This document shows, one piece after another, positions 1-64,000 of a stretch of DNA of 64,000 bases. Source of the DNA: Ruminococcus flavefaciens (GTDB lineage Bacteria > Bacteroidota > Bacteroidia > Bacteroidales > P3); the NCBI GenBank assembly GCA_023667315.1, contig JAMPAI010000009.1, positions 16,219 to 80,218 of the forward strand, written 5' to 3'. The position numbers and the translations under genes are program-made. Position 1 is the first letter of the stretch. Each line of letters begins with the position of its first letter. The notes beneath the pieces were generated by a model. The model was given only the letters and a program-made list of their open reading frames with translations, was not told where the DNA came from and did no database searches.

Positions 1-2833
1 CCTTCTGTTTTTTCTTGGAAGATCCGCTGTTGCCCTTCATGTTCATCTGCTGTTGCATCCTGTCCAAGGATTCGGAAAGCAGCAGGGCCAGATTGTTCAG
101 CGAAGTCATCGTGTATTGCTGGCGCGCCAAGGCACGGCTGTTGGTGGTATTGTAGTGGGTGTAATAGACGTTGTTCATGGCCAGCAGCAGATCCAAGGTC
201 TCGCGGCTGTACGAAAGCATGTTCTTTACTTCCTGATGGGTGGCGAGCGCTACCTGAGGCTGACGTTTGGCAATGGCCTGAATGCTGTCGGCAATAAAGC
301 GAATCTCGGTGTTGAGGGCCGACTGTCTGCGTATCTGTTCGGCATAGCGCGGATCGTTCAGCTTAGTGTTGCCCAAGGCTTCCATCAGGTTTTCCTGCTG
401 CACCGAAACCCGCACCGTAGATTTCAACAGCAAGCGGATAAAATCGGCGTCTTCCGCCTCGTTCTCCTCCTCTATCCGATCCATTTGGCCTGACAGATTG
501 TCGGCCAGCTGCTGCAGATCCTCGTTTGTCTTTTCCTGATTCCTGCGTGCCGATTTCTCGTTGCCGTCCTGCAAATCGGATTTCGTATCCTCGATATCCT
601 TCCTCGCTTTCTGCAACAGGGAATCGGGCATGGAAAACGATGTTTTCTTCTCCAACTTTTCGTTCAGCTCCTCCACCCGCTTCAGGTCCTGCTCAAGACG
701 TTCCCTGCCCTTCTGCAATTCTTCCTGCAGCTTCAAGGCGCTGTCGGCAGAAATTCGTTTCATCTGTTCCGACACCTCCTTGCTCTGCTCCGCCAACCTA
801 TTGGCATCCGAAACGGCCTGACTCAACTTGTTCTCAAATTCCAACTGCTTGTATAAGTTCAGATTACGTTCTATATCACGGCTCAACAGATCCTTCTGCC
901 GCCTTACGTCCTCCAAGGCGTCCGTTATCTTCTCGCGGGGCGCGTTCTGCCGCATCAGTTCCTGCAGTTCCTCCAGTTTTTTCATCGTGGCGTCGTCGAA
1001 AAGCTGATCCATCAGTTCCTGCAACTGCCGCTGCTTTTCCTGCAGCTCGCTGTCGGTCTCGTTCAGCTCGCTTTCCAGACGCTGTTTCTGTTGAATCTCT
1101 TCCGACAGTTCCCGATAGGTCTCGCGCAGTTGCTCCTGCTGTTCCAGCAAGAGTTCCACCCGCTTCTGATCCTGCCAGGAAAGCTGCTTCCTGGAAAGAA
1201 GGTCCTGCACGAGTTCCTGCAGTTCATTGTCGAAACGCTGCACGGACTGAAGCGAAAGCGAAAACTTGCTGTCCACCGAGGCCGAGGTACGGCTCACCTC
1301 ATCCCTCACCTCCTCCTGCGACATCTTCCGGTAAGAAAATACAGGCGAATACACCGCCTTGAAGGGATAGAAGGCATCGTTGTCGCGCAATTCGAAACCA
1401 TAGCTCAATTCATCGCCCGGCTGCGGGTTAAACTCATCGATATCGAAATAATAAGTGAACTCCTGGCTCAGTTCGCGCACCTTTACGGACAGGGTGTCGA
1501 AAAATGTCCATTCGCTGCCGGTGGACGCGTTGGAACACGAGAGCTTGAATATCAGGGAATGAAAGCCGTAATCGTCGCTGATCATTCCGTGGAAATACCG
1601 CCGGTACGGACGCGTGCTGTCGAACAGCTGAACGGTCTCGATGCGCGGATAGCCATCGGGCACGGCCTCGATAAAAAAGGAGGAAGTATCGGCCTTTATA
1701 TCGGTAAACGCCTGCGGAACAAGCAGATAATTACACGACTGGAATATCTGCCGGGAAAACGAGAAAACGGGCGACTGCGCCGCGGCCTCTTCCCAGTGCA
1801 CCTCCTGAATCTCCGACTTATTGCCCGACGGCATGAAGCCGGCAGAGAGTCCGGCGGCATGGTCTATCTTCAATTCCCACTCCACTCTGGTACCTGCCGG
1901 AACGCTCAGGTTCAGCGAATTATCTACCACTTCCGCCTTCTTGCCCATATATTCCGGATAACGGAGCGTGATTTTCATGCCCGACATCAGGGGTTTGTAG
2001 TCCACTTCCAAGGTGTAGGCCGCGCTCCTGTATTTTCCGCTTACGATATGAAATTTTATCCGTTGGCGAACCTTCTTAAAGGTATGCGAGAATTCGATGG
2101 CCGAATTTTTGCGGCAGGGAACAAGGCGGCGGTCCGTTTCTATAAAGACCTCGCTTGGAAGCATGTCGCCGTCCACGCTCAGGTTCAGCGTGAAATCCTC
2201 CTCGTAGGCGACCCGCAGGCCATTGTTCGCTATCGTGATCTTAAAGGGAAACTCCCGCTCGAAAGTCCGGCCGTACCGGACGATCCTTTCGGAGGAACCT
2301 ATGACTTTCGGATTGACGAGATACACGGCCGCAATAATCAGCAGCACGGCCGCAACCGACAGCAGATACTTGAGGTTTGTCCTAAACCTGACCGACTTTT
2401 CGAAGCGGTAGGCCACGAAGCCCCGGCTTATCTGCTCGATGGCGGCTTCCAGCAATCCATACAGAGATTCATTTTCCTGCAACTGCTGCCTCAGGTCGAG
2501 CACGTTGTAGAGTCTGTCGTCCAGTTCCGGATAACGCGCTGCCAGATAGCAGGCCGCTTTCTCGTGGCTCATCCGTTTGAACCAGCCCCTTCCCTGCCCT
2601 AACGGATACAGAACGAGCATCGTGAAACCGGTTAGAAACAGAACGGTAAAGAGCCAAAAAAGCCAGGTGCGGACACCTACAGGCAGATAAAACACATATT
2701 CGAGCACGCAGAAAACAAGGAATACGGCCAACGACACCGCAAAAAGCACGAAAAAACCTTTCCACGCCTTGTTGACATAGAACCGACTAAGAAAGGCATC
2801 GAGTTTCGTTATAAATTCCTTGTATGCGCTCAT
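1..2833 (-). CDS. DUF4175 family membrane/coiled-coil protein (partial, 3' end outside window)
   Basis: The minus-strand frame is open from an ATG at 2833 to the window edge, giving 944 codons with no stop. Two hydrophobic segments lie near residues 25-75 (FFVLFAVSLAVFLVFCVLEY and the following WLFWLFTVLFLTGF) and another near residues 165-185 (YLLSVAAVLLIIAAVYLV). A beta-rich extracytoplasmic region follows. From about residue 490 there is a long Gln/Glu/Lys-rich coiled coil, ending at the edge in a Ser/Lys-rich stretch. This layout matches the DUF4175 proteins of Bacteroidales, which are about 1,100 residues long and of unknown function. A TAACTTTA box (2868-2875, minus strand) lies some 35 bases upstream and may be the promoter. 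The family name is from recalled resemblance; the open frame and topology are seen directly. Confidence 0.75.
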   Translation of the reverse strand, partial: MSAYKEFITKLDAFLSRFYVNKAWKGFFVLFAVSLAVFLVFCVLEYVFYLPVGVRTWLFWLFTVLFLTGFTMLVLYPLGQGRGWFKRMSHEKAACYLAARYPELDDRLYNVLDLRQQLQENESLYGLLEAAIEQISRGFVAYRFEKSVRFRTNLKYLLSVAAVLLIIAAVYLVNPKVIGSSERIVRYGRTFEREFPFKITIANNGLRVAYEEDFTLNLSVDGDMLPSEVFIETDRRLVPCRKNSAIEFSHTFKKVRQRIKFHIVSGKYRSAAYTLEVDYKPLMSGMKITLRYPEYMGKKAEVVDNSLNLSVPAGTRVEWELKIDHAAGLSAGFMPSGNKSEIQEVHWEEAAAQSPVFSFSRQIFQSCNYLLVPQAFTDIKADTSSFFIEAVPDGYPRIETVQLFDSTRPYRRYFHGMISDDYGFHSLIFKLSCSNASTGSEWTFFDTLSVKVRELSQEFTYYFDIDEFNPQPGDELSYGFELRDNDAFYPFKAVYSPVFSYRKMSQEEVRDEVSRTSASVDSKFSLSLQSVQRFDNELQELVQDLLSRKQLSWQDQKRVELLLEQQEQLRETYRELSEEIQQKQRLESELNETDSELQEKQRQLQELMDQLFDDATMKKLEELQELMRQNAPREKITDALEDVRRQKDLLSRDIERNLNLYKQLEFENKLSQAVSDANRLAEQSKEVSEQMKRISADSALKLQEELQKGRERLEQDLKRVEELNEKLEKKTSFSMPDSLLQKARKDIEDTKSDLQDGNEKSARRNQEKTNEDLQQLADNLSGQMDRIEEENEAEDADFIRLLLKSTVRVSVQQENLMEALGNTKLNDPRYAEQIRRQSALNTEIRFIADSIQAIAKRQPQVALATHQEVKNMLSYSRETLDLLLAMNNVYYTHYNTTNSRALARQQYTMTSLNNLALLLSESLDRMQQQMNMKGNSGSSKKKQK

Positions 2834-3388
2834 TACTCGGACAATCCGCCCATTTTAAACGAAGATGTAAAGTTACAAAAAGGTTTTTTGCCGAAGCACC
2901 CAAGCAAATAAGACCGCAAAAGACCTAGGACTGTAACGCCGCAGATTTCGACTCAAAACACTTTTTAACATTTAAACTATTGATATTATGTATATTATAA
3001 ATTTTTAAAAAATAAAAAAATATAATAGCAGTACATAGTAGGGCTGTTATCACGGTGGATAAGTTTTTTTAAGGAATTTTATCATTTGTTATACACAGGA
3101 AGCGCCTTTTTATGAGCAAGTGTTCAACAGTACAACGTGCTTTAAACCACAAGGATATGTAATTTACAAACATCTGTTTATATGTTGCCGGAAGTGGTTA
3201 TCAAACGGGGCGCGTTTTAACATTTTTTAAGTTAAAATTGTTTAAAAACGCTTGAAAAAATCTTGATGGCTGTTGATTTCTTTTGCCGCTTCAGTTATCA
3301 ACTGTAATCAACAATCATTTCCACCGGATTTCAACATCTTTTGAACCGCTTTTTAACAAATAGCCAAAAAGTCGTATATTTGCTTATT
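2834..3388. other. AT-rich intergenic region with DnaA-box-like sites
   Basis: This gap of about 550 bases holds no credible gene and is far more AT-rich than its flanks. The run 2983-3030 is almost pure A/T. TTATACACA at 3089-3097 fits the DnaA-box consensus TTWTNCACA exactly. TTATCCACC on the minus strand at 3054-3062 is one mismatch off. A small palindrome CAGTTATCAACTG lies at 3292-3304. It also carries the promoters of both flanking genes. Whether it is a replication-related site or only low-GC spacer is undecided. Confidence 0.5.
3375..3382 (+). promoter_or_regulatory. -7 promoter box of the toxin-antitoxin operon
   Basis: TATATTTG matches the Bacteroidota -7 consensus TAnnTTTG and ends six bases before the ATG at 3389. 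Transcription would therefore start almost at the start codon, predicting a leaderless mRNA. This is why the ATG at 3389 is preferred to the upstream in-frame ATG at 3341, which would lie before the promoter. Confidence 0.65.
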
Positions 3389-3619
3389 ATGACACAGTTG
3401 ACGCTTAATATTGAAAATCCTGCCGTGCTACCAAGTCTTAAAAAGCTTCTCGGTTTTTTGGATGGTGTAAGCATTGCCAAAGAAAGTAAACAGGCAGCTA
3501 AAGTTACTAAGAAATCGACTGAAAGCGAAGCCATTCTTTCGGCATTTCGGCAAGTAAAGAGCATTAAAGAAGGAACAATAAAGGTTCGCAGCATAGATGA
3601 ATTGCTCAATGAATATTGA
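3389..3619 (+). CDS. Antitoxin of a RelE-type toxin-antitoxin module
   Basis: This 76-residue protein begins MTQLTLNIENPAVLPSLKKL and ends LLNEY. Its size, its polar Lys/Ser-rich middle and its position directly before and overlapping a RelE/ParE-like toxin gene make it the likely antitoxin. Such antitoxins bind and neutralise the toxin and usually repress their own promoter. No clear DNA-binding fold can be named by eye. Base composition is lower in GC than the neighbouring housekeeping genes, which suits a transferred module. The start at 3389 is chosen because the -7 box at 3375-3382 lies between it and the upstream alternative ATG. Confidence 0.65.
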   Translation: MTQLTLNIENPAVLPSLKKLLGFLDGVSIAKESKQAAKVTKKSTESEAILSAFRQVKSIKEGTIKVRSIDELLNEY

Positions 3620-3950
3620 TATTTTAACGACAGAAGACTTTGACCGCGACTTTCGCCGTTTGGCCAAACGCCATCGTTCCCTGCCTCAAGATCTCAAAAA
3701 ATTCAGAAATGAGTTGCTTGATCAAAAGATATCAGGTATAGAACTATCGCCTTCCGTATTCAAATATCGTATGGGCATCAGTTCAAAAGGTGGCGGAAAG
3801 TCCGGCGGTGCCCGGATTATCTCGTATGAGATTCTTGTAGAGAAAACAGAAAAAAATGTCTATTTACTTACCATATATGATAAGAGTGACCGGGAAAATA
3901 TTCCTGCTCACGAAATAGCGGATTTGCGTAAACGCGCAGGATTGAAATAG
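3609..3950 (+). CDS. RelE/ParE-family toxin
   Basis: The protein is 113 residues from the ATG at 3609; an alternative in-frame ATG lies at 3597. The N-terminal DFDRDFRRLAKRHRSLPQDL helix, the central VFKYRMGISSKGGGKSGGARIISY strand pair and the C-terminal VYLLTIYDKSDRENI strand follow the RelE/HigB-like toxin fold common in Bacteroides genomes. Members are usually ribosome-dependent mRNA endonucleases, some gyrase inhibitors; which applies here cannot be told. The gene overlaps the antitoxin by 11 bases, which implies translational coupling. The gene looks intact. Confidence 0.75.
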   Translation: MNIDILTTEDFDRDFRRLAKRHRSLPQDLKKFRNELLDQKISGIELSPSVFKYRMGISSKGGGKSGGARIISYEILVEKTEKNVYLLTIYDKSDRENIPAHEIADLRKRAGLK

Positions 3951-3963
3951 TAAGTAAATCTCC

Positions 3964-5151
3964 CTACTCCACGTAGAGCACCAGTCCCTTCAGGTATTCG
4001 CCTTCGGGATGGTAGAGGTTCACCGGGTGGTCGGCGGGTTGGGAGAGCTGGTGCAGGATACGCACGTTGCGGCCGCTCTGGGCGGCGGCGCTGAATACGG
4101 CCAGGCGGAAATCCTGGCGCGAAACGGCCTGCGAGCACGAGAAAGTGAACAGTATGCCGCCTGGCGCGATGTTCCGGAAGGCGATGGCGTTCAGCTTGCG
4201 GTAGCCCTGCAGGGCCTGGTGCAGCACGTTGCGGTGCTTGGCGAAAGCCGGCGGGTCGAGGATCATAAGGTCGAAATCCTTGCCGTTCTGGCGCAGGTAG
4301 TCGAAGGCGTCGCAGGCAACGGCCTGGTGCGCGGCGCTTTTTCCGAAGTTCAGTTCCACGTTCTGCCGGGTAAGTTCAATCGCCTTCTCGGAACTATCTA
4401 CAGATACCACCTCCTTGGCACTGGCGCGCAGGGCGTAGAGCGAGAATCCGCCGGTATAGCAGAACATGTTCAGCACCCGCTTTCCCGCCGCGTAGCGTTC
4501 CACCAGGGCGCGGTTCTCGCGCTGGTCTATAAAGAAGCCCGTCTTCTGCCCTTCCATCCAGTCTGGATAGAACTTAAGCCCGTTTTCGACCGCCACCGGG
4601 CGTCTGGCGGCCTTTTTTCCCGCCAGGTATCCGTCTTCGGCATCCATTTCGGCCTTGAACGGCAGGGTGTTCTCCGACTTGTAGTAGATGTTCTTCACAA
4701 TTCCGGAACACTCCTCGAGAATGGCTTCGGCAATCATCTCCCGGTCGAGGTGCATGCCCGGCGAGTGCGCCTGCATCACCGCCGTGTCTCCGTAGATATC
4801 CACCACCAGTCCCGACAGGGAATCGCCCTCGCCGTGAACCAGCCGGAAAGTGTTGTTGTCGGGTCGTATCAGGTTCAAGTTCCGGCGTAACTGCAGAGCC
4901 TGGTGTATGCGCTGCCGGTAAAAGGCTCTGTCGATGGCAACGGGCTCGAACGAAAGCACGCGCAGGGCGATGCTGCCGATCTGCGTGTGCCCCGTGCCGA
5001 GAAAGTCTCCCTGTGCGGAATACACCTCCGCATTGTCGCCTTCTTCCAGGGTTCCGCCCTCCACGCGGGCGATCGCGCCCGAAAACACCCAGGGATGAAA
5101 CCGCCGCAGCGATTCGTCCTTTCCCGCCTTGAGTATGATTTTAGGATACAT
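3964..5151 (-). CDS. rlmI: 23S rRNA (cytosine-C5)-methyltransferase, RlmI type
   Basis: This 395-residue protein (MYPKIILKAGKDESLRRFHPWVFSGAI...) has an N-terminal PUA-like domain (about residues 1-75). It continues with a Rossmann SAM-dependent methyltransferase with VLNMFCYTGGFSLYAL (SAM loop), VDSSEKAIEL and the catalytic-region LDPPAFAKHR. Length and layout match RlmI, which methylates C1962 of 23S rRNA in E. coli. An upstream in-frame extension to 5505 is rejected because it reads through the divergent neighbour's promoter and first codons and lacks family similarity. A TACCTTTG box lies only five bases before this ATG, so the mRNA is predicted to be leaderless. Confidence 0.9.
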   Translation of the reverse strand: MYPKIILKAGKDESLRRFHPWVFSGAIARVEGGTLEEGDNAEVYSAQGDFLGTGHTQIGSIALRVLSFEPVAIDRAFYRQRIHQALQLRRNLNLIRPDNNTFRLVHGEGDSLSGLVVDIYGDTAVMQAHSPGMHLDREMIAEAILEECSGIVKNIYYKSENTLPFKAEMDAEDGYLAGKKAARRPVAVENGLKFYPDWMEGQKTGFFIDQRENRALVERYAAGKRVLNMFCYTGGFSLYALRASAKEVVSVDSSEKAIELTRQNVELNFGKSAAHQAVACDAFDYLRQNGKDFDLMILDPPAFAKHRNVLHQALQGYRKLNAIAFRNIAPGGILFTFSCSQAVSRQDFRLAVFSAAAQSGRNVRILHQLSQPADHPVNLYHPEGEYLKGLVLYVE

Positions 5152-5156
5152 GGCGG

Positions 5157-5164
5157 CAAAGGTA
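5157..5164 (-). promoter_or_regulatory. -7 promoter box of rlmI (leaderless)
   Basis: On the minus strand this reads TACCTTTG, a full TAnnTTTG match, and stands five bases upstream of the rlmI ATG. Transcription is predicted to begin at or within a base or two of the start codon. Confidence 0.65.
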
Positions 5165-5192
5165 TGGGAAATATGGGATATGTGATAATTGC

Positions 5193-5200
5193 TAACTTTG
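5193..5200 (+). promoter_or_regulatory. -7 promoter box of the outer-membrane barrel gene
   Basis: TAACTTTG matches the TAnnTTTG consensus and lies 23 bases before the ATG at 5224. With the rlmI box it forms a compact divergent promoter region. Confidence 0.6.
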
Positions 5201-5223
5201 TGCCTTCCATAAACAATAAGGCC

Positions 5224-6009
5224 ATGAAAAAGTTGATTGCTTTCGTTCTTTTGCTGGCTCCGGCCTTTTCCTTTGTCAAGGCGCAGGATGTAATTGTACT
5301 GAGGAATGCGGACGAAGTTCAGGCAAAGGTGTTGGAAATTTCCGGAACCTCGGTAAAGTACGTCGATTGGGATTTTCAGGACGGCCCGTCGAGAGTTGTC
5401 GATAAGAGCGAAGTCTTCTTTATCAAGTACCAGAACGGAAAGAAAGAGGTTTTTTCCGAAGTTCCCGCCCCGGTTGCACCTAAGGTGAGAGGTAAATATA
5501 TCCACCGGATAAAGCCCCAGGGATATGTTTCGGCAGGCATGATTTTCAGTAAGGTGGATGTGGGGCCTACGGCGGAAGCGGTTTTAGGCATCCGTATCTA
5601 CGATTATTTCTTTTTTGGATTGGAACTGGAATACACCTGCGTTTTTGAGAAACTGAACGGCAGTTTATCCGATGTCTTGGAGTTTGATGTGCGTGATGGA
5701 AGTTGGCTGTATATGCACATGTTGTCTATCGGCGCGAATTTCAAGGGATATATCCCGATGTCCGAAAAGGTGTTTCCCTTTATCAATTTCAGCCTGGGCA
5801 ACATTATCGCGCCCGTGGACTTACGGATCCACACCAAAGGGCATTCCGACAAGATGGCGGTGAGCCCTGCGAACCTTTTCAACGTAAAGTTCGGACTGGG
5901 GGTTGATTACAGGCGTCTTTCGGTAGGCATCGGTTATCAGATTTGGGTTGGAGAAAGAGTTTATTCGACGATCAATTCCGGCTATATCAAGGTGGGTGTG
6001 CGGCTGTAA
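5224..6009 (+). CDS. Outer-membrane beta-barrel protein with signal peptide
   Basis: The ATG at 5224 starts a typical signal peptide (MKKLIAFVLLLAPAFSFVKA, cleavage before QDV), giving 261 residues. The early part (about 21-75, DVIVLRNADEVQAKVLEISGT...) resembles the short N-terminal motif that precedes many Bacteroidales porin-like barrels. The rest alternates hydrophobic and polar residues in strand-length segments and ends in KVGVRL, as outer-membrane beta-barrels of about eight strands do. No substrate or specific role can be assigned. Earlier in-frame starts would overlap the rlmI start region and are not used. Confidence 0.7.
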   Translation: MKKLIAFVLLLAPAFSFVKAQDVIVLRNADEVQAKVLEISGTSVKYVDWDFQDGPSRVVDKSEVFFIKYQNGKKEVFSEVPAPVAPKVRGKYIHRIKPQGYVSAGMIFSKVDVGPTAEAVLGIRIYDYFFFGLELEYTCVFEKLNGSLSDVLEFDVRDGSWLYMHMLSIGANFKGYIPMSEKVFPFINFSLGNIIAPVDLRIHTKGHSDKMAVSPANLFNVKFGLGVDYRRLSVGIGYQIWVGERVYSTINSGYIKVGVRL

Positions 6010-6021
6010 GGAATAAATCCG

Positions 6022-6029
6022 TAAATTTG
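6022..6029 (+). promoter_or_regulatory. -7 promoter box of the nadA operon
   Basis: TAAATTTG fits TAnnTTTG and lies 42 bases before the nadA ATG. No convincing -33 TTTG is seen at the usual distance. Confidence 0.5.
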
Positions 6030-6071
6030 TGGTTACGCGTTTAAGACGCCTTTAAACTTAATATTCGCGTT

Positions 6072-6989
6072 ATGGACTTTGTATCGGAAATCAACAGACT
6101 GCGCAAGGAAAAGAATGCGGTGATTCTTGCCCACTATTACCAAATCCCCGAAATCCAGGACATTGCCGACTATATCGGCGACAGTCTGGCCCTGGCACGG
6201 CGCGCGGCCGAAACCACCGCCGACATCATCGTTTTCGCCGGGGTTCACTTTATGGCCGAGACCGCCAAGATACTCAATCCCGACCGCAAGGTGCTCCTTC
6301 CCGACCTGAACGCCGGCTGCTCGCTGGCCGATTCCTGCGATGCCGGTGAACTGGCCAAGATGAAGGCCGAGTTTCCCGACTACAAGGTGCTTTCGTATGT
6401 AAACTGCTCGGCGCAGGTAAAGGCGCTCTCCGACGTTATCTGCACTTCCGGCAACGCGCTCAAGATCGTGGAGACCTTTCCCAAAGACGCAAAGATCCTC
6501 TTCGTGCCCGACAGGAACCTGGGCGGCTACATCAACCGCGAGACCGGCCGTAACATGAAGCTGTGGCCGGGCAGCTGCCAGATTCACGACATACTGAACG
6601 CCGAGAAGGTGATCAAGCTCAAGCTGGCCAACCCGAACGCCAAGGTGATCGCCCATCCCGAATGCAACCCCGCCGTGCTGGAGGTGTCCGATTTCGTGGG
6701 CTCTACCGCCGCCATGCTCAACTTTATCGTTAAGGATTCCTCGCGCGAATACATCGTGGCCACCGAGACGGGCATACTGCACCAGATGCAGAAACTCGTG
6801 CCCAACAAGAAATTCCTCGTGGCCTCGAACAACGAGGAGTGCGCCTGCAACGACTGTCCGCACATGAAGCTCAACACGATGGAGAAGCTCTACCGTTGCC
6901 TCAGGGACGAAACGCCCGAGATCGTGCTGGACAAAGACCTGATGGACAAGGCGCGCAAGCCCATCGAAACCATGTTGCGTCTAAGCTGA
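6072..6989 (+). CDS. nadA: Quinolinate synthase
   Basis: NadA condenses iminoaspartate with dihydroxyacetone phosphate to quinolinate in de novo NAD synthesis, using a [4Fe-4S] cluster in the cytoplasm. The 305-residue length and motifs are typical: VILAHYYQIPEIQDIADYIGDS at the N-terminus, AGVHFMAETAKIL, LPDLNAGCSLADSC, and the C-terminal NEECACNDCPHMKLNT. Likely cluster ligands are C83, C169 and C262. The nadB and nadC partners are not in the window. The stop is one base before the next gene's ATG, so nadA heads a three-gene transcription unit. Confidence 0.95.
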   Translation: MDFVSEINRLRKEKNAVILAHYYQIPEIQDIADYIGDSLALARRAAETTADIIVFAGVHFMAETAKILNPDRKVLLPDLNAGCSLADSCDAGELAKMKAEFPDYKVLSYVNCSAQVKALSDVICTSGNALKIVETFPKDAKILFVPDRNLGGYINRETGRNMKLWPGSCQIHDILNAEKVIKLKLANPNAKVIAHPECNPAVLEVSDFVGSTAAMLNFIVKDSSREYIVATETGILHQMQKLVPNKKFLVASNNEECACNDCPHMKLNTMEKLYRCLRDETPEIVLDKDLMDKARKPIETMLRLS

Positions 6990-6990
6990 T

Positions 6991-8586
6991 ATGAGGCTTT
7001 TCCTGCTGTGCCTGTTTAATTTTTTTCTGTGTGTTCCCGGTTTCTGCCGAACAGGGGGAGATGCCGACACCTTGCCTGCCGGCGCCGAGTTCAGGCAGTT
7101 CTTTCATGCCAACGGCGTGGTTTCCTCCGAGGGCTATTTCGTGAACGGACAGCCCGAAGGCGTGTGGAAGAACTACGACGAGCAGGGCAATCTCATCTCG
7201 GAAGGCCCGCGCAGGAACCTGCAGCTGCACGGCAAGTGGACGTTCTACGCCGGCAACCGCCCGGTGCGCGAGATTCATTACCAAAACGGCCGTAAGAACG
7301 GCGCGAGCGTGCATTACGATCCGGACCGCACCGTCTATGAGAATTTCGTGAACGACACCCTTCAGGGCCTGCGCCGCGTTACCGACACCGCGGGCGTGCT
7401 GTTGCAGACCACCCGCTTCCGGAACGGACTGGAGAACGGTTTCGACAAACGCTACAACGCCTACGGCGACGTGTCGGCCTTTACCTTCTTCAAGAACGGT
7501 ATGATATCGTTCCGCCACGTGGCCAACCGCCGCGACCGGGCGGGCAGGATGCAGGGCGAGTGGAAGGATTTCCACGAAAACGGTGTACTGCACTGGGAGT
7601 GCACCTATCAGGACGGCCTTAAGGACGGCTACTACAAGGAATACGACAGCCTGGGGAACCTGCTGGTGCTGCAGAAGTACGTGCTGGGAATCCTGCAGGA
7701 AGACGCGCCGGAAATCGCGCAGATGGAGGTGCACACCGAATACTACCTGAACGGCATGCCCAAGTTCCGGGTGGGCATGCGCAACGGCAGGCCGGAGGGC
7801 ATGTGCCGCCAGTACGACAGCCTTACGGGCAAGGTGGTGCAGGGCATTTTATTCAAGGACGGCGAGATCGTGGGCAAGGGCGCGGTCGATGAGAGCGGCA
7901 ACCTGCGCGACGACTGGCAGGAGTTCTACCCCGACGGCAAGCTGCGCTGCATAGGCCAGTATTACAAGGGACGCAAGTACGGCAAGTGGAAGTATTTCTA
8001 TCCCGACGGCAGGCTCGAGCAGGAAGGCGAATACCGCAACGACCGCCAGGACGGGCGCTGGGTCTGGTATTTTCCGAACGGGGAGGTGCGTCAGGAGCAG
8101 GAATACTACTTGGGCAAACTCGACGGGGCGAGCGTGGAATACAACGACAGCCTGCAGGTGATTGCCAAGGGAAGCTATGTGGAAGGTCTGGAAGACGGGC
8201 ATTGGGAATACCTCAACGGCAACGAGTTCATGGAAGGCAGCTACAGCATGGGCGAGCGGCACGGGCTGTGGCGCTCCTACTGGACGGAGAAGGGCCGCAA
8301 GAAACGGCTTTCATTCCAGGGTTCCTACGCCAACGGACTGCCCGATGGCCAGCACCGCCATTTCGACGAGAACGGCGTGCTCAGGGAGGAAGGCTTCTAC
8401 CGCATGGGCAGCAAGACAGGCACGTGGATTTACTACGACAGGGACGGCAATCCCGAAATGCGCGTGAAGTACGACCAGAACGAGGAAGAGGTACGCTACA
8501 ACGGAAAGCGAACCCTTTCCAAGAAGGAAGAGGAGGAATACCTGCGGGAACAGGGTGAGGAAGGAAGCGGTGCTTCCGACAGATAA
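6991..8586 (+). CDS. Secreted MORN-repeat protein
   Basis: The protein has 531 residues with an N-terminal signal peptide (MRLFLLCLFNFFLCVPGFC). It then carries at least a dozen MORN-type repeats of the form YxNGxxxGxWxxYxxxG, for example DGKLRCIGQYYKGRKYGKWK and PDGRLEQEGEYRNDRQDGRW. The end is charged (EEEEYLREQGEEG). Such YwqK-like MORN proteins form elongated beta-hairpin stacks; their role in Bacteroidales is unknown. It starts one base after the nadA stop and ends 11 bases before the DAHP synthase gene, so it is probably co-transcribed with both, though no metabolic link is obvious. A Cys at the end of the hydrophobic stretch (FCRTGG) could make it a lipoprotein, but the lipobox is poor. 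Confidence 0.8.
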   Translation: MRLFLLCLFNFFLCVPGFCRTGGDADTLPAGAEFRQFFHANGVVSSEGYFVNGQPEGVWKNYDEQGNLISEGPRRNLQLHGKWTFYAGNRPVREIHYQNGRKNGASVHYDPDRTVYENFVNDTLQGLRRVTDTAGVLLQTTRFRNGLENGFDKRYNAYGDVSAFTFFKNGMISFRHVANRRDRAGRMQGEWKDFHENGVLHWECTYQDGLKDGYYKEYDSLGNLLVLQKYVLGILQEDAPEIAQMEVHTEYYLNGMPKFRVGMRNGRPEGMCRQYDSLTGKVVQGILFKDGEIVGKGAVDESGNLRDDWQEFYPDGKLRCIGQYYKGRKYGKWKYFYPDGRLEQEGEYRNDRQDGRWVWYFPNGEVRQEQEYYLGKLDGASVEYNDSLQVIAKGSYVEGLEDGHWEYLNGNEFMEGSYSMGERHGLWRSYWTEKGRKKRLSFQGSYANGLPDGQHRHFDENGVLREEGFYRMGSKTGTWIYYDRDGNPEMRVKYDQNEEEVRYNGKRTLSKKEEEEYLREQGEEGSGASDR

Positions 8587-8597
8587 AGCAAGGAACG

Positions 8598-9683
8598 ATG
8601 CAAGACAAGGATACGGGGGCGGTTCATCCGCCGAAGGAATTTACGCTGATGGCGGGGCCGTGCAGCGCCGAGAGCAGGGAACAGCTGCTTAGGACGGCCG
8701 GATTTTTCGCGGACTACAACGCCCGCAACCCGCAGCTGCCGGTAAGGGTTTTCCGTGCCGGCGTGTGGAAGCCGCGCACCCGTCCCGGCTCGTTCGAGGG
8801 CATGGGCGAACAGGCGCTGGCCTGGCTGGCCGAAGTCAAGGAAACCTACCGTCTGCCGGTAAGCACCGAGGTGGCTACCGCGCACCACGTGGAATTGTGT
8901 CTCAGACACGGCATCGACCAATTGTGGATAGGCGCCCGCACCACGGCCAATCCCTTTCTGATGGAGGAAATCTCGCAGGCTTTGCGGGGCTGCGGCAATC
9001 CGGTGTGGGTCAAGAATCCCATCAGCCCCGATCTGGCGCTGTGGCTGGGCGCCATCGAGCGTGTCTCGCGCCACAGCAAGGGCAAGGTGGGCGCCATCCA
9101 CCGCGGTTTCGGCATGTACAACTCCCTGCCCTACCGCAACTCTCCCCTGTGGGAAATCGCCGTGGAGATGAAGCGAAGCCATCCCGAGATACCCTTGTTG
9201 TGCGACCCCAGCCACATGGGGGGAAAGCGCGCGTATCTGGCGGAACTGGCGCAGAACGGGCTCGACCTGGAGATGAACGGCCTCATGCTCGAGGTGCATC
9301 CCTCCCCTGCCGAGGCCATGAGCGACGCCGCCCAGCAGGTGGATTTCGAAGGCTTCGAAAGGCTGCTTTCGGGGCTGGTGTTCCGCAAGGCCGGCTGCAG
9401 TTCGGTAAAGATGGCGCAGATACGCCATATCCTGGATGAGGTGGACGACGAGCTGATACAGGTGCTGGCGCGCCGCATGCAGCTGGTAAGGGAACTGGGT
9501 CGGCTCAAGAAAGAGGAGAACCTCTCCGTGCTCCAGTTCGACCGCTGGAACGAAGTGGTGAGGAGAATGGTTTCCCAGGCCGAAAGACAGGGCCTGGACA
9601 AGGAATTCGTGCAACAGATACTCAACTGCCTCCACGCCGAGGCCATCCGCGTACAGAAAGACATGCTGCGGGGCAAGGACTAA
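8598..9683 (+). CDS. Bifunctional DAHP synthase / chorismate mutase (type II AroQ)
   Basis: The 361-residue protein joins two shikimate-pathway activities. Residues about 1-255 form a KDO8PS-like (type I beta) DAHP synthase barrel, with MAGPCSAES, FRAGVWKPRTRPGSFEGMG, IGARTTANPF and CDPSHMGGKR. Residues about 270-361 form a helical AroQ chorismate mutase (LDEVDDELIQVLARRMQLVRELGRLKK). The catalytic domain precedes the mutase, as in Bacteroides and Porphyromonas enzymes, where the mutase domain also confers feedback control. It is last in the nadA-MORN unit. Its stop codon overlaps the convergent rdgB stop in a shared CTAA. Confidence 0.92.
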   Translation: MQDKDTGAVHPPKEFTLMAGPCSAESREQLLRTAGFFADYNARNPQLPVRVFRAGVWKPRTRPGSFEGMGEQALAWLAEVKETYRLPVSTEVATAHHVELCLRHGIDQLWIGARTTANPFLMEEISQALRGCGNPVWVKNPISPDLALWLGAIERVSRHSKGKVGAIHRGFGMYNSLPYRNSPLWEIAVEMKRSHPEIPLLCDPSHMGGKRAYLAELAQNGLDLEMNGLMLEVHPSPAEAMSDAAQQVDFEGFERLLSGLVFRKAGCSSVKMAQIRHILDEVDDELIQVLARRMQLVRELGRLKKEENLSVLQFDRWNEVVRRMVSQAERQGLDKEFVQQILNCLHAEAIRVQKDMLRGKD

Positions 9684-10327
9684 GCCTTTTCGAGGAATTC
9701 CATCAGTTTCTGAACCGCACGGCCCCGGTGGCTGATGCGGTTCTTTTCTTCCACGCCCAATCCGGCGAAGCTTTCCGCAAAGCCTTCCGGCCTGAACACC
9801 GGGTCATAGCCGAAGCCTCGGGCACCCTGTCTTTCCAAGAGGATCTCTCCCTCCACCGCGCCTTCGAAATAGTGCGTCTGTCCGTCTAAAATAAGGCAGA
9901 TTACGGTGCGGAAGCGCGCCGCGCGGGGCTTACCCAGCAGTTTTTGCAGCAGCCGGTCTATGTTCTGGTCGAAGGTGGGGTCGGGCAGGGCGAGGGTTTC
10001 GGGCGTGGCCAGGCCGTCCTGTTCGAAACCTTGGGGCATGTTGGCGTAGCGCGCCGAGTAGATGCCGGGGCGGTTGCCTAAGGCGGACACCTCCAGGCAG
10101 GTGTCGTCGGCAAAGCAGTCCACCCCGTATCTCTCGTGGATGAACATCGCCTTCTGCAGTGCGTTGCCCTCCAGGGTGTCGGCCGTTTCGGGAATGTCTC
10201 CCGAAAAGCCCAGCGATTCAAGGTTTCCGAGCGTGTATCTTGCCGCCAGGGCGGGCGTCCTCTCGAAAAGGGAACGGATTTCCTGCGTCTTGTGCGCGTT
10301 GTGGGTGGCGATGTATAGGGTTTTCAT
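9680..10327 (-). CDS. rdgB: Non-canonical purine NTP pyrophosphatase (RdgB/HAM1)
   Basis: This 215-residue enzyme hydrolyses dITP, dXTP and ITP to monophosphates, cleaning the nucleotide pool. Diagnostic segments are IATHNAHKTQEIRSLF at the N-terminus, CFADDTCLEVSALGNRPGIYSARYA, and RGFGYDPVFRPEGFAESFAGLGVEEKNRISHRGRA. The family usually has ADDSGLEV where this copy has ADDTCLEV. The start is the ATG at 10327; the longer open frame upstream is antisense to pepD and is not family sequence. A TACCTTTA box five bases before the ATG predicts a leaderless transcript. The 3' end overlaps the convergent DAHP synthase gene by four bases. Confidence 0.93.
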   Translation of the reverse strand: MKTLYIATHNAHKTQEIRSLFERTPALAARYTLGNLESLGFSGDIPETADTLEGNALQKAMFIHERYGVDCFADDTCLEVSALGNRPGIYSARYANMPQGFEQDGLATPETLALPDPTFDQNIDRLLQKLLGKPRAARFRTVICLILDGQTHYFEGAVEGEILLERQGARGFGYDPVFRPEGFAESFAGLGVEEKNRISHRGRAVQKLMEFLEKA

Positions 10328-10332
10328 GTCTG

Positions 10333-10340
10333 TAAAGGTA
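10333..10340 (-). promoter_or_regulatory. -7-like promoter box of rdgB (leaderless)
   Basis: The minus strand reads TACCTTTA, one base from TAnnTTTG, five bases before the rdgB ATG. The spacing is the same as in rlmI. Confidence 0.45.
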
Positions 10341-10375
10341 TATCTTTTTGCACACCCGTTGCAAGCGTTTATGGT

Positions 10376-10383
10376 TAGCTTTG
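10376..10383 (+). promoter_or_regulatory. -7 promoter box of pepD
   Basis: TAGCTTTG fits TAnnTTTG, 49 bases before the pepD ATG and divergent from the rdgB box. A near-match TAACTTGG follows at about 10396. Confidence 0.5.
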
Positions 10384-10432
10384 CCAAAAGTTTTGTAACT
10401 TGGACTCCGCAAAAATCAAAACCACAAGAGAT

Positions 10433-11893
10433 ATGGACAAGAACATTTCCGCGCTCGAACCCCAGAACGTTTGGGCCAATTTCTACGGGCTCACGCAACA
10501 GCCGCGCCCCAGCAAACACGAAGAAAAGGTACGCGCCTTTCTGGTCGATTTCGCCAAGAAGCACAACATCGAGGTTGAGGTTGACAAGACCGGCAACGTG
10601 ATCATGCGTAAGCCCGCCACCCCCGGCATGGAAAACCGCAAGGGCGTGATCCTGCAGGCGCACATGGACATGGTGCCCCAGAAGAACGCCGACAAGCGGC
10701 ACGATTTCCTCACCGACCCCATCGAAGCCTATATCGACGGCGAATGGGTAACAGCCAACGGAACCACCCTCGGCGCCGACAACGGCATGGGCGTGGCCGC
10801 CGCCATGAGCGTTTTGGAATCCACCACCCTTAGGCACGGCTCTCTCGAAGTGCTCATCACCACCGACGAGGAAACCGGCATGACGGGCGCGTTCGGCCTT
10901 GAAAGCGGCGTGCTCAAGGGCGACATCCTGCTCAACCTCGACTCCGAGACCGAAGGCGAGCTCTATGTGGGCTGCGCCGGCGGCCTGGACGCCACCATCC
11001 GTATGGATCTCGAAAAGGAAAACACTTCCGCCGACATGGCGGCCTACAGGCTGAGCCTTACCGGCCTCAAGGGTGGCCACTCCGGCATGGATATCATTCT
11101 GGGCCGCGGCAACGCCAACAAGCTCATGAACCGTCTTCTGGTGGCCCTGCGCGAAGTGGATGCCCGTCTGGCGAGCCTGGACGGCGGCAGCCTGCGCAAC
11201 GCCATCCCGCGCGAGTCTTTCGCCGTGATCGTGTTGCCCAAGGCCAAGGAAAGCGGACTGAAAGCCATCGTGGACACCTTCTTCGCCGAGACCAAGGCCG
11301 AACTGAACGCCGTGGAACCCGACTACGCGCTGTCCTGTCAGGCTACGGAACTGCCCGCGCAAGCGCTCACCGCCCGTTGCACCGCCAACCTCTGCAACCT
11401 GGTGTACGGCATTCCCAACGGCGTGATCCGCATGAGCGACTCCATGCCCGGCCTGGTGGAGACCTCCACCAACATGGCCATCGTGAAAGTGAAAGAAAAA
11501 CAGGCCGTCATCATGTGCCTGCTGCGTTCCTCGGTGGATACGGCCAAATACGATCTAGCGCAGAACATGCAGGCGGTGGTCGATCTGACCCCCGGCGCCA
11601 AGGCCGAGTTCACCGGCGCCTATCCGGGCTGGAAACCCAACATGGAATCGCCCGTTTTGAAGGAAATGCGCGAGGTGTATCGGAAGATGTACGGCACCGA
11701 GCCCAAGATCATGGCCATCCACGCCGGTCTGGAATGCGGCCTGTTCGGCGGCGTTTACAGGCACTGGGACATGATCTCGTTCGGCCCCACCATCGTTCAC
11801 CCGCACTCTCCCGACGAAAAGGTGAACATCGCCTCCGTCAAGAAGTTCTGGGATTACCTGGTGGCTACGCTCGAGAACACGCCGCTCAAGTAA
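10433..11893 (+). CDS. pepD: Aminoacyl-histidine dipeptidase (M20 metallopeptidase)
   Basis: The 486-residue cytoplasmic zinc dipeptidase has the M20 motifs in order: LQAHMDMVPQ (metal His with Asp), TLGADNGMGVAAAM (bridging Asp), TTDEETGMTGA (catalytic Glu pair) and GLECGLFGGVY near the end. The lid/dimerisation domain is inserted around residues 190-390. It cleaves Xaa-His dipeptides such as carnosine. The start at 10433 (MDKNISALEPQNVW) is preferred over the in-frame ATG at 10400 because it gives the usual family N-terminus. A hairpin terminator follows directly. Confidence 0.92.
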   Translation: MDKNISALEPQNVWANFYGLTQQPRPSKHEEKVRAFLVDFAKKHNIEVEVDKTGNVIMRKPATPGMENRKGVILQAHMDMVPQKNADKRHDFLTDPIEAYIDGEWVTANGTTLGADNGMGVAAAMSVLESTTLRHGSLEVLITTDEETGMTGAFGLESGVLKGDILLNLDSETEGELYVGCAGGLDATIRMDLEKENTSADMAAYRLSLTGLKGGHSGMDIILGRGNANKLMNRLLVALREVDARLASLDGGSLRNAIPRESFAVIVLPKAKESGLKAIVDTFFAETKAELNAVEPDYALSCQATELPAQALTARCTANLCNLVYGIPNGVIRMSDSMPGLVETSTNMAIVKVKEKQAVIMCLLRSSVDTAKYDLAQNMQAVVDLTPGAKAEFTGAYPGWKPNMESPVLKEMREVYRKMYGTEPKIMAIHAGLECGLFGGVYRHWDMISFGPTIVHPHSPDEKVNIASVKKFWDYLVATLENTPLK

Positions 11894-11914
11894 ACACGGG
11901 GCGTATGATACGCG

Positions 11915-11941
11915 AAAAGGCAGGTCTTGCGCCTGCCTTTT
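11915..11941. terminator. Bidirectional intrinsic terminator between pepD and the antiporter gene
   Basis: A perfect 10-bp stem (AAAAGGCAGG with CCTGCCTTTT) closes a seven-base loop. A-rich and T-rich flanks allow function on both strands, as expected between convergent genes. Confidence 0.85.
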
Positions 11942-11965
11942 CCTTTATGTGCATTCCGGAGAATC

Positions 11966-13432
11966 TTAGTCGTTGTCTTCGGCCGAGAGCAGCCGCTTTA
12001 TCTCGTCGGGGTTCTTGCAGAGGATGTAGAGGTAGTCTTTCTGCTGCAGCCGCGTCTCGCCCATGGGCACGATATAGTCGCCGTGCCGCATGATCATCGT
12101 GATGCGTGTCTTCTCGGGCAGGTCGGCCTCCAGCAGGGTCTTGCCGTCCAAGGGCGAGCCCTTTTCCACCTCGATCTCGAACATCTCCGTCTTGGTGTCG
12201 AGGTTATGCCGAGCCATAAGTCCGAACGGAAGGATGATGGCCAGGTGCAGCCTGCGCGCCAGCCAGGGGATGGAGGTTCCCTGCAGGGCCATCGACAGGA
12301 ACGAGATAAAGAACACGATGCTGAAGATCATGTTCGATTTTTCGAGCCCGGCGATCAGCGGATAGGTGGCGAACACGATGGGTGCCGCCCCGCGCAGCCC
12401 CACCCAGGAGATGAACACCTGGTCCTTGAAGGGCGTCTTCTTGAAGAAAAGCAGGCAGAGGAACACCGCCAGGGGCCGTCCCACAAGGATGATGAAGCCC
12501 GACACGACCAACCCCGTCCACTTGATGGCCCACACGTCGCTGGGAAACACCAGCAGCCCCAGGGTAAGGAAGAGGATCAGCTGCATGAGCCAGGCGTACC
12601 CGTCGAAGCTGCCCACGATGGCGTTGCGGTGGGTGAGTTTCCTGTTTCCTATGATGATGGCCGAGATATAGACCGCCAGGAAGCCGTTGCCTCCGATAAA
12701 GTCGGTAAACGAATAGGTGAACAGCATCAGCGCGATGGCCAGCACGGGATACAGCCCCGTATAGCTGATGCGGATGCGGTTGATGATGATGGTGGAGAGC
12801 TTGCCCATCACGAAGCCCATGAACACACCCAGTGAAAGCTGCAGCAGGAAACGGAGCAGCGCCATTGGCAGCGAGAAGTCTTCCAGCCCCACCATGCCCA
12901 CGAAGAAGGTGGTGAGCAGGAAGGCCACCGGGTCATTGCTGCCGCTCTCGAACTCCAGCAGCGGCTTGAGGTTGTTCTTGAGCGAGAGGTTCTTGGCGTT
13001 CAGGATATTGAACACCGCCGCCGCGTCGGTGGAGGAGACGATGGAACCGAGCAGGAAGGATTCCGTCCACGAGAAATCGGTAACGCACTTCACGAAAACG
13101 CCTACGAAGGCCGCGGTGAGCACCACGCCGAGCGTGGAGAGGGTCATGCCCTTGCCCACAATGGGCTTGATGGAGCTCCATTTGGTGTCCAGACCGCCCG
13201 AGAACAGGATGAAGCAGAGGGCCGTGACGCCGATGAACTGCGCCGTGCCGGCCTGTTCGTAGCCGAACTGTATCTTGCCGATGCCTTCCGAACCGGCCAG
13301 CATGCCGATGCCCATGAACAGGATCAGGGCGGGAACGCCGATTTTCGATGAGGTCTTGCCCGCCAGAATGGCGAAGAACAGCAGCAGGGAAAGGATCAGA
13401 AGTACGTTGTGGATGGTTATGACCATAGCCAT
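11966..13432 (-). CDS. Potassium/proton antiporter, CvrA/NhaP2 type
   Basis: The protein has 488 residues. About 12-13 membrane segments span residues 5-395, with CPA1-family signatures: ILFSGGLDTKW, LLGSIVSSTDAAAVFNIL and LLEFESGSNDPVAFLLT (the ND pair of the ion site). A cytoplasmic TrkA-C/RCK_C domain occupies the C-terminus (FEIEVEKGSPLDGKTLLEADLPE...MGETRLQQKDYLYILCK). This layout matches NhaP2/CvrA, which exports K+ for cytoplasmic cation and pH homeostasis. ATG codons at 13432 and 13426 are both possible starts. Confidence 0.88.
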   Translation of the reverse strand: MAMVITIHNVLLILSLLLFFAILAGKTSSKIGVPALILFMGIGMLAGSEGIGKIQFGYEQAGTAQFIGVTALCFILFSGGLDTKWSSIKPIVGKGMTLSTLGVVLTAAFVGVFVKCVTDFSWTESFLLGSIVSSTDAAAVFNILNAKNLSLKNNLKPLLEFESGSNDPVAFLLTTFFVGMVGLEDFSLPMALLRFLLQLSLGVFMGFVMGKLSTIIINRIRISYTGLYPVLAIALMLFTYSFTDFIGGNGFLAVYISAIIIGNRKLTHRNAIVGSFDGYAWLMQLILFLTLGLLVFPSDVWAIKWTGLVVSGFIILVGRPLAVFLCLLFFKKTPFKDQVFISWVGLRGAAPIVFATYPLIAGLEKSNMIFSIVFFISFLSMALQGTSIPWLARRLHLAIILPFGLMARHNLDTKTEMFEIEVEKGSPLDGKTLLEADLPEKTRITMIMRHGDYIVPMGETRLQQKDYLYILCKNPDEIKRLLSAEDND

Positions 13433-13443
13433 CGTTGGTTTTG

Positions 13444-13525
13444 TGCGGATGAAGGGACTCGAACCCTTAAGCCTTTCGGCACCAGATCCTAAGTCTGGCG
13501 CGGCTACCGATTACGCCACATCCGC
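13444..13525 (-). tRNA. tRNA-Leu (anticodon UAG)
   Basis: The minus strand folds as a class II tRNA. The 7-bp acceptor stem pairs GCGGATG with CATCCGC, the discriminator is A, and the anticodon stem CCAGA/TCTGG closes loop CTTAGGA with anticodon TAG. A variable arm (TGCCGAAAGGCT) and the T-loop GGGTTCGAGTCCC follow. The length is 82 nt. The CCA end is not encoded. Confidence 0.95.
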
Positions 13526-13535
13526 AGGCTTTGTT

Positions 13536-13543
13536 TACCTTTG
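13536..13543 (+). promoter_or_regulatory. -7 promoter box of mnmD
   Basis: TACCTTTG fits TAnnTTTG. It lies 10 bases beyond the divergent tRNA's 5' end and implies a 5' leader of about 115 bases before the mnmD ATG. Confidence 0.55.
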
Positions 13544-13582
13544 CGCATAGGCACAAGGTTACAAAGTTACAAAAAGTTGAGC

Positions 13583-13621
13583 GTAGAGCCAACCGCAAGT
13601 TTATTTGCGCGTTGGCTCTAC
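13583..13621 (+). repeat. Strong hairpin in the mnmD leader (dispersed palindrome copy 1)
   Basis: Arms GTAGAGCCAAC-CGCAA and TTGCG-C-GTTGGCTCTAC pair over 16 bp with one bulged C and a six-base loop. A second inverted repeat, TAACTTC / GAAGTTA, follows at 13632-13648, just before the start codon. There is no T-run, so it is not a simple terminator. The core CAAGTTTA-TTTG resembles the palindrome at 25711-25738. Confidence 0.75.
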
Positions 13622-13663
13622 CGAAACGAAGTAACTTCAACGAAGTTAAAGTTACAAAAAATA

Positions 13664-14350
13664 ATGAGCTTAGAGATTCAGCAGACCCAGGACGGCAGCC
13701 ATACCCTGTATTGGCCCGAGAGAGACGAACACTACCATTCCGTACACGGTTCGGTGCAGGAAGCCCGGAAAGTGTATATCGAGACGGCCTTGCTGCCCGC
13801 CCTCGAAGCCTGTGCCGAAAGCCATGCGGAAACGGTGCGGGTGTTCGAGATGGGCTTCGGCACCGCGCTCAACGCCTGCCTTACGTTGCAGGAAGCCGAA
13901 AAACGCCGCCTCAGGGTGGAATACACCGCCATCGAGGCCTTTCCCTTGCCGGAAGACATCTGGAAACAGCTCAACTACCCGCAGCTGCTGGGCGTGGAAC
14001 CCGCCCTGTTCGAACGCCTGCACGCACAGCCCTTCGACGGCGCGGCGCACCCGGTAACGCCCTGTTTCTCGCTGGTCAAGATAACGGGCGAGATGCAGGA
14101 AGCCAGCCTGCCGCAAGGCCGTTACCATGCCATTTATTACGATGCCTTCGCCCCCTCGGTGCAGCCGGAACTCTGGCAGCCCGAAATCTTCGTGAAGCTG
14201 AGGCGGAGCGCCGCCCTGCCCTGCTTCCTGAGTTCGTATTGCGCCCAGGGGCAGTTCCGCCGCAACCTTCAGGCCGCCGGATTCACCGTTGAGCGCCTGC
14301 CCGGTCCGGAGGGAAAGCGCGAGATAACGCGCGCCTGTGTCTTGCGGTAA
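13664..14350 (+). CDS. mnmD: tRNA (mnm5s2U34)-methyltransferase, MnmD/DUF752 type
   Basis: The protein has 228 residues from the ATG at 13664 (MSLEIQQTQDGSHTLYWPERDEHYHSVHGSVQEA). The N-terminal HYHSVHGSVQEARKVYIE, the SAM-binding VFEMGFGTALNACL and the active-site DAFAPSVQPELW are hallmarks of the Methyltransf_30 domain that forms the methyltransferase half of MnmC. The stand-alone form completes the wobble-uridine modification in tRNAs. No FAD-oxidase partner is attached or adjacent. Earlier in-frame non-ATG starts would lie inside the leader hairpin region. Confidence 0.88.
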   Translation: MSLEIQQTQDGSHTLYWPERDEHYHSVHGSVQEARKVYIETALLPALEACAESHAETVRVFEMGFGTALNACLTLQEAEKRRLRVEYTAIEAFPLPEDIWKQLNYPQLLGVEPALFERLHAQPFDGAAHPVTPCFSLVKITGEMQEASLPQGRYHAIYYDAFAPSVQPELWQPEIFVKLRRSAALPCFLSSYCAQGQFRRNLQAAGFTVERLPGPEGKREITRACVLR

Positions 14351-14390
14351 CCCGCCGTGGCGAAAAATTCGCGGTTTGGTTTTAAAAACG

Positions 14391-14398
14391 TATCTTTG
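14391..14398 (+). promoter_or_regulatory. -7 promoter box of the rubrerythrin gene
   Basis: TATCTTTG fits TAnnTTTG, 63 bases before the ATG. A TTTG at 14375-14378 is closer than the usual -33 distance. Confidence 0.55.
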
Positions 14399-14461
14399 TT
14401 TTAGGGTTCGCGGACACTTGCCTGTCTTGCGCACCCGGATAAACCCTAAAAATGTAAGCTT

Positions 14462-15034
14462 ATGAACCTCAAAGGATCGGAAACCGAGAAAAACCTTCTC
14501 AAATCGTTTGCCGGCGAATCGCAGGCGAAGAACCGTTACACTTTCTTTGCCAAACAGGCCAAGAAAGACGGATACGAACAGATAGCCGCCATTTTCGAAG
14601 AAACGGCACGTCAGGAAGAGGAACACGCCAAGCTGTTCTTCAAGGCGCTCGAAGGCGGCATGGTGGAAATCACGGCCAGTTTCCCGGCCGGCCAGATTCT
14701 CGACACGCTTTCCAACCTGGAAGCCGCTGCCGCCGGCGAAAACGAAGAATGGACGGAACTCTATCCCGCCTTTGCCGAAGTGGCCAAGCAGGAAGGCTTC
14801 AACGACATCGCCACCATGTTCACGATGATTTCGGGCGTGGAAAAGGAACACGAGATCCGCTACCGCAAGCTCTTGGAAAACGTTAAGAACGGCACGGTGT
14901 TCAAGAAGAGCGAGAAGGTGTACTGGTACTGCCGCAACTGCGGACATGTGCACTACGGCGAGAAAGCGCCCCAGACCTGCCCCGCCTGCAAGCATCCGCA
15001 GGCCTACTTCCAGTTGCAGGTAAGGGAATACTAA
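14462..15034 (+). CDS. rbr: Rubrerythrin
   Basis: The protein has 190 residues. A ferritin-like four-helix domain (about 1-140) carries the diiron ExxxxxR/ExxH motifs (FAGESQAKNRY, EETARQEEEHAKLF, EGFNDIATMF, GVEKEHEIRY). It is followed by a rubredoxin-like domain with paired CxxC knuckles (CRNCGHVHYGEKAPQTCPAC). Rubrerythrin reduces hydrogen peroxide in anaerobes using electrons passed from the rubredoxin site. It is a monocistronic unit with its own promoter and terminator, consistent with an oxidative-stress gene of an anaerobe. Confidence 0.96.
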   Translation: MNLKGSETEKNLLKSFAGESQAKNRYTFFAKQAKKDGYEQIAAIFEETARQEEEHAKLFFKALEGGMVEITASFPAGQILDTLSNLEAAAAGENEEWTELYPAFAEVAKQEGFNDIATMFTMISGVEKEHEIRYRKLLENVKNGTVFKKSEKVYWYCRNCGHVHYGEKAPQTCPACKHPQAYFQLQVREY

Positions 15035-15056
15035 GATTTCCCCGAGATTTCCGGCA

Positions 15057-15089
15057 GAGACCGGCGGTTGTTTTCCGTCGGTCTCTTTT
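15057..15089 (+). terminator. Intrinsic terminator after rubrerythrin
   Basis: The 11-bp stem GAGACCGGCGG / CCGTCGGTCTC (one G-T pair) with a seven-base loop is followed by TTTT and further T-rich sequence. Confidence 0.85.
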
Positions 15090-15132
15090 GTTTTGAAAAA
15101 CCACGCGGCTACCGCGCCAACACATACGTTCC

Positions 15133-16374
15133 ATGTTCAAAAAGTCCCCCCTGGCCGTTATCGGCATCCTGTTCTTTATTTTCGGGTTCGTAACCTGGCT
15201 CAACTCCGCCCTGGTGCCCTTCCTTAAGATTTCGTGCGAGCTGAACAATTTCGAGTCCTACTTCGTGACGTTCATGTTCTACATCGCCTACTTTATCTTC
15301 GCCATCCCTTCGGCGCGGGTCATCGACACCATCGGCTACAAGAGGTCCATTTCGGTGGGCCTGGGCGTGATGGCGGCGGGGGCGGCGCTGTTCATTCCGG
15401 CCGCGCTCACGCGCCACTATCTCTTTTTCCTGGCGGGACTTTTCCTGATGGGGGCGGGGCTGGCGCTGCTGCAGACGGCGGCCAATCCCTACGCGGCGGT
15501 GCTGGGCTCTCCCGAAACGGCTGCCAGGCGTATCGGAATCATGGGCGTGTGCAACAAATGCGCCGGCATCCTGGCGCCACTCATCCTGGGCTCGGTAACG
15601 CTCAAGAGTGCCGACGCGGTGCTGCATCAGATGCAGGATGGTTCGCTTACGGCGCTCCAAAAGGAAGAAATCCTGGACAGGCTCGCCCTGCAGTGCCTGG
15701 TGCCCTACCTCTGCATCGTGGCGGTGCTGGTTCTGCTGGCCCTGTTTATCCGCAGGGTTTCGCTGCCCGACATCCAAAAGCAGGAGGAAGCGGCGGCGCA
15801 GGCCGGCGGCAACGACTCCGTTTTCAGGCACGGCAACCTGTGGGGCGGGGTGTTGGCGCTGTTTTTCTATGTGGGCGCCGAGGTCATCAGCGTGGACAGC
15901 CTGATCAACTATGCCGCCTCCTTAGGCATCTCGAACTATTCGGCCAAGGTGTTCCCGGCCATGTCGATGGTGGCCTTCCTGATCGGCTACCTGATCGGCA
16001 TCGCCGGCATTCCGCGCTGGTTCAGCCAGCGCACGGCCTTGATCCTTTCGGCCGCTGGCTGCCTGCTGGTGGTTACGGCGAGCCTGTTTGCCTCCGGCAT
16101 CGTCTCGGTGTATCTGCTGGTGTGGCTGGGGCTTACCAACGCCATGATCTGGCCCGCCGTGTGGGGGCTTGCCATCGAGGGCCTGGGAAAGCACACCTCC
16201 TTCGGTTCCTCCCTGCTGGTGATGGCCATCGTGGGCGGCGCCCTGCTGCCGCTGCTGTTCGGCCGCCTGGTGGATGCCTTCGGCTACGACACGGCCTACC
16301 TGCTGTTTTACCCATGCTACGCCGTCATTTTGATTTACGCGCTTTGGAGAAAGCCGAAAAATTGTTATCTTTGA
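15133..16374 (+). CDS. FHS-family sugar permease (GluP/FucP type, MFS)
   Basis: This 413-residue inner-membrane protein has 12 predicted membrane segments. It carries the fucose/glucose/galactose-H+ symporter signatures FGFVTWLNSALVPFLKI in segment 1, QTAANPYAAVLG in segment 4, and FFYVGAEVISVDSLINY in segment 7. The family imports fucose, glucose, galactose or amino-sugar monosaccharides with protons; the substrate cannot be decided by eye. No sugar-catabolic gene is adjacent. The next gene's promoter box overlaps its last codons. Confidence 0.88.
   Translation: MFKKSPLAVIGILFFIFGFVTWLNSALVPFLKISCELNNFESYFVTFMFYIAYFIFAIPSARVIDTIGYKRSISVGLGVMAAGAALFIPAALTRHYLFFLAGLFLMGAGLALLQTAANPYAAVLGSPETAARRIGIMGVCNKCAGILAPLILGSVTLKSADAVLHQMQDGSLTALQKEEILDRLALQCLVPYLCIVAVLVLLALFIRRVSLPDIQKQEEAAAQAGGNDSVFRHGNLWGGVLALFFYVGAEVISVDSLINYAASLGISNYSAKVFPAMSMVAFLIGYLIGIAGIPRWFSQRTALILSAAGCLLVVTASLFASGIVSVYLLVWLGLTNAMIWPAVWGLAIEGLGKHTSFGSSLLVMAIVGGALLPLLFGRLVDAFGYDTAYLLFYPCYAVILIYALWRKPKNCYL
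16366..16373 (+). promoter_or_regulatory. -7 promoter box of the lipoprotein gene, overlapping an upstream stop codon
   Basis: TATCTTTG fits TAnnTTTG and spans the last two sense codons and the first two bases of the permease stop codon TGA (16372-16374). The leader to the ATG at 16442 would be about 65 bases. Confidence 0.5.
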
Positions 16375-16441
16375 CGTTCCCGTGTTGCGGGAAACCCCAA
16401 GCAAAATAGTTAAAAAACATAACAAAATCAGTTTTTTAAGC

Positions 16442-17404
16442 ATGAAAAAGCTACTTAAATTCATGGCATGCGCCCTGGCGGTGTCATTCGGACTGACGGC
16501 ATGCGACAATGGCGAAGAATCTCATCATCCGTACGATAGCGGATACAAACCCAAGGGTTCGCAGTTGAACACTTCCCACGCATGGGTAGGAAAGATGTAC
16601 GGTGTGGACGGGATTGTTGAAGATCCCGCTGAAGCCCAGGGTATCGTTTTCGCAGTGTCGAAAGACGGATCGACGGCTTATCTGGTGGCTTTTACCGATG
16701 CCATGGTGGTGGGTGCGGACGTATCTACCGATGCCGAGAGCTATTGTTATTCAAACTTGGAAAAAACGTATTTCGCACCGCAGCAGCGCTGGGGTCTCAC
16801 CGTAGCCTCGCAACGTGATACCACTTACGAAAGCAAGGAAGAAAACGGACAGACGGTTATCGACACGGTGGTTACCAGAAGGGCCGTGATCAACGATGTG
16901 GACGGCGAGGTCAACACAGACCGGATTATCAAACTCTTTGAATCCGCCAAAAAGCAAGACACCACGATTACGATCTATTCATCGTATGCCGCTTCGATTT
17001 GCAAGGGATACTACAGAAGACAATGGGGCAAGAGCAAAGAAGACGAATCGGATCCCATTGCACGGAAATGGCAATCCACCAAGGGTCAATGGTATTTGCC
17101 TTCCATCGAAGAACTGGGCGACCTGATGAAAAACCGTGACAAGATTAACAAATTGTATGCCGAGGGCAAGCAGGAAGATATAGTGGGGGATAATCCCTAT
17201 CACTTTATGGCTATTGGCGGCGAGATAGGGCATGCCTATTGGTCTTCCTCCGAATTTGATGTTTCATCTGCCTGGTATTGCCTTTCGAGGGTAGGCGATG
17301 GAACGGATTATTCCAAGAACAAACGTTACGGTTATCTGTTGAAAACCGAAAACAGATATATGTTCGTTCGTCCTATCCGTAAAGCCCCGATTAAACAACA
17401 GTAA
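16442..17404 (+). CDS. Lipoprotein with a DUF1566/FISUMP-like C-terminal domain
   Basis: The protein has 320 residues. A lipoprotein signal (MKKLLKFMACALAVSFGLTAC) places the lipidated Cys at residue 21, followed by DNGEE. The C-terminal half has the pattern of the DUF1566/FISUMP (Lcl-like) domain: GQWYLPSIEELGDLMKN, then HAYWSSSEFDVSSAWYCL, and the terminal RYMFVRPIRK. This fold occurs in surface proteins of Bacteroidota and Fibrobacter, but a specific function is not known. It is a single-gene unit with promoter and terminator. The domain name is from motif resemblance. Confidence 0.75.
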   Translation: MKKLLKFMACALAVSFGLTACDNGEESHHPYDSGYKPKGSQLNTSHAWVGKMYGVDGIVEDPAEAQGIVFAVSKDGSTAYLVAFTDAMVVGADVSTDAESYCYSNLEKTYFAPQQRWGLTVASQRDTTYESKEENGQTVIDTVVTRRAVINDVDGEVNTDRIIKLFESAKKQDTTITIYSSYAASICKGYYRRQWGKSKEDESDPIARKWQSTKGQWYLPSIEELGDLMKNRDKINKLYAEGKQEDIVGDNPYHFMAIGGEIGHAYWSSSEFDVSSAWYCLSRVGDGTDYSKNKRYGYLLKTENRYMFVRPIRKAPIKQQ

Positions 17405-17421
17405 TCGTGCCTGATGTTCTC

Positions 17422-17457
17422 AAAAAGGGCTGCTTACGTATATAGGCAGCCTTTTTT
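17422..17457 (+). terminator. Intrinsic terminator after the lipoprotein gene
   Basis: Stem GGCTGC (17428-17433) pairs with GCAGCC (17446-17451), extended by flanking A and T runs, and ends in TTTTTT. Confidence 0.8.
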
Positions 17458-17495
17458 GTTTGGAAGCGAAGTGTGAACCCTTTATTTTAAGAAAG

Positions 17496-18794
17496 ATGGA
17501 AAAGAATTTTGTTGCGGAACTGCGCTGGCGGGGCATGCTGCAGGACATGATGCCCGGCACGGAGGAACTCTTGCAGAAAGAACAGGTAACGGCCTACGTG
17601 GGCATCGACCCCACGGCAGATTCGCTGCATATAGGACACCTGGTGGGCATCATGATGCTCAGGCACCTGCAGGAGTGCGGGCATAAGCCACTGGCCTTGA
17701 TCGGCGGGGCCACGGGCATGATCGGAGACCCTTCCGGAAAGAGTGCCGAACGGGTGCTTTTGAACGAAGAGACCCTGCGCCACAACCAGGAATGCATCAA
17801 GAGACAGCTGGCCAGGTTCCTCGATTTCGACAGCACCGCGCCTAACGCCGCCGAACTGGTGAACAACTACGACTGGATGAAGGACATGTCTTTCCTGGGC
17901 TTTATCCGCGATATCGGAAAGCATATCACCGTGAACTACATGATGGCCAAGGATTCGGTGAAGAAGCGATTTTCGGGCGAGGCCGGCACCGACGGCATGT
18001 CGTTTACCGAGTTCACCTACCAGCTTGTGCAGGGCAACGACTTCCTGCACCTGCTGCAGACCAGGAACTGCAAGCTGCAGATGGGCGGTTCCGACCAGTG
18101 GGGCAACATCACCACGGGAACCGAGCTGATACGCCGCATTACCGGCAAGGAGGCCTTCGCGCTCACCTGCCCGCTGATCACCAAGGCCGACGGGGGCAAG
18201 TTCGGCAAGACCGAAAGCGGCAACATCTGGCTGGACGCCGCCAAGACCTCGCCCTACAAGTTCTACCAGTTCTGGCTCAACTGTTCGGATGCCGACTCGG
18301 CGCGCTACATCCGCATCTTCACCCTGCTCGGCAAGGAAGAGATCGAGGCCTTGGAGCAGGAACACGCCGCCGCGCCCCACCTGCGCCTCCTGCAGAAGGC
18401 CCTGGCCAAAGACCTTACCGTGCGCGTGCACGGACAGCAGGAATACGACAAGGCCGTGGAGGCCTCCGAAATACTTTTCGGCAAGAGTACCACCGAAGCC
18501 TTGCGCAAACTGGATACAGACACCTTCCTGTCCGTTTTCGAGGGTGTTCCCTGCAGCGAGGTGGACAGCACCGCCTTTAACGGAGAAACCTCGCTCATCG
18601 ACCTGCTTTCCGATAAGACGGGCATCTTCGCCTCCAAGAGCGAGGTGCGCCGCGCCCTGAAGGAAAACTGCCTCTCCGTCAACAAGGAGAAGGCCACCGA
18701 ACAGATGCCCGTGAACCGCGACATGCTGCTCAACGGGGCGTACGTATTGGTGCAGAAAGGCAAGAAGAACTACTTCCTGATTCACGTAAGGTAA
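17496..18794 (+). CDS. tyrS: Tyrosyl-tRNA synthetase
   Basis: The 432-residue class I synthetase has HIGH at residues 45-48 ([14 protein letters not shown]), the tyrosine-site segments [14 protein letters not shown] and [14 protein letters not shown], and a KMSKS-equivalent KFGKT at 235-239. A C-terminal S4 RNA-binding domain lies at about 355-432. The start at 17496 ([15 protein letters not shown]) gives the normal N-terminus; a TTG further upstream is not used. It heads a tight same-strand group with rsmE (6-base gap) and the DUF4159 gene (12-base gap). Confidence 0.97.
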
Positions 18795-18800
18795 ACCCCG

Positions 18801-19547
18801 ATGTTCCTGTTCCACGCCCCCGAGACCGTAAACGGCGAATGCCGGCTCTCGCCCGCCGAGAGCCGGCACTGCGCCAAGGTGCTGCGCCTGCGGCCGGGGC
18901 AACAGGTGTGGGTTACCGACGGGGCGGGTTTTATGTATTCGGCCGAGCTGACCCTTGTGGGCGAGAAGGCCTGCATGGCGCGCGTGGGCGAGGTGCTGAA
19001 GACGCCCGACACGCCGGGCAACCGCCGCCCGGGGGTGCATATCGTGATGGCGCCCACCAAGAACATGGAACGCACCGAGTGGTTTCTCGAAAAGGCCACC
19101 GAGGTGGGCTTGGGCAGCGTCTCGTTTATATGCACCGAACATTCGGAACGCAAGGTGGTGAAGACAGCGCGCGTGGAAGCCATTCTGGTGGCCGCCATGA
19201 AACAGTCGCAGCAGGCTTACCTGCCGCTGCACGGGGAGATGTGTTCGCTGAACGAATACCTTAAGGCGGCGGAAAAGCGCGCGGAAGATACCAAGCGGCA
19301 GAAATTCATCGCCTACTGCGGGGCGGAATACGAAAGGAAATCCTATCTCGACTTGCTGAATCTCGATTCGGACGTGGAGGTGATGATAGGGCCGGAGGGC
19401 GATTTCTCGCCCGATGAGGTGGCCCGTTGCGTAAAGGCCGGCTATATCCCCGTTACCTTGGGCGACACCCGCCTGCGCACCGAGACGGCGGCCCTGTTCT
19501 CCGCCTGGGCCCCGGCCATGCTGCGTGGCGCAAGGAAACCTTATTAA
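18801..19547 (+). CDS. rsmE: 16S rRNA (uracil-N3)-methyltransferase RsmE
   Basis: This 248-residue SPOUT methyltransferase modifies U1498 of 16S rRNA in E. coli. It has the N-terminal PUA-like segment (SPAESRHCAKVLRLRPGQ), the central APTKNMERTEWFLEKATEVGLGSV, and the trefoil-knot motifs MIGPEGDFSPDEV and TLGDTRLRTETAAL. It sits six bases after tyrS and is probably co-transcribed with it. Confidence 0.95.
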   Translation: MFLFHAPETVNGECRLSPAESRHCAKVLRLRPGQQVWVTDGAGFMYSAELTLVGEKACMARVGEVLKTPDTPGNRRPGVHIVMAPTKNMERTEWFLEKATEVGLGSVSFICTEHSERKVVKTARVEAILVAAMKQSQQAYLPLHGEMCSLNEYLKAAEKRAEDTKRQKFIAYCGAEYERKSYLDLLNLDSDVEVMIGPEGDFSPDEVARCVKAGYIPVTLGDTRLRTETAALFSAWAPAMLRGARKPY

Positions 19548-19559
19548 TACATTCCCGGA

Positions 19560-20255
19560 ATGTTGGTCGAGAATGCGAGAAAACACGGAAAAAAACTGTT
19601 GCAGACGCTTGCCGCCGGCACCCTTTTCCTGCTGTTCTTTTGCGGCAACGCCCGTTCGCAGCAGGTGCAGATAGGCCTGCTCAAATACAGCGGCGGGGGC
19701 GACTGGTACGCCAACCCCACCTCGCTGCCCAACCTGATCGCGTTCGCCAACCACGAGACGGGCATGGACCTCGACCCGGTTCCGCTTACGGTGGAGGCGG
19801 GCGGCCAGGCGATCTTCGCCTGCCCCTTCGTGCACATGACCGGCCACGGCAACGTGGTCTTTTCTCCCGCCGAGGTCCAGAACCTGCGCACCTACCTTAC
19901 GGGCGGCGGCTTCCTGCACATCGACGACAACTACGGCATGGACAAATTTATCCGCGCCCAGATGAAGAAGGTGTTTCCCGAACTCGATTTCGTGGAACTG
20001 CCGGCCTCTCACCCGGTGTTCAGGCAGGCCTTCGACTACAGCCGGACGGGTCTGCCCAAGATTCACGAACACGACAACAAGCGCCCGCAGGCCTTCGCCC
20101 TGTTTTACGAGGGAAGGATGGTCTGCCTCTATACCTACGAATGCGACCTGGGCGACGGCTGGGAGGATCCCGAAGTGCACGGCGATACCCCCGAAACCCA
20201 TAGAAAAGCCTTGGAAATGGGTGCCAACCTGCTGCGGTTTGTCTTTATGCAGTAA
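19560..20255 (+). CDS. DUF4159 family exported protein
   Basis: The protein has 231 residues with an N-terminal export signal (LLQTLAAGTLFLLFFCGNARSQ). The rest (QIGLLKYSGGGDWYANPTSLPNLIAFANHETGMD..., LTGGGFLHIDDNYGMD, LPASHPVFR) matches the DUF4159 domain, which has a glutamine-amidotransferase-like fold and is widespread in Bacteroidota. Its function is unknown; homologues often neighbour MoxR/Bat genes, none of which is here. It follows rsmE by 12 bases and is likely the last gene of the tyrS unit. Confidence 0.8.
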   Translation: MLVENARKHGKKLLQTLAAGTLFLLFFCGNARSQQVQIGLLKYSGGGDWYANPTSLPNLIAFANHETGMDLDPVPLTVEAGGQAIFACPFVHMTGHGNVVFSPAEVQNLRTYLTGGGFLHIDDNYGMDKFIRAQMKKVFPELDFVELPASHPVFRQAFDYSRTGLPKIHEHDNKRPQAFALFYEGRMVCLYTYECDLGDGWEDPEVHGDTPETHRKALEMGANLLRFVFMQ

Positions 20256-20310
20256 TGGTAAGGTTTTGATAAACTATCTGTTGTAATTTTTGCATTTTAA
20301 AAAACTTTTA

Positions 20311-20318
20311 TATTTTTG
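20311..20318 (+). promoter_or_regulatory. -7 promoter box of the GIN-domain gene
   Basis: TATTTTTG fits TAnnTTTG, 47 bases before the ATG at 20366, in a short AT-rich gap. Confidence 0.5.
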
Positions 20319-20365
20319 CCGACCTTTTGCGGATGTGTCTCTACATCCGGAAAATCGGAAAAGAT

Positions 20366-21142
20366 ATGAAAAAACTTCTCGTAAAAGCTTTGTTTTTGGC
20401 TCTGACGGGTGTTTTCCCCGTATCGGCAGCCTGGTCGCAGGTAGAAGAACACGACCACAAGATTTCGCACAAGATCGCCTTGTCTGATGTACGGTTTTTG
20501 GAAGTGGAAGGCAGGTTCAATGTCGTTTTATCTCAGGGGACGCAGGAAGGTGTGGAAATAGACACCCCCTGTGAAGTATTGGATGAGATTGTTACCAAAC
20601 AGAGCGGAAAGACGTTTAAGATTTCGATCAAGGACAAGGTCGCGCAGCAATATAAATTGATTTTTGTCAGGATAGCCATCAATAACCCGGAACAGATTGT
20701 GTTGAAGGGTTCGCCCAAGATGAAGATGTTCGACGCGCTGACGTGCCAGAAAATTTCGTTGCAGCTGTCGGGAACGTCTGCTTTCAGCGGGGACATACGC
20801 GCTGCCGAGAGCATCGAGATCAAGATGGACGGACAGACCGCCATGCAGTCTTCGCTTACGGCGGTAAAGTCGTGCAAGGTGGAACTTTCGGGCAACGCCA
20901 CGGTAGAGGCCGAAGGCTATGTACCTTCGATGACGTTGGTACAGGGCGGCAACACCCGTTTCGGTTCCAAAGAATTCCGTACCGATAAATTAGATGCCAG
21001 GCTGTCCGGCCTGTCGAAAACAGTCCTTTCGGTAAACAAGACGCTTAAGGCCACCGTGAGCGATGCCGCCACCTTCTATTACAGCGGAATGCCCAAGACC
21101 GACGTCAGCCTGTCGGGCGTGGCCAAGGTGGAAAAATTCTAG
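20366..21142 (+). CDS. Exported GIN-domain (DUF2807) protein
   Basis: The ATG at 20366 begins a signal peptide ([25 protein letters not shown]), giving 258 residues. The mature part is a run of short beta-strands with [21 protein letters not shown] at the start and repeated LSG/VSG turns ([46 protein letters not shown]). This is the right-handed beta-helix pattern of the DUF2807 head-GIN domain, found in putative periplasmic or surface adhesin-like proteins. No specific function is known. Its stop shares a CTAG with the convergent prfB stop. Confidence 0.8.
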
Positions 21143-22231
21143 TTGGTTTTCGAGAACTCCATCAGATAGGCCTTGATGAAGTCGTCCAGGTCGCCGTCCA
21201 TGACGGCCTGCACGTTGGACGTCTCGCAGCCTGTGCGCAGGTCTTTCACCATTTTGTAGGGCTGCATCACGTAGGAGCGTATCTGGCTGCCCCATTCGAT
21301 TTTCTTCTTGCTGCCCTCGATGGCGTCTATCTTCTCGCGTTTCTTGCGCAGTTCTATTTCGTAGAGCTGCGACTTAAGCATCTGCAGCGCCTTTTCGCGG
21401 TTCTGTAACTGGGAGCGCGTTACCTGACATTCGATGATGATGCCGCTGGGGGCGTGGCGCAGGCGCACGGCGGTCTCCACCTTGTTCACGTTCTGTCCGC
21501 CGGGGCCGCTGCTGCGGAAGGTGTCCCAGGTAAGGTCGGCGGGATTGATCTCGATCTCGATGTTGTCGTCGATGATGGGGTAGGCATATACGGAGGCGAA
21601 GGAGGTGTGCCGCCGCGCCCCCGCGTCGAAAGGCGAGATGCGCACCAGACGGTGCACCCCGCTCTCGCTCTTGAGGTAGCCGAAGGCGAAGTCGCCCTCC
21701 ACCTCGATCGTGGCCGACTTGATGCCGGCCTGTTCGCCCTCCTGGTAGTCGACCGTGGTGATCTTGTAGCCCTTGCGTTCGGCCCAGCGCATATACATGC
21801 GGTAGAGCATGTCGGCCCAGTCCTGGCTTTCGGTGCCGCCCGCCCCGGAGTTGATCGTAACCATCGCGCCCAGGCGGTCTTCCTCGCCCGAGAGCATGTT
21901 CTTGAACTCCAGTTCCTCAACCGATTTCTCGAGTTTGGAGAGGCAGTCTTCCATTTCCTGTTCGGGCACCTCGCCGCTGTCGTACATCTCGGCCATCACC
22001 CCGGCATCCTCGTATTCGGAATGCACGGCGGCAAAGGCTTCCGTCCACACTTTCTTCTGGCGGATGCCTTTCAGCACCTTCTCGGCTTCCTTAGGGTCGT
22101 CCCAAAAGTCGGAAGCCTCCGTCTTGGCTTCCTCTTCCTTTATGAAGCGTGTCTTCCCGTCGATGTCAAAGACACCTCCTCAGCGTTTCCACACGTGCGG
22201 AGAGCGCCTGTAGTTTTTCCTTGTCGTACAT
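21139..22231 (-). CDS. prfB: Peptide chain release factor 2 with programmed +1 frameshift
   Basis: The gene starts at the ATG ending at 22231: 21 codons ([21 protein letters not shown]) lead to an in-frame TGA at 22166-22168. The frame continues at +1 as [22 protein letters not shown] to a stop at 21139, giving a 363-residue protein. The site has the classic layout: AGGAGG, a three-base spacer, then CTT TGA C. The body carries the GGQ motif ([20 protein letters not shown]). The SPF stop-recognition motif appears as [11 protein letters not shown]2 recognises UGA and UAA, and the frameshift provides autoregulation by RF2 level. A plain reading-frame call would lose the first roughly 50 residues. 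Confidence 0.96.
22166..22180 (-). promoter_or_regulatory. prfB +1 recoding site
   Basis: Reading on the minus strand: AGG AGG TGT CTT TGA, followed by C. The Shine-Dalgarno-like AGGAGG, the slippery CTT and the weak TGA-C context are all present. Confidence 0.95.
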
Positions 22232-22245
22232 GCTTGTATGGGCTG

Positions 22246-25569
<3,324 letters not shown>

Positions 25570-25710
25570 AATGTTTGATTTAAACGGGCGAACCCGAAAT
25601 GCAGTCCGCTCCATCCGGGGGCGGAAAAAATCGATAAAATTAGCGAAAAAACCGATACGGAGGGAATCTTTGGGTTTCTTTGGTCTTCGACCGACCTTTT
25701 CTTCGTCTCG

Positions 25711-25738
25711 GCAGAGACCAAGTTTACTTGGGCTCTGC
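25711..25738. repeat. Palindrome between secA and the MATE gene (dispersed palindrome copy 2)
   Basis: GCAGAG-A-CCAAG pairs with CTTGG-G-CTCTGC around loop TTTA (11 bp, one mismatch). The core CAAGTTTACTTG and the flanking AGAG/CTCT resemble the leader hairpin at 13583-13621. The rest of this 217-base divergent gap shows a small GGTC-TTC-GACC palindrome (25682-25692) and the MATE promoter. Confidence 0.65.
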
Positions 25739-25761
25739 ACTCGACTTAACGAAAAGGTTGG

Positions 25762-25769
25762 TATATTTG
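25762..25769 (+). promoter_or_regulatory. -7 promoter box of the MATE gene
   Basis: TATATTTG fits TAnnTTTG, 17 bases before the ATG at 25787, giving a very short leader. Confidence 0.6.
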
Positions 25770-25786
25770 CGAGCCATTTATCAATC

Positions 25787-27130
25787 ATGTCTAACCAGAC
25801 CAACAATCCGCGCCTTTTGGAGACGGCACCCGTGCCGCAACTGCTGTGGAAGTTCGCCCTGCCGGCCATCATATCCACGCTCACCACCTCGCTCTACAAC
25901 CTGATCGACCGCATCTTCATCGGCCAGGGCGCGGGACCGATGGCCATTTCCGGACTGGCGCTGAGCCTGCCCATCATGAACTTCCTGCAGGCTTTCGGCA
26001 CCCTGGTGGGCGTGGGCGCCTCCACGCGCATCTCCATCGTGCTGGGCATGGGCGACCGTGACTGGGCGGAACGCATCCTGGGCAACGCTCTCGTGCTCAC
26101 CGTCATCATCTGGGGTGCGCTCACCCTGTTCTGCCTGGGCCTGCTGTATCCCCTGCTGGGGATTTTCGGCGGCAGCGAGAAAACCATTCCCTACGCCTCC
26201 GACTACCTCTACATCGTTATTCCCGGCTATATCTTCAGCAACCTCGCTTACAGTTTCTGCAACATCATACGCGCCTCGGGCAGCCCCACGCGCTCCATGG
26301 TCATCATGCTGATCGGGGTGGGGGTGAACCTGGTGCTGGATCCGCTCTTTATCTTCGGGTTCGGCATGGGCATCCGCGGGGCGGCCATCGCCACGGTGCT
26401 CTCGATGTTCGTGACGTCGATCTTCACGATGCAGTTCTTTATGCGCAAAGACGCCTTTATCCGCTTTAAGCGCAGCACCCTGAAGCTCAAGCGCACCATC
26501 GTGCGCAACATCCTTTCCATCGGCATGTCGCCCTTCCTGATGAACATCGCCGCCAGCGCGGTGGCCGTGATCCTGAACCGGCGGCTGGTGCTTACCGGCG
26601 GCGACCTGGCGGTGGGCGCCTACGGCATCATCAACAGCTACGGCATCCTGTTCGTGATGTTCGTGATCGGGCTCTGCCAGGGCATGCAGCCCATCGTGGG
26701 CTTCAACTACGGAGCCAAGAAGATGGACCGCGCCAAGCACGCCTTTTTCCTGTCCATCAAGGTGGGCACGGCCATCACCACCTTCGGCTTCCTGATGATG
26801 GAGCTCTTTCCCGACGCCGCCGCGAGGGTGTTCACCTCCGACGCCGAACTCACGCAGATTGCCCGCAACGGCTTCCGCTATGTGTTCCTGCTCTTCCCGT
26901 TCGTGGGCTTCCAGATCGTTACCTCCAACTTCTTCCAGTCGCTGGGCAAGGTGCACCTGTCGATCTTCCTGAGCCTGAGCCGTCAGGTGCTGTTCCTGAT
27001 ACCCGCCCTGTATGTCTGCTCGTACTTCTTCGGCCTCGACGGGGTCTGGGCGGCTACGGCGGTGGCCGACTTCTTCGCCATACTCGTTACCCTGTTCATC
27101 CTGCATAGGCAGCTTAAACACATCAAGTGA
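25787..27130 (+). CDS. MATE-family efflux transporter
   Basis: This 447-residue inner-membrane protein has 12 predicted helices in two halves. The N-half has [28 protein letters not shown] and the C-half a matching [44 protein letters not shown] is the usual MATE signature. It most resembles the MepA/DinF-like branch, which exports cationic drugs or other metabolites using ion gradients. Its stop overlaps the next gene's GTG start (GTGA), so the two are translationally coupled. The ATG at 25787 is chosen because it follows the promoter box. Confidence 0.9.
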
Positions 27131-28161
27131 CACCTGATTTTTTCGAGCATATAACCGCCTACGGCAGCCTCTCGGTGGTGGGCATGGCCAAGAACGTGGG
27201 CAAGACCGTGTGCCTGCGCGCGTTGCTGGACCATTGCTTCCACAGCGGCAAGGCCGGCCTTCTGGCCGTTACCTCGGCGGGCACCGACGGCGAGAGCCTC
27301 GACATCGTGTATAGGAACGAAAAGCCCGAACTTACGTTCTATCCGGGCATGCTGGTGCAGACGGCCGAACAGTACTACCACCGCCGCCGCCTCACCGCCG
27401 AAGTGCTCGATATTAGCCGCGAGTCCACCGCCTGCGGGCGTCTGGTGACCGCGCGGGTAAAGACGCCCGGAAAACTGATTATCTCGGGGCAGGCGCACAC
27501 GCAGGGCTTGCAGGAATACATACGCACGGCGCACGCCCTGGGCGCGAAGACCGCCCTGATCGACGGCGCCCTCTCAAGGCTCAGCCTGGCCTCTCCCTTC
27601 GTGTCGGAAGCCATGGTGCTCTGCACGGGGGCGGCGGTAAGCCGGAACATGGACGAGCTGGTGCGCAAGACAGCCTTTCAGTACAGGCTGCTGAACCTGC
27701 CCAGATTCTCGGAACTCCCCGCGGGGCGGGCGCTTGCCGGCCGCCTGCAGCAAATTTCCGCGGGCGTGTACGGCATCGGTGCCGAGGGCGCGGTAACCGA
27801 CCTGGGGATTCCCTCGCTGCTGCAGATAGACCGGCACATGGAGAAGATAGAGCCGTTCTGCGTTCCGGGTGCCTTCCTGTACGTGTCGGGGCTGCTGAAC
27901 GACGCCTTCCTGAAGCGGCTTTGCGCGCGCCGCCACAAGCCCGACCTGGTGGTGAGCGACTTTACCAAGCTCTTCTTTTCGGAAGCGGCCTACCGCGAAT
28001 TCACGCGTTCGGGCGCGCGCCTTTTCGTGCTGCGTCAGCCCGAGGTGATCGGCCTTTGCGTGAACCCCATCTCGCCCGACGGCTACCGTCTGGACAGCGC
28101 CGTCCTGCGCCAAAGGATGCAGGAAGTTCTCGGCCGCCCGGTGTATGATATCCTCGCGTAA
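27127..28161 (+). CDS. KamB-like P-loop protein (possible aminomutase reactivase subunit)
   Basis: The 344-residue protein starts at a GTG overlapping the MATE stop by four bases. It has a Walker A-like GMAKNVGKTVCLRALLDH near residue 20. Next come a TSAGTDGESLDIVYRNEKPEL segment and IDGALSRLSLASPFVSEAMVLCTGAAVSRNMDELV around residues 140-180. From memory this series matches KamB, a protein accompanying lysine 5,6-aminomutase in lysine-fermenting anaerobes, thought to help reactivate the B12 enzyme. No other lysine-fermentation gene (kamA, kamD, kamE, kdd, kce) is in the window, so the role may differ. The P-loop and coupling are seen; the family name is tentative. Confidence 0.5.
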   Translation: MTPDFFEHITAYGSLSVVGMAKNVGKTVCLRALLDHCFHSGKAGLLAVTSAGTDGESLDIVYRNEKPELTFYPGMLVQTAEQYYHRRRLTAEVLDISRESTACGRLVTARVKTPGKLIISGQAHTQGLQEYIRTAHALGAKTALIDGALSRLSLASPFVSEAMVLCTGAAVSRNMDELVRKTAFQYRLLNLPRFSELPAGRALAGRLQQISAGVYGIGAEGAVTDLGIPSLLQIDRHMEKIEPFCVPGAFLYVSGLLNDAFLKRLCARRHKPDLVVSDFTKLFFSEAAYREFTRSGARLFVLRQPEVIGLCVNPISPDGYRLDSAVLRQRMQEVLGRPVYDILA

Positions 28162-28184
28162 GGGCATAAGTCATTTTCTTTTAG

Positions 28185-28192
28185 TATATTTG
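28185..28192 (+). promoter_or_regulatory. -7 promoter box of the GLUG/Big_2 surface-protein gene
   Basis: TATATTTG fits TAnnTTTG. The implied leader of about 120 bases is unusually GC-rich at first. It holds a perfect 12-bp palindrome GCCGGATCCGGC (28213-28224) and a GTCCG...CGGAC inverted repeat (28232-28258), then turns AT-rich before the ATG. Confidence 0.55.
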
Positions 28193-28318
28193 TGGGTTTT
28201 GAGTCCGGGCCGGCCGGATCCGGCTTTTGTTGTCCGGCGGCGGGAATGCCCGGCGGACGTTACGGATTATTTTAGTTTAGCAACAAACAACCAAGTATTA
28301 ACCAATAAATTAACTTTA

Positions 28319-31300
28319 ATGAAAAAGGTACTTTTATCTTTGGGCATGACGCTTGCGCTCTGTTTTACAGGCAAAGTGACTGCACAACATGCGTTCGTTT
28401 CCGCATCGGAAACCTCCGAGAGCAATCTGGAATACCGCCTTATGGACGCGTTCCAGGGAGCCAATGTAAACGCGATTCCCTTCGAATCTCAATCCGGTCT
28501 GGCCGAATATACCGATTTGGCCAAAAAGATGGATGTTTCGGTAAAGCTGCGCCCCCTTTCCGAGAACCGTGCGCTGCAAAACGCGTTCAAGGCCGGAAAA
28601 CGGAAAGCCGGTACCGAAGCCAAGGCCTCGGTAGCCGAACTGAACGTGGACACCGTTATCAAACAGCCGTACTGGGGGCTTATCAGCGCCGCCGAAGACG
28701 GCAGGCAGCTGATCTTCGTGGTGGAATACAGAGAACACCCCAACAGTTCGTTCTATGTTAACGGAGCCACCTACACATTTTTCGACGACGACATGAAGCA
28801 GCTCTGCTCCTTCAGCCTCGAAACACCTGAATTTACACAGTCGATAAGCTTGATGTCCAACTACTCGACCCGATTCTTCAACAGCGATGCCAAGAAGGAA
28901 TTCATGGTGGCGGTGCACAGTTTCGCCACGCAGGGCGGCGGTCCGGAAGCCTGCCGCGACACGCTGTTCATCATTAACGAAAGCGGAGAGACAATCGGCA
29001 AGTTCGGGCATACCGGCGGTGGCCTGCTGCACAGTTTCGAAAGGAACGGAAGCACCCAGTACCGCGTTCAGCTTAACGACGCCTTCTATTCCGATTTGGA
29101 CAGCATCATGTATTCCTATATCTATGATGCGAAAAAGCTGTTGAGCGCCAAGCCCGACACCCTCTACACCTTCGCCATTCCCGAAGACCTTACCACCTAC
29201 AGCAACGGTGCCCTGGCCGCCTTTACCCAGATCGACGGCGAGCCCTACTACATCACCACCCAGTATCAGAAACCCTTCGTGAAGGATGGCGTGCACAACG
29301 ACACCGTTATCGACGTAGAGAAAGACAACCTGTTCGAGATCTTTATCTACGACATGGATTTCGAGTTGGTAAAGAAGATACAGCTTCCCCTGCTCGGCAT
29401 GGAGAAGAACGACCTGAGCATGAGCACGCTCATGTATTTCGGCAAGTACATGATCACCCGCCATACCTTTAACAGCGACGACAAGTTCGAGCTTATCTAC
29501 GGCATGGACCGCTACGACATAAGCTGCGACTGCGGCAAGATTCAGTTCTACCTGATGGACGAAGACGGCAATACCCTCCGGGAAATCGCCGACGAGGTGG
29601 CCTTGGTAACCGAACTGCAGGGCCTGATAGGGCAGGAAGACGAGTTCGCGCTCTGCCTGGGCTCCGAAGACGCGGTGGAAGCCATCGTGATGTTGAACCT
29701 GCCTTCGTTCAACAGTAACTTCACTTTTCCCGCCATCCACGAGAACGAGTTGCTTTCGATGAATTTCGAACGTGTTCCCGACGTGAACGGCGGCTATAAC
29801 TACGTGTTCGGCCTGGGTCGAGGCGAAACGGTAAACAACACCGTGATGGGCAATATCGTTTACTATAACCTTCAGGGCAAGGCGGTAAAGCGTGTGCGTA
29901 TAGACCTTGGATACGATGTGCAGTATTTCCAGCCCATCATCAACAGCCTTACGATGAACCCCTACGTGTTCGTGCCCGACGAACAGCAGGAATACCTCTA
30001 CTTCTACCGCTTTACCAAGGGTTCGGCCGCAGGCCGGGGCTTCGGCATCGCCAACGAGAACGAAACGCTCTACAAATGGCAGGACAACGACACGGACGGC
30101 AGCTTCTCGAGCGCCGGCGTGCTTACCGACGCCACCTCCACCGTTCTGAAGAACCTCTACATTTCCTGGGAGAGCGAAACCGAGGCGAAGACCGTTTTCT
30201 ACACGCTGCCCCTCCGGAACATTGAGCTGCAGGGCAAGGGCACGAAAGCCGAACCCTACATCATCACCACGCCGGCCGAGCTCGACCTGGTGCGCAACTA
30301 TCCGGAAGCCTGGTTTATCCTGGGCAACGACATCGACATGGCGGCCTTTACGGGCGTGAACCAGCAGGGTTTCACCTCCATTCCCAAGTTCAGCGGCCAC
30401 TTCGACGGCAGGAACCACTTTATCAAGAACATCGTGATCAACGGCTACGGCCTGTTCAAGGAATTGAGCGGCGCCACGGTTTCCAACCTCTTTATAAGGA
30501 ACGCGGTCTTCTCGAACGCGAAATCGAACGCGGGCGTTATTGCCGGCAACGACTCCAACAGGAGCCGGATCACGAACTGCCATGTGGAAAGCGACCTGAA
30601 TATCAGCGCCGATAAAGTGGGCGGTCTCGTGGGTCAGGCCGTGAATTACGCTTCCATAGACCGTTGCAGCTTTACGGGTAACATTTCCGGAAACTCCGAG
30701 AATGTAGGCGGTATAGCCGGTTATATAACCACCGGAGTCACCGTGGCCAACTGCTTGGTAAAGGGTTCGGTATCGGGAGCCATGACCGTGGGCGGCCTTG
30801 TGGGGCTTACCTACAGCGGCGCCACGGTCAACAACAGCTATGCGGACGCTTCGGTATATGCGAGTGCGTATCAGGCGGGCGGCCTTGTGGGCGAGAACAA
30901 CGGACAGGTGACCCGCACCTACGCCGCCGGGAAAGTGGAAGTGGACAGTTTTCCCCAAAACAAGTGGAATAAAGGCAAGGCGGGCGGTCTGGCCGGCGAA
31001 ACCATAACGGGTATGTTCAACGGTCAGGTAAAGTATTCGGTGGCCTTGAACGACACGGTGATCGCCCCCGAGCACGCCTACCGCGTGGCCTATGCCGAAG
31101 GCTACAGGGACGCGAACGAACTGAAATACATGGATTCGGTCTATGCCCTGGCCTCGATGAAGGTGGGTTCCCGGAAAAATTCAGCCACGGTAAGCGACGA
31201 CAACTGTGCGAAAGACCGCGCCAACGGCGAGTCGGGTACGCGCGAGACCTTCAACAAGGCGTTCTACGAAAGCCTTGGCTGGCAGTTCGGCAACGACTCG

Positions 31301-32350
31301 GCGCATCCCTGGCAGATGACGGGCGATATGCCCCGCCTGTGGTTCGAGTTCAGCGTGCGCGGCGTGGAAATCTCGAGTAAGGCAGCCTCGGTAGCCAAAG
31401 GCTCCACCATCACGCTTGCCGCCAATGTCATTCCGCAGGAAGCCACGAACAAGACGGTTATCTGGAACTCCACCAGCCCCTTGGTGGCCATGGTTGACCA
31501 GCAGGGCGTTGTAAAGGGCATGAACGCCGGCACGGCCACCATTACAGCCACCACGGCCGATGGCGGCTTTGTGGCCTCCTGCGAGGTAACCGTGGTTATT
31601 CCGGTAGAACAGGTCGTTCTGGCCGAAAAGGAAATCTTCCTTACCCTCGGCACCACCACGGCCATCAAATACTCCGTGCTTCCTGAAGATGCCACCAACA
31701 AGAACGTGTTGTTCCTCTCGCTGAATCCCGCCATAGCCCTTACCGGCGGTCCCGCCGTATATGGAGTTGAAGAAGGCACGACCCAAATCGTGGCCGTTTC
31801 CGAAGACGGCGCGGCCTCCGATACCTGTACCGTTTATGTGCAGGTGCCCATTACCGGCATTGTGCTCAACAAGAGCGAGATAACGCTCGACAAGAAGACC
31901 CCCTCCTTCCAGCTTACGGCCATCATTTATCCGGAAGAGGCCGCGAACACGCCCGTGGTGTGGAAAACCGCCAATGCCTCGATTGCCATGGTTACCGACA
32001 AAGGCCTGGTTACCGCCGGCAGCAAGGGGCAGACCGTTATTACCGCCAACTCGCAAGACGGCCGCATTTCCGCCCCCTGCGTGGTAACCGTAACCGAAAA
32101 CGTATCGAACCAAGGCGATGTGCAGAACATGGTGCTTGCCTATATGCAGAACAACAACATCGTGGTAACGGCATCCTGCGGCATGGAATGGGTCAAGGTG
32201 TATAACCTGTCCGGCCAGTGCGTGGCCAGCCGACATGCCAAGGGAGCCGAAACCCTCACGGTGCCCGCCGCCGACATGCCTCAGGGCGTTTATCTGCTGC
32301 AGATAGGCCTTGCCGGCAACAAGACGGTAAACACAAAGGTTATCAGATAA
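28319..32350 (+). CDS. Large T9SS cargo protein with GLUG motifs and three Big_2 domains
   Basis: The protein has 1,343 residues. A signal peptide (MKKVLLSLGMTLALCFTGKVTAQ) is followed by an unrecognised beta-rich region (about 30-640). Residues about 710-895 have the GLUG pattern (GNISGNSENVGGIAGYITTG, SGAMTVGGLVGLTYSGATVNNSYA). Three Ig-like Big_2 domains follow (about 1013-1090, 1091-1175, 1176-1260; each with xxATNKxVxWxSxxPxxAxV). A T9SS sorting domain ends it (about 1268-1343, MEWVKVYNLSGQCVASR...GVYLLQIGLAGNKTVNTKVIR). It is probably exported by Sec, crosses the outer membrane by T9SS and is anchored on the surface; GLUG and Big_2 domains suggest adhesion. It is monocistronic. The in-frame sequence before 28319 is leader, not coding. 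Confidence 0.85.
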   Translation: MKKVLLSLGMTLALCFTGKVTAQHAFVSASETSESNLEYRLMDAFQGANVNAIPFESQSGLAEYTDLAKKMDVSVKLRPLSENRALQNAFKAGKRKAGTEAKASVAELNVDTVIKQPYWGLISAAEDGRQLIFVVEYREHPNSSFYVNGATYTFFDDDMKQLCSFSLETPEFTQSISLMSNYSTRFFNSDAKKEFMVAVHSFATQGGGPEACRDTLFIINESGETIGKFGHTGGGLLHSFERNGSTQYRVQLNDAFYSDLDSIMYSYIYDAKKLLSAKPDTLYTFAIPEDLTTYSNGALAAFTQIDGEPYYITTQYQKPFVKDGVHNDTVIDVEKDNLFEIFIYDMDFELVKKIQLPLLGMEKNDLSMSTLMYFGKYMITRHTFNSDDKFELIYGMDRYDISCDCGKIQFYLMDEDGNTLREIADEVALVTELQGLIGQEDEFALCLGSEDAVEAIVMLNLPSFNSNFTFPAIHENELLSMNFERVPDVNGGYNYVFGLGRGETVNNTVMGNIVYYNLQGKAVKRVRIDLGYDVQYFQPIINSLTMNPYVFVPDEQQEYLYFYRFTKGSAAGRGFGIANENETLYKWQDNDTDGSFSSAGVLTDATSTVLKNLYISWESETEAKTVFYTLPLRNIELQGKGTKAEPYIITTPAELDLVRNYPEAWFILGNDIDMAAFTGVNQQGFTSIPKFSGHFDGRNHFIKNIVINGYGLFKELSGATVSNLFIRNAVFSNAKSNAGVIAGNDSNRSRITNCHVESDLNISADKVGGLVGQAVNYASIDRCSFTGNISGNSENVGGIAGYITTGVTVANCLVKGSVSGAMTVGGLVGLTYSGATVNNSYADASVYASAYQAGGLVGENNGQVTRTYAAGKVEVDSFPQNKWNKGKAGGLAGETITGMFNGQVKYSVALNDTVIAPEHAYRVAYAEGYRDANELKYMDSVYALASMKVGSRKNSATVSDDNCAKDRANGESGTRETFNKAFYESLGWQFGNDSAHPWQMTGDMPRLWFEFSVRGVEISSKAASVAKGSTITLAANVIPQEATNKTVIWNSTSPLVAMVDQQGVVKGMNAGTATITATTADGGFVASCEVTVVIPVEQVVLAEKEIFLTLGTTTAIKYSVLPEDATNKNVLFLSLNPAIALTGGPAVYGVEEGTTQIVAVSEDGAASDTCTVYVQVPITGIVLNKSEITLDKKTPSFQLTAIIYPEEAANTPVVWKTANASIAMVTDKGLVTAGSKGQTVITANSQDGRISAPCVVTVTENVSNQGDVQNMVLAYMQNNNIVVTASCGMEWVKVYNLSGQCVASRHAKGAETLTVPAADMPQGVYLLQIGLAGNKTVNTKVIR

Positions 32351-32376
32351 TTGCCTTTAAACAAAAGGCAGAACGG

Positions 32377-32411
32377 AATCCTCCGGAAGGCAGCTTCCGG
32401 AGGATTTTTTT
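32377..32411 (+). terminator. Intrinsic terminator after the GLUG/Big_2 gene
   Basis: A perfect 13-bp stem AATCCTCCGGAAG / CTTCCGGAGGATT with a four-base loop ends in a T-run. Confidence 0.92.
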
Positions 32412-32443
32412 GCCCCGTCCCGACCTTGTCTTTCCTTAATATA

Positions 32444-32474
32444 TTGTATATGTGATTGTAATTTATTATCTTTG
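32444..32474 (+). promoter_or_regulatory. Conserved promoter of array paralog 1
   Basis: A -33-like ATTG, an exact 20-bp spacer and the -7 box TATCTTTG (32467-32474). The spacer TATATGTGATTG... is nearly identical to the promoters of paralogs 2-4. Confidence 0.8.
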
Positions 32475-32480
32475 TCGGTT

Positions 32481-32498
32481 AATGAGAAAAGACTCATT
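32481..32498 (+). ncRNA. 5'-terminal stem-loop in the paralog 1 leader
   Basis: AATGAG pairs with CTCATT around loop AAAAGA, starting about six bases after the -7 box. That is at or near the predicted mRNA 5' end. It is the smallest of three such stem-loops in the array. Confidence 0.45.
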
Positions 32499-32547
32499 CT
32501 ACGAAACTTACTAATTCACTAAATACAAACCAAAAAAATCTTTTAGA

Positions 32548-35500
32548 ATGAAGAAGTTACTCTTCTCGAGCCTCACGGCTCTAACGATGCTCTTCTCGTT
32601 TGTCGGCATGGCCAAGGCTGATACTGGCGATGCTGCGACAACGGCGAAAGCCAAAGTAAAAGTGGAGTTGTCTCCCGCCACCTTCAAGTCAGGGGCCACC
32701 GAAAACCTCCCCGAGTTCACTGTTTCCATTACGCAGGCGCCTGCCGAAACGGGCGGCGAAAGCGTTGATCCTCAAGCCGAAAACGACATCGTTTTGGGTA
32801 CGGCCGAAGGCAACGTGGCTGTAAAGGTAAGCTTTAAGAAAGGCGAGACCGAAAAGACGCAGGTTCTCACCTCTACTCCGGTCGATTTGGCCATCACCGA
32901 CCTTACGGAAGGCGAATGGACGTTGGCCTATGTCCTGGTGAAAGGCAACGAAAACACCGCCGATTTCGAGGGTGATGCCGAGATGGACGATGCCTCCACC
33001 GACAAGTTGACCGTGGAAGCCGCCGCTCCCGCCGAAACCAAACCCGACACGGTTACCGTAACACTTAGCACGGACAAATGGGAAATGGGCAAGCAAATGA
33101 GGCCTACCGTCAACGTACAGATTAAGAATGTTGCCCCCAGCACGCTCAAGATCGGTAAGACGGAAAGCGATGTGGCGGTGTTGGTTACATTTACGAAAGG
33201 CGAAGAAACGCCGATAAAGAGGATCTTTACCGGAAGTGCAAGCCTTCTTGCCGCCCAGACCGATAGCATGACCGTCGGCGACTATGCCATCACCTATCAG
33301 CTGGTAAAGGGAAACTCCACGGACGCCAGTGTTACGAATATCGAGGCCTCGGTAGCGGTTGTATCCGCCGGCTCGGCCAGCAAGTTTACCGTGGAACAAG
33401 GCACGGTGGCCACCCCGACCTTCACCAAGGAAGAAGGAGCCGTTGACGAAGGTACGGAAGTAAGGATTAAAACCTCCACCAACGGTGCCAAGATTTACTA
33501 CACCACCAACGGTGATGCTCCCACCGAATCCAGCACGGAATACACAACCCCCGTTGTCGTTAACCAAGCCATGACCATCAAGGCCATCGCCGTTAAGGAA
33601 GGTTGGAAGAACTCGGCCGTTGCCGAAGCCGCCTACACGATTGCCGAGCTTCCCGCTGATGCTGAAGACGCGCCCGCAATCACCCTGAGTCCCGCCCCCG
33701 CCGACAGCGTGGACAACAACACCGAAATCTTTATTACCGCCCCCGCCGGCTACAAGGTTTATTATATCTCCTTCTCCTCCATAAGCGAAGCTGCAGAGTT
33801 TGTTGAAATGTTACCCCATCTTCCTTCCTCGGCACTCGCTTACTATATGCAGGCCTATGGAACGAACATTCCCACCGTTACCGATGAGGCCCCCATTCTT
33901 GGAATCGTTCTTGTGGGTGATGACACCTACACGTATTGCCGCCGCTACAAGGTGCGTAAGGGCAGCGATGTGGAGATGCCGTATTTCATGACGGAATTCG
34001 GCGCACGGAGTGGCGTGGTTGACAAAGGCACGGAACTGAACATTGTTCAGGATGAAGAACTCGATATCTGGTACACCACCGACGGTTCGACACCCGCCGT
34101 TAACGGCGCCACTTCCACGAAAGGCGAGGGTATAGCCAAGATCAAGATCGATTCTTCGATGACGGTAAAGGCCATTGCCGTTACCGAAGACGGGGAAACC
34201 TCCGATGTGGCCGTTGCCCGGTTCAAGATTTTCGAAGACGTGGAAGCCACGCTTGCCATTGATGGAAATATGGTCGTGATGAAAGGTGATACGGTAGGCA
34301 AGAACATTGCACTGCCGTTTTCCATAGAAAGCGCCGATTTAGGAAACGAACTGCAGGATTTGCTGTATGAACATCCTTTTACGGTGTATTACACCACCGA
34401 CGGCAAGACCGAACCTTCGGAAGACGAATACTATGAATTGAAGGCCAAGGATTCCGCCAACAATCCCATCAAGATGGCAGCTATGGAAACCGATGAGTAT
34501 GGAGACATTATAATGCCTTCCGTGTTGCTTTCCGAAAGTCCTGTAACCCTGAAGGCAAAGGGTTACCTGATGTTGGGCGAAACCTCGGAAGAAGGCATGC
34601 TTGTTACAGCCACACTCACCAAGACCTTTGTCCTTAAAGAAGAACAGCGTCCCGAATTCAGCATTTCTTCCGGCAGCGAAATCAAGGCGGGCGACACCCT
34701 TACCGTTAAGAATCCCGGCACGGAAGAGCTTGCTTCGACAATGTACTTCAGCTTCGATGGAACGCAACCCTCGCAAGATGCGTATTTTGCGATAGATTGG
34801 AATGGTGTTTACAATATTTTCAAGACCAACGAAGGCGAAGACCTCAAGATAATCTTCGGTAAAGACGCCAAAGGCATGTATGCCCACGTTCCGGCCATCT
34901 ACGAACTCCTTTACAAGCAGGATACCATACGCTTCGAGGAAGAATTCTCCGTGGAAGTGATTTGCTACTCTGCGATAGAAACCGGAAACTATAACATGAT
35001 GGGCCGTCCTGAAATGTTCCAATACGCTTCCGATTTCGTGAAAGCCGGATACACGGTGATGAACGACCTTCCCAAGCCGGTGATCACGCCTAATGGCGGT
35101 GCGGTGGCCAAGGGAACGAAGGTTGAGATTGCCTCGACCCACCCGGGTGCCCAGATCTACTACTCGATCAACGCCGACACGGTAACGGCCAACAGCGCGC
35201 TGTATGTAGCCGCCGACGGCATCATCATCGACAAAGACAGCATCACCGTCCGCGCCATCGCGGTCAAGAAGACCGAAGGCAAGGCCGACTCGGTGTCGAA
35301 CATCGCCGAAGCCTTCTTTACGCTGATGGATACGGTGAAGGCTCCCGTAATCACCCCCAACGGCGGTGAAGTGGAAAAGGGCACGAAGGTAACGGTGGCC
35401 TGTGCCACCGAAGGCGCGATTGTACGCTACACGACCGACGGCAGCGAACCGACGGCCACCAGCAACGAATATGACGCCGAAACGGGCATCGTGATCAACG

Positions 35501-36093
35501 AAGCGCTCACGCTTAAGGTGATGGCCGTAAAAGAAGGCATGATCAACTCGCAGGTGGTAAGCGCCGAGTTTACGGTAAAGGCCGCTCCCATCGTGGAAAA
35601 AGACACCTTGCCTATGCCCAAGTTCAGCGTGGCCGCGGGCGAAGTGAAGGAAGGCACGAAAGTGGCGCTGAGCTGCGACACGGCTTCCGCGAAGATCTAC
35701 TACACGGTAGATGGCAGCGTTCCGACGGAAAAGAGCACGGAATACAAGGGCGAGATCACGATCGACAAGGCGATGACGATCAAGGCGATCGCGGTGAAGG
35801 AAGGCTTTGTAAGCTCGAAGGTTGCGGAAGCGGCCTACACGATCGAAACGGCCAACGAAGGCCGTGAGCTTGCGGGCGTGCGCCTGTACCCGAACCCGAC
35901 GGACGGCAACTTCAGCGTGGAAGCCCCGGTGGCCGCCAAGGTGGAAATCTTCAGCGCCAACGGCGTGATCGTGAAATCGTTCACGATGGCTGCCGGCGTT
36001 GAGGAAGTACGCCTCAATAACAGCGGCATCTACTTCGTACGCCTCACGGCCGAAAACGGCCAGGCAGCGGTAAAACGCGTAATCGTACGGTAG
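32548..36093 (+). CDS. Array paralog 1: secreted multi-module T9SS protein (chitobiase-C-like repeats)
   Basis: The 1,181-residue protein starts with signal peptide MKKLLFSSLTALTMLFSFVGMAKA. Two copies of an unnamed module of about 115 residues follow (about 33-152 and 168-286, each with W...VxVxFxKGE...LT and a Y.LVKGN ending). The rest is chitobiase/beta-hexosaminidase C-terminal-like (CHB_HEX_C) modules with the hallmark GAKIYYTTNGDAPT...MTIKAIAVKEG: about 288-365, 472-562, 842-928, 929-1014 and 1021-1102. More divergent modules lie between them. A T9SS sorting domain ends it (1103-1181, YPNPTDGNFSVEAP...GIYFVRLTAENGQ). No enzyme domain is visible; a structural or adhesive surface role is inferred. 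It is acidic overall and monocistronic, with its own promoter and terminator. Confidence 0.85.
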   Translation: MKKLLFSSLTALTMLFSFVGMAKADTGDAATTAKAKVKVELSPATFKSGATENLPEFTVSITQAPAETGGESVDPQAENDIVLGTAEGNVAVKVSFKKGETEKTQVLTSTPVDLAITDLTEGEWTLAYVLVKGNENTADFEGDAEMDDASTDKLTVEAAAPAETKPDTVTVTLSTDKWEMGKQMRPTVNVQIKNVAPSTLKIGKTESDVAVLVTFTKGEETPIKRIFTGSASLLAAQTDSMTVGDYAITYQLVKGNSTDASVTNIEASVAVVSAGSASKFTVEQGTVATPTFTKEEGAVDEGTEVRIKTSTNGAKIYYTTNGDAPTESSTEYTTPVVVNQAMTIKAIAVKEGWKNSAVAEAAYTIAELPADAEDAPAITLSPAPADSVDNNTEIFITAPAGYKVYYISFSSISEAAEFVEMLPHLPSSALAYYMQAYGTNIPTVTDEAPILGIVLVGDDTYTYCRRYKVRKGSDVEMPYFMTEFGARSGVVDKGTELNIVQDEELDIWYTTDGSTPAVNGATSTKGEGIAKIKIDSSMTVKAIAVTEDGETSDVAVARFKIFEDVEATLAIDGNMVVMKGDTVGKNIALPFSIESADLGNELQDLLYEHPFTVYYTTDGKTEPSEDEYYELKAKDSANNPIKMAAMETDEYGDIIMPSVLLSESPVTLKAKGYLMLGETSEEGMLVTATLTKTFVLKEEQRPEFSISSGSEIKAGDTLTVKNPGTEELASTMYFSFDGTQPSQDAYFAIDWNGVYNIFKTNEGEDLKIIFGKDAKGMYAHVPAIYELLYKQDTIRFEEEFSVEVICYSAIETGNYNMMGRPEMFQYASDFVKAGYTVMNDLPKPVITPNGGAVAKGTKVEIASTHPGAQIYYSINADTVTANSALYVAADGIIIDKDSITVRAIAVKKTEGKADSVSNIAEAFFTLMDTVKAPVITPNGGEVEKGTKVTVACATEGAIVRYTTDGSEPTATSNEYDAETGIVINEALTLKVMAVKEGMINSQVVSAEFTVKAAPIVEKDTLPMPKFSVAAGEVKEGTKVALSCDTASAKIYYTVDGSVPTEKSTEYKGEITIDKAMTIKAIAVKEGFVSSKVAEAAYTIETANEGRELAGVRLYPNPTDGNFSVEAPVAAKVEIFSANGVIVKSFTMAAGVEEVRLNNSGIYFVRLTAENGQAAVKRVIVR

Positions 36094-36107
36094 TATCCTC
36101 CATATCT

Positions 36108-36169
36108 CCAGGGTAAAACCCCTTGGAAAGCAAAAATCCCGTCAGGCAACCGCCTGGCGGGATTTTTTT
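36108..36169 (+). terminator. Double-hairpin 3' end of paralog 1
   Basis: A small hairpin (CCAGGG...CCCCTTGG, 36108-36126) precedes a strong terminator stem AATCCCGTCAGGC / GCCTGGCGGGATT (36135-36164), which ends in a T-run. The same pair recurs after paralogs 2-4. Confidence 0.88.
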
Positions 36170-36198
36170 ATCCCCATCGTTTGGGGTGTCTCACCCCC

Positions 36199-36220
36199 GT
36201 GGATAGCCGTGAAAATAAGA
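36199..36220 (+). repeat. 22-bp spacer repeat, copy 1
   Basis: Begins GTGGATAGCCGTG and ends AAAATAAGA. Identical copies lie at 39463-39484 and 39517-39538, and a two-mismatch copy at 44250-44271; all are in spacers after array genes. Confidence 0.85.
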
Positions 36221-36372
36221 ACCATTCGGGTTCAGGAACATTCTGTTCACGGCACGCCTTTATGATCCGTTTTGCCCCGAACCCCAGTTTTCAAGAAAGG
36301 TAGTTGCGGCATCCTGAAAAATCATTTGGAAGAAAGGTTTTGTATATGTGATTGTGTTTTATTATATTTGCC
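36221..36372 (+). repeat. Duplicated spacer/promoter segment, copy A
   Basis: This segment, starting ACCATTCGGGTTC and running through the paralog 2 promoter, is closely matched by 40419-40571 before paralog 3 (for example CATTCTGTTCACGGCACGCC in both). It shows that paralogs 2 and 3 were duplicated together with upstream DNA. Confidence 0.8.
36338..36370 (+). promoter_or_regulatory. Conserved promoter of array paralog 2
   Basis: -33 TTTTG (36338-36342), a 20-bp spacer and -7 TATATTTG (36363-36370): a full match to the Bacteroidota sigma-ABfr promoter. Confidence 0.85.
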
Positions 36373-36374
36373 AT

Positions 36375-36429
36375 GCTCCGGCAGTTTGTGTTTAGTGAGT
36401 GAGTTCTTGAGCATCATGATTGCCGGAGC
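36375..36429 (+). ncRNA. 5'-terminal stem-loop in the paralog 2 leader
   Basis: GCTCCGGCA (36375-36383) pairs perfectly with TGCCGGAGC (36421-36429) over a 37-base loop. The left arm begins five bases after the -7 box, so the stem would close the extreme 5' end of the mRNA. Confidence 0.6.
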
Positions 36430-36481
36430 TTATTTGAAGAAACAGCGTACCCTATAATTATTAACCAAAAAATTTTTTAGA

Positions 36482-39361
36482 ATGAAGAAGTTACTTTTTT
36501 CGAGCTTTACAGCTCTAACGATGCTCTTCTCCATGGTCGGTTTTGCGCGGGCGCAAGACACCGAGGAGACGGCCCCGACCATCTTGCCGGAATTGGTGGC
36601 CACCCCGGCCAGCGGCGAGGTGGCCGCAGGATCGGTGATTGAATTCACGATACCGGCGGAATACGTCATGATGCCTGTGTATCTCCTTTACACGATCAAT
36701 AACGAATCAACGGAGATTAACGCGACTTTTGATGAGTTGATGGGCTATGGTTTTGAAGGGGATTTGAATAACTGCAAGGTGGCCGCGGCCATGGAAGGGC
36801 TTTGGCGTGTGCCTTGCGCCATCCCGGCTGATGTGATGGGAGAAATCAAATTGAGGGCTCGTATGTTCACGTTCGTGCCTTCGGAGGAAGAGGATGCCGA
36901 CCCGACTGTGATCGCTTCTGAAGTGAAAGAGTTTACGTATACTGTAAAAGAGGCGGGTCCCGTTGTGGTACCTGTTCCGACTTTCGACCCTGAAGGCGGC
37001 GATGTGGAAATGAACACTACGGTGAAAGTTGAATGTAATGAAGAACCCGCTGAGTACTATTGCATGTATACAGCCTATTGGGTTCTCGACAACGAAGAAT
37101 TCGACTTTACTCAATACGACAGCGAGGAAACTGTAGAGGAAGCAGGTGCCAAGTATACCACCCCCAGGATTACCAAGGAAACGAAGGTAACGGCGGCCAC
37201 GGCAAAAATCGACATGATGCAGGAAAAGATTGTCGGCTGGTCCGAAAAGGTTACGATGACCTACACCATTGCCCCCGAAATAGCCCTTACCTTTGATCCT
37301 GCCGACGGCGCCACCGTGGATGCCGGCACGAAGGTTACGATTACGGCCAACAAAGAAGTTGACGAAATCAATTTCAAGATGTATGCCAACCTGGAAGAAG
37401 CTCAGAATGCAAACATGTCGGAATTGTTCAGTGGAATTTACAGCGAAACCAATAAACCCGAAATCACGGCTGCCGCACCGGTTCTTAAAGCAGCTGTAGT
37501 TGAGGGTGGTTGGAAAGTGTTCTATGCTTCCTATACCGTTAACGGCGGCGGTTCGGAAGAACCCGAAGAAAAGCCGGCCTTGATCATGAATCCCGACGGC
37601 TCGGAACCTGTGCCTGCCAATCAGGAAATCACGATTACCCGTGCAGCCGACGCTACCACCGATGGCAGCATCATCTACAAGCTGTACGCCGATATGGCCA
37701 CGGCCACGGCCGACAACGGCTTTACCGAAAACTTTATCTTTACCACGTTTAACGAATATGAAACGGCACATCCGGTCATTACCGAAGAAGCCCCCGTTCT
37801 GGCGGTAGGTATCGCCAATGTGGGAGACTTTGCCTCTTGGATTGTAAAGCCGGTGTATGTGGAATATACGGTTCAGGGCGCCGAACCCGCGCTCGTTACG
37901 CTTAGCCCCGACGGCTCGGCCCCCGTTAAGGAAGGCCAGGAAATTACCATCAGCTGGACAGACGAATCCCTTACCGCCGTGGATATAAAGTACAAGTGGT
38001 ACGCTTCTATGACGGAAGCCCACGCCGATGGCGACTTTAAAGACTACGTAGGCGGCGGCGCCGAATTCTACAGTGAAGGCAAACCGGTGGTTACCAAGGC
38101 CAAGCCTGTTTTGGGTGTAGGTGTTACCGACCCCGACACATGGGAAAAGAAAGGAGACATCGTGTATGTAACCTATACCGTGGAAGACGCCGATCCCACC
38201 GATGAAATCGTGTTGACGTTCGATCCCGAGGGCAATGCCGATATGGGTATCTTCGGTTCCTCGCCCGTCGTGCTTATGGAAGGCGACACGGTAACCATCA
38301 CGCCTTCCGACAATGCAAAAGGCACCATCTACTATGTGTTCAGCGGCTCGACCCTGGAGGGCGGAGATTTACTGGAAACCGCCAAGACCGAGGAGATGGA
38401 TACCGCAGTAAAGGTATATGACCCCGCCCACAAGCCCACGCTTCCCTACAAGACGGAAGGCGCGGAAGACGGCCTCTGCTTCCTCTGCGCCATCTTCAAG
38501 GGAGAAGACGGCGAATGGTCGAGGATGTATTCGGCCAACTACGAGGTAACCTCCTCCTTCGCCCTGACCATTCCCCAGCCGGTGTTCACCCCCGTTGCGG
38601 GCGAATACACCGACAGCGTGTATGTGCAGATTTCCTGCTCGGATCCCACCCTGGAGATCGTATATGCCTACGGCTACGATATGGTCCAGATTCCCGACAA
38701 GGACTATTATCCGAAAGATTCGGTAGGGTTCAAGGGCCTGCTGGTTAAATCGACCACCGAAATCTATGCCCGTACTATTTCCCGCCGCGACGAGAATTCC
38801 TCCTGGGAGTATTCGCCCCTGGTAACCGCCAAATACACGATCAAGAAGAGCGGTGAGGTGGAAGAACCCGACACGCTTCCGGCGCCCAAGTTCAGCGTGG
38901 CCGCCGGAGAAGTGAAGGAAGGCACGAAGGTGGCGCTGAGCTGCGACACGGCTTCCGCGAAGATCTACTACTCGATCAACGCCGACACGGTAACGGTAAA
39001 CAGCGCCGAATACACGGGCGAGATCACGATCGACAAAGCGATGACGATCAAGGCGATCGCGGTGAAGGAAGGCTTTGTAAGCTCGAAGGTTGCGGAAGCG
39101 GCCTACACGATCGAAACGGCCAACGAAGGCCGTGAGCTTGCGGGCGTGCGCCTGTACCCGAACCCGACGGAAGGCAACTTCAGCGTGGAAGCTCCCGTAG
39201 CTGCCAAGGTTGAAATCTTCAACGCCAGCGGTTTGATCGTAAAAGCCTTCAAGATGGCGGCCGGCGTTGAGGAAGTGCGCCTGGCCAACAGCGGCATCTA
39301 CTTCGTACGCATCACGGCCGAAAACGGCCAGGTAGCGGTAAGACGCGTGGTGGTACGCTAG
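36482..39361 (+). CDS. Array paralog 2: secreted multi-module T9SS protein
   Basis: The 959-residue protein starts with signal peptide MKKLLFSSFTALTMLFSMVGFARA. The middle (about 265-575) has three copies of a roughly 100-residue module beginning LxPDGSxPVxxGxEITI, with a YK.YA central strand and a PVL.VGI...YTV end. Next is a block of about 210 residues (578-790, PSDNAKGTIYYVFSGSTLEGGD...) shared almost unchanged with paralog 4. One canonical CHB_HEX_C module (about 797-880, SAKIYYSINADTVTVNSAEY) and the T9SS sorting domain (881-959) follow. It lacks the LVKG-ending module of paralogs 1, 3 and 4. A surface role is inferred; no catalytic motif is seen. It is a monocistronic unit with the shared promoter and terminator architecture. 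Confidence 0.83.
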   Translation: MKKLLFSSFTALTMLFSMVGFARAQDTEETAPTILPELVATPASGEVAAGSVIEFTIPAEYVMMPVYLLYTINNESTEINATFDELMGYGFEGDLNNCKVAAAMEGLWRVPCAIPADVMGEIKLRARMFTFVPSEEEDADPTVIASEVKEFTYTVKEAGPVVVPVPTFDPEGGDVEMNTTVKVECNEEPAEYYCMYTAYWVLDNEEFDFTQYDSEETVEEAGAKYTTPRITKETKVTAATAKIDMMQEKIVGWSEKVTMTYTIAPEIALTFDPADGATVDAGTKVTITANKEVDEINFKMYANLEEAQNANMSELFSGIYSETNKPEITAAAPVLKAAVVEGGWKVFYASYTVNGGGSEEPEEKPALIMNPDGSEPVPANQEITITRAADATTDGSIIYKLYADMATATADNGFTENFIFTTFNEYETAHPVITEEAPVLAVGIANVGDFASWIVKPVYVEYTVQGAEPALVTLSPDGSAPVKEGQEITISWTDESLTAVDIKYKWYASMTEAHADGDFKDYVGGGAEFYSEGKPVVTKAKPVLGVGVTDPDTWEKKGDIVYVTYTVEDADPTDEIVLTFDPEGNADMGIFGSSPVVLMEGDTVTITPSDNAKGTIYYVFSGSTLEGGDLLETAKTEEMDTAVKVYDPAHKPTLPYKTEGAEDGLCFLCAIFKGEDGEWSRMYSANYEVTSSFALTIPQPVFTPVAGEYTDSVYVQISCSDPTLEIVYAYGYDMVQIPDKDYYPKDSVGFKGLLVKSTTEIYARTISRRDENSSWEYSPLVTAKYTIKKSGEVEEPDTLPAPKFSVAAGEVKEGTKVALSCDTASAKIYYSINADTVTVNSAEYTGEITIDKAMTIKAIAVKEGFVSSKVAEAAYTIETANEGRELAGVRLYPNPTEGNFSVEAPVAAKVEIFNASGLIVKAFKMAAGVEEVRLANSGIYFVRITAENGQVAVRRVVVR

Positions 39362-39374
39362 TAAGCCTCCATAT

Positions 39375-39436
39375 CCAGGGTAACTCCCCTGGAAAGCAAA
39401 AATCCCGTCAGGCAACCGCCTGGCGGGATTTTTTTT
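39375..39436 (+). terminator. Double-hairpin 3' end of paralog 2
   Basis: CCAGGG/CCCTGG hairpin (39375-39392), then AATCCCGTCAGGC / GCCTGGCGGGATT (39401-39430) with a T-run to 39436. The second stem is identical to that of paralog 1. Confidence 0.88.
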
Positions 39437-39462
39437 GTCCCCAAGCTTGGAGTCTTACCCTT

Positions 39463-39484
39463 GTGGATAGCCGTGAAAATAAGA
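39463..39484 (+). repeat. 22-bp spacer repeat, copy 2
   Basis: Identical to copy 1. It is followed by a 32-base unique stretch and then copy 3. Confidence 0.85.
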
Positions 39485-39516
39485 ACTTGCTGATTCAATT
39501 GGTTTTAAGTTCCAGT

Positions 39517-39538
39517 GTGGATAGCCGTGAAAATAAGA
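39517..39538 (+). repeat. 22-bp spacer repeat, copy 3, abutting the ATPase fragment
   Basis: Identical to copies 1 and 2. Its last base is directly followed by the stop codon (TTA on the plus strand) of the minus-strand ATPase-like gene. Confidence 0.85.
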
Positions 39539-40423
39539 TTAAGCGTAAAACGGCACGTACGTGGAATATTTCTTAGAATCGGAACCCTCATCGGCTGATT
39601 TTATTAATCCGGCAACCACTGTATCGGCAAGGATTCGGGTTGCCGTAGGTGCTTGATTTTTATTAAGTCCGAATCTTGTACGTATCGATTGATTGCTGAT
39701 GGGAGCATTGTCTTCCCACATTAGGCACGCATGTTGATAACAGGCTTCGATTCTTTCCTTTTTTGCCATTTTAGCCAAAGGCTTGGGAGGATATAAGGTA
39801 ACTCGGGTGTAGTCTTCAAGGTTTTGAAATTTAACCGGAGGTAAAAGCATGCTTTCAACAGCTTTTACAGCCCTATCCACCCCGCTTCCCCGGCGTTCAC
39901 ATATTCGAAGCAGGAGCATGGCCTGTGCAAGTTTTTCGTTTCGGGAACGAGGTGGCATATCGATCAATCGGTTTATGTTGTTCAATGTGGCTCCGGGATT
40001 GGTGATAACAAGTCGGTTATTGAAAATTTCGACGGCTATGGGGGAACCCTCTATGGCAAAATCTTGATGAATCAAGGCATTTGCCAGGAATTCCCGGATG
40101 GCTACCTGAGGGTAAATGGGCAAAAGTTCCCGGGAAACGCTTATTTGTTCCTTTCCGGTATGAGACATGATATAGTCGATCAGACCTTTAAAACCGGCGG
40201 CATAACCATGCATATCGTGATAGTCGTGCAAAAGTTGTTGGTTGTTGGAGCCTGCATATATTCGTACAACAACTTCACGACCGCATAAGGCCGGGAAATC
40301 ATTAAAATCTTTTGCGAATAGAATGGCTCCGAGATTAGTGATTGTCCATCCTTCTTTTTCTTTTCGACAAAACCCGTATTCTTTCAAAGTGTCCAAGATG
40401 GCATCTGTCGATAAAGGGACCAT
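39539..40423 (-). pseudogene. 5'-truncated ATP-binding protein (AlbA/Schlafen-HATPase type)
   Basis: The 294-residue open frame carries the C-terminal half of the common ATP-binding putative transcriptional regulator family. Its segments are GWTITNLGAILFAKDFNDFPAL, the HATPase-like IREFLANALIHQDFAIEGSPIAVEIFNNRLVITNPG, and NEKLAQAMLLLRICERRGSGVDRAV, then a winged-helix-like tail ending YVPFYA. Full-length relatives have an N-terminal AlbA_2/Schlafen-like domain of roughly 150-200 residues that is absent here. The start codon itself lies in flanking array-spacer DNA (ACCAT, matching 36221-36225). The gene therefore looks cut off at the insertion point and is probably nonfunctional, though the frame is intact. 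GC content is visibly lower than its neighbours. Confidence 0.7.
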
Positions 40424-40571
40424 TCGGATTCCGGAACATTCTGTTCACGGCACGCCTTTATGATCCGTTTTGCCCCCGAGCCCCAGTTTTCAAGGAAGGT
40501 GGTCACGGCATTCTAAAAAATCATTTGGAAGAGATGTTTTGTATATGCGATTGTATTTTATTATCTTTGCT
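40419..40571 (+). repeat. Duplicated spacer/promoter segment, copy B
   Basis: Near-copy of 36221-36372, beginning ACCATTCGGATTC. In copy A this sequence directly follows the 22-bp repeat; here the two are separated by the ATPase fragment. Confidence 0.8.
40537..40569 (+). promoter_or_regulatory. Conserved promoter of array paralog 3
   Basis: -33 TTTTG (40537-40541), 20-bp spacer, -7 TATCTTTG (40562-40569). Confidence 0.85.
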
Positions 40572-40573
40572 GT

Positions 40574-40631
40574 GCCCCTGGGTGGTTTGTATTCAATTAG
40601 TAAGTTTCGAAAATCAGATTTGCCCGGGGGT
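40574..40631 (+). ncRNA. 5'-terminal stem-loop in the paralog 3 leader
   Basis: GCCCCTGGG (40574-40582) pairs with CCCGGGGGT (40623-40631): nine pairs including two G-U. It starts exactly five bases after the -7 box, as in paralog 2. The arm sequences differ from paralog 2 while pairing is kept. Confidence 0.6.
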
Positions 40632-40679
40632 TTATTAAAAAGACAGAACCTAATTTATTAACCAAAAAAAATTCTTAGT

Positions 40680-43600
40680 ATGAAGAAGTTACTATTCTCG
40701 AGCTTCACGGCTCTAATGATGCTCTTCTCGATGTTCGGCCATGTCCGGGCGCAAGGGACGAGCGAAACGGCAAAACCCAGTATAGCATTGCTTTCTCTGG
40801 CGATGGATGAACTTACAGACAATGCAGAAATCAGTAAGTACGTTCCTATTACCGTGTCTATCATGGAGGGATCATCCGAATACGATTATGAGACGGCAGA
40901 TGTTTACTACACAATTAATGGCGGCGATATTGAGCCCACGAAAGAAAACTTTACGGCAGACGGTCCCGTTAAGAAGATCACTGTCGATGGAGGAATGAAT
41001 CAGGGCGGTATCGAAGTTAATGTTAACGGTACGGAAATAACAGTAAAAGCAAAGGCATACATCACTGTAGCAGGAGAAGACGCCGAAGTTGTTACAGATG
41101 TTAAGACAGTATCGTTGAAACTTAAACATCTGGATGCTCCTCAATTTGAACAGGCTTCCGGTTCGACGATAAAGATGGGAAATGCGGTAAAGCTTACCGG
41201 TATTCCTGAAGATGCGCATGTTTTTTATTCAACTACAGATGTTCTTCCTGCCATGTTGAATTATGGCCAAGTGGCCGGTATAGAGCCGTATGACGAAAAT
41301 GGAGGTATCGTTATTACAGAAAATGTAACCATCAAGGCTATCGCATGGGCAGAAGATGACGATTTAGTCTTTGTGGCTTCGGATATGGTAACGGCTTCCT
41401 ATACGGTGCAGAAACCCCAGGTAACCGTTGCCTTGAGCGCCACCGCCTGGAGTGAAGGCGAAGACGCCCCCAAGGTAAGCGTTACGCCCGAGGAAGGCAT
41501 TGAAATCGGTGCTCTGGCCGACGGTAAGGTGGCCGTAAAGGTGGACTTGTTCAAGATGGACGCCTATCCCGAAGAAACAGCGGTTCAGTATATCACCGCA
41601 ACCGGTGAAACGGCGTTGGAAACGGAAAAACTGACCAAAGGCGTATGGTTTTTATCCTACACGCTTGTTAAAAAAGAAGAAGATAAGGAAGTTGTATTCG
41701 ACGGTGCCGAAATCAAGGTCGCCGAAGACGATATGTCGCTTACGGTGGGCGGCGCGGAAAACAGCCTTGTTTTAAGCGTACAGTTCAAGCCGGCGAAGTG
41801 GGAAATCGGTTCCGAAGCCCCCTTGATGGTTATGGCCGGCATCACCAACGACGACAACCTTTCTTTCGGCACGGACGACGACAACAGCGAAATCGTCGTG
41901 CTGATCACCTTTACCAAAGACAGCGAAATCAAGAAGTATCTTTTAACGCAGTCGTTTGGCGAAATCGATCCTGAAGAACTGGGATTGACCGAAGGAACCT
42001 GGGAAGTAACCTATAAGGCGGGTAAAGCCACTTCCACCATCGAGAACTTCACCGAACTGGAACGTACGGTGGAAATGGCGACGACCACGACCACGAGCAT
42101 AGAGATCGTTGCGGCAACGGTGCTCGAGCTGACCTTTGATCCCGCTCACAACGCCGAGGTTAAAAGCGGCGATACGATTACCATTACGGCCAACGTGGAC
42201 GATGTAAACATCTATTTCTGCACCTATGCAAGTAAGGATGCTGCAGAAAAAGACGATACCCTCAATATTGTTAGGAACGGTATCAGGTACGGTGAATTCG
42301 ACGAAGATGACGACGAGGTGGGCAAGCCTATCGTTACCTCTACCAAACCGGTGGTTAAGGCTGGCGTGAATGTAGGTGACGAATGGCAGTTCTTCTATGC
42401 CGTTTATGATATTGAATCGACCGAGCCCGAAATCACCCTGTACTTTGTTGACGAGACCTTCGGCAAGAACTTCCCCATGGAACTCAACATCGAATGTGAG
42501 GAAAACCCAGCCTACGAACGCGCCGACTTCCATGTTTACTACACCACCGACGGTTCCGAACCTTCTGAAGAAGCCTACAAGGCCCAGGGCGCTGCCGGCG
42601 GCCCGGTTAAGATGACGGGCTACTACCAGGACAAAGACGGTGCCTGGATCTATCCCACCATCACGCTTTCCGCCTATGCAACGGTAAAGGCCGTGGCCAC
42701 CGTAAAGGTCGGCACCGACAAGACCATCGCCACCTCGATGATCACCAAGGAATTCAATGCCGAAAACTTCCAGGTCTTGGCCAAGAACCCCGCTTTCAGC
42801 GAAAGCGCGCAGGAAGTGGCCAAAGGAACGAAGGTAAAGATCAACGTTGAAAAACCGGAAGGCTTGACATCCGACCAGATGTTTATCGTTAACTATACGC
42901 TGGACGGTTCCGACCCGCTTGAAGAACGCTTGCTGAACGACATGAGCGGCGACATGCAGGATGTCATCAAATCCTACGACTACGAAAACGAAGAAGAAAT
43001 CACCATCGACTCCAACACGACCATCAAGGCCATCGCCTATGTAATATGGTACGGTGGCGGGATGATGAAATATGAAGATGAATACGGCTACGGTTCCGAC
43101 ATCGTGGAACACACCTACCTTATCGCCAAAGACATTGCCATGCCGGTGATCACCCCCAACGGCGGCGAAGTCAAGAAGGGAGACACCATTAGGCTCAGCG
43201 CTGCCGAAGGCGCCAGGATCTACTACTCGATCAACGCCGATACGGTAACCCCCAACAGCACGCTGTATGTTGCCGCCAACGGTATCGTCATCGACAAAGA
43301 CACCACCACCGTCCGCGCTATTGCGGTCAAGAAGACCGAAGGCCAGTCCGACTCCGTGTCGAACATCGCCACGGCCACGTTCACGGTTAAGAAAGACACC
43401 GTGGCCGCTCCCAAATTCAGCGTAGCGGCCGGTTCGGTGGAAAAAGGCACGAAAGTCCGCATTACCTGCGACACGGCCGGTGCCGACATCTACTACACCG
43501 TAAACGGCGGTAACCCCACGGTGGCCAGCACCAAGTACGAGGACGAAATCTCGATCGACAGCAACATGACCATCAAGGCTGTCGCCATCAAGGCCGGTTT

Positions 43601-44141
43601 GGTAAACTCGGCCATCGTTACGGCAGCCTACACGCTTAAGGGCGACGAACCCGAAAAGGACACCGTGGCCGCTCCTACCTTCAACCACAGGGACGGCGAC
43701 AAGGTTAAGGTGGGCGACAGCGTGGTGATAAGCTGCGTTACCGAAGGCGCCGAAATCTTCTACGCCCTCGACACGGCTTCCACGTTCGTTAAATACGAAA
43801 GCGCCATCAAGGTTACCAAGGCCGTTGCCGTAAAGGCCTACGCCAAGAAGGGTGAAGCGATTTCCGACACCGTTAAGGTTGCCCTTGTTATCGACAACAC
43901 TGCCAACGAAGGCAAGGAATTGGCCGGTGTGAGCGTATATCCCAACCCGAGCGACGGCCGTTTCAGCGTAAGCGTGCCCGTAAACGCGGTGGTTGAAGTG
44001 TTTGCCGCCAACGGCCGGATGATTAAGCGCGTAAACGTATCCGCCGGCGAAAACGCGATGCAGCTCGACAACGCGGGCGTATATTTTATCCGCGTACGCG
44101 CCAACGGTCAGGAAACCGTAAAGAAAGTGGTTGTACGATAG
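40680..44141 (+). CDS. Array paralog 3: secreted multi-module T9SS protein
   Basis: The 1,153-residue protein starts with signal peptide MKKLLFSSFTALMMLFSMFGHVRAQ. Two divergent CHB_HEX_C-like modules come first (about 30-240). Two copies of the LxxxxW...LTxGxWxxxY module follow (about 243-355 and 361-480). Next is one PVxKAGV-type module (about 482-582). Further chitobiase-C-like modules have VYYTTDGSEPSEEAY, GARIYYSINADTVT, ADIYYTVNGGNPTVAS and GAEIFYALDTAST. The T9SS sorting domain ends it (about 1078-1153, VSVYPNPSDGRFSVSVPV). Its sorting domain is clearly more diverged than those of paralogs 1, 2 and 4. The first 700 bases are more AT-rich than the rest. No enzymatic domain is seen. Confidence 0.83.
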   Translation: MKKLLFSSFTALMMLFSMFGHVRAQGTSETAKPSIALLSLAMDELTDNAEISKYVPITVSIMEGSSEYDYETADVYYTINGGDIEPTKENFTADGPVKKITVDGGMNQGGIEVNVNGTEITVKAKAYITVAGEDAEVVTDVKTVSLKLKHLDAPQFEQASGSTIKMGNAVKLTGIPEDAHVFYSTTDVLPAMLNYGQVAGIEPYDENGGIVITENVTIKAIAWAEDDDLVFVASDMVTASYTVQKPQVTVALSATAWSEGEDAPKVSVTPEEGIEIGALADGKVAVKVDLFKMDAYPEETAVQYITATGETALETEKLTKGVWFLSYTLVKKEEDKEVVFDGAEIKVAEDDMSLTVGGAENSLVLSVQFKPAKWEIGSEAPLMVMAGITNDDNLSFGTDDDNSEIVVLITFTKDSEIKKYLLTQSFGEIDPEELGLTEGTWEVTYKAGKATSTIENFTELERTVEMATTTTTSIEIVAATVLELTFDPAHNAEVKSGDTITITANVDDVNIYFCTYASKDAAEKDDTLNIVRNGIRYGEFDEDDDEVGKPIVTSTKPVVKAGVNVGDEWQFFYAVYDIESTEPEITLYFVDETFGKNFPMELNIECEENPAYERADFHVYYTTDGSEPSEEAYKAQGAAGGPVKMTGYYQDKDGAWIYPTITLSAYATVKAVATVKVGTDKTIATSMITKEFNAENFQVLAKNPAFSESAQEVAKGTKVKINVEKPEGLTSDQMFIVNYTLDGSDPLEERLLNDMSGDMQDVIKSYDYENEEEITIDSNTTIKAIAYVIWYGGGMMKYEDEYGYGSDIVEHTYLIAKDIAMPVITPNGGEVKKGDTIRLSAAEGARIYYSINADTVTPNSTLYVAANGIVIDKDTTTVRAIAVKKTEGQSDSVSNIATATFTVKKDTVAAPKFSVAAGSVEKGTKVRITCDTAGADIYYTVNGGNPTVASTKYEDEISIDSNMTIKAVAIKAGLVNSAIVTAAYTLKGDEPEKDTVAAPTFNHRDGDKVKVGDSVVISCVTEGAEIFYALDTASTFVKYESAIKVTKAVAVKAYAKKGEAISDTVKVALVIDNTANEGKELAGVSVYPNPSDGRFSVSVPVNAVVEVFAANGRMIKRVNVSAGENAMQLDNAGVYFIRVRANGQETVKKVVVR

Positions 44142-44157
44142 TATAGCCACCGCATTT

Positions 44158-44213
44158 CCAAGGGCTCAAGCCCTTCAAAAATCCCGCCAGGCGATTGCCC
44201 GGCGGGATTTTTT
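44158..44213 (+). terminator. Double-hairpin 3' end of paralog 3
   Basis: AAGGGC/GCCCTT hairpin (44160-44175), then AAATCCCGCC / GGCGGGATTT (44179-44210) with a T-run. Both stems have changed sequence relative to paralogs 1 and 2 but keep pairing. Confidence 0.85.
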
Positions 44214-44249
44214 ATTCTCTCCCATGTTTCTTGGGGGCATTCTTTTTCC

Positions 44250-44271
44250 GTGGATAGCGATGAAAATAAGA
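44250..44271 (+). repeat. 22-bp spacer repeat, copy 4 (diverged)
   Basis: Differs from copies 1-3 at two adjacent positions (GCGAT for GCCGT). It is followed by AACTTG, as in copy 2. Confidence 0.75.
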
Positions 44272-44313
44272 ACTTGAATCCGAAAAATTCACGCCAGGGG
44301 ATGGAGGAGATAG

Positions 44314-44347
44314 TTTTTGTATATGTGATTATCTTTTATTATTTTTG
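44314..44347 (+). promoter_or_regulatory. Conserved promoter of array paralog 4
   Basis: -33 TTTTTG (44314-44319), 20-bp spacer, -7 TATTTTTG (44340-44347). The leader is the shortest of the four (about 36 bases) and has no visible stem-loop. Confidence 0.8.
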
Positions 44348-44387
44348 TATTCAACTCACTAAATACAAACTCAAAAAACTTTTCATT

Positions 44388-47300
44388 ATGAAGAAGTTAC
44401 TTTTTGGGGGCTTCACGGCCCTGATGATGCTCTTCTCGCTGGTCGGCTTTGTCCGGGCAGAAGACAAGGCCAAGGTGACGGTTTCGGTTGAAGGAGCCTG
44501 GATTATAGGGAGCACGCCCCTTCCTAAATTTACCGTTGCAATAGAACAGATTAGCGAAAATGACGCAGACCAGATCGTAATGGGCACGGGTGCCGGAAAT
44601 CTGGCGGTAGAGGTTACCTTTGCCAAAGAAGCCGCCTCTACCCAAGATGGAGATGCCGATCAGGCCAAAACACAGATTCTAACGGCCAGGAACCCCAATG
44701 TAGATATCACCGGATTGGATGCCGGCACATGGAACCTTACCTACAGGTTGGTAAAGGGCGAAGCCCCCACTACCGCTTTCGACGGCAATGCAGAATTGAC
44801 GAATACAACGCCTTCTGTCCTTACCGTTAGCGAAGCCCCTGTGGTAACCTTTACCCCTTCGCCGGAAAACCCGGTTCAGGAAGGAACGGAAATTACCATT
44901 GGCGCTCCTTCCGAAGCTTTAATGGTAACGTGGTCCCTTTATAAGGATCAGGCGGCCGCCGATGCCGATGACTATCCAATCCCCAATATGTATCCGGAAT
45001 CCAAACCCGTTGTCTCTCTGGAAGAACAATATCTTAGGGTGACGGTAACGATTAACAGTAAAAGAATTGTTTATAACGCCAGTTACACGGTAACCGAAGC
45101 CGCCGTTAAGGCGCCCGTTTTCGAACCTGTTGCCGGTATTGTGAGCAAGGCTACGGATATCAAGATTACCGCTGCCGACGGTGCCGACATCTGGTACACG
45201 CTTGATGGTACGGAACCTGAAGCCGACGCAACCAAAGCCACGAAATATACTGAAGCCTTCAGGCTTACAGAAGCCTGCACGGTAAAGGCCATCGCCGTAA
45301 ATGGTAACGATAAGTCGGCCGTGGTGAGCGCCGCCTATACCTTGATAGAAGACAGCGATGCGGAACTGGATTTCGACACGGTGGCAGCCAAGAACTATCC
45401 TATCATGATGTCCATTAAAACGGAAAATTACACCATAATGGACGCGGAATACGATGTTTACTATACCACCGACAGAAGGACGACTCCCAGCAAGGAAGCC
45501 TTCGAAAGGAACCCCGACAGCACCATCAAGAAAACGGGTTACCATCTGATTCCCACGGATGATGGATGGGGCCGACGCGTATATGCGTATGCCGTTATGG
45601 AATCGAACGACACGCTTAAGGCGCAGGTCTATCTGACGATCAACAATGTGGAAATGCCCCTTCCCTTGGTGAAACGCGCCGTTCGGGTAAACTCCATTCC
45701 CGCCCCCAGAGCCAGCGTGGAATCAGGTTTGGTGGAAGCCGGCACCAAGATGGTGCTTAAGAGCGATTCCTCGGCGGCCGTCATTTACTACACGGTAGAT
45801 GGAACGGAGCCTCTTTACGAACGTATATTGGAAAATCAGGAACTTTTATATGACGGGACAATATCGGTTTGGTCTGACACGAGAATGGACGGCGGCGACA
45901 CCATCGTGATTACGAAAGATACCGTGATCAAGGCCATCGCCTATATCGAAAACAGCGGTGTGGGCGGTTTTGCAGGCAACGGCACGCCCAAAGACGGCGA
46001 ACCGGCCGGTTCGAGCGTGGTGGAATTCCGCTACACCGTTAAGCAGGCCCAGACCGCTCCCGCGCTGACGCTCAGCCCCGACGGCTCGGCTTCCGTAAAG
46101 GCGGGTACGGAAATCACGGTTTCCCGCTCCGCCTCTGCCCCCCAAACGGGCTATATCGCCTATAAGTTCTATGCCGACTCAGCCTCGGCCAAGGCCGACA
46201 ACAACTTTATGAGTTGGTACGAAGGTGCCGGTTTCTACGATGAATACGAAGGCAAAGACAAGCCCGTGCTTACGCAGGAACTTCCGGTAATCGCCATCGG
46301 CATTACCGACGACGGCAACGGTGACGCCGCCTACTGGCAGGTTGACCCGATTATCGTTAAATACACCGTAACCGAAGGCGATGCCGAAGAAGGCGTTGTA
46401 TTGACGTTCGATCCCGAGGGCAATGCCAGGATGGATATTTTCGGTTCCTCGCCCGTGGTGCTTATGGAAGGCGACACGGTAACCATCACGCCTTCCGACG
46501 ATGCGAAGGGCACCATCTACTACGTGTTCAGCGGCTCGACCCTGGAGGGCGGCGATCTGCTGGAGACCGCCAAGACCGATGAGATGGATGCCGCGGTAAA
46601 GGTATATGACCCCGCCAACAAGCCCACGCTTCCCTACAAGACACAAGGCGCGGAAGACGGCCTCTGCTTCCTCTGCGCCATCTTCAGGGGCGAAGACGGC
46701 GAATGGTCGAAGATGCATTCGGCCAACTACGAGGTAACCTCCTCCTTCTCCCTGACCATACCCCAGCCCGTGTTCACCCCCGCCGCCGGCGAGTACACCG
46801 ACAGCGTGTATGTTCAGATTACCTGCTCGGATCCCAACTTGGAGATCGTATATGCGTACGGTTACGATATGGTTCAATTTCCCGACAAGACCTATTATCC
46901 GAAAGATTCGGTAGGTTTCAAGGGGCTGCTGGTTAAATCGACCACCGAGATCTATGCGCGTACGGTATCCCGCCGCGACACCAATTCTTCGTGGGAGCAT
47001 TCGCCGCTGGTAACCGCCAAATACACGATCAAGAAGAGTGAAGACCCCGAAGCGGAAATGGACACTCTGCCTATGCCCAAGTTCAGCGTGGCCGCGGGCG
47101 AAGTGGACAAGGGCACGATGGTAACTTTGAGCTGCGACACGACCGGTGCCAAGATCTACTACTCGATCAATGCCGACACGGTAACGGCCAACAGCCAGGA
47201 ATACACCGCCGCCATTGCCATCGACAGCAACATGACCATCCGCGCGATCGCGGTGAAGGAAGGCTTCGTAAGCTCGGCCATCGCCGTGGCGGCCTATACG

Positions 47301-47561
47301 GTGAAGGAAGAAACCTCGGCCAACGAAGGCCGTGAGCTTGCGGGCGTGCGCCTGTACCCGAACCCGACGGAAGGCAACTTCAGCGTGGAAGCTCCCGTGG
47401 CCGTGAAGGTGGAAATCTTCGCCTCGAACGGCGTGATCGTGAAGGCCTTCACGATGTCTGCCGGCGTTGAGGAAGTACGCCTCAATAACAGCGGCATTTA
47501 CTTCGTACGCCTCACGGCCGAAAACGGCCAGGTAGCCGTAAAACGCGTGGTGGTACGATAG
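44388..47561 (+). CDS. Array paralog 4: secreted multi-module T9SS protein
   Basis: The 1,057-residue protein starts at the ATG at 44388 with signal peptide MKKLLFGGFTALMMLFSLVGFVRA. It has one LTxGxWxLxYxLVKG module (about 28-143). The SPxxxxPVQEGTEITI-type module follows (about 148-240). CHB_HEX_C modules follow (ADIWYTLDGTEPEADA, AEYDVYYTTDRRTTPS, AAVIYYTVDGTEPLYE). A second PDGS-type module lies at about 560-670. The long block shared with paralog 2 occupies about 672-884, then comes one terminal CHB_HEX_C module and a T9SS sorting domain (about 978-1057). An earlier in-frame start at 44250 would place hydrophilic sequence and the promoter inside the gene and is rejected. Confidence 0.83.
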   Translation: MKKLLFGGFTALMMLFSLVGFVRAEDKAKVTVSVEGAWIIGSTPLPKFTVAIEQISENDADQIVMGTGAGNLAVEVTFAKEAASTQDGDADQAKTQILTARNPNVDITGLDAGTWNLTYRLVKGEAPTTAFDGNAELTNTTPSVLTVSEAPVVTFTPSPENPVQEGTEITIGAPSEALMVTWSLYKDQAAADADDYPIPNMYPESKPVVSLEEQYLRVTVTINSKRIVYNASYTVTEAAVKAPVFEPVAGIVSKATDIKITAADGADIWYTLDGTEPEADATKATKYTEAFRLTEACTVKAIAVNGNDKSAVVSAAYTLIEDSDAELDFDTVAAKNYPIMMSIKTENYTIMDAEYDVYYTTDRRTTPSKEAFERNPDSTIKKTGYHLIPTDDGWGRRVYAYAVMESNDTLKAQVYLTINNVEMPLPLVKRAVRVNSIPAPRASVESGLVEAGTKMVLKSDSSAAVIYYTVDGTEPLYERILENQELLYDGTISVWSDTRMDGGDTIVITKDTVIKAIAYIENSGVGGFAGNGTPKDGEPAGSSVVEFRYTVKQAQTAPALTLSPDGSASVKAGTEITVSRSASAPQTGYIAYKFYADSASAKADNNFMSWYEGAGFYDEYEGKDKPVLTQELPVIAIGITDDGNGDAAYWQVDPIIVKYTVTEGDAEEGVVLTFDPEGNARMDIFGSSPVVLMEGDTVTITPSDDAKGTIYYVFSGSTLEGGDLLETAKTDEMDAAVKVYDPANKPTLPYKTQGAEDGLCFLCAIFRGEDGEWSKMHSANYEVTSSFSLTIPQPVFTPAAGEYTDSVYVQITCSDPNLEIVYAYGYDMVQFPDKTYYPKDSVGFKGLLVKSTTEIYARTVSRRDTNSSWEHSPLVTAKYTIKKSEDPEAEMDTLPMPKFSVAAGEVDKGTMVTLSCDTTGAKIYYSINADTVTANSQEYTAAIAIDSNMTIRAIAVKEGFVSSAIAVAAYTVKEETSANEGRELAGVRLYPNPTEGNFSVEAPVAVKVEIFASNGVIVKAFTMSAGVEEVRLNNSGIYFVRLTAENGQVAVKRVVVR

Positions 47562-47578
47562 TGTTAAGCGCCATATTT

Positions 47579-47641
47579 CCAGGGATAACCTCCTTGGATG
47601 CGGGAAGCCCGTCGGCCATTTGTCCGGCGGGCTTCTTTTTT
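47579..47641 (+). terminator. Double-hairpin 3' end of paralog 4
   Basis: A weak CCAGG/CCTTGG hairpin (47579-47597), then GAAGCCCGTCGG / CCGGCGGGCTTC (47604-47635) followed by TTTTTT. Confidence 0.85.
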
Positions 47642-47691
47642 GCCCCTGACGGGTTATTTCTGTTTTTACTTCACGGTATCACAAAAATGAA

Positions 47692-47699
47692 TATATTTG
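47692..47699 (+). promoter_or_regulatory. -7 promoter box of the TPR/HTH regulator gene
   Basis: TATATTTG fits TAnnTTTG, 20 bases before the ATG at 47720. It differs in its upstream half from the array promoters. Confidence 0.6.
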
Positions 47700-47719
47700 C
47701 TTGAAAAAGAAGATAAAAT

Positions 47720-49519
47720 ATGCTCTTGAAATGTAACGTGAAGGCCACTGTGCTCTATTGTGAGCGCTTTTTTGCCCCCTTGGCACGGCTTTTTCCGTTG
47801 TTCGTGCTGTTGCTGGGAGGCAGGGCTTTCGCCACCGAGGAAGACAGCCTGCAGGCCTTCGACAGGCTGCTTTCTTACCAAAGCGACCTGTCGGCACAGG
47901 AGAGAATTACAATTACAAGAAAAGCAGAGGATTACGCAAGGTCGAAAGGAAATATTTTCAAGGCGTACTCGTATGCCGCCCAGCGCGGATACCTTTATTT
48001 TTCCGTAGATGAGAGCGATTCCTGCCTGGCGATCAATTCGGTGCTGATTCCCAGTATCGAGAGTTTTGTGCGCGAAACCGGCGAAGACCGTTGGAAGATT
48101 ATGCTCGTGGACTGCTACTCGGATGTGGCGCTGTGCAAGATGTACGGCGAGCAGAGCGATTCGGCCATGTTGATTTACCAAGGCCTGCTGCTGAGGTTCG
48201 AGCACGACACCGTTTCGTACCTGCAGGCCAAGTGCCTGAACGGAATAGGGGTGGTGTTCGCCTATCAGAAACTGTTCGACCTGGCCGAAGACTATTTCCT
48301 TTCAGCCCTGGAGAAATACACGCTGGCGGGGCACATGTGGGGCGTTTTCGCCGTAAGCTCCAACCTGGTGGCCTTCTTTCAGATACAGGGGCAGTACGAG
48401 GCGGCGCTTCCCTACGGAATACGGGCCTACCGCATCGCCCATGCCGAGCATTACAACGGACAGGAACAGATCTACGCCTCCCTGGCCATGGGCACCATCT
48501 ATTCGGGCATGGAGCAGTACGATATAGCGGCTCCGTATTTCGAGGAAGCCTTGAAACTGGCCAAAGACAAGAACTTTACCCATATGGAGGGTTTTGCCGA
48601 GGCTTCCCAGGCGCGCAACCTCTATCATCTGGGAAAATACGCGCAGGCCCGTCAGGTGGCCGAGAACGCGCTCCGGCAGATCAAGGACAAGAAGAAGTAT
48701 TCGCTGCAGATGGACCTGCTGCAGATTCTTATCGATGTGGCCGAGAAGCAGAACGACATGAACGCTTCCCTGCGCTATCTGCGCGAATACACGGTGGTGC
48801 GCAATTCGCAGATGGATATGGAGAATATGCGGCAGCTGCTCAACGTTCAGAACCAGTACGACACTTACCGCAGGGAGCAGGAGGCCCGCAACGACGTCAA
48901 CGAATTCAAGCTTACCAAGGCCAGGGCGCAGAACCGCGTGCTTTGGATCATCATGCTCTCCACCTCCGTGGTGCTGCTGGTGGTCGTGGTGCTGCTTCTG
49001 GCAAGGCGGATGTTCAAGTTCCGCAAGGCGGCGGTATTGTTGAAGGAAGAATCCCGGCAGCAGATAAAGACGGCCGAGGAACAGATCGAGATAAAGAACA
49101 AGGAACTGGCCACCAACGCCCTGCAGTTCTTGCGGCTCAACAACCTGCAGGAAAACATATTAAAGGAACTCAAGCACCTTAAGACGGCCTTTACGCTGCG
49201 GGCCAGGGAAAAACGCGCCGTGTGCGAGATCGAGGAACTGGTGCAGCAGATAGCCTCCGAACGGGAATGGAAGGATTTCCAGTTCTATTTCGAGCAGGTG
49301 GACAAGGAGTTCATGCTCAAGCTCTCGGAGAGGTTTCCCGACCTTACCGCCAACGAGAAGCACCTGTGCGTTCTGTTCAACCTGGGCCTCACCAACAAGG
49401 ACGTGGCCAACCTTACCGGGCGCAGCCTGCAGTCGGTGGGCATGGCCAAGTTCCGCCTCAAGTCGAAGCTCAAGCTGGAGAACAGCGATGAACTGACTCA
49501 GTTCCTCAACGCGCTGTAG
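47720..49519 (+). CDS. Membrane-anchored TPR protein with C-terminal LuxR-like HTH
   Basis: The 599-residue protein has an N-terminal hydrophobic/signal segment (about 17-38). Tetratricopeptide repeats follow (about 130-360; CLNGIGVVFAYQKLFDLAEDYFLSALEKY, ASLAMGTIYSGMEQYDIAAPYFEEALKLA). One membrane helix (about 408-428, VLWIIMLSTSVVLLVVVVLLLA) precedes a coiled coil (436-510). A C-terminal helix-turn-helix completes it (about 535-595, FPDLTANEKHLCVLFNLGLTNKDVANLTGRS). This build is typical of Bacteroidales one-component regulators that sense outside the cytoplasm and bind DNA inside. It lies between the paralog array and the convergent subtilisin operon; regulation of either is plausible but unproven. 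Confidence 0.85.
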   Translation: MLLKCNVKATVLYCERFFAPLARLFPLFVLLLGGRAFATEEDSLQAFDRLLSYQSDLSAQERITITRKAEDYARSKGNIFKAYSYAAQRGYLYFSVDESDSCLAINSVLIPSIESFVRETGEDRWKIMLVDCYSDVALCKMYGEQSDSAMLIYQGLLLRFEHDTVSYLQAKCLNGIGVVFAYQKLFDLAEDYFLSALEKYTLAGHMWGVFAVSSNLVAFFQIQGQYEAALPYGIRAYRIAHAEHYNGQEQIYASLAMGTIYSGMEQYDIAAPYFEEALKLAKDKNFTHMEGFAEASQARNLYHLGKYAQARQVAENALRQIKDKKKYSLQMDLLQILIDVAEKQNDMNASLRYLREYTVVRNSQMDMENMRQLLNVQNQYDTYRREQEARNDVNEFKLTKARAQNRVLWIIMLSTSVVLLVVVVLLLARRMFKFRKAAVLLKEESRQQIKTAEEQIEIKNKELATNALQFLRLNNLQENILKELKHLKTAFTLRAREKRAVCEIEELVQQIASEREWKDFQFYFEQVDKEFMLKLSERFPDLTANEKHLCVLFNLGLTNKDVANLTGRSLQSVGMAKFRLKSKLKLENSDELTQFLNAL

Positions 49520-49540
49520 TCCTTTGCCTTTTTAATAAAA

Positions 49541-49567
49541 AACCCGGACGTATGTCCGGGTTTTTTT
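49541..49567. terminator. Intrinsic terminator after the regulator gene
   Basis: A perfect 9-bp stem AACCCGGAC / GTCCGGGTT with loop GTAT, preceded by A-run and followed by T-run. It may serve both convergent units. Confidence 0.92.
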
Positions 49568-49625
49568 GTCGGGTTTCGATACCTTTTATCGCGGTTAGAC
49601 CCTTTATTTTTTTTGGGAAAGTATC

Positions 49626-51791
49626 TTAGAGCTTGGCCACCTTGGAAATCTGCCAGCCGTTGCCGGTAAGCACCTTTATGATATAGGTGCCGGCGGCCAG
49701 GCTTTCCATATCGAGTTCCCGGCTCGGAAGGCCTTCGGCAAAACTTTGGCTCAAGACGCGCTGTCCGTTGGGGGCGTAGAGTTCCACCGCATAGATGTCG
49801 GTGCCCTTGCCGTCTATCGTAACCTTGCCGGTGGCGGGATTGGGATAGACGCGCAGCGAGGCGGCCGATTCCAGACGGTTGTTGGCGGTGATGTCCGGTG
49901 TGCCCGAAAAGGAGGCCTTTATTTCCGAGTTCATCTTAACCGTGTATTCCAGCACGGTATCCCTGCCCAGTACCGAGTTGTCTTCCGACCAACGGGTAAA
50001 GCTGCAGCCTTTGACCGCGCGGGCTTTCAGCGTGATGGTCTGATCTATGGGGAACGAACCGGTTCCCTCTATCGTGCCGCAGCCTTCGGGCTGTACGCTT
50101 ACGGTGATGTCGTACAGGGTGGGAACGAACAGGTCGGCGCCGGCTCTGAGCGAGGTGTCTTTGTTCTGATATACGGCGCGTACACCGAAGCGGTACATCT
50201 TGTCGGTCTTGTCGATGTCGTGCGTGTATTCCAGTTTTTCGGTTTCGCCTGCGAACACGTTATCGATGAACACCTGGTAAGAGGCCACCGCGTTTTCGGT
50301 GTCGGGTTTTTCCCAGGAGAGTTTCAGCTGGCGGTCTGTGCGTTCCAGTTTAACCGAAGCGGGCATGGCTATCTTGCTTTTGGGCAACAGGGCAAGTGCC
50401 GCCGCCGCGTCGATGACGCCCGAATTGGCGCAGATCCCCTTGTTGTTGCCCATATCGAGCGGCTGAACCGAAGACATCAAGATCTCGCGCATCAGGTAGG
50501 GGGTCAGGGTGGTGTCGGCCGAAAGCAGCAATCCGCAAAGGCCGCTCACCACGGGGGTGGCCATCGAGGTGCCGTACATGCCGTCGTAGTATTCGCCCGT
50601 CAGAGAAGGATAACCGTTCATGCGGTAGTTCTGCGAGGTGCAGTAGGTGGTGCTGAGCAGGCTGGTCTTGCTTTCGTTGTTGCCCGACATCACGAATCCG
50701 CCCGGAGCGGCCACCGTTACCCAGTCGCCGTAGTTCGAGAAGGAGGAAATCTGGCGGTTGTCGTTTACGGCAGCCACCGAGATCACGCCCGGCAGGTAGG
50801 CCGGATACATGGGGCTTTCCTTGTATCCGTCGTTACCCGCGGCGGCCACCACGATGATGCCCTTGTCGATGCAGGCCTCTATGATGGCGCGGTCGGTCTC
50901 GGCGATGGCGTACCGGCCCCAAGAAACGCTGATAACCTTGGCTCCGTGTTCGGCTGCATAGCTGATGCCCGAAAAACCGCCGGAAACTTCCAGGCCCGAA
51001 GCGGCTGTTCCGGGGCAGGAAACGCCCATGAGCGTTACGCCCGAACCGATGGAGGCGATGCCTACGCCGTTGCCGCGTATGGCGCCGACGGCGCCCGCGC
51101 AGTGCGTGCCGTGCGACCAGTTGTAGGCCGGGCAGTTGCTGAGGCTACTGCAGTTGGGGTCTTGCGCCACGTTGGACGGGGGCGCCGAATTGCCGGTGGT
51201 CCCGTCTTTGATGTTGTGTTGGTTTTCGGTGGCGATGCCCAGGTCGGGGTGGTTGCCCCAGACGGCGTTATCCACTACGGCCACCTTTACTTCCGGCCTG
51301 CCGGTCTGCTTGGCCCAGGCTTCCTCGGCGTGAATCAGCTTAAGGTGCCACGAGCCGTAGGAGGTTTCGTAAAGCGGGTCGCCGCCGTCGGCCTCTTCCG
51401 CCTTGGCGGGTCCGGCCATGCCGCCCTGGATGTAGGATACGGGGATCCTTTCCACCAGTTCGATGCGTTCGTCCTGTTGCAGTTCCCTGATCAGATCGTC
51501 GATCCTGGCGGTGCTGTCTAATTTAAGTTCGAAGGTCCTTTCCAGCAGTTCGTTACCGAGGGTACGCATGGAGAACACCGTCTGGTGCAGGCCGTAGCGG
51601 GCTTGCAGTTTTTTAAGCGGAGAGATCTTCTCGGTGGCCATATAACGGTTTGTGGCGGGCGTCTTGGGGCTTGCCGAGGCCTTGAAGCGCACGTAGAGCG
51701 CGTTGTCCTCATATCCGTTCTGCGCCACGGCCTGCGCGCCGGCAAAGGCGGCGCAGGCGGTAAGCATAAGGGAAAAAAGTCTTGTTTTCAT
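49626..51791 (-). CDS. Secreted subtilisin-like serine protease with T9SS sorting domain
   Basis: The protein has 721 residues. A signal peptide (MKTRLFSLMLTACAAFAGAQAVAQ) and an N-terminal propeptide-like region (about 25-140) come first. An S8 peptidase domain (about 145-465) follows with D174 (VAVVDNAVWGNHPDL), H227 (NWSHGTHCAG), oxyanion N320 (AAAGNDG) and S409 (YGTSMATPVVSG). The usual D-[ST]-G after the catalytic Asp is D-N-A here, but all triad residues are present. A fibronectin-like domain, a VQPEGCGTIEGTG repeat domain (about 560-640) and a T9SS sorting domain (about 645-721) follow. It is the last gene of a leftward three-gene operon, two bases after its neighbour. Confidence 0.92.
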   Translation of the reverse strand: MKTRLFSLMLTACAAFAGAQAVAQNGYEDNALYVRFKASASPKTPATNRYMATEKISPLKKLQARYGLHQTVFSMRTLGNELLERTFELKLDSTARIDDLIRELQQDERIELVERIPVSYIQGGMAGPAKAEEADGGDPLYETSYGSWHLKLIHAEEAWAKQTGRPEVKVAVVDNAVWGNHPDLGIATENQHNIKDGTTGNSAPPSNVAQDPNCSSLSNCPAYNWSHGTHCAGAVGAIRGNGVGIASIGSGVTLMGVSCPGTAASGLEVSGGFSGISYAAEHGAKVISVSWGRYAIAETDRAIIEACIDKGIIVVAAAGNDGYKESPMYPAYLPGVISVAAVNDNRQISSFSNYGDWVTVAAPGGFVMSGNNESKTSLLSTTYCTSQNYRMNGYPSLTGEYYDGMYGTSMATPVVSGLCGLLLSADTTLTPYLMREILMSSVQPLDMGNNKGICANSGVIDAAAALALLPKSKIAMPASVKLERTDRQLKLSWEKPDTENAVASYQVFIDNVFAGETEKLEYTHDIDKTDKMYRFGVRAVYQNKDTSLRAGADLFVPTLYDITVSVQPEGCGTIEGTGSFPIDQTITLKARAVKGCSFTRWSEDNSVLGRDTVLEYTVKMNSEIKASFSGTPDITANNRLESAASLRVYPNPATGKVTIDGKGTDIYAVELYAPNGQRVLSQSFAEGLPSRELDMESLAAGTYIIKVLTGNGWQISKVAKL

Positions 51792-51793
51792 GA

Positions 51794-53692
51794 TTAGCGT
51801 TTAATCAGTTTATGGGTAAACACCCCGTGTTCGTTGTCGAGCCGTACGAAGTAGAGTCCCGAACCGAGCGGGGCGGTTTCGAGTTCAAAGAGGTTGCTGC
51901 CTTCCTGTAGCGTAACGTATCGGGAACGTACGGTTTTTCCCGTGGCGTCGATAAGCTGCAGCCTTGCCTTGCCTCCAGTCACGGCCTCGAAGGCCACGAA
52001 ACAGTGTTCACCGGCCGGGTTGGGATAGACGCTGAGTTGGCGGGTTGCCTGTCTGTGCGTTCCGTTGGAAACAGAGAATCCGGGTTTGAGGTAAAAGGCC
52101 TGCGGCACTTGCTTGCTGTTGTCCTGCGACTGCAGGAAGATGACAGCCCCCATATTTTCGAAACTCGAATAGACGGTGGGGCTGTTTTCGTTGAAGGTGT
52201 ATTCGAAATCCTTCTCGATGGTTTGGCCTACCGTTTCGGGAACGATGGGGGTCCCCGTCACGTTGGGAACCATCTGGCGCACCACGTTGTAATAGTCGGT
52301 TTCCTTGTTGTGCATGGCCACCAGGTGGTGTATGGAGTCTTCAATCAGGCAGACAACCAGATTGTAGTCGTTTGCGTCGGGCAGGTAGTTGGTAACGGAA
52401 ACGTGAATCTTGAAGGTGCCGCCGTCGCGTTCCATCGAAGCCCGCAGGCCTGTGGGAATCTTAACCTGCCTGAATGCGGCGATCGAGTCGCGGATATGGT
52501 AGCCGATGGTGGTGTCGGTATGGGTAAAGACACGGCCGTTCATATATACGCAGGGAGCGTAGGGCACGTTATAGAAATCGCCCCGGGCCAGGGTCTGTTC
52601 GGTTACCGTGGGGTCGCCCGCCGAAGGAATGTTCACCTGAAATTTGGCCACCGTGAAATCACCGCTGTTGTCGGTAGCGTTGGCCTTCTGATTTACCAGA
52701 ATGGGGTGTATCCAGCGGTTGAGCGGCTCGCAGTTGGTGCACATGCCGCTCGAGAACATTTCCAGCAGCAGGTTCTTGTGCGGCAGGGAGGAAAGCAGGA
52801 TGCTGTAGATGGGCGCTTCGGCCACGTTCGATGCAAAGTCCTTGCCGTTCAGTTTTTCCACCCAGAGGGAGAACGTGTGGTTGCCTTCGCCGTTCAGGCT
52901 TGGTTTGACGCTTATATCAAGGGTCTTGCCCGGTTCTATGTTTACGTTCGAGACGTTCTGGCGCACCGTTTCCCCCTTGTCGGTCTTATGGCAGAGGGTG
53001 TAGGAGGTTATGTTCTTGGAACCGGTGTTCAACAGAACGGCCTTGGCGGTAAGCTGTTCGGTAGCGTTTGCCATACGTACCGTGCCGTTTACCGTAAGAC
53101 CGGTCACCAGTGCCGAGGATTCCTGTTCGTTATAGACCACAATGTCATCCACGCAGAGCACGTATTTGTTGTTGGAGTTCTGTATAAAGGCGATGTGTAC
53201 CGTTTTTCCGGCGTATTCCGAAAGATCGACGGTGTAGAACGTCCAGCTGTTCGCCGCATAGTTTTCCTTGTGCAGGCTTACAGAGAAGTCGCTTTTCTCG
53301 ATGCCGGCGGTGGAAAGCTTGACTTCGAAACCGTCGCGCTGTTCGGCGTCCATGCGTTTGGCGCGGAAAACGAGCACGGGCTTGGTGGCCGACGAAAGGT
53401 CTATGGCGGGGCTTACCATCCAGCGGTCGGCGGTGGCCGAACGGGTAAAGTAAGAAACGGAAGCCGCCTGCAGGGAGCCGTCGGCGTCGCGATACACGTT
53501 CCATGCCTGGTCGAAGTGCGCGAGGCCGGAGGCGGGGGTGTTGTCGTCGTTGTACAAAGTCCACTTTTCATCCACCTTCCCTACCGAGAAACGGTTGGTG
53601 GCGGATTGAAAATCGTCTTGGAACAAAACCTGGCACGAGCCCGCCGCAAGCAGGCCGAGGCATGCCGAAATTAAAAGTGCAAAACGTTTCAT
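51794..53692 (-). CDS. T9SS cargo protein with cleaved-adhesin-like and Omp28/thioredoxin-like domains
   Basis: The protein has 632 residues. A signal peptide (MKRFALLISACLGLLAAGSC) is followed by a jelly-roll cleaved-adhesin/MAM-like domain (about 22-190; LFQDDFQSATNRF, RWMVSPAIDLSSATKPVLVFRA, VDDIVVYNEQ). An interdomain beta region follows. An Omp28-related, thioredoxin-like domain has CTNC in FSSGMCTNCEPLNRW (about 315-500). The T9SS sorting domain is about 555-632 (LSVYPNPAGEHCFVAFEA...). Cleaved-adhesin domains occur in gingipain-type surface proteins; the CxxC may be redox-active or structural. It is the middle gene of the leftward operon (8-base and 2-base gaps). Confidence 0.82.
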   Translation of the reverse strand: MKRFALLISACLGLLAAGSCQVLFQDDFQSATNRFSVGKVDEKWTLYNDDNTPASGLAHFDQAWNVYRDADGSLQAASVSYFTRSATADRWMVSPAIDLSSATKPVLVFRAKRMDAEQRDGFEVKLSTAGIEKSDFSVSLHKENYAANSWTFYTVDLSEYAGKTVHIAFIQNSNNKYVLCVDDIVVYNEQESSALVTGLTVNGTVRMANATEQLTAKAVLLNTGSKNITSYTLCHKTDKGETVRQNVSNVNIEPGKTLDISVKPSLNGEGNHTFSLWVEKLNGKDFASNVAEAPIYSILLSSLPHKNLLLEMFSSGMCTNCEPLNRWIHPILVNQKANATDNSGDFTVAKFQVNIPSAGDPTVTEQTLARGDFYNVPYAPCVYMNGRVFTHTDTTIGYHIRDSIAAFRQVKIPTGLRASMERDGGTFKIHVSVTNYLPDANDYNLVVCLIEDSIHHLVAMHNKETDYYNVVRQMVPNVTGTPIVPETVGQTIEKDFEYTFNENSPTVYSSFENMGAVIFLQSQDNSKQVPQAFYLKPGFSVSNGTHRQATRQLSVYPNPAGEHCFVAFEAVTGGKARLQLIDATGKTVRSRYVTLQEGSNLFELETAPLGSGLYFVRLDNEHGVFTHKLIKR

Positions 53693-53700
53693 GATATTTA

Positions 53701-55344
53701 TTATTTGCTGATTTTAAAAGATATGGGCTGGCTTCCCTTGGTTTTCACACTCAGTATGTAAATGCCGTCGGGATATGGAGAAAGGTCGAATACGGCCTTC
53801 TGTGTGCGCAGCACGCGTCTTCCGCTTACCGAAAATATGTCGGCGTATTCCAATAGGCCTTCCGCGCCGCTTATCTCGAAACGGTGGCTACCGGCCATGC
53901 GCCTTACGCGTATCGTTTCCCGAAGGCCTTCCGGGTCGTTGGCGCTGTAAACCGGGGCGTTCGGGTCGATCGTAACCGCGTTTATGGACGTGGAGTCGAA
54001 CGAATAACGCTTTCCCGTTTCTGGGCTTCTGTATTGTACCGATACCTGCACGTTGTAGTTGCCTTCGTAGGGATACACGATGGCCGCCTCTTTACCGGTA
54101 ACCAGGAAGTCGGTGCTTCCCGCGAAGTGCCAGGTGCAGCTGTCGGAGAGCGAGAGCAGGCGCACCCGTATGTTCTGTCGGGGTCTGGCCAGGGCCGGCT
54201 CGATGCTGAAGCGCGGGCGCACGTCCAGTACCGAGACCACGTTTTCCTTGCGTATCTCGCTTGTCTTGCCGTTTTGGGTGACTTTGAGCGTGGTGGCGTA
54301 TCTGCCGGGAGCGGCGTAATACACCACGGGGTTTGCCGCGTCCGATTGTGCGGGAGCCCCCCCCTCGAATTCCCAATGCAGGGCCGTTACATCGCCCATC
54401 GTGTTGTCGTAGTAGCGGACCGCCTGCCAGGTGGCCGTTTCGGCGTTGCGGTTGTGGAAATCGGCGCCGGTAAGATCCTCGCCCTCCCTAAGGTGTGTGT
54501 ATTGGCCGTCGCCCAGGTAAGCCTTCTGCGCCTGCAGCACCGTCTTGTCCTTTACGGCGCGGATCCGGCCGTCGCGCAGGGTGTCGTAGCGCAATACTGT
54601 GGCGTCTTGCACAAAGGCCGTTATCGAGCCGTTCTTAACCGGAAAGCGGCTCTTGGCGTAGTCGAGGCCGAAGGCGAACGAAAACTCGGCCTCCCCCTTC
54701 TCGTCCAGCACCACCGGCGTGCCTTCCCCGTTCGGGTACATGAACGTGAGCGCGTGGTTCAGTTCGGTCTGGTTGTACCATTTGTAGGCGAAATGATCTT
54801 GGGTAAAGGCAAGGTAGAGGATCAGGCGGCGCGAGGCGTCGGGTTTGGGGCAGCGCAGGCTTACCTTTATCTCGAAGCTGTCGCGCGAGCGGGCGCGGTC
54901 GGGAAAGTGGTCAACAGAAAGATCCATACGGTATATGGTCTTCTTTTCCAACGCTTTCCGTATGGCGGCGCGGGGGTTGTAGGTGTTGCCCTCGCTTCCG
55001 TTTACGAATATTGTGGGCAAATTACGCACCGTATCGTAAAAGCCGCTGCGGGCGTAGGCGTCTGTATTGTAGAAGAAGCTTACCTCCTCGCGGGTCTCGC
55101 CGATCTGGTGGGCTATAATGGAGAGGTTGTCAAATTCTTTTTCGAGTACGGCCAGGCTGTCGGTCAAGCGGGGACAGTAGTTGCACCAGGTGCCGGCAAA
55201 GTCTTCCACCAGCACGAACGAGTAGGGCACGCTGTCTTGCGGGTTGCCGGCGGGGACGGTCTGCGCCGGGCTTTTTGCGGACATCAGTCCCAAAACGCCG
55301 TAGAGCGCACTTAAAAACAGGTTCCTTCCAATAAAAATCTTCAT
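53701..55344 (-). CDS. T9SS cargo protein with thioredoxin-like CxxC and PKD-like domains
   Basis: The protein has 547 residues from the ATG at 55344 (MKIFIGRNLFLSALYGVLGLMSAKSPAQT, signal peptide). A thioredoxin/Omp28-like domain has the active-site-like FAGTWCNYCPR (about 45-160, ending NLPTIFVNGSEG with the cis-Pro position). A beta-rich region follows, then PKD-like domains (about 310-440, ALHWEFEGGAPAQSDAANPVVYYAAPGRYATTLKV). A short T9SS-type sorting domain ends it (about 480-547). It heads the leftward operon. Earlier in-frame starts up to 55404 lie upstream of or within the promoter region. The function is unknown; an extracellular thiol-exchange role is a possibility only. Confidence 0.8.
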   Translation of the reverse strand: MKIFIGRNLFLSALYGVLGLMSAKSPAQTVPAGNPQDSVPYSFVLVEDFAGTWCNYCPRLTDSLAVLEKEFDNLSIIAHQIGETREEVSFFYNTDAYARSGFYDTVRNLPTIFVNGSEGNTYNPRAAIRKALEKKTIYRMDLSVDHFPDRARSRDSFEIKVSLRCPKPDASRRLILYLAFTQDHFAYKWYNQTELNHALTFMYPNGEGTPVVLDEKGEAEFSFAFGLDYAKSRFPVKNGSITAFVQDATVLRYDTLRDGRIRAVKDKTVLQAQKAYLGDGQYTHLREGEDLTGADFHNRNAETATWQAVRYYDNTMGDVTALHWEFEGGAPAQSDAANPVVYYAAPGRYATTLKVTQNGKTSEIRKENVVSVLDVRPRFSIEPALARPRQNIRVRLLSLSDSCTWHFAGSTDFLVTGKEAAIVYPYEGNYNVQVSVQYRSPETGKRYSFDSTSINAVTIDPNAPVYSANDPEGLRETIRVRRMAGSHRFEISGAEGLLEYADIFSVSGRRVLRTQKAVFDLSPYPDGIYILSVKTKGSQPISFKISK

Positions 55345-55377
55345 ATGGGTATCGGCGCTATAGTGCATCCGTAAATG

Positions 55378-55385
55378 TAAAGATA
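55378..55385 (-). promoter_or_regulatory. -7-like promoter box of the leftward T9SS operon
   Basis: The minus strand reads TATCTTTA, one base from TAnnTTTG, 33 bases before the ATG at 55344. Confidence 0.4.
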
Positions 55386-55386
55386 C

Positions 55387-55814
55387 GGCACGAAAACGAA
55401 ACAAGGCGTATTGACGGGCAATAAAGTTTTATAACCTTAGTATAATACGCGCGAAATAATCCGTTTTCATGATATATAATCGATATGGAATGAAATAATT
55501 GGAGTGTTGTAAAATCCAGGGGTCCGGGGTGGGTGGTTATCGTGTTGTGAAATGATTTGGAAAGCTGCCTGCAAATCGTTTCGTGCGAGGTTCTTTAATG
55601 GTCTTTTGTATTTTGTTAACTACTTATGGATATGTTTTTTATTTTGTATTGAAATGGTATGTTACCATAGGGTTAACAAATGTTTTCGTCACTTATTATA
55701 ATGCTTTTGGAAAAGAAAATTAAACTTGCAAATAGGAAAAATGGAGGGTTCGGCCGCCTTACAACGTGATACGGGCGGAATCCTCCGTAAAATTAACACA
55801 AAACTATCTAAACG
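55387..55814. other. AT-rich divergent intergenic region
   Basis: About 430 bases separate two divergent T9SS cargo operons. I see no open reading frame, tRNA or terminator here, and no perfect TAnnTTTG box for the rightward gene; TAAACTTG near 55722 is the closest. A small GGTATG-TTA-CCATAG near-palindrome lies around 55656-55670. It probably holds promoters for both directions. Confidence 0.5.
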
Positions 55815-58800
55815 ATGAAAAAATTGTTGTTGCTGTTTGTCTGCCTGCTGGCCGTTGGGAGCATGGCCTGGGCAGGGTCTCCCATCAACAAATATACGGG
55901 AGAAAAGACAGCTTTGAAACTGCATACGTTTTCGGATGCGGCAACAGAAATTTCCTACCTGAAGGTAGAAGACACCTTAGGATTCCCCCTTACCCCCGAA
56001 ACGGTGGTTTTCCTGGGAGAAAACGGGCTCGAAAGAAGGACGGCGGGAACCAGGGAAGCCTCCTTCCTTCGAAATATCGGTTTTGAATTTCCCCTGGGAG
56101 ATTCGCTTTGCGGCAAGTTCGGCATTTCGGCCAACGGGGTGGTTTATTTCGGTGTAAACAGCATTCAGTTGGGCGGTTTGGGAAACAAGGGAATGCAAAC
56201 GTTTTCCAGCTCAACCTCGAACTATTTGGGAATGTTCTTTTTCTACGACAAAGGGGGAACCGGCTCTGACGGAATAGGGGACAACAAGGTTGGATACTCC
56301 GCGGTTGTGAGCGGTGTCGACACAAAAATCCGGTATGAGACGGTTCAAGACACCCTGTTTATCGGCTTTGAGAAATTGCTTGTATGCAACCAAACCGACA
56401 AGAGGATGGAGGTCAGCTTCCAATACAGGATAGAAAAAAGCGGAAAGGTTTCCTTCTTGGTAAACGACATGAGCGCGGAAGCCAACAGCGGCAACTACCA
56501 CGTCCGTTTGGTTTTTCGTTCCGTTTCGAATATGGTTTTTGTAAAGTTTGAGGACGGTAGTGCGGAAATTTACGGCAATAATCCTGCTGTAACTGTAAAC
56601 AATACCCAACCGTTTTCCGGCGCTATGTACTCTTTGGTTCCTCCCACGCCCTGTGAGGCGGTAAGTGGGGTAATCTTTAGTTGGAACCCCGCGTTGGATC
56701 GGGGGGTAGAGGAGATTGCCCTCACGCCCTCCGGACGTCTCTGGAATCCTGACCAGGAGGGTGCCGAGGCCAAAGGGTGTATTGTGGTGCTTACCGACTC
56801 CGACCAGTCGATTAAAGAAAAACTCCAAGATAAAAAGGTTTATACGTCCAGAGACTCAATAGACAAGCAATGGCCAGTTCTATCGTGCAGAGAAAACGGA
56901 TACGCTTCTGGAAAATTTACCGCCCTGTCGGCGGGCACAACGTATTACCTGCACGCCTTTCCCTACAAGGTAAACTGTGCCGACGGTCCTATTTACGGGC
57001 AGGAAGAAATTCATGAAGTGCAGACATCCATCGAGAACCCCAAGGGTCTGACGGTACAGGCAATCGGCAAGAACGACATTACCTTGGGCGTGGATATGGA
57101 AAGCAACTATGTGCTTGCCGTGGCTGAAAAGAGGGTTATAACCTACGATGGAAAGGTAGTCAAGGAACTTTTGACCGACGGCCAGACTTATTCCTTGGGC
57201 GACGAGGTGGAATACAATAATTACGGTGCCCCTTTTAAACTGCGGATCGTGGCCGCCGGTGCGAGCGCCGAAACCGTGAAGGTGGAAAACTTAGAGGAAG
57301 GCAAGGCCTATTATTTCTATTTGTGGAATATGACGGGAACAGGCGCCGATGTAAGGTACTCCGCCTCCTATATGGAAGCCATCGACCGGACCATAAGCCC
57401 GGTTCCCGCCGAATTCGGCTTCGGAAACCTGCTTACGGCGGAATCCGCCGGATGGAATTCCCATTTGAGCGATGTGGGCAGTGAAGATTTCGAGATTGAT
57501 GCGGTAAGTTTCGACTTTCCTGTTTTCGCCGCCAACTCGATAGCCACCAATCAAGAAAGCGGCGTTGTCTCGGCATGGACCACCACGCCCTGGATGGAGG
57601 GCACGGGTGACATTCAGGCTGTGTTCAACGTGTCCTTATATACGAAATCGGGCAGCACGCTTGAAACATCGATTTCTTATCTCAAGACCTTGAAGACCTC
57701 CGATTCCGTGGTGTTCCAGCTTCAGGAACAGGGCGAAACGGCCTGGCGCACAGTGGCCAGGCTCAACAGTACGACGCCCTGGACGGCCGGCTTCAACGAA
57801 ATCGTAACTTCCAAGCACGCGGTTTCCAAGCCTTTCCGCTACCGTGTTGTCTTTTATCAAAACGTGGCGCTCGTGGGCGGCGATGCTTCCCCTTGTTTCG
57901 GCATCAAGGGCGTTAACGTGGAAGAGTCCCTTCCCTGCCAGTATCCGGTAGGCATCGTGGCTCCCGAAGACAGGATGGATTACGGTTCGGTTGAGGTGCA
58001 GTGGACGGACAACAACAGTCCCTACGCCGACCACTTTATTGTAAGGTATGCCAAGGCTGCGGTTACCGGCGGCAATGAAGGCATCGGCGGCATGGATCTT
58101 CTCAATGAAGATCAGGATCCCGACTTTGGCGGTATCGGTGACGATGATTTCGGCGTGGGCGATCCCGGAGAGGGCGATGTTGAGGTTGAATTGGTATGGA
58201 GCGATCCCGTTACGGTTAAGGAACAGGCTGTGGTGTTGAAGAACCTGGAACCCGGCGTTCCGTATGTTGCCGAAGTTCGTGCCGTATGTGCCGCTCAGGA
58301 TTCCTCTACCGCCAAGACGGTGTCTTTCACCACGTTGTTGGGTATTCCCTACGAAAAGGGTTTCGCCACCACCTCAATGGTACCGACCTTGGCCGAATTC
58401 GGCATGACGGCCATGCAGGGCGTCTTGGGCGCTGAGTTGAGCGAGCCTGTGGCTGAGTCTGTTACCTGGGCTCCCTTTTACGACGATGCCGATAAGGTAT
58501 GGACGGTGGGCCTTTGGGAAATCGAGTCGGCCAGGTTGGCCTGGATGATGTTGCCCAAACTCTTTGCGGGCAATAACGGCCGGGCAAGACTTTCGGTGGA
58601 AATGTCGGCCTACAACTATAATTCGGATACGGAACGGAAAACAGAAGCCACCGGTATCAATGCGGACATGCTTTTTGTATTGCGTTCGGCCGACGGAACC
58701 TATAACCGTTCGCAGGTTATCGGCTTTATCGAGTTAGACAGCGTTAAGACCGCCTACAAGAATTTCGATATAGAATTTGACGTACAGGCCAGATCTTCGA

Positions 58801-59990
58801 ACAACATCGCCTTCTATTTTCCCGGTTTGAAGGCGGAAAATGGAGCAGGCAAGCTGGCCATTGCCGGTATCAAGGTGGAATACTCCGAAATCATCTACCC
58901 GGCGGTAACCGGCATCCGCACCTCCGGCCTCAACACCTCCGGTGTTACCGTTTCGTGGGAAGGCAACGCTGAAAGCTACGCCCTTATGTACAAGGAACGT
59001 TCGGCTGCCAAGTACGACACCGTATATACCGACCAGAAATCCTATACGCTTACCGGCCTTAAGTCGGCCACCCAATACGCCTACCGCATCTTCGGTTACT
59101 ATGGCCCCGACAAGACCTTGCCCGGCGAGGTGTCGTCCGAAAGATACGTCAATATCCTCAGGAACTGTCTGCCTCCCACCGATCTGGCCGTGGTTGGCGT
59201 TACCTGGCAGGGTGTTACCCTGTTCTGCAGCAAGGAAAAGGAAACCGACGGTCGCCAGTGTCTCTTTACCGCGCAGGAACCCGAAAGATATCCCGATGTG
59301 AACTACCTCGGTTCCTGGAGAGCCGACGGCAAGGACACCTGCTATATCGGAGGTTTCGTATATCACCTTAACTTCCCCTACCGTGCCGCTGTGCGTACCA
59401 TCTGCGCCCCCGGCGATACCAGTGCCTGGTCGAACACGGTGGATTTCACCACGGCCAAGGATGTTCCCGAATGCGGTACGCCGTATAACATGAAATCGGA
59501 ATACAGTGCCACCACCCGCACCGCCACCCTGTCTTGGGAACGTGGCGAGAACAACGACGGGATCACCATAGTTTATATCCGGGAAGGCAGCAGCGTGTTC
59601 GACACCGCCGAAACCGAAGCTTCCTCCTATCTGTTGCCGAACGTAAGGACCGAAGCGGTTTACTATTGGAAACTGCAGGCCGTTTGCGACAACTACCTGC
59701 TTAGCCGGGTATCGGAAGAACAGGAAGTGGAAATGGTGGCCAACGAATCGGCAGACTATGCGCGGGCGTTGAGGATCCGCGTAAACGGCCGCCAGATTGT
59801 GGTGGAAAATCCCGAACACCGCCTTATCAAGGCCCTGAACGTATATGGCGCTACGGGCGTATTGCTCAAGAGCTATAAGGTGAATGCCTCCGACAACGTG
59901 TTCATCTACACCGAGCTCAATCAGGGCGTGGTGGTGATCGAAGCCGTGGGCGAAACCGAAAAGACCGCCGTTAAAGCGGTTATCATGTAA
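55815..59990 (+). CDS. Very large secreted fibronectin type III protein (probable T9SS cargo)
   Basis: The protein has 1,391 residues with signal peptide MKKLLLLFVCLLAVGSMAWA. The N-terminal third is a beta-rich domain (FRNIGFEFPLGDSLCGKFGISANGVVYFG...) seen in Bacteroidales surface proteins. Several fibronectin type III-like domains follow (for example VEVQWTDNNSPYADHFIVRYAK, TGIRTSGLNTSGVTVSWEG, YTLTGLKSATQYAYRIFGYYG). One contains an Asp/Gly-rich acidic insertion near residues 758-795. A degenerate sorting domain ends it (about 1315-1391, ALRIRVNGRQIVVENPEHRLIKALNVYG...). Function is unknown; adhesion is suggested by domain type. It is followed 31 bases later by a similar gene. Confidence 0.8.
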   Translation: MKKLLLLFVCLLAVGSMAWAGSPINKYTGEKTALKLHTFSDAATEISYLKVEDTLGFPLTPETVVFLGENGLERRTAGTREASFLRNIGFEFPLGDSLCGKFGISANGVVYFGVNSIQLGGLGNKGMQTFSSSTSNYLGMFFFYDKGGTGSDGIGDNKVGYSAVVSGVDTKIRYETVQDTLFIGFEKLLVCNQTDKRMEVSFQYRIEKSGKVSFLVNDMSAEANSGNYHVRLVFRSVSNMVFVKFEDGSAEIYGNNPAVTVNNTQPFSGAMYSLVPPTPCEAVSGVIFSWNPALDRGVEEIALTPSGRLWNPDQEGAEAKGCIVVLTDSDQSIKEKLQDKKVYTSRDSIDKQWPVLSCRENGYASGKFTALSAGTTYYLHAFPYKVNCADGPIYGQEEIHEVQTSIENPKGLTVQAIGKNDITLGVDMESNYVLAVAEKRVITYDGKVVKELLTDGQTYSLGDEVEYNNYGAPFKLRIVAAGASAETVKVENLEEGKAYYFYLWNMTGTGADVRYSASYMEAIDRTISPVPAEFGFGNLLTAESAGWNSHLSDVGSEDFEIDAVSFDFPVFAANSIATNQESGVVSAWTTTPWMEGTGDIQAVFNVSLYTKSGSTLETSISYLKTLKTSDSVVFQLQEQGETAWRTVARLNSTTPWTAGFNEIVTSKHAVSKPFRYRVVFYQNVALVGGDASPCFGIKGVNVEESLPCQYPVGIVAPEDRMDYGSVEVQWTDNNSPYADHFIVRYAKAAVTGGNEGIGGMDLLNEDQDPDFGGIGDDDFGVGDPGEGDVEVELVWSDPVTVKEQAVVLKNLEPGVPYVAEVRAVCAAQDSSTAKTVSFTTLLGIPYEKGFATTSMVPTLAEFGMTAMQGVLGAELSEPVAESVTWAPFYDDADKVWTVGLWEIESARLAWMMLPKLFAGNNGRARLSVEMSAYNYNSDTERKTEATGINADMLFVLRSADGTYNRSQVIGFIELDSVKTAYKNFDIEFDVQARSSNNIAFYFPGLKAENGAGKLAIAGIKVEYSEIIYPAVTGIRTSGLNTSGVTVSWEGNAESYALMYKERSAAKYDTVYTDQKSYTLTGLKSATQYAYRIFGYYGPDKTLPGEVSSERYVNILRNCLPPTDLAVVGVTWQGVTLFCSKEKETDGRQCLFTAQEPERYPDVNYLGSWRADGKDTCYIGGFVYHLNFPYRAAVRTICAPGDTSAWSNTVDFTTAKDVPECGTPYNMKSEYSATTRTATLSWERGENNDGITIVYIREGSSVFDTAETEASSYLLPNVRTEAVYYWKLQAVCDNYLLSRVSEEQEVEMVANESADYARALRIRVNGRQIVVENPEHRLIKALNVYGATGVLLKSYKVNASDNVFIYTELNQGVVVIEAVGETEKTAVKAVIM

Positions 59991-60021
59991 GAATAGTTGA
60001 AACATTAAAACATTGCAATCA

Positions 60022-63000
60022 ATGAAATTCATTAAATCGTTTGTTTTGTCCGCTTTCCTTTTGGGAACGGTGGGCATTGGCCTTCAGGCACAGGTTGCCA
60101 CCGAGAATCGCGTGGTGGAAGGTCTGAAGGGTAGGGCTGTTTTTCTTCAGCAGGCCACCGGCGCCGTGGGTGCCCATTTGTCTGGCAACGGACAATATGT
60201 GTTCGGTAACTTCGGAGAGAACGAAGCGGCCTATATTTACAACATAACGACCGGCAAGATGAAGATGTACACCGGTCACGGTATCGTACAGGTTATCGAT
60301 ACGAACAATTATGTGGCCACGTCGTTCATTATGCGTAACAACAGCCGGACGGCCTTCGACCTGTCGGGACTTTCCTGGGTCGGCAACGATGAGAAAGACT
60401 ATGGCGCCTCGCTGGCTTCGACCGACCTGAATTTTATCGGCTACGACATCTACATCGGCGAGAACTATGTTACGGTGTTCTTCGACGGCGAGGGTAATAA
60501 GGTTGACACCATGGCTCATTACGACCCGAGTTTAGGTACCGGTTACGGTTCGTTCGCTTTCGCCATGTCGGAAGACAAGCAAGTAGTGGTGGGCCGCACC
60601 TCGATGGAACGCGCGTTTTCCAACTTTACGGCCGGCATCTGGGACCGTACCATCGACAAGACCTTTGCCGTTACCGATACCATCCGCTCCGGTGACGTAG
60701 TGGTTGCCGGACGTGCGAACGGTACGCTGTACGGCATCAACAAGGAAGGTACGATTGCCACCGGCGAACTCAACGACATATCTTATTACATAAACTACGA
60801 CAAGACCACCCACACTTACGAGGCGCACGAGATTCCCTTTTTGACCGGCTACGGCCAGGGCTTCGGAAATACCATTGTGGGCGACTGGATTATGGGTGTT
60901 GACCAAACCGAGGTTACCGAACGTATGCCCTGGTTGTACAACATCAAGACCGGCGAAAAGGTTTCCTTGCAAGACCACTTGGTTTACCGCTACGGTTTGA
61001 ATGTTGAACCCGTATTCCACTTGTTTACCCCTATGGGTATGTCTGACGACATGCGCACCATTGTCGGCTACAGCTACGAAGGCGGCAACTGGATTCCCTA
61101 TGTGATCCTGTTGGACGAAAATCAGATTCACCCGATGCCCCGCAACGTGTCGGTACGTCAGTTGTATCGTCAGGAAAATGTTGAGATCCAATGGGTTGCT
61201 CCTATAAGCAGCGATGAATACACCTTGAAAGAATACCATATTTTCCGCGACAGCGTTCAAATCGGCACCGTTCCGCCTGGAACCCTTGTCTATACGGACA
61301 ATGGCGCGCCCCAAGGCGTTCACAACTATCAGGTGGCCGCCGTCTATACCGACGAGGAAGTTTCCGATTACAGCCCGGTAAACCGGATCATGGTGGTTGC
61401 GGTAGGCGGTTGCTTGCCGGTTCAGAAAATCGACGCCGATATCGAATACAACCGTACGGTACACCTTTCCTGGGGTCTGCCTTCGGCCAATATAAGCAAT
61501 GCCAAGGGTGCGGCCCGTATCGAAAGGAAAGCCGAATCGAGGGTTGCTCTCGCTCAGGGCGGCAATTCCGCCAAATCGGGCAACGCCGCCAAATACATGG
61601 TGGAAGGCCAGCTCGACTATGTAAGCATGTTGAATCTGGAATCCGTCATGTCTTCGACCGCATTGCGTCTGGACCACTATATGCTGGTGGGCGATTTCCG
61701 TTCCAGCACCATTAAGGTGTTCGACCAGGTAACCGGCGCGTTGGTGGCCACCCACGAAGTGGCAAAGGGACCGGGCGGTATCTTCGACATGACCTATCAC
61801 GACAACACGCTCTACTGTGTAAACAACACAAACACGGTTTACGAATTGGACCTGACCCACTTCCTGGACTCCATTACCGTAGGTAATCAATGGACGGCCA
61901 AGTCGAAACTGACCCATATCTGCTATCTGGAAGGTTTGAATGAGGGCGAGGACATGATTATGACCGGTAACTATTCCAGCCTGTATTTCTACAACCCCAA
62001 CCCGGCCGATGCCAACGATACGGTGGCCGGCGTGGTCAACCGTTTCGACGTAAGCAAGCTGACGGTTATCGGCAGCGCTTACCATAACGGCCGCATCTAT
62101 TTCTCCAACCAGGACGACGGCAACAGCTCCAAAGTCGAAACCTACGACTGGGAAAGCGGCAAGCATCTGTTTACCACCAACCTGCTCGACATTCCCGATT
62201 TAGCGGCCGAAGTTGACGTTGCCCACGGCTATTCCGCCTTGGCCTCCGGTATAACTATAGGCGAGCTTGAAGACGGAACGGTGGTTCTTGACGCCGTGGT
62301 TCAACCCTTGGTTACCTATAACCATCTGGTTACGGTAGAGATTGAAAGCTCTCCCGACGTGAGGGGCTACAACGTTTACCGTGACGGAGAAAAAATTAAC
62401 GGAGATTCCGTGCTCAAGGCCCGTCATTACGACGATGTGGTTTTTGAACCTGGAAAATACACCTACACAGTTGAGTATGTGGCCACTTCCGGTTGCAGCC
62501 TTAAGTCGGACGATTATGCGTCTGCCACGGCCGAAATCTTTGAAATCGGTGAATGTAAGGGCCCCCGCAGTCTGGAAGCCTTTGAATCGAACGAAATGGC
62601 TTGCCTTACCTGGGATCTGCCTTCGGAAGGCAACGATTTCATAGGCTTTAATGTTTACCGCGACGGCCTGCAGTTGGTCGATAAGGAACTTACGGTTCAT
62701 TTCTACGATGAAAACGTGGAAAAGGGCAAGGAATACACCTACCGTGTGGAAGCTTTCTGGGGCAATTCCTGCGTGGCTTCCGACTCGGTTAAGATTAGGC
62801 CGACTTTCGAAGGTTTCGCCGACGCTCCTTCGGGTATCAACGTAACGGCCAAGGCTGCCGGCAGCAAGTTCAATACCACCACGACCTGGAACCTGCCTTT
62901 CTTCGAAAAACCGCTTTCGTTCGGCTATTGCTCCGAACCCATCAACGCCACCACCTTCGAATCGCCCAGCAACACCTTGTATGTAGTCGCTGGCTGGAAG

Positions 63001-63924
63001 AGCAAGGACATTGAAGCCTACAAGGACCTCTATCTGGTAGGTGTGGAATTCGCCACCGGTGCCGACAACGTTAACTTTAACGGTATCGTGTATGTAGATA
63101 ACAAACTGGTATGGAGCGAACCGGCCGGCCGTGTTCAGAAGCAGGTATGGAACCAGATGTTCTTTACCAAGCAGTTCTCGATGAATCAGAAAGACGAGAT
63201 TGCGGTAGGTTACATGGTTTCGTACGATCCGAATACGATGAACGGTGATATCGTGGCTTACGATATGGGTCCTGTTGCCAAATCCGGTGCATCCGACCTG
63301 GTTTCGCCCGACGGCGTTACTTTCTACACGATGGGTATCAGCGCCAATGCCTGCATTCGCGCCCTCGTGGTAAGGCAGCGCGACCTGGATCAGGCTTCCA
63401 AGATGGAAAACGGCATGGAATATCTCAAGACCAAAGTGTTCGCACTCGAAACCTTGCCCAGCACCGAACCTTCGCCGCTCAGCGTTTCCAAATCGACCAG
63501 CGAACCCTATACCCTGAAAGGCTTTAACGTTTATCGCGACAACACGAAGTTGAACGACAGCGTTCTGAGAACCTTCAGCTTTGAAGACGCCGGTTTGGAT
63601 ATCGGAGAATACGAATACGTGGTATCGGCTGTTTATGCAAACGACGAGGTGAAATCCGAACCGATCATCTTTGCCGTTGTGGCCAACGAAGGCAGCGAAA
63701 GCGTTTGCCCGGTTTCCTTCCAGCCCAACCCGGTACAGGATGTGCTCTACATTCAGGGCGAATACGCCAGCCTGTCGTTGATCGACATGTCCGGCCGTGT
63801 GGTTCTTTCCGATGTACGTAACGCGCAGAGCCTGCCTATGGCCAACCTGCAGAGTGGCATCTACTTTGTAAGGATTACCTTGGCCAACGGTCAGAGCTAC
63901 GTTACCAAGATCGTTAAGAAATAA
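60022..63924 (+). CDS. Very large secreted fibronectin/beta-propeller-like T9SS cargo protein
   Basis: The protein has 1,300 residues from the ATG at 60022 (MKFIKSFVLSAFLLGTVGIGLQAQ, signal peptide). The first part (about 30-370) is a repeat region with HLSGNGQYVFGNFGENEAAYIYN-like blades. A fibronectin domain with EYHIFRDSVQIGTV is next. A propeller-like section follows (about 545-770, MLVGDFRSSTIKVFDQVTGALVATHE). Then come fibronectin modules with the recurring signature GYNVYRDGEKI / GFNVYRDGLQL / GFNVYRDNTKL, with a jelly-roll-like region between (about 960-1135). A full T9SS sorting domain is at about 1225-1300 (VSFQPNPVQDVLYIQGE...GIYFVRITLANGQSYVTKIVKK). It is probably co-transcribed with the preceding gene. 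Confidence 0.83.
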   Translation: MKFIKSFVLSAFLLGTVGIGLQAQVATENRVVEGLKGRAVFLQQATGAVGAHLSGNGQYVFGNFGENEAAYIYNITTGKMKMYTGHGIVQVIDTNNYVATSFIMRNNSRTAFDLSGLSWVGNDEKDYGASLASTDLNFIGYDIYIGENYVTVFFDGEGNKVDTMAHYDPSLGTGYGSFAFAMSEDKQVVVGRTSMERAFSNFTAGIWDRTIDKTFAVTDTIRSGDVVVAGRANGTLYGINKEGTIATGELNDISYYINYDKTTHTYEAHEIPFLTGYGQGFGNTIVGDWIMGVDQTEVTERMPWLYNIKTGEKVSLQDHLVYRYGLNVEPVFHLFTPMGMSDDMRTIVGYSYEGGNWIPYVILLDENQIHPMPRNVSVRQLYRQENVEIQWVAPISSDEYTLKEYHIFRDSVQIGTVPPGTLVYTDNGAPQGVHNYQVAAVYTDEEVSDYSPVNRIMVVAVGGCLPVQKIDADIEYNRTVHLSWGLPSANISNAKGAARIERKAESRVALAQGGNSAKSGNAAKYMVEGQLDYVSMLNLESVMSSTALRLDHYMLVGDFRSSTIKVFDQVTGALVATHEVAKGPGGIFDMTYHDNTLYCVNNTNTVYELDLTHFLDSITVGNQWTAKSKLTHICYLEGLNEGEDMIMTGNYSSLYFYNPNPADANDTVAGVVNRFDVSKLTVIGSAYHNGRIYFSNQDDGNSSKVETYDWESGKHLFTTNLLDIPDLAAEVDVAHGYSALASGITIGELEDGTVVLDAVVQPLVTYNHLVTVEIESSPDVRGYNVYRDGEKINGDSVLKARHYDDVVFEPGKYTYTVEYVATSGCSLKSDDYASATAEIFEIGECKGPRSLEAFESNEMACLTWDLPSEGNDFIGFNVYRDGLQLVDKELTVHFYDENVEKGKEYTYRVEAFWGNSCVASDSVKIRPTFEGFADAPSGINVTAKAAGSKFNTTTTWNLPFFEKPLSFGYCSEPINATTFESPSNTLYVVAGWKSKDIEAYKDLYLVGVEFATGADNVNFNGIVYVDNKLVWSEPAGRVQKQVWNQMFFTKQFSMNQKDEIAVGYMVSYDPNTMNGDIVAYDMGPVAKSGASDLVSPDGVTFYTMGISANACIRALVVRQRDLDQASKMENGMEYLKTKVFALETLPSTEPSPLSVSKSTSEPYTLKGFNVYRDNTKLNDSVLRTFSFEDAGLDIGEYEYVVSAVYANDEVKSEPIIFAVVANEGSESVCPVSFQPNPVQDVLYIQGEYASLSLIDMSGRVVLSDVRNAQSLPMANLQSGIYFVRITLANGQSYVTKIVKK

Positions 63925-63972
63925 CAAGAATTGGCTATTAGAAGAACTGTCTTTCCCTAAAAAAAGTTGACA

Positions 63973-63995
63973 CTATACGGGGATAAAACGTATAG
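63973..63995. other. Inverted repeat at the window edge
   Basis: CTATACG and CGTATAG are separated by nine bases. It lies about 50 bases after the last stop. No T-run is visible within the window, so terminator or operator function is undecided. Confidence 0.4.
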
Positions 63996-64000
63996 AGAAA

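Follow-up and report, generated by a model that had tools for sequence, protein, structure and literature searches.

A tandem array of four putative T9SS cargo paralogs with shared expression signals and mosaic middles in a Bacteroidota genome

What kind of system is a row of four long, related genes in a Bacteroidota genome, each of which looks as if it had its own promoter, leader and 3' end? The genes (here A, B, C and D) lie on the + strand of the window (the whole 64,000-nucleotide stretch of DNA that was analysed) at 32548-36093, 36482-39361, 40680-44141 and 44388-47561, and encode proteins of 1181, 959, 1153 and 1057 residues, respectively. The initial annotation had described four same-strand genes of 959-1,181 codons beginning with MKKLLF, and the open reading frames agree with this. 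(In the list of open reading frames, gene D begins with the GTG of position 44250; the methionine of its in-frame MKKLLF is at 44388, and the 1057 residues are counted from there.) The interval between B and C also holds a minus-strand gene with a HATPase_c_4 domain at 39539-40423. The genome assembly consists of 88 contigs and is 98.9% complete and 4.98% contaminated.

A-D are large repeat proteins that are probably exported to the cell surface. Each N-terminus is a putative signal peptide, in which MKKLLF is followed by hydrophobic residues that are alike in the four and, judged by eye, by an A-x-A-like site. The T9SS sorting domain that had been proposed for their C-terminal ends is confirmed in all four by matches above the curated cut-offs to both Por_Secre_tail (PF18962) and TIGR04183, the tails corresponding to ~35884-36087 in A, ~39152-39355 in B, ~43935-44135 in C and ~47352-47555 in D. 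The same genome encodes SprA (TIGR04189, 2474 bits) and a PorU-type sortase (NF033707, 957 bits), so that surface attachment is the expected fate of A-D. Stretches matching PF13290 (CHB_HEX_C_1) number five in A, one in B, five in C and three in D; whole-protein PF13290 scores are 59-272 bits (the cut-off being 22), and each of the four has a match to CHB_HEX_C_1/Fn3_assoc (PF13290/PF13287) above cut-off. Large middle segments are without any Pfam match, above all in B, most of which is unmatched. No catalytic domain is found in A-D with Pfam and NCBIfam (some regions match no model), and the earlier statement that the proteins contain no enzyme domain holds for these two collections. Structure prediction, which had been suggested as a check, answers in part: by fold comparison the modules and the tail resemble solved beta-sandwich and T9SS tail structures, but the models are poor overall (mean pLDDT 47 for A and 36 for B), most of the middle regions included, the fold prediction for the middles of B and C resting on a shallow alignment. 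A search by sequence finds no solved relatives of A at E<=0.01.

The family is wider than the array. Searches with protein A find E and F on contig C22 of the same genome and the more distant G on contig C11; own-genome matches that are more distant have mainly the tail in common. With no more than 11 candidates scored per genome, relatives of protein A at E<=1e-30 are present in at least 10 of 61 genomes (its own included): in at least 7 of the 12 from the same genus and, outside the genus but within the taxonomic family, in at least 2 of 24. One genome of the genus (G003) has members on two short contigs, with near-identical leaders. (Among other named genomes, a weak locus with 34% identity occurs in a Verrucomicrobiia bin.) The array had been thought to have no described counterpart. 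A unique four-gene build is contradicted by these further members, two of which, on C22, have the same promoter (see below), and as a system the array is of a described kind, since T9SS cargo is such a kind and the domains are named Pfam families. A literature search for the A-D protein family found no paper, the subscription literature being mostly outside its scope.

Each of the four genes is preceded on the + strand by a promoter in which 20 bp separate an upstream box from TANNTTTG. Three of the four have TTTG as the upstream box, whereas A has ATTG; they read ATTG-20 bp-TATCTTTG (A, 32443-32474), TTTG-20 bp-TATATTTG (B, 36339-36370), TTTG-20 bp-TATCTTTG (C, 40538-40569) and TTTG-20 bp-TATTTTTG (D, 44316-44347). 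A 31-base pattern allowed <=3 mismatches has six matches in the genome, four in the array and two in front of paralogs E and F (contig C22, locus L009), and the same pattern read backwards, as the control, has none, so that the promoter is not a product of chance, and the original description of near-identical promoters with a 20 bp box spacing is upheld. Across the six paralogs, 15 of the 20 spacer positions are invariant. There are no matches to the pattern in 60 related genomes. As far as those 60 genomes show, the exact promoter is private to the family in its own species. Its identity among paralogs could be explained in part by shared ancestry alone, without selection. The combination of TANNTTTG with a TTTG-type box ~20 bp upstream resembles the sigma-ABfr promoters of Bacteroides, a type described in B. 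fragilis and B. thetaiotaomicron (PMC7366714) and in Flavobacterium (PMC9723704); the six-paralog family with its 15 of 20 fixed spacer positions is what sets the present promoters apart. An invertible promoter (inverton) was considered and rejected, since the promoters of the six paralogs all point the same way and lie upstream of the reversed leader segment that is described below.

The 3' ends are less distinctive. A pair of hairpins is predicted after the stop codon of all four array genes: in A (36094-36169) a hairpin is followed by a terminator-like hairpin with a T run, and two hairpins are predicted at 39362-39437 for B, 44142-44213 for C and 47562-47641 for D (all on the + strand). 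The double-hairpin 3' ends of the initial annotation are therefore present as predictions, but they are not specific to the family, because the unrelated gene preceding the array also ends in a double hairpin (32350-32420, read from the sequence). Among the other members, a single long hairpin is predicted for E and a single hairpin for G, and in F a terminator hairpin is followed by a second one. On these grounds the double hairpin was rejected as a hallmark of the family.

The -7 box and the start codon are separated by 73 bases in A, 111 in B, 110 in C, 40 in D, 90 in E and 109 in F; the median 5' UTR reported for B. thetaiotaomicron is 32 (PMC7366714). The leaders of the array genes accordingly occupy 32475-32547 (A), 36371-36481 (B), 40570-40679 (C) and, short, 44348-44387 (D), all on the + strand. 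One strong hairpin is predicted near the transcript start in leaders B (~36375-36429), C (~40574-40631), E and F. Its outer arms differ in sequence among these leaders while their pairing is kept (in C and F by using G-U pairs, as read from the predicted folds). Arms that differ and yet pair, in what are four sequences only, fit an RNA structure better than DNA recombination sites. Family members in G003 and in a further genome, G007, also have strong leader hairpins, with unrelated sequences. A first small set of 12 leaders, in which family member G alone was strong, had suggested that the hairpin marks the family. Comparison with 18 other T9SS cargo genes of the same genome (20 were taken from 74 places with a T9SS tail, and two in which a start could not be located were left out) discloses no difference in leader structure, whether for 14 family members (Mann-Whitney p 0.28) or for the seven members of the own genome (p 0.40), and 6 of these 18 control leaders, which belong to unrelated genes, are at z <= -2.4. 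The leader hairpin was therefore rejected as a family hallmark. (Mononucleotide shuffles underlie these z-scores, and dinucleotide shuffles the duplex and alignment tests given below.) Rfam has no matches at gathering score across 32300-47800.

The hairpin loop of leaders B and C reappears, as its reverse complement, in leaders A and D. Specifically, 32502-32532 in leader A is the reverse complement (81%) of 40579-40609 in leader C, and 44354-44371 in leader D that (94%) of 36383-36400 in leader B. The relation was spotted post hoc among 85 inverted-repeat pairs and 15 leader pairs. As controls, 406 pairs were formed from 29 other leaders of the same genome. The reverse-complement alignment score of A:C is 21.0, equalled in none of 1000 shuffles and above all 406 control pairs (maximum 15.5), which makes the A:C complementarity solid. 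B:D (15.5; 1 of 1000 shuffles, and equalled by one control pair of 406) and A:B (13.5; 3 of 1000 shuffles, and exceeded by one control pair of 406) are supportive. Predicted duplex energies are -37.8 kcal/mol for A:C, -34.5 for A:B, -27.7 for B:D and -24.0 for D:F, in each case with 0 of 1000 shuffles as good. The C:D duplex is weak (86 of 1000 shuffles), as is the D:F alignment (211 of 1000), and of the 15 pairs compared A:D, A:E and D:E are not notable by these tests. Compared in the same orientation, loop C matches A at 31/34, B matches D at 16/17, A matches D at 17/18 and B matches C at 27/35. Elsewhere in the genome the leader element is found at <=3 mismatches only as A's own copy, with an ungapped pattern that misses the B and C forms.

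The cheapest reading of the reversed segment would be inversion of the hairpin loop. Loop inversion by template switching is a mutation described in RNA genes (PMC8794818), and the likeness consists of a segment between arms that is reversed among related sequences. The present case differs in loop size, since the loop in these mRNA leaders has about 30 bases and those described there have mostly 4, with 7-8 as the upper limit; it also differs in that leaders A and D have lost the arms or retain weak ones. Even under loop inversion, and whatever its effect, the predicted mRNA leaders of some family members remain complementary to each other. This invites the thought that the A and D leaders pair with the loops of B and C, and perhaps with that of F, and that paralogs thereby silence or stabilise one another. 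The four duplexes that 1000 shuffles each fail to match and the A:C score point in this direction. Against it stand the post hoc origin of the finding, the pairs that are weak or not notable, and the control pairs that match B:D and exceed A:B; moreover, loop inversion yields the same complementarity without any function, and no comparable reverse-complement match is seen in the two other species examined (the highest score, 13.0, is between two near-identical hairpin-bearing leaders). We regard such cross-talk as improbable. A more elaborate version is more doubtful still: pairing in trans would tune which surface protein is made, with loop orientation as a heritable setting that is flipped by hairpin-loop inversion, without inversion of a promoter.

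How the array came about is suggested by the way in which similarity is distributed. D and E, on separate contigs, are co-linear across 836 residues (64%); the similarity of B and D, which both belong to the array, is limited to the last 519 residues (74%). Tail DNA identity goes mostly by locus (E-F 93.8%, A-D 91.7%, A-B and B-D 88.7%; D-E 84.6%), with the tail of C as the exception, being 66-72% identical to that of every other member, so that homogenisation of the tails fails for C. Promoter identity is not sorted by locus (C-E, at 0.968, equals E-F). The flank preceding promoter B, 36225-36338, is homologous to 40423-40537, preceding promoter C, and the similarity extends through promoter and leader (80.6% identity between 36225-36573 and 40423-40771), implying that the upstream flank travelled with the duplications. 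A 22-base repeat at 36199-36220 (+ strand) has further copies at 39463-39484 and 39517-39538 and, with two mismatches, at 44250-44271; the genome contains no others at <=2 mismatches. The conserved end signals and mosaic middles look as they would after duplication with recombination (the tail of C excepted), and the diversity of the family arises from modules.

The gene layout, the promoters, the domains, the SprA and PorU genes and the mosaic similarity are direct observations. The explanation that we consider likely is that A-D represent a lineage-specific, recombining expansion of T9SS cargo with shared expression signals. Each gene would be transcribed as a separate unit, from a promoter of the sigma-A (sigABfr) type, through a leader and a single reading frame, to a terminator; the promoter spacer is conserved within the family only. 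The signal peptide would take the product across the inner membrane and the product would then pass through SprA, after which the PorU sortase would remove the type A tail and join the product to the surface. The exposed part would be a chain of beta-sandwich modules, and because no catalytic domain is detected in it, a surface fibre with a structural, adhesive or glycan-binding role is most likely. Genes and flanks would have been duplicated, the end signals being kept or homogenised and the modules between them shuffled and diverging. Transcription, export, attachment and function of A-D are what we infer from the sequence. Of the proposal that parallel cassettes produce a surface or matrix family, the part that concerns secreted, probably surface-attached products of separate units is thus retained (on account of the T9SS tails, SprA and PorU), while an adhesive or matrix role is conjectural.

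Other explanations of the array assign it different functions, or none. The modules might be carbohydrate-binding partners of the bacterium's surface enzymes rather than parts of a fibre or adhesin. CHB_HEX_C_1/Fn3_assoc modules take their name from a chitobiase/hexosaminidase domain, their fold matches are modules in glycan-active enzyme entries (according to the title of 8ayr_A), and a second T9SS-tailed protein in the window, at 60013-63924, has an RGI_lyase domain. On the other hand, the modules stand without a catalytic domain in all four proteins, and a common sandwich fold is no proof of sugar binding; such a glycan scaffold is possible, but we rate it as rather doubtful. The antigenic diversity suggested in the initial annotation, in its strong form a system of active switching or gene conversion by which the displayed protein is altered, would account for conserved ends, mosaic middles and several loci, and the two contigs of G003 that carry members with near-identical leaders can be cited in its favour. 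However, an intact promoter of its own in front of each of the four genes leaves no single expression site, the dN/dS values of nine comparisons (0.14-0.57) stay below 1 and reveal no positive selection acting through point changes, array paralogs at least 8% apart even in their tails rule out a recent exchange, and no recombinase or other switching device is found among the window proteins scanned (part of the open reading frames). Antigenic variation is therefore unlikely. That the array is a single gene multiplied by misassembly is suggested by the fragmented genome and its contamination, and is very unlikely indeed, given module contents and lengths that differ, DNA that diverges to the extent just stated, and several members in the genomes of relatives as well.

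The array as a recombining expansion of T9SS cargo can also be placed beside other described kinds of system. With T9SS type A cargo (PF18962/TIGR04183), A-D share the sorting domain (4/4) and a genome that encodes the SprA and PorU-type components, and their N-termini resemble signal peptides by eye; they differ in having no catalytic domain and in being tandem paralogs with a promoter that is exclusive to the family in the genome. With CHB_HEX_C_1/Fn3_assoc repeat proteins (PF13290/PF13287) they share one to five stretches over the cut-off and the fold matches of the modules; rather than following an enzyme, the modules of A-D constitute, or border on, most of what can be recognised in each protein, and large middles are unmatched. 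S-layer protein genes, which are described as having strong promoters and long-lived mRNAs (PMC8056022), are comparable in that they too specify large surface repeat proteins, and the promoter and structured leader of A-D may point to strong expression; a lattice or high abundance would be conjecture for A-D, and their leaders are no more structured than those of other cargo genes.

If the likely explanation is true, a varied Bacteroidota surface would be made from parallel genes with common end signals and exchangeable middles, and not from one switchable locus. The array also offers a clean test case for leader hairpins in the mRNAs of T9SS cargo and, if the leaders do pair, would provide a new way of mutual regulation among paralogous surface proteins.

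The tandem array of the four T9SS cargo paralogs A-D is flanked on both sides, within the window, by further genes with T9SS tails. These encode a Big_2/GLUG protein (28145-32350), whose T9SS tail scores below the cut-off, a subtilase (49626-51791), an Omp28 protein (51794-53692) and an RGI_lyase-domain protein (60013-63924). Between B and C lies a minus-strand HATPase_c_4 gene (39539-40423), in which no N-terminal domain was recognised. The flanks that precede promoters B (36225-36338) and C (40423-40537), when read on the minus strand, may hold a piece resembling the end of a gene of this HATPase_c_4 type.

A 22-base repeat lies 3' of the terminators of A (36199-36220), B (two copies, 39463-39484 and 39517-39538) and C (44250-44271). 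A search of the rest of the genome at ≤2 mismatches yielded no copies, and the start of a stretch resembling the repeat is present 3' of the terminator of E, one of the two further paralogs on contig C22 of the same genome. (The two-gene E/F locus, C22:149667-158000, is located ~8 kb from a PorU sortase gene, C22:138325-141666.)

Inspection by eye shows similar palindromic stretches upstream of cargo genes in two congeneric genomes (loci L018 and L029), the stretch at L029 being of the GCAGAAGCC ... GGCTTCTGC type. These stretches may form a small repeat family.

Strong folding is also predicted for the leaders (the mRNA segments between promoter and start codon) of six T9SS cargo genes of the source genome that are unrelated to the array family: L080, L066, L072, L074, L078 and L081 (z -2.7 to -8.8 for 110 nt, relative to mononucleotide shuffles). 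At L080 (C22:225950-226850), a TACCTTTA box is followed shortly downstream by a predicted hairpin with a stem of ~20 pairs. Leader hairpins may be widespread among the cargo mRNAs of this genome.
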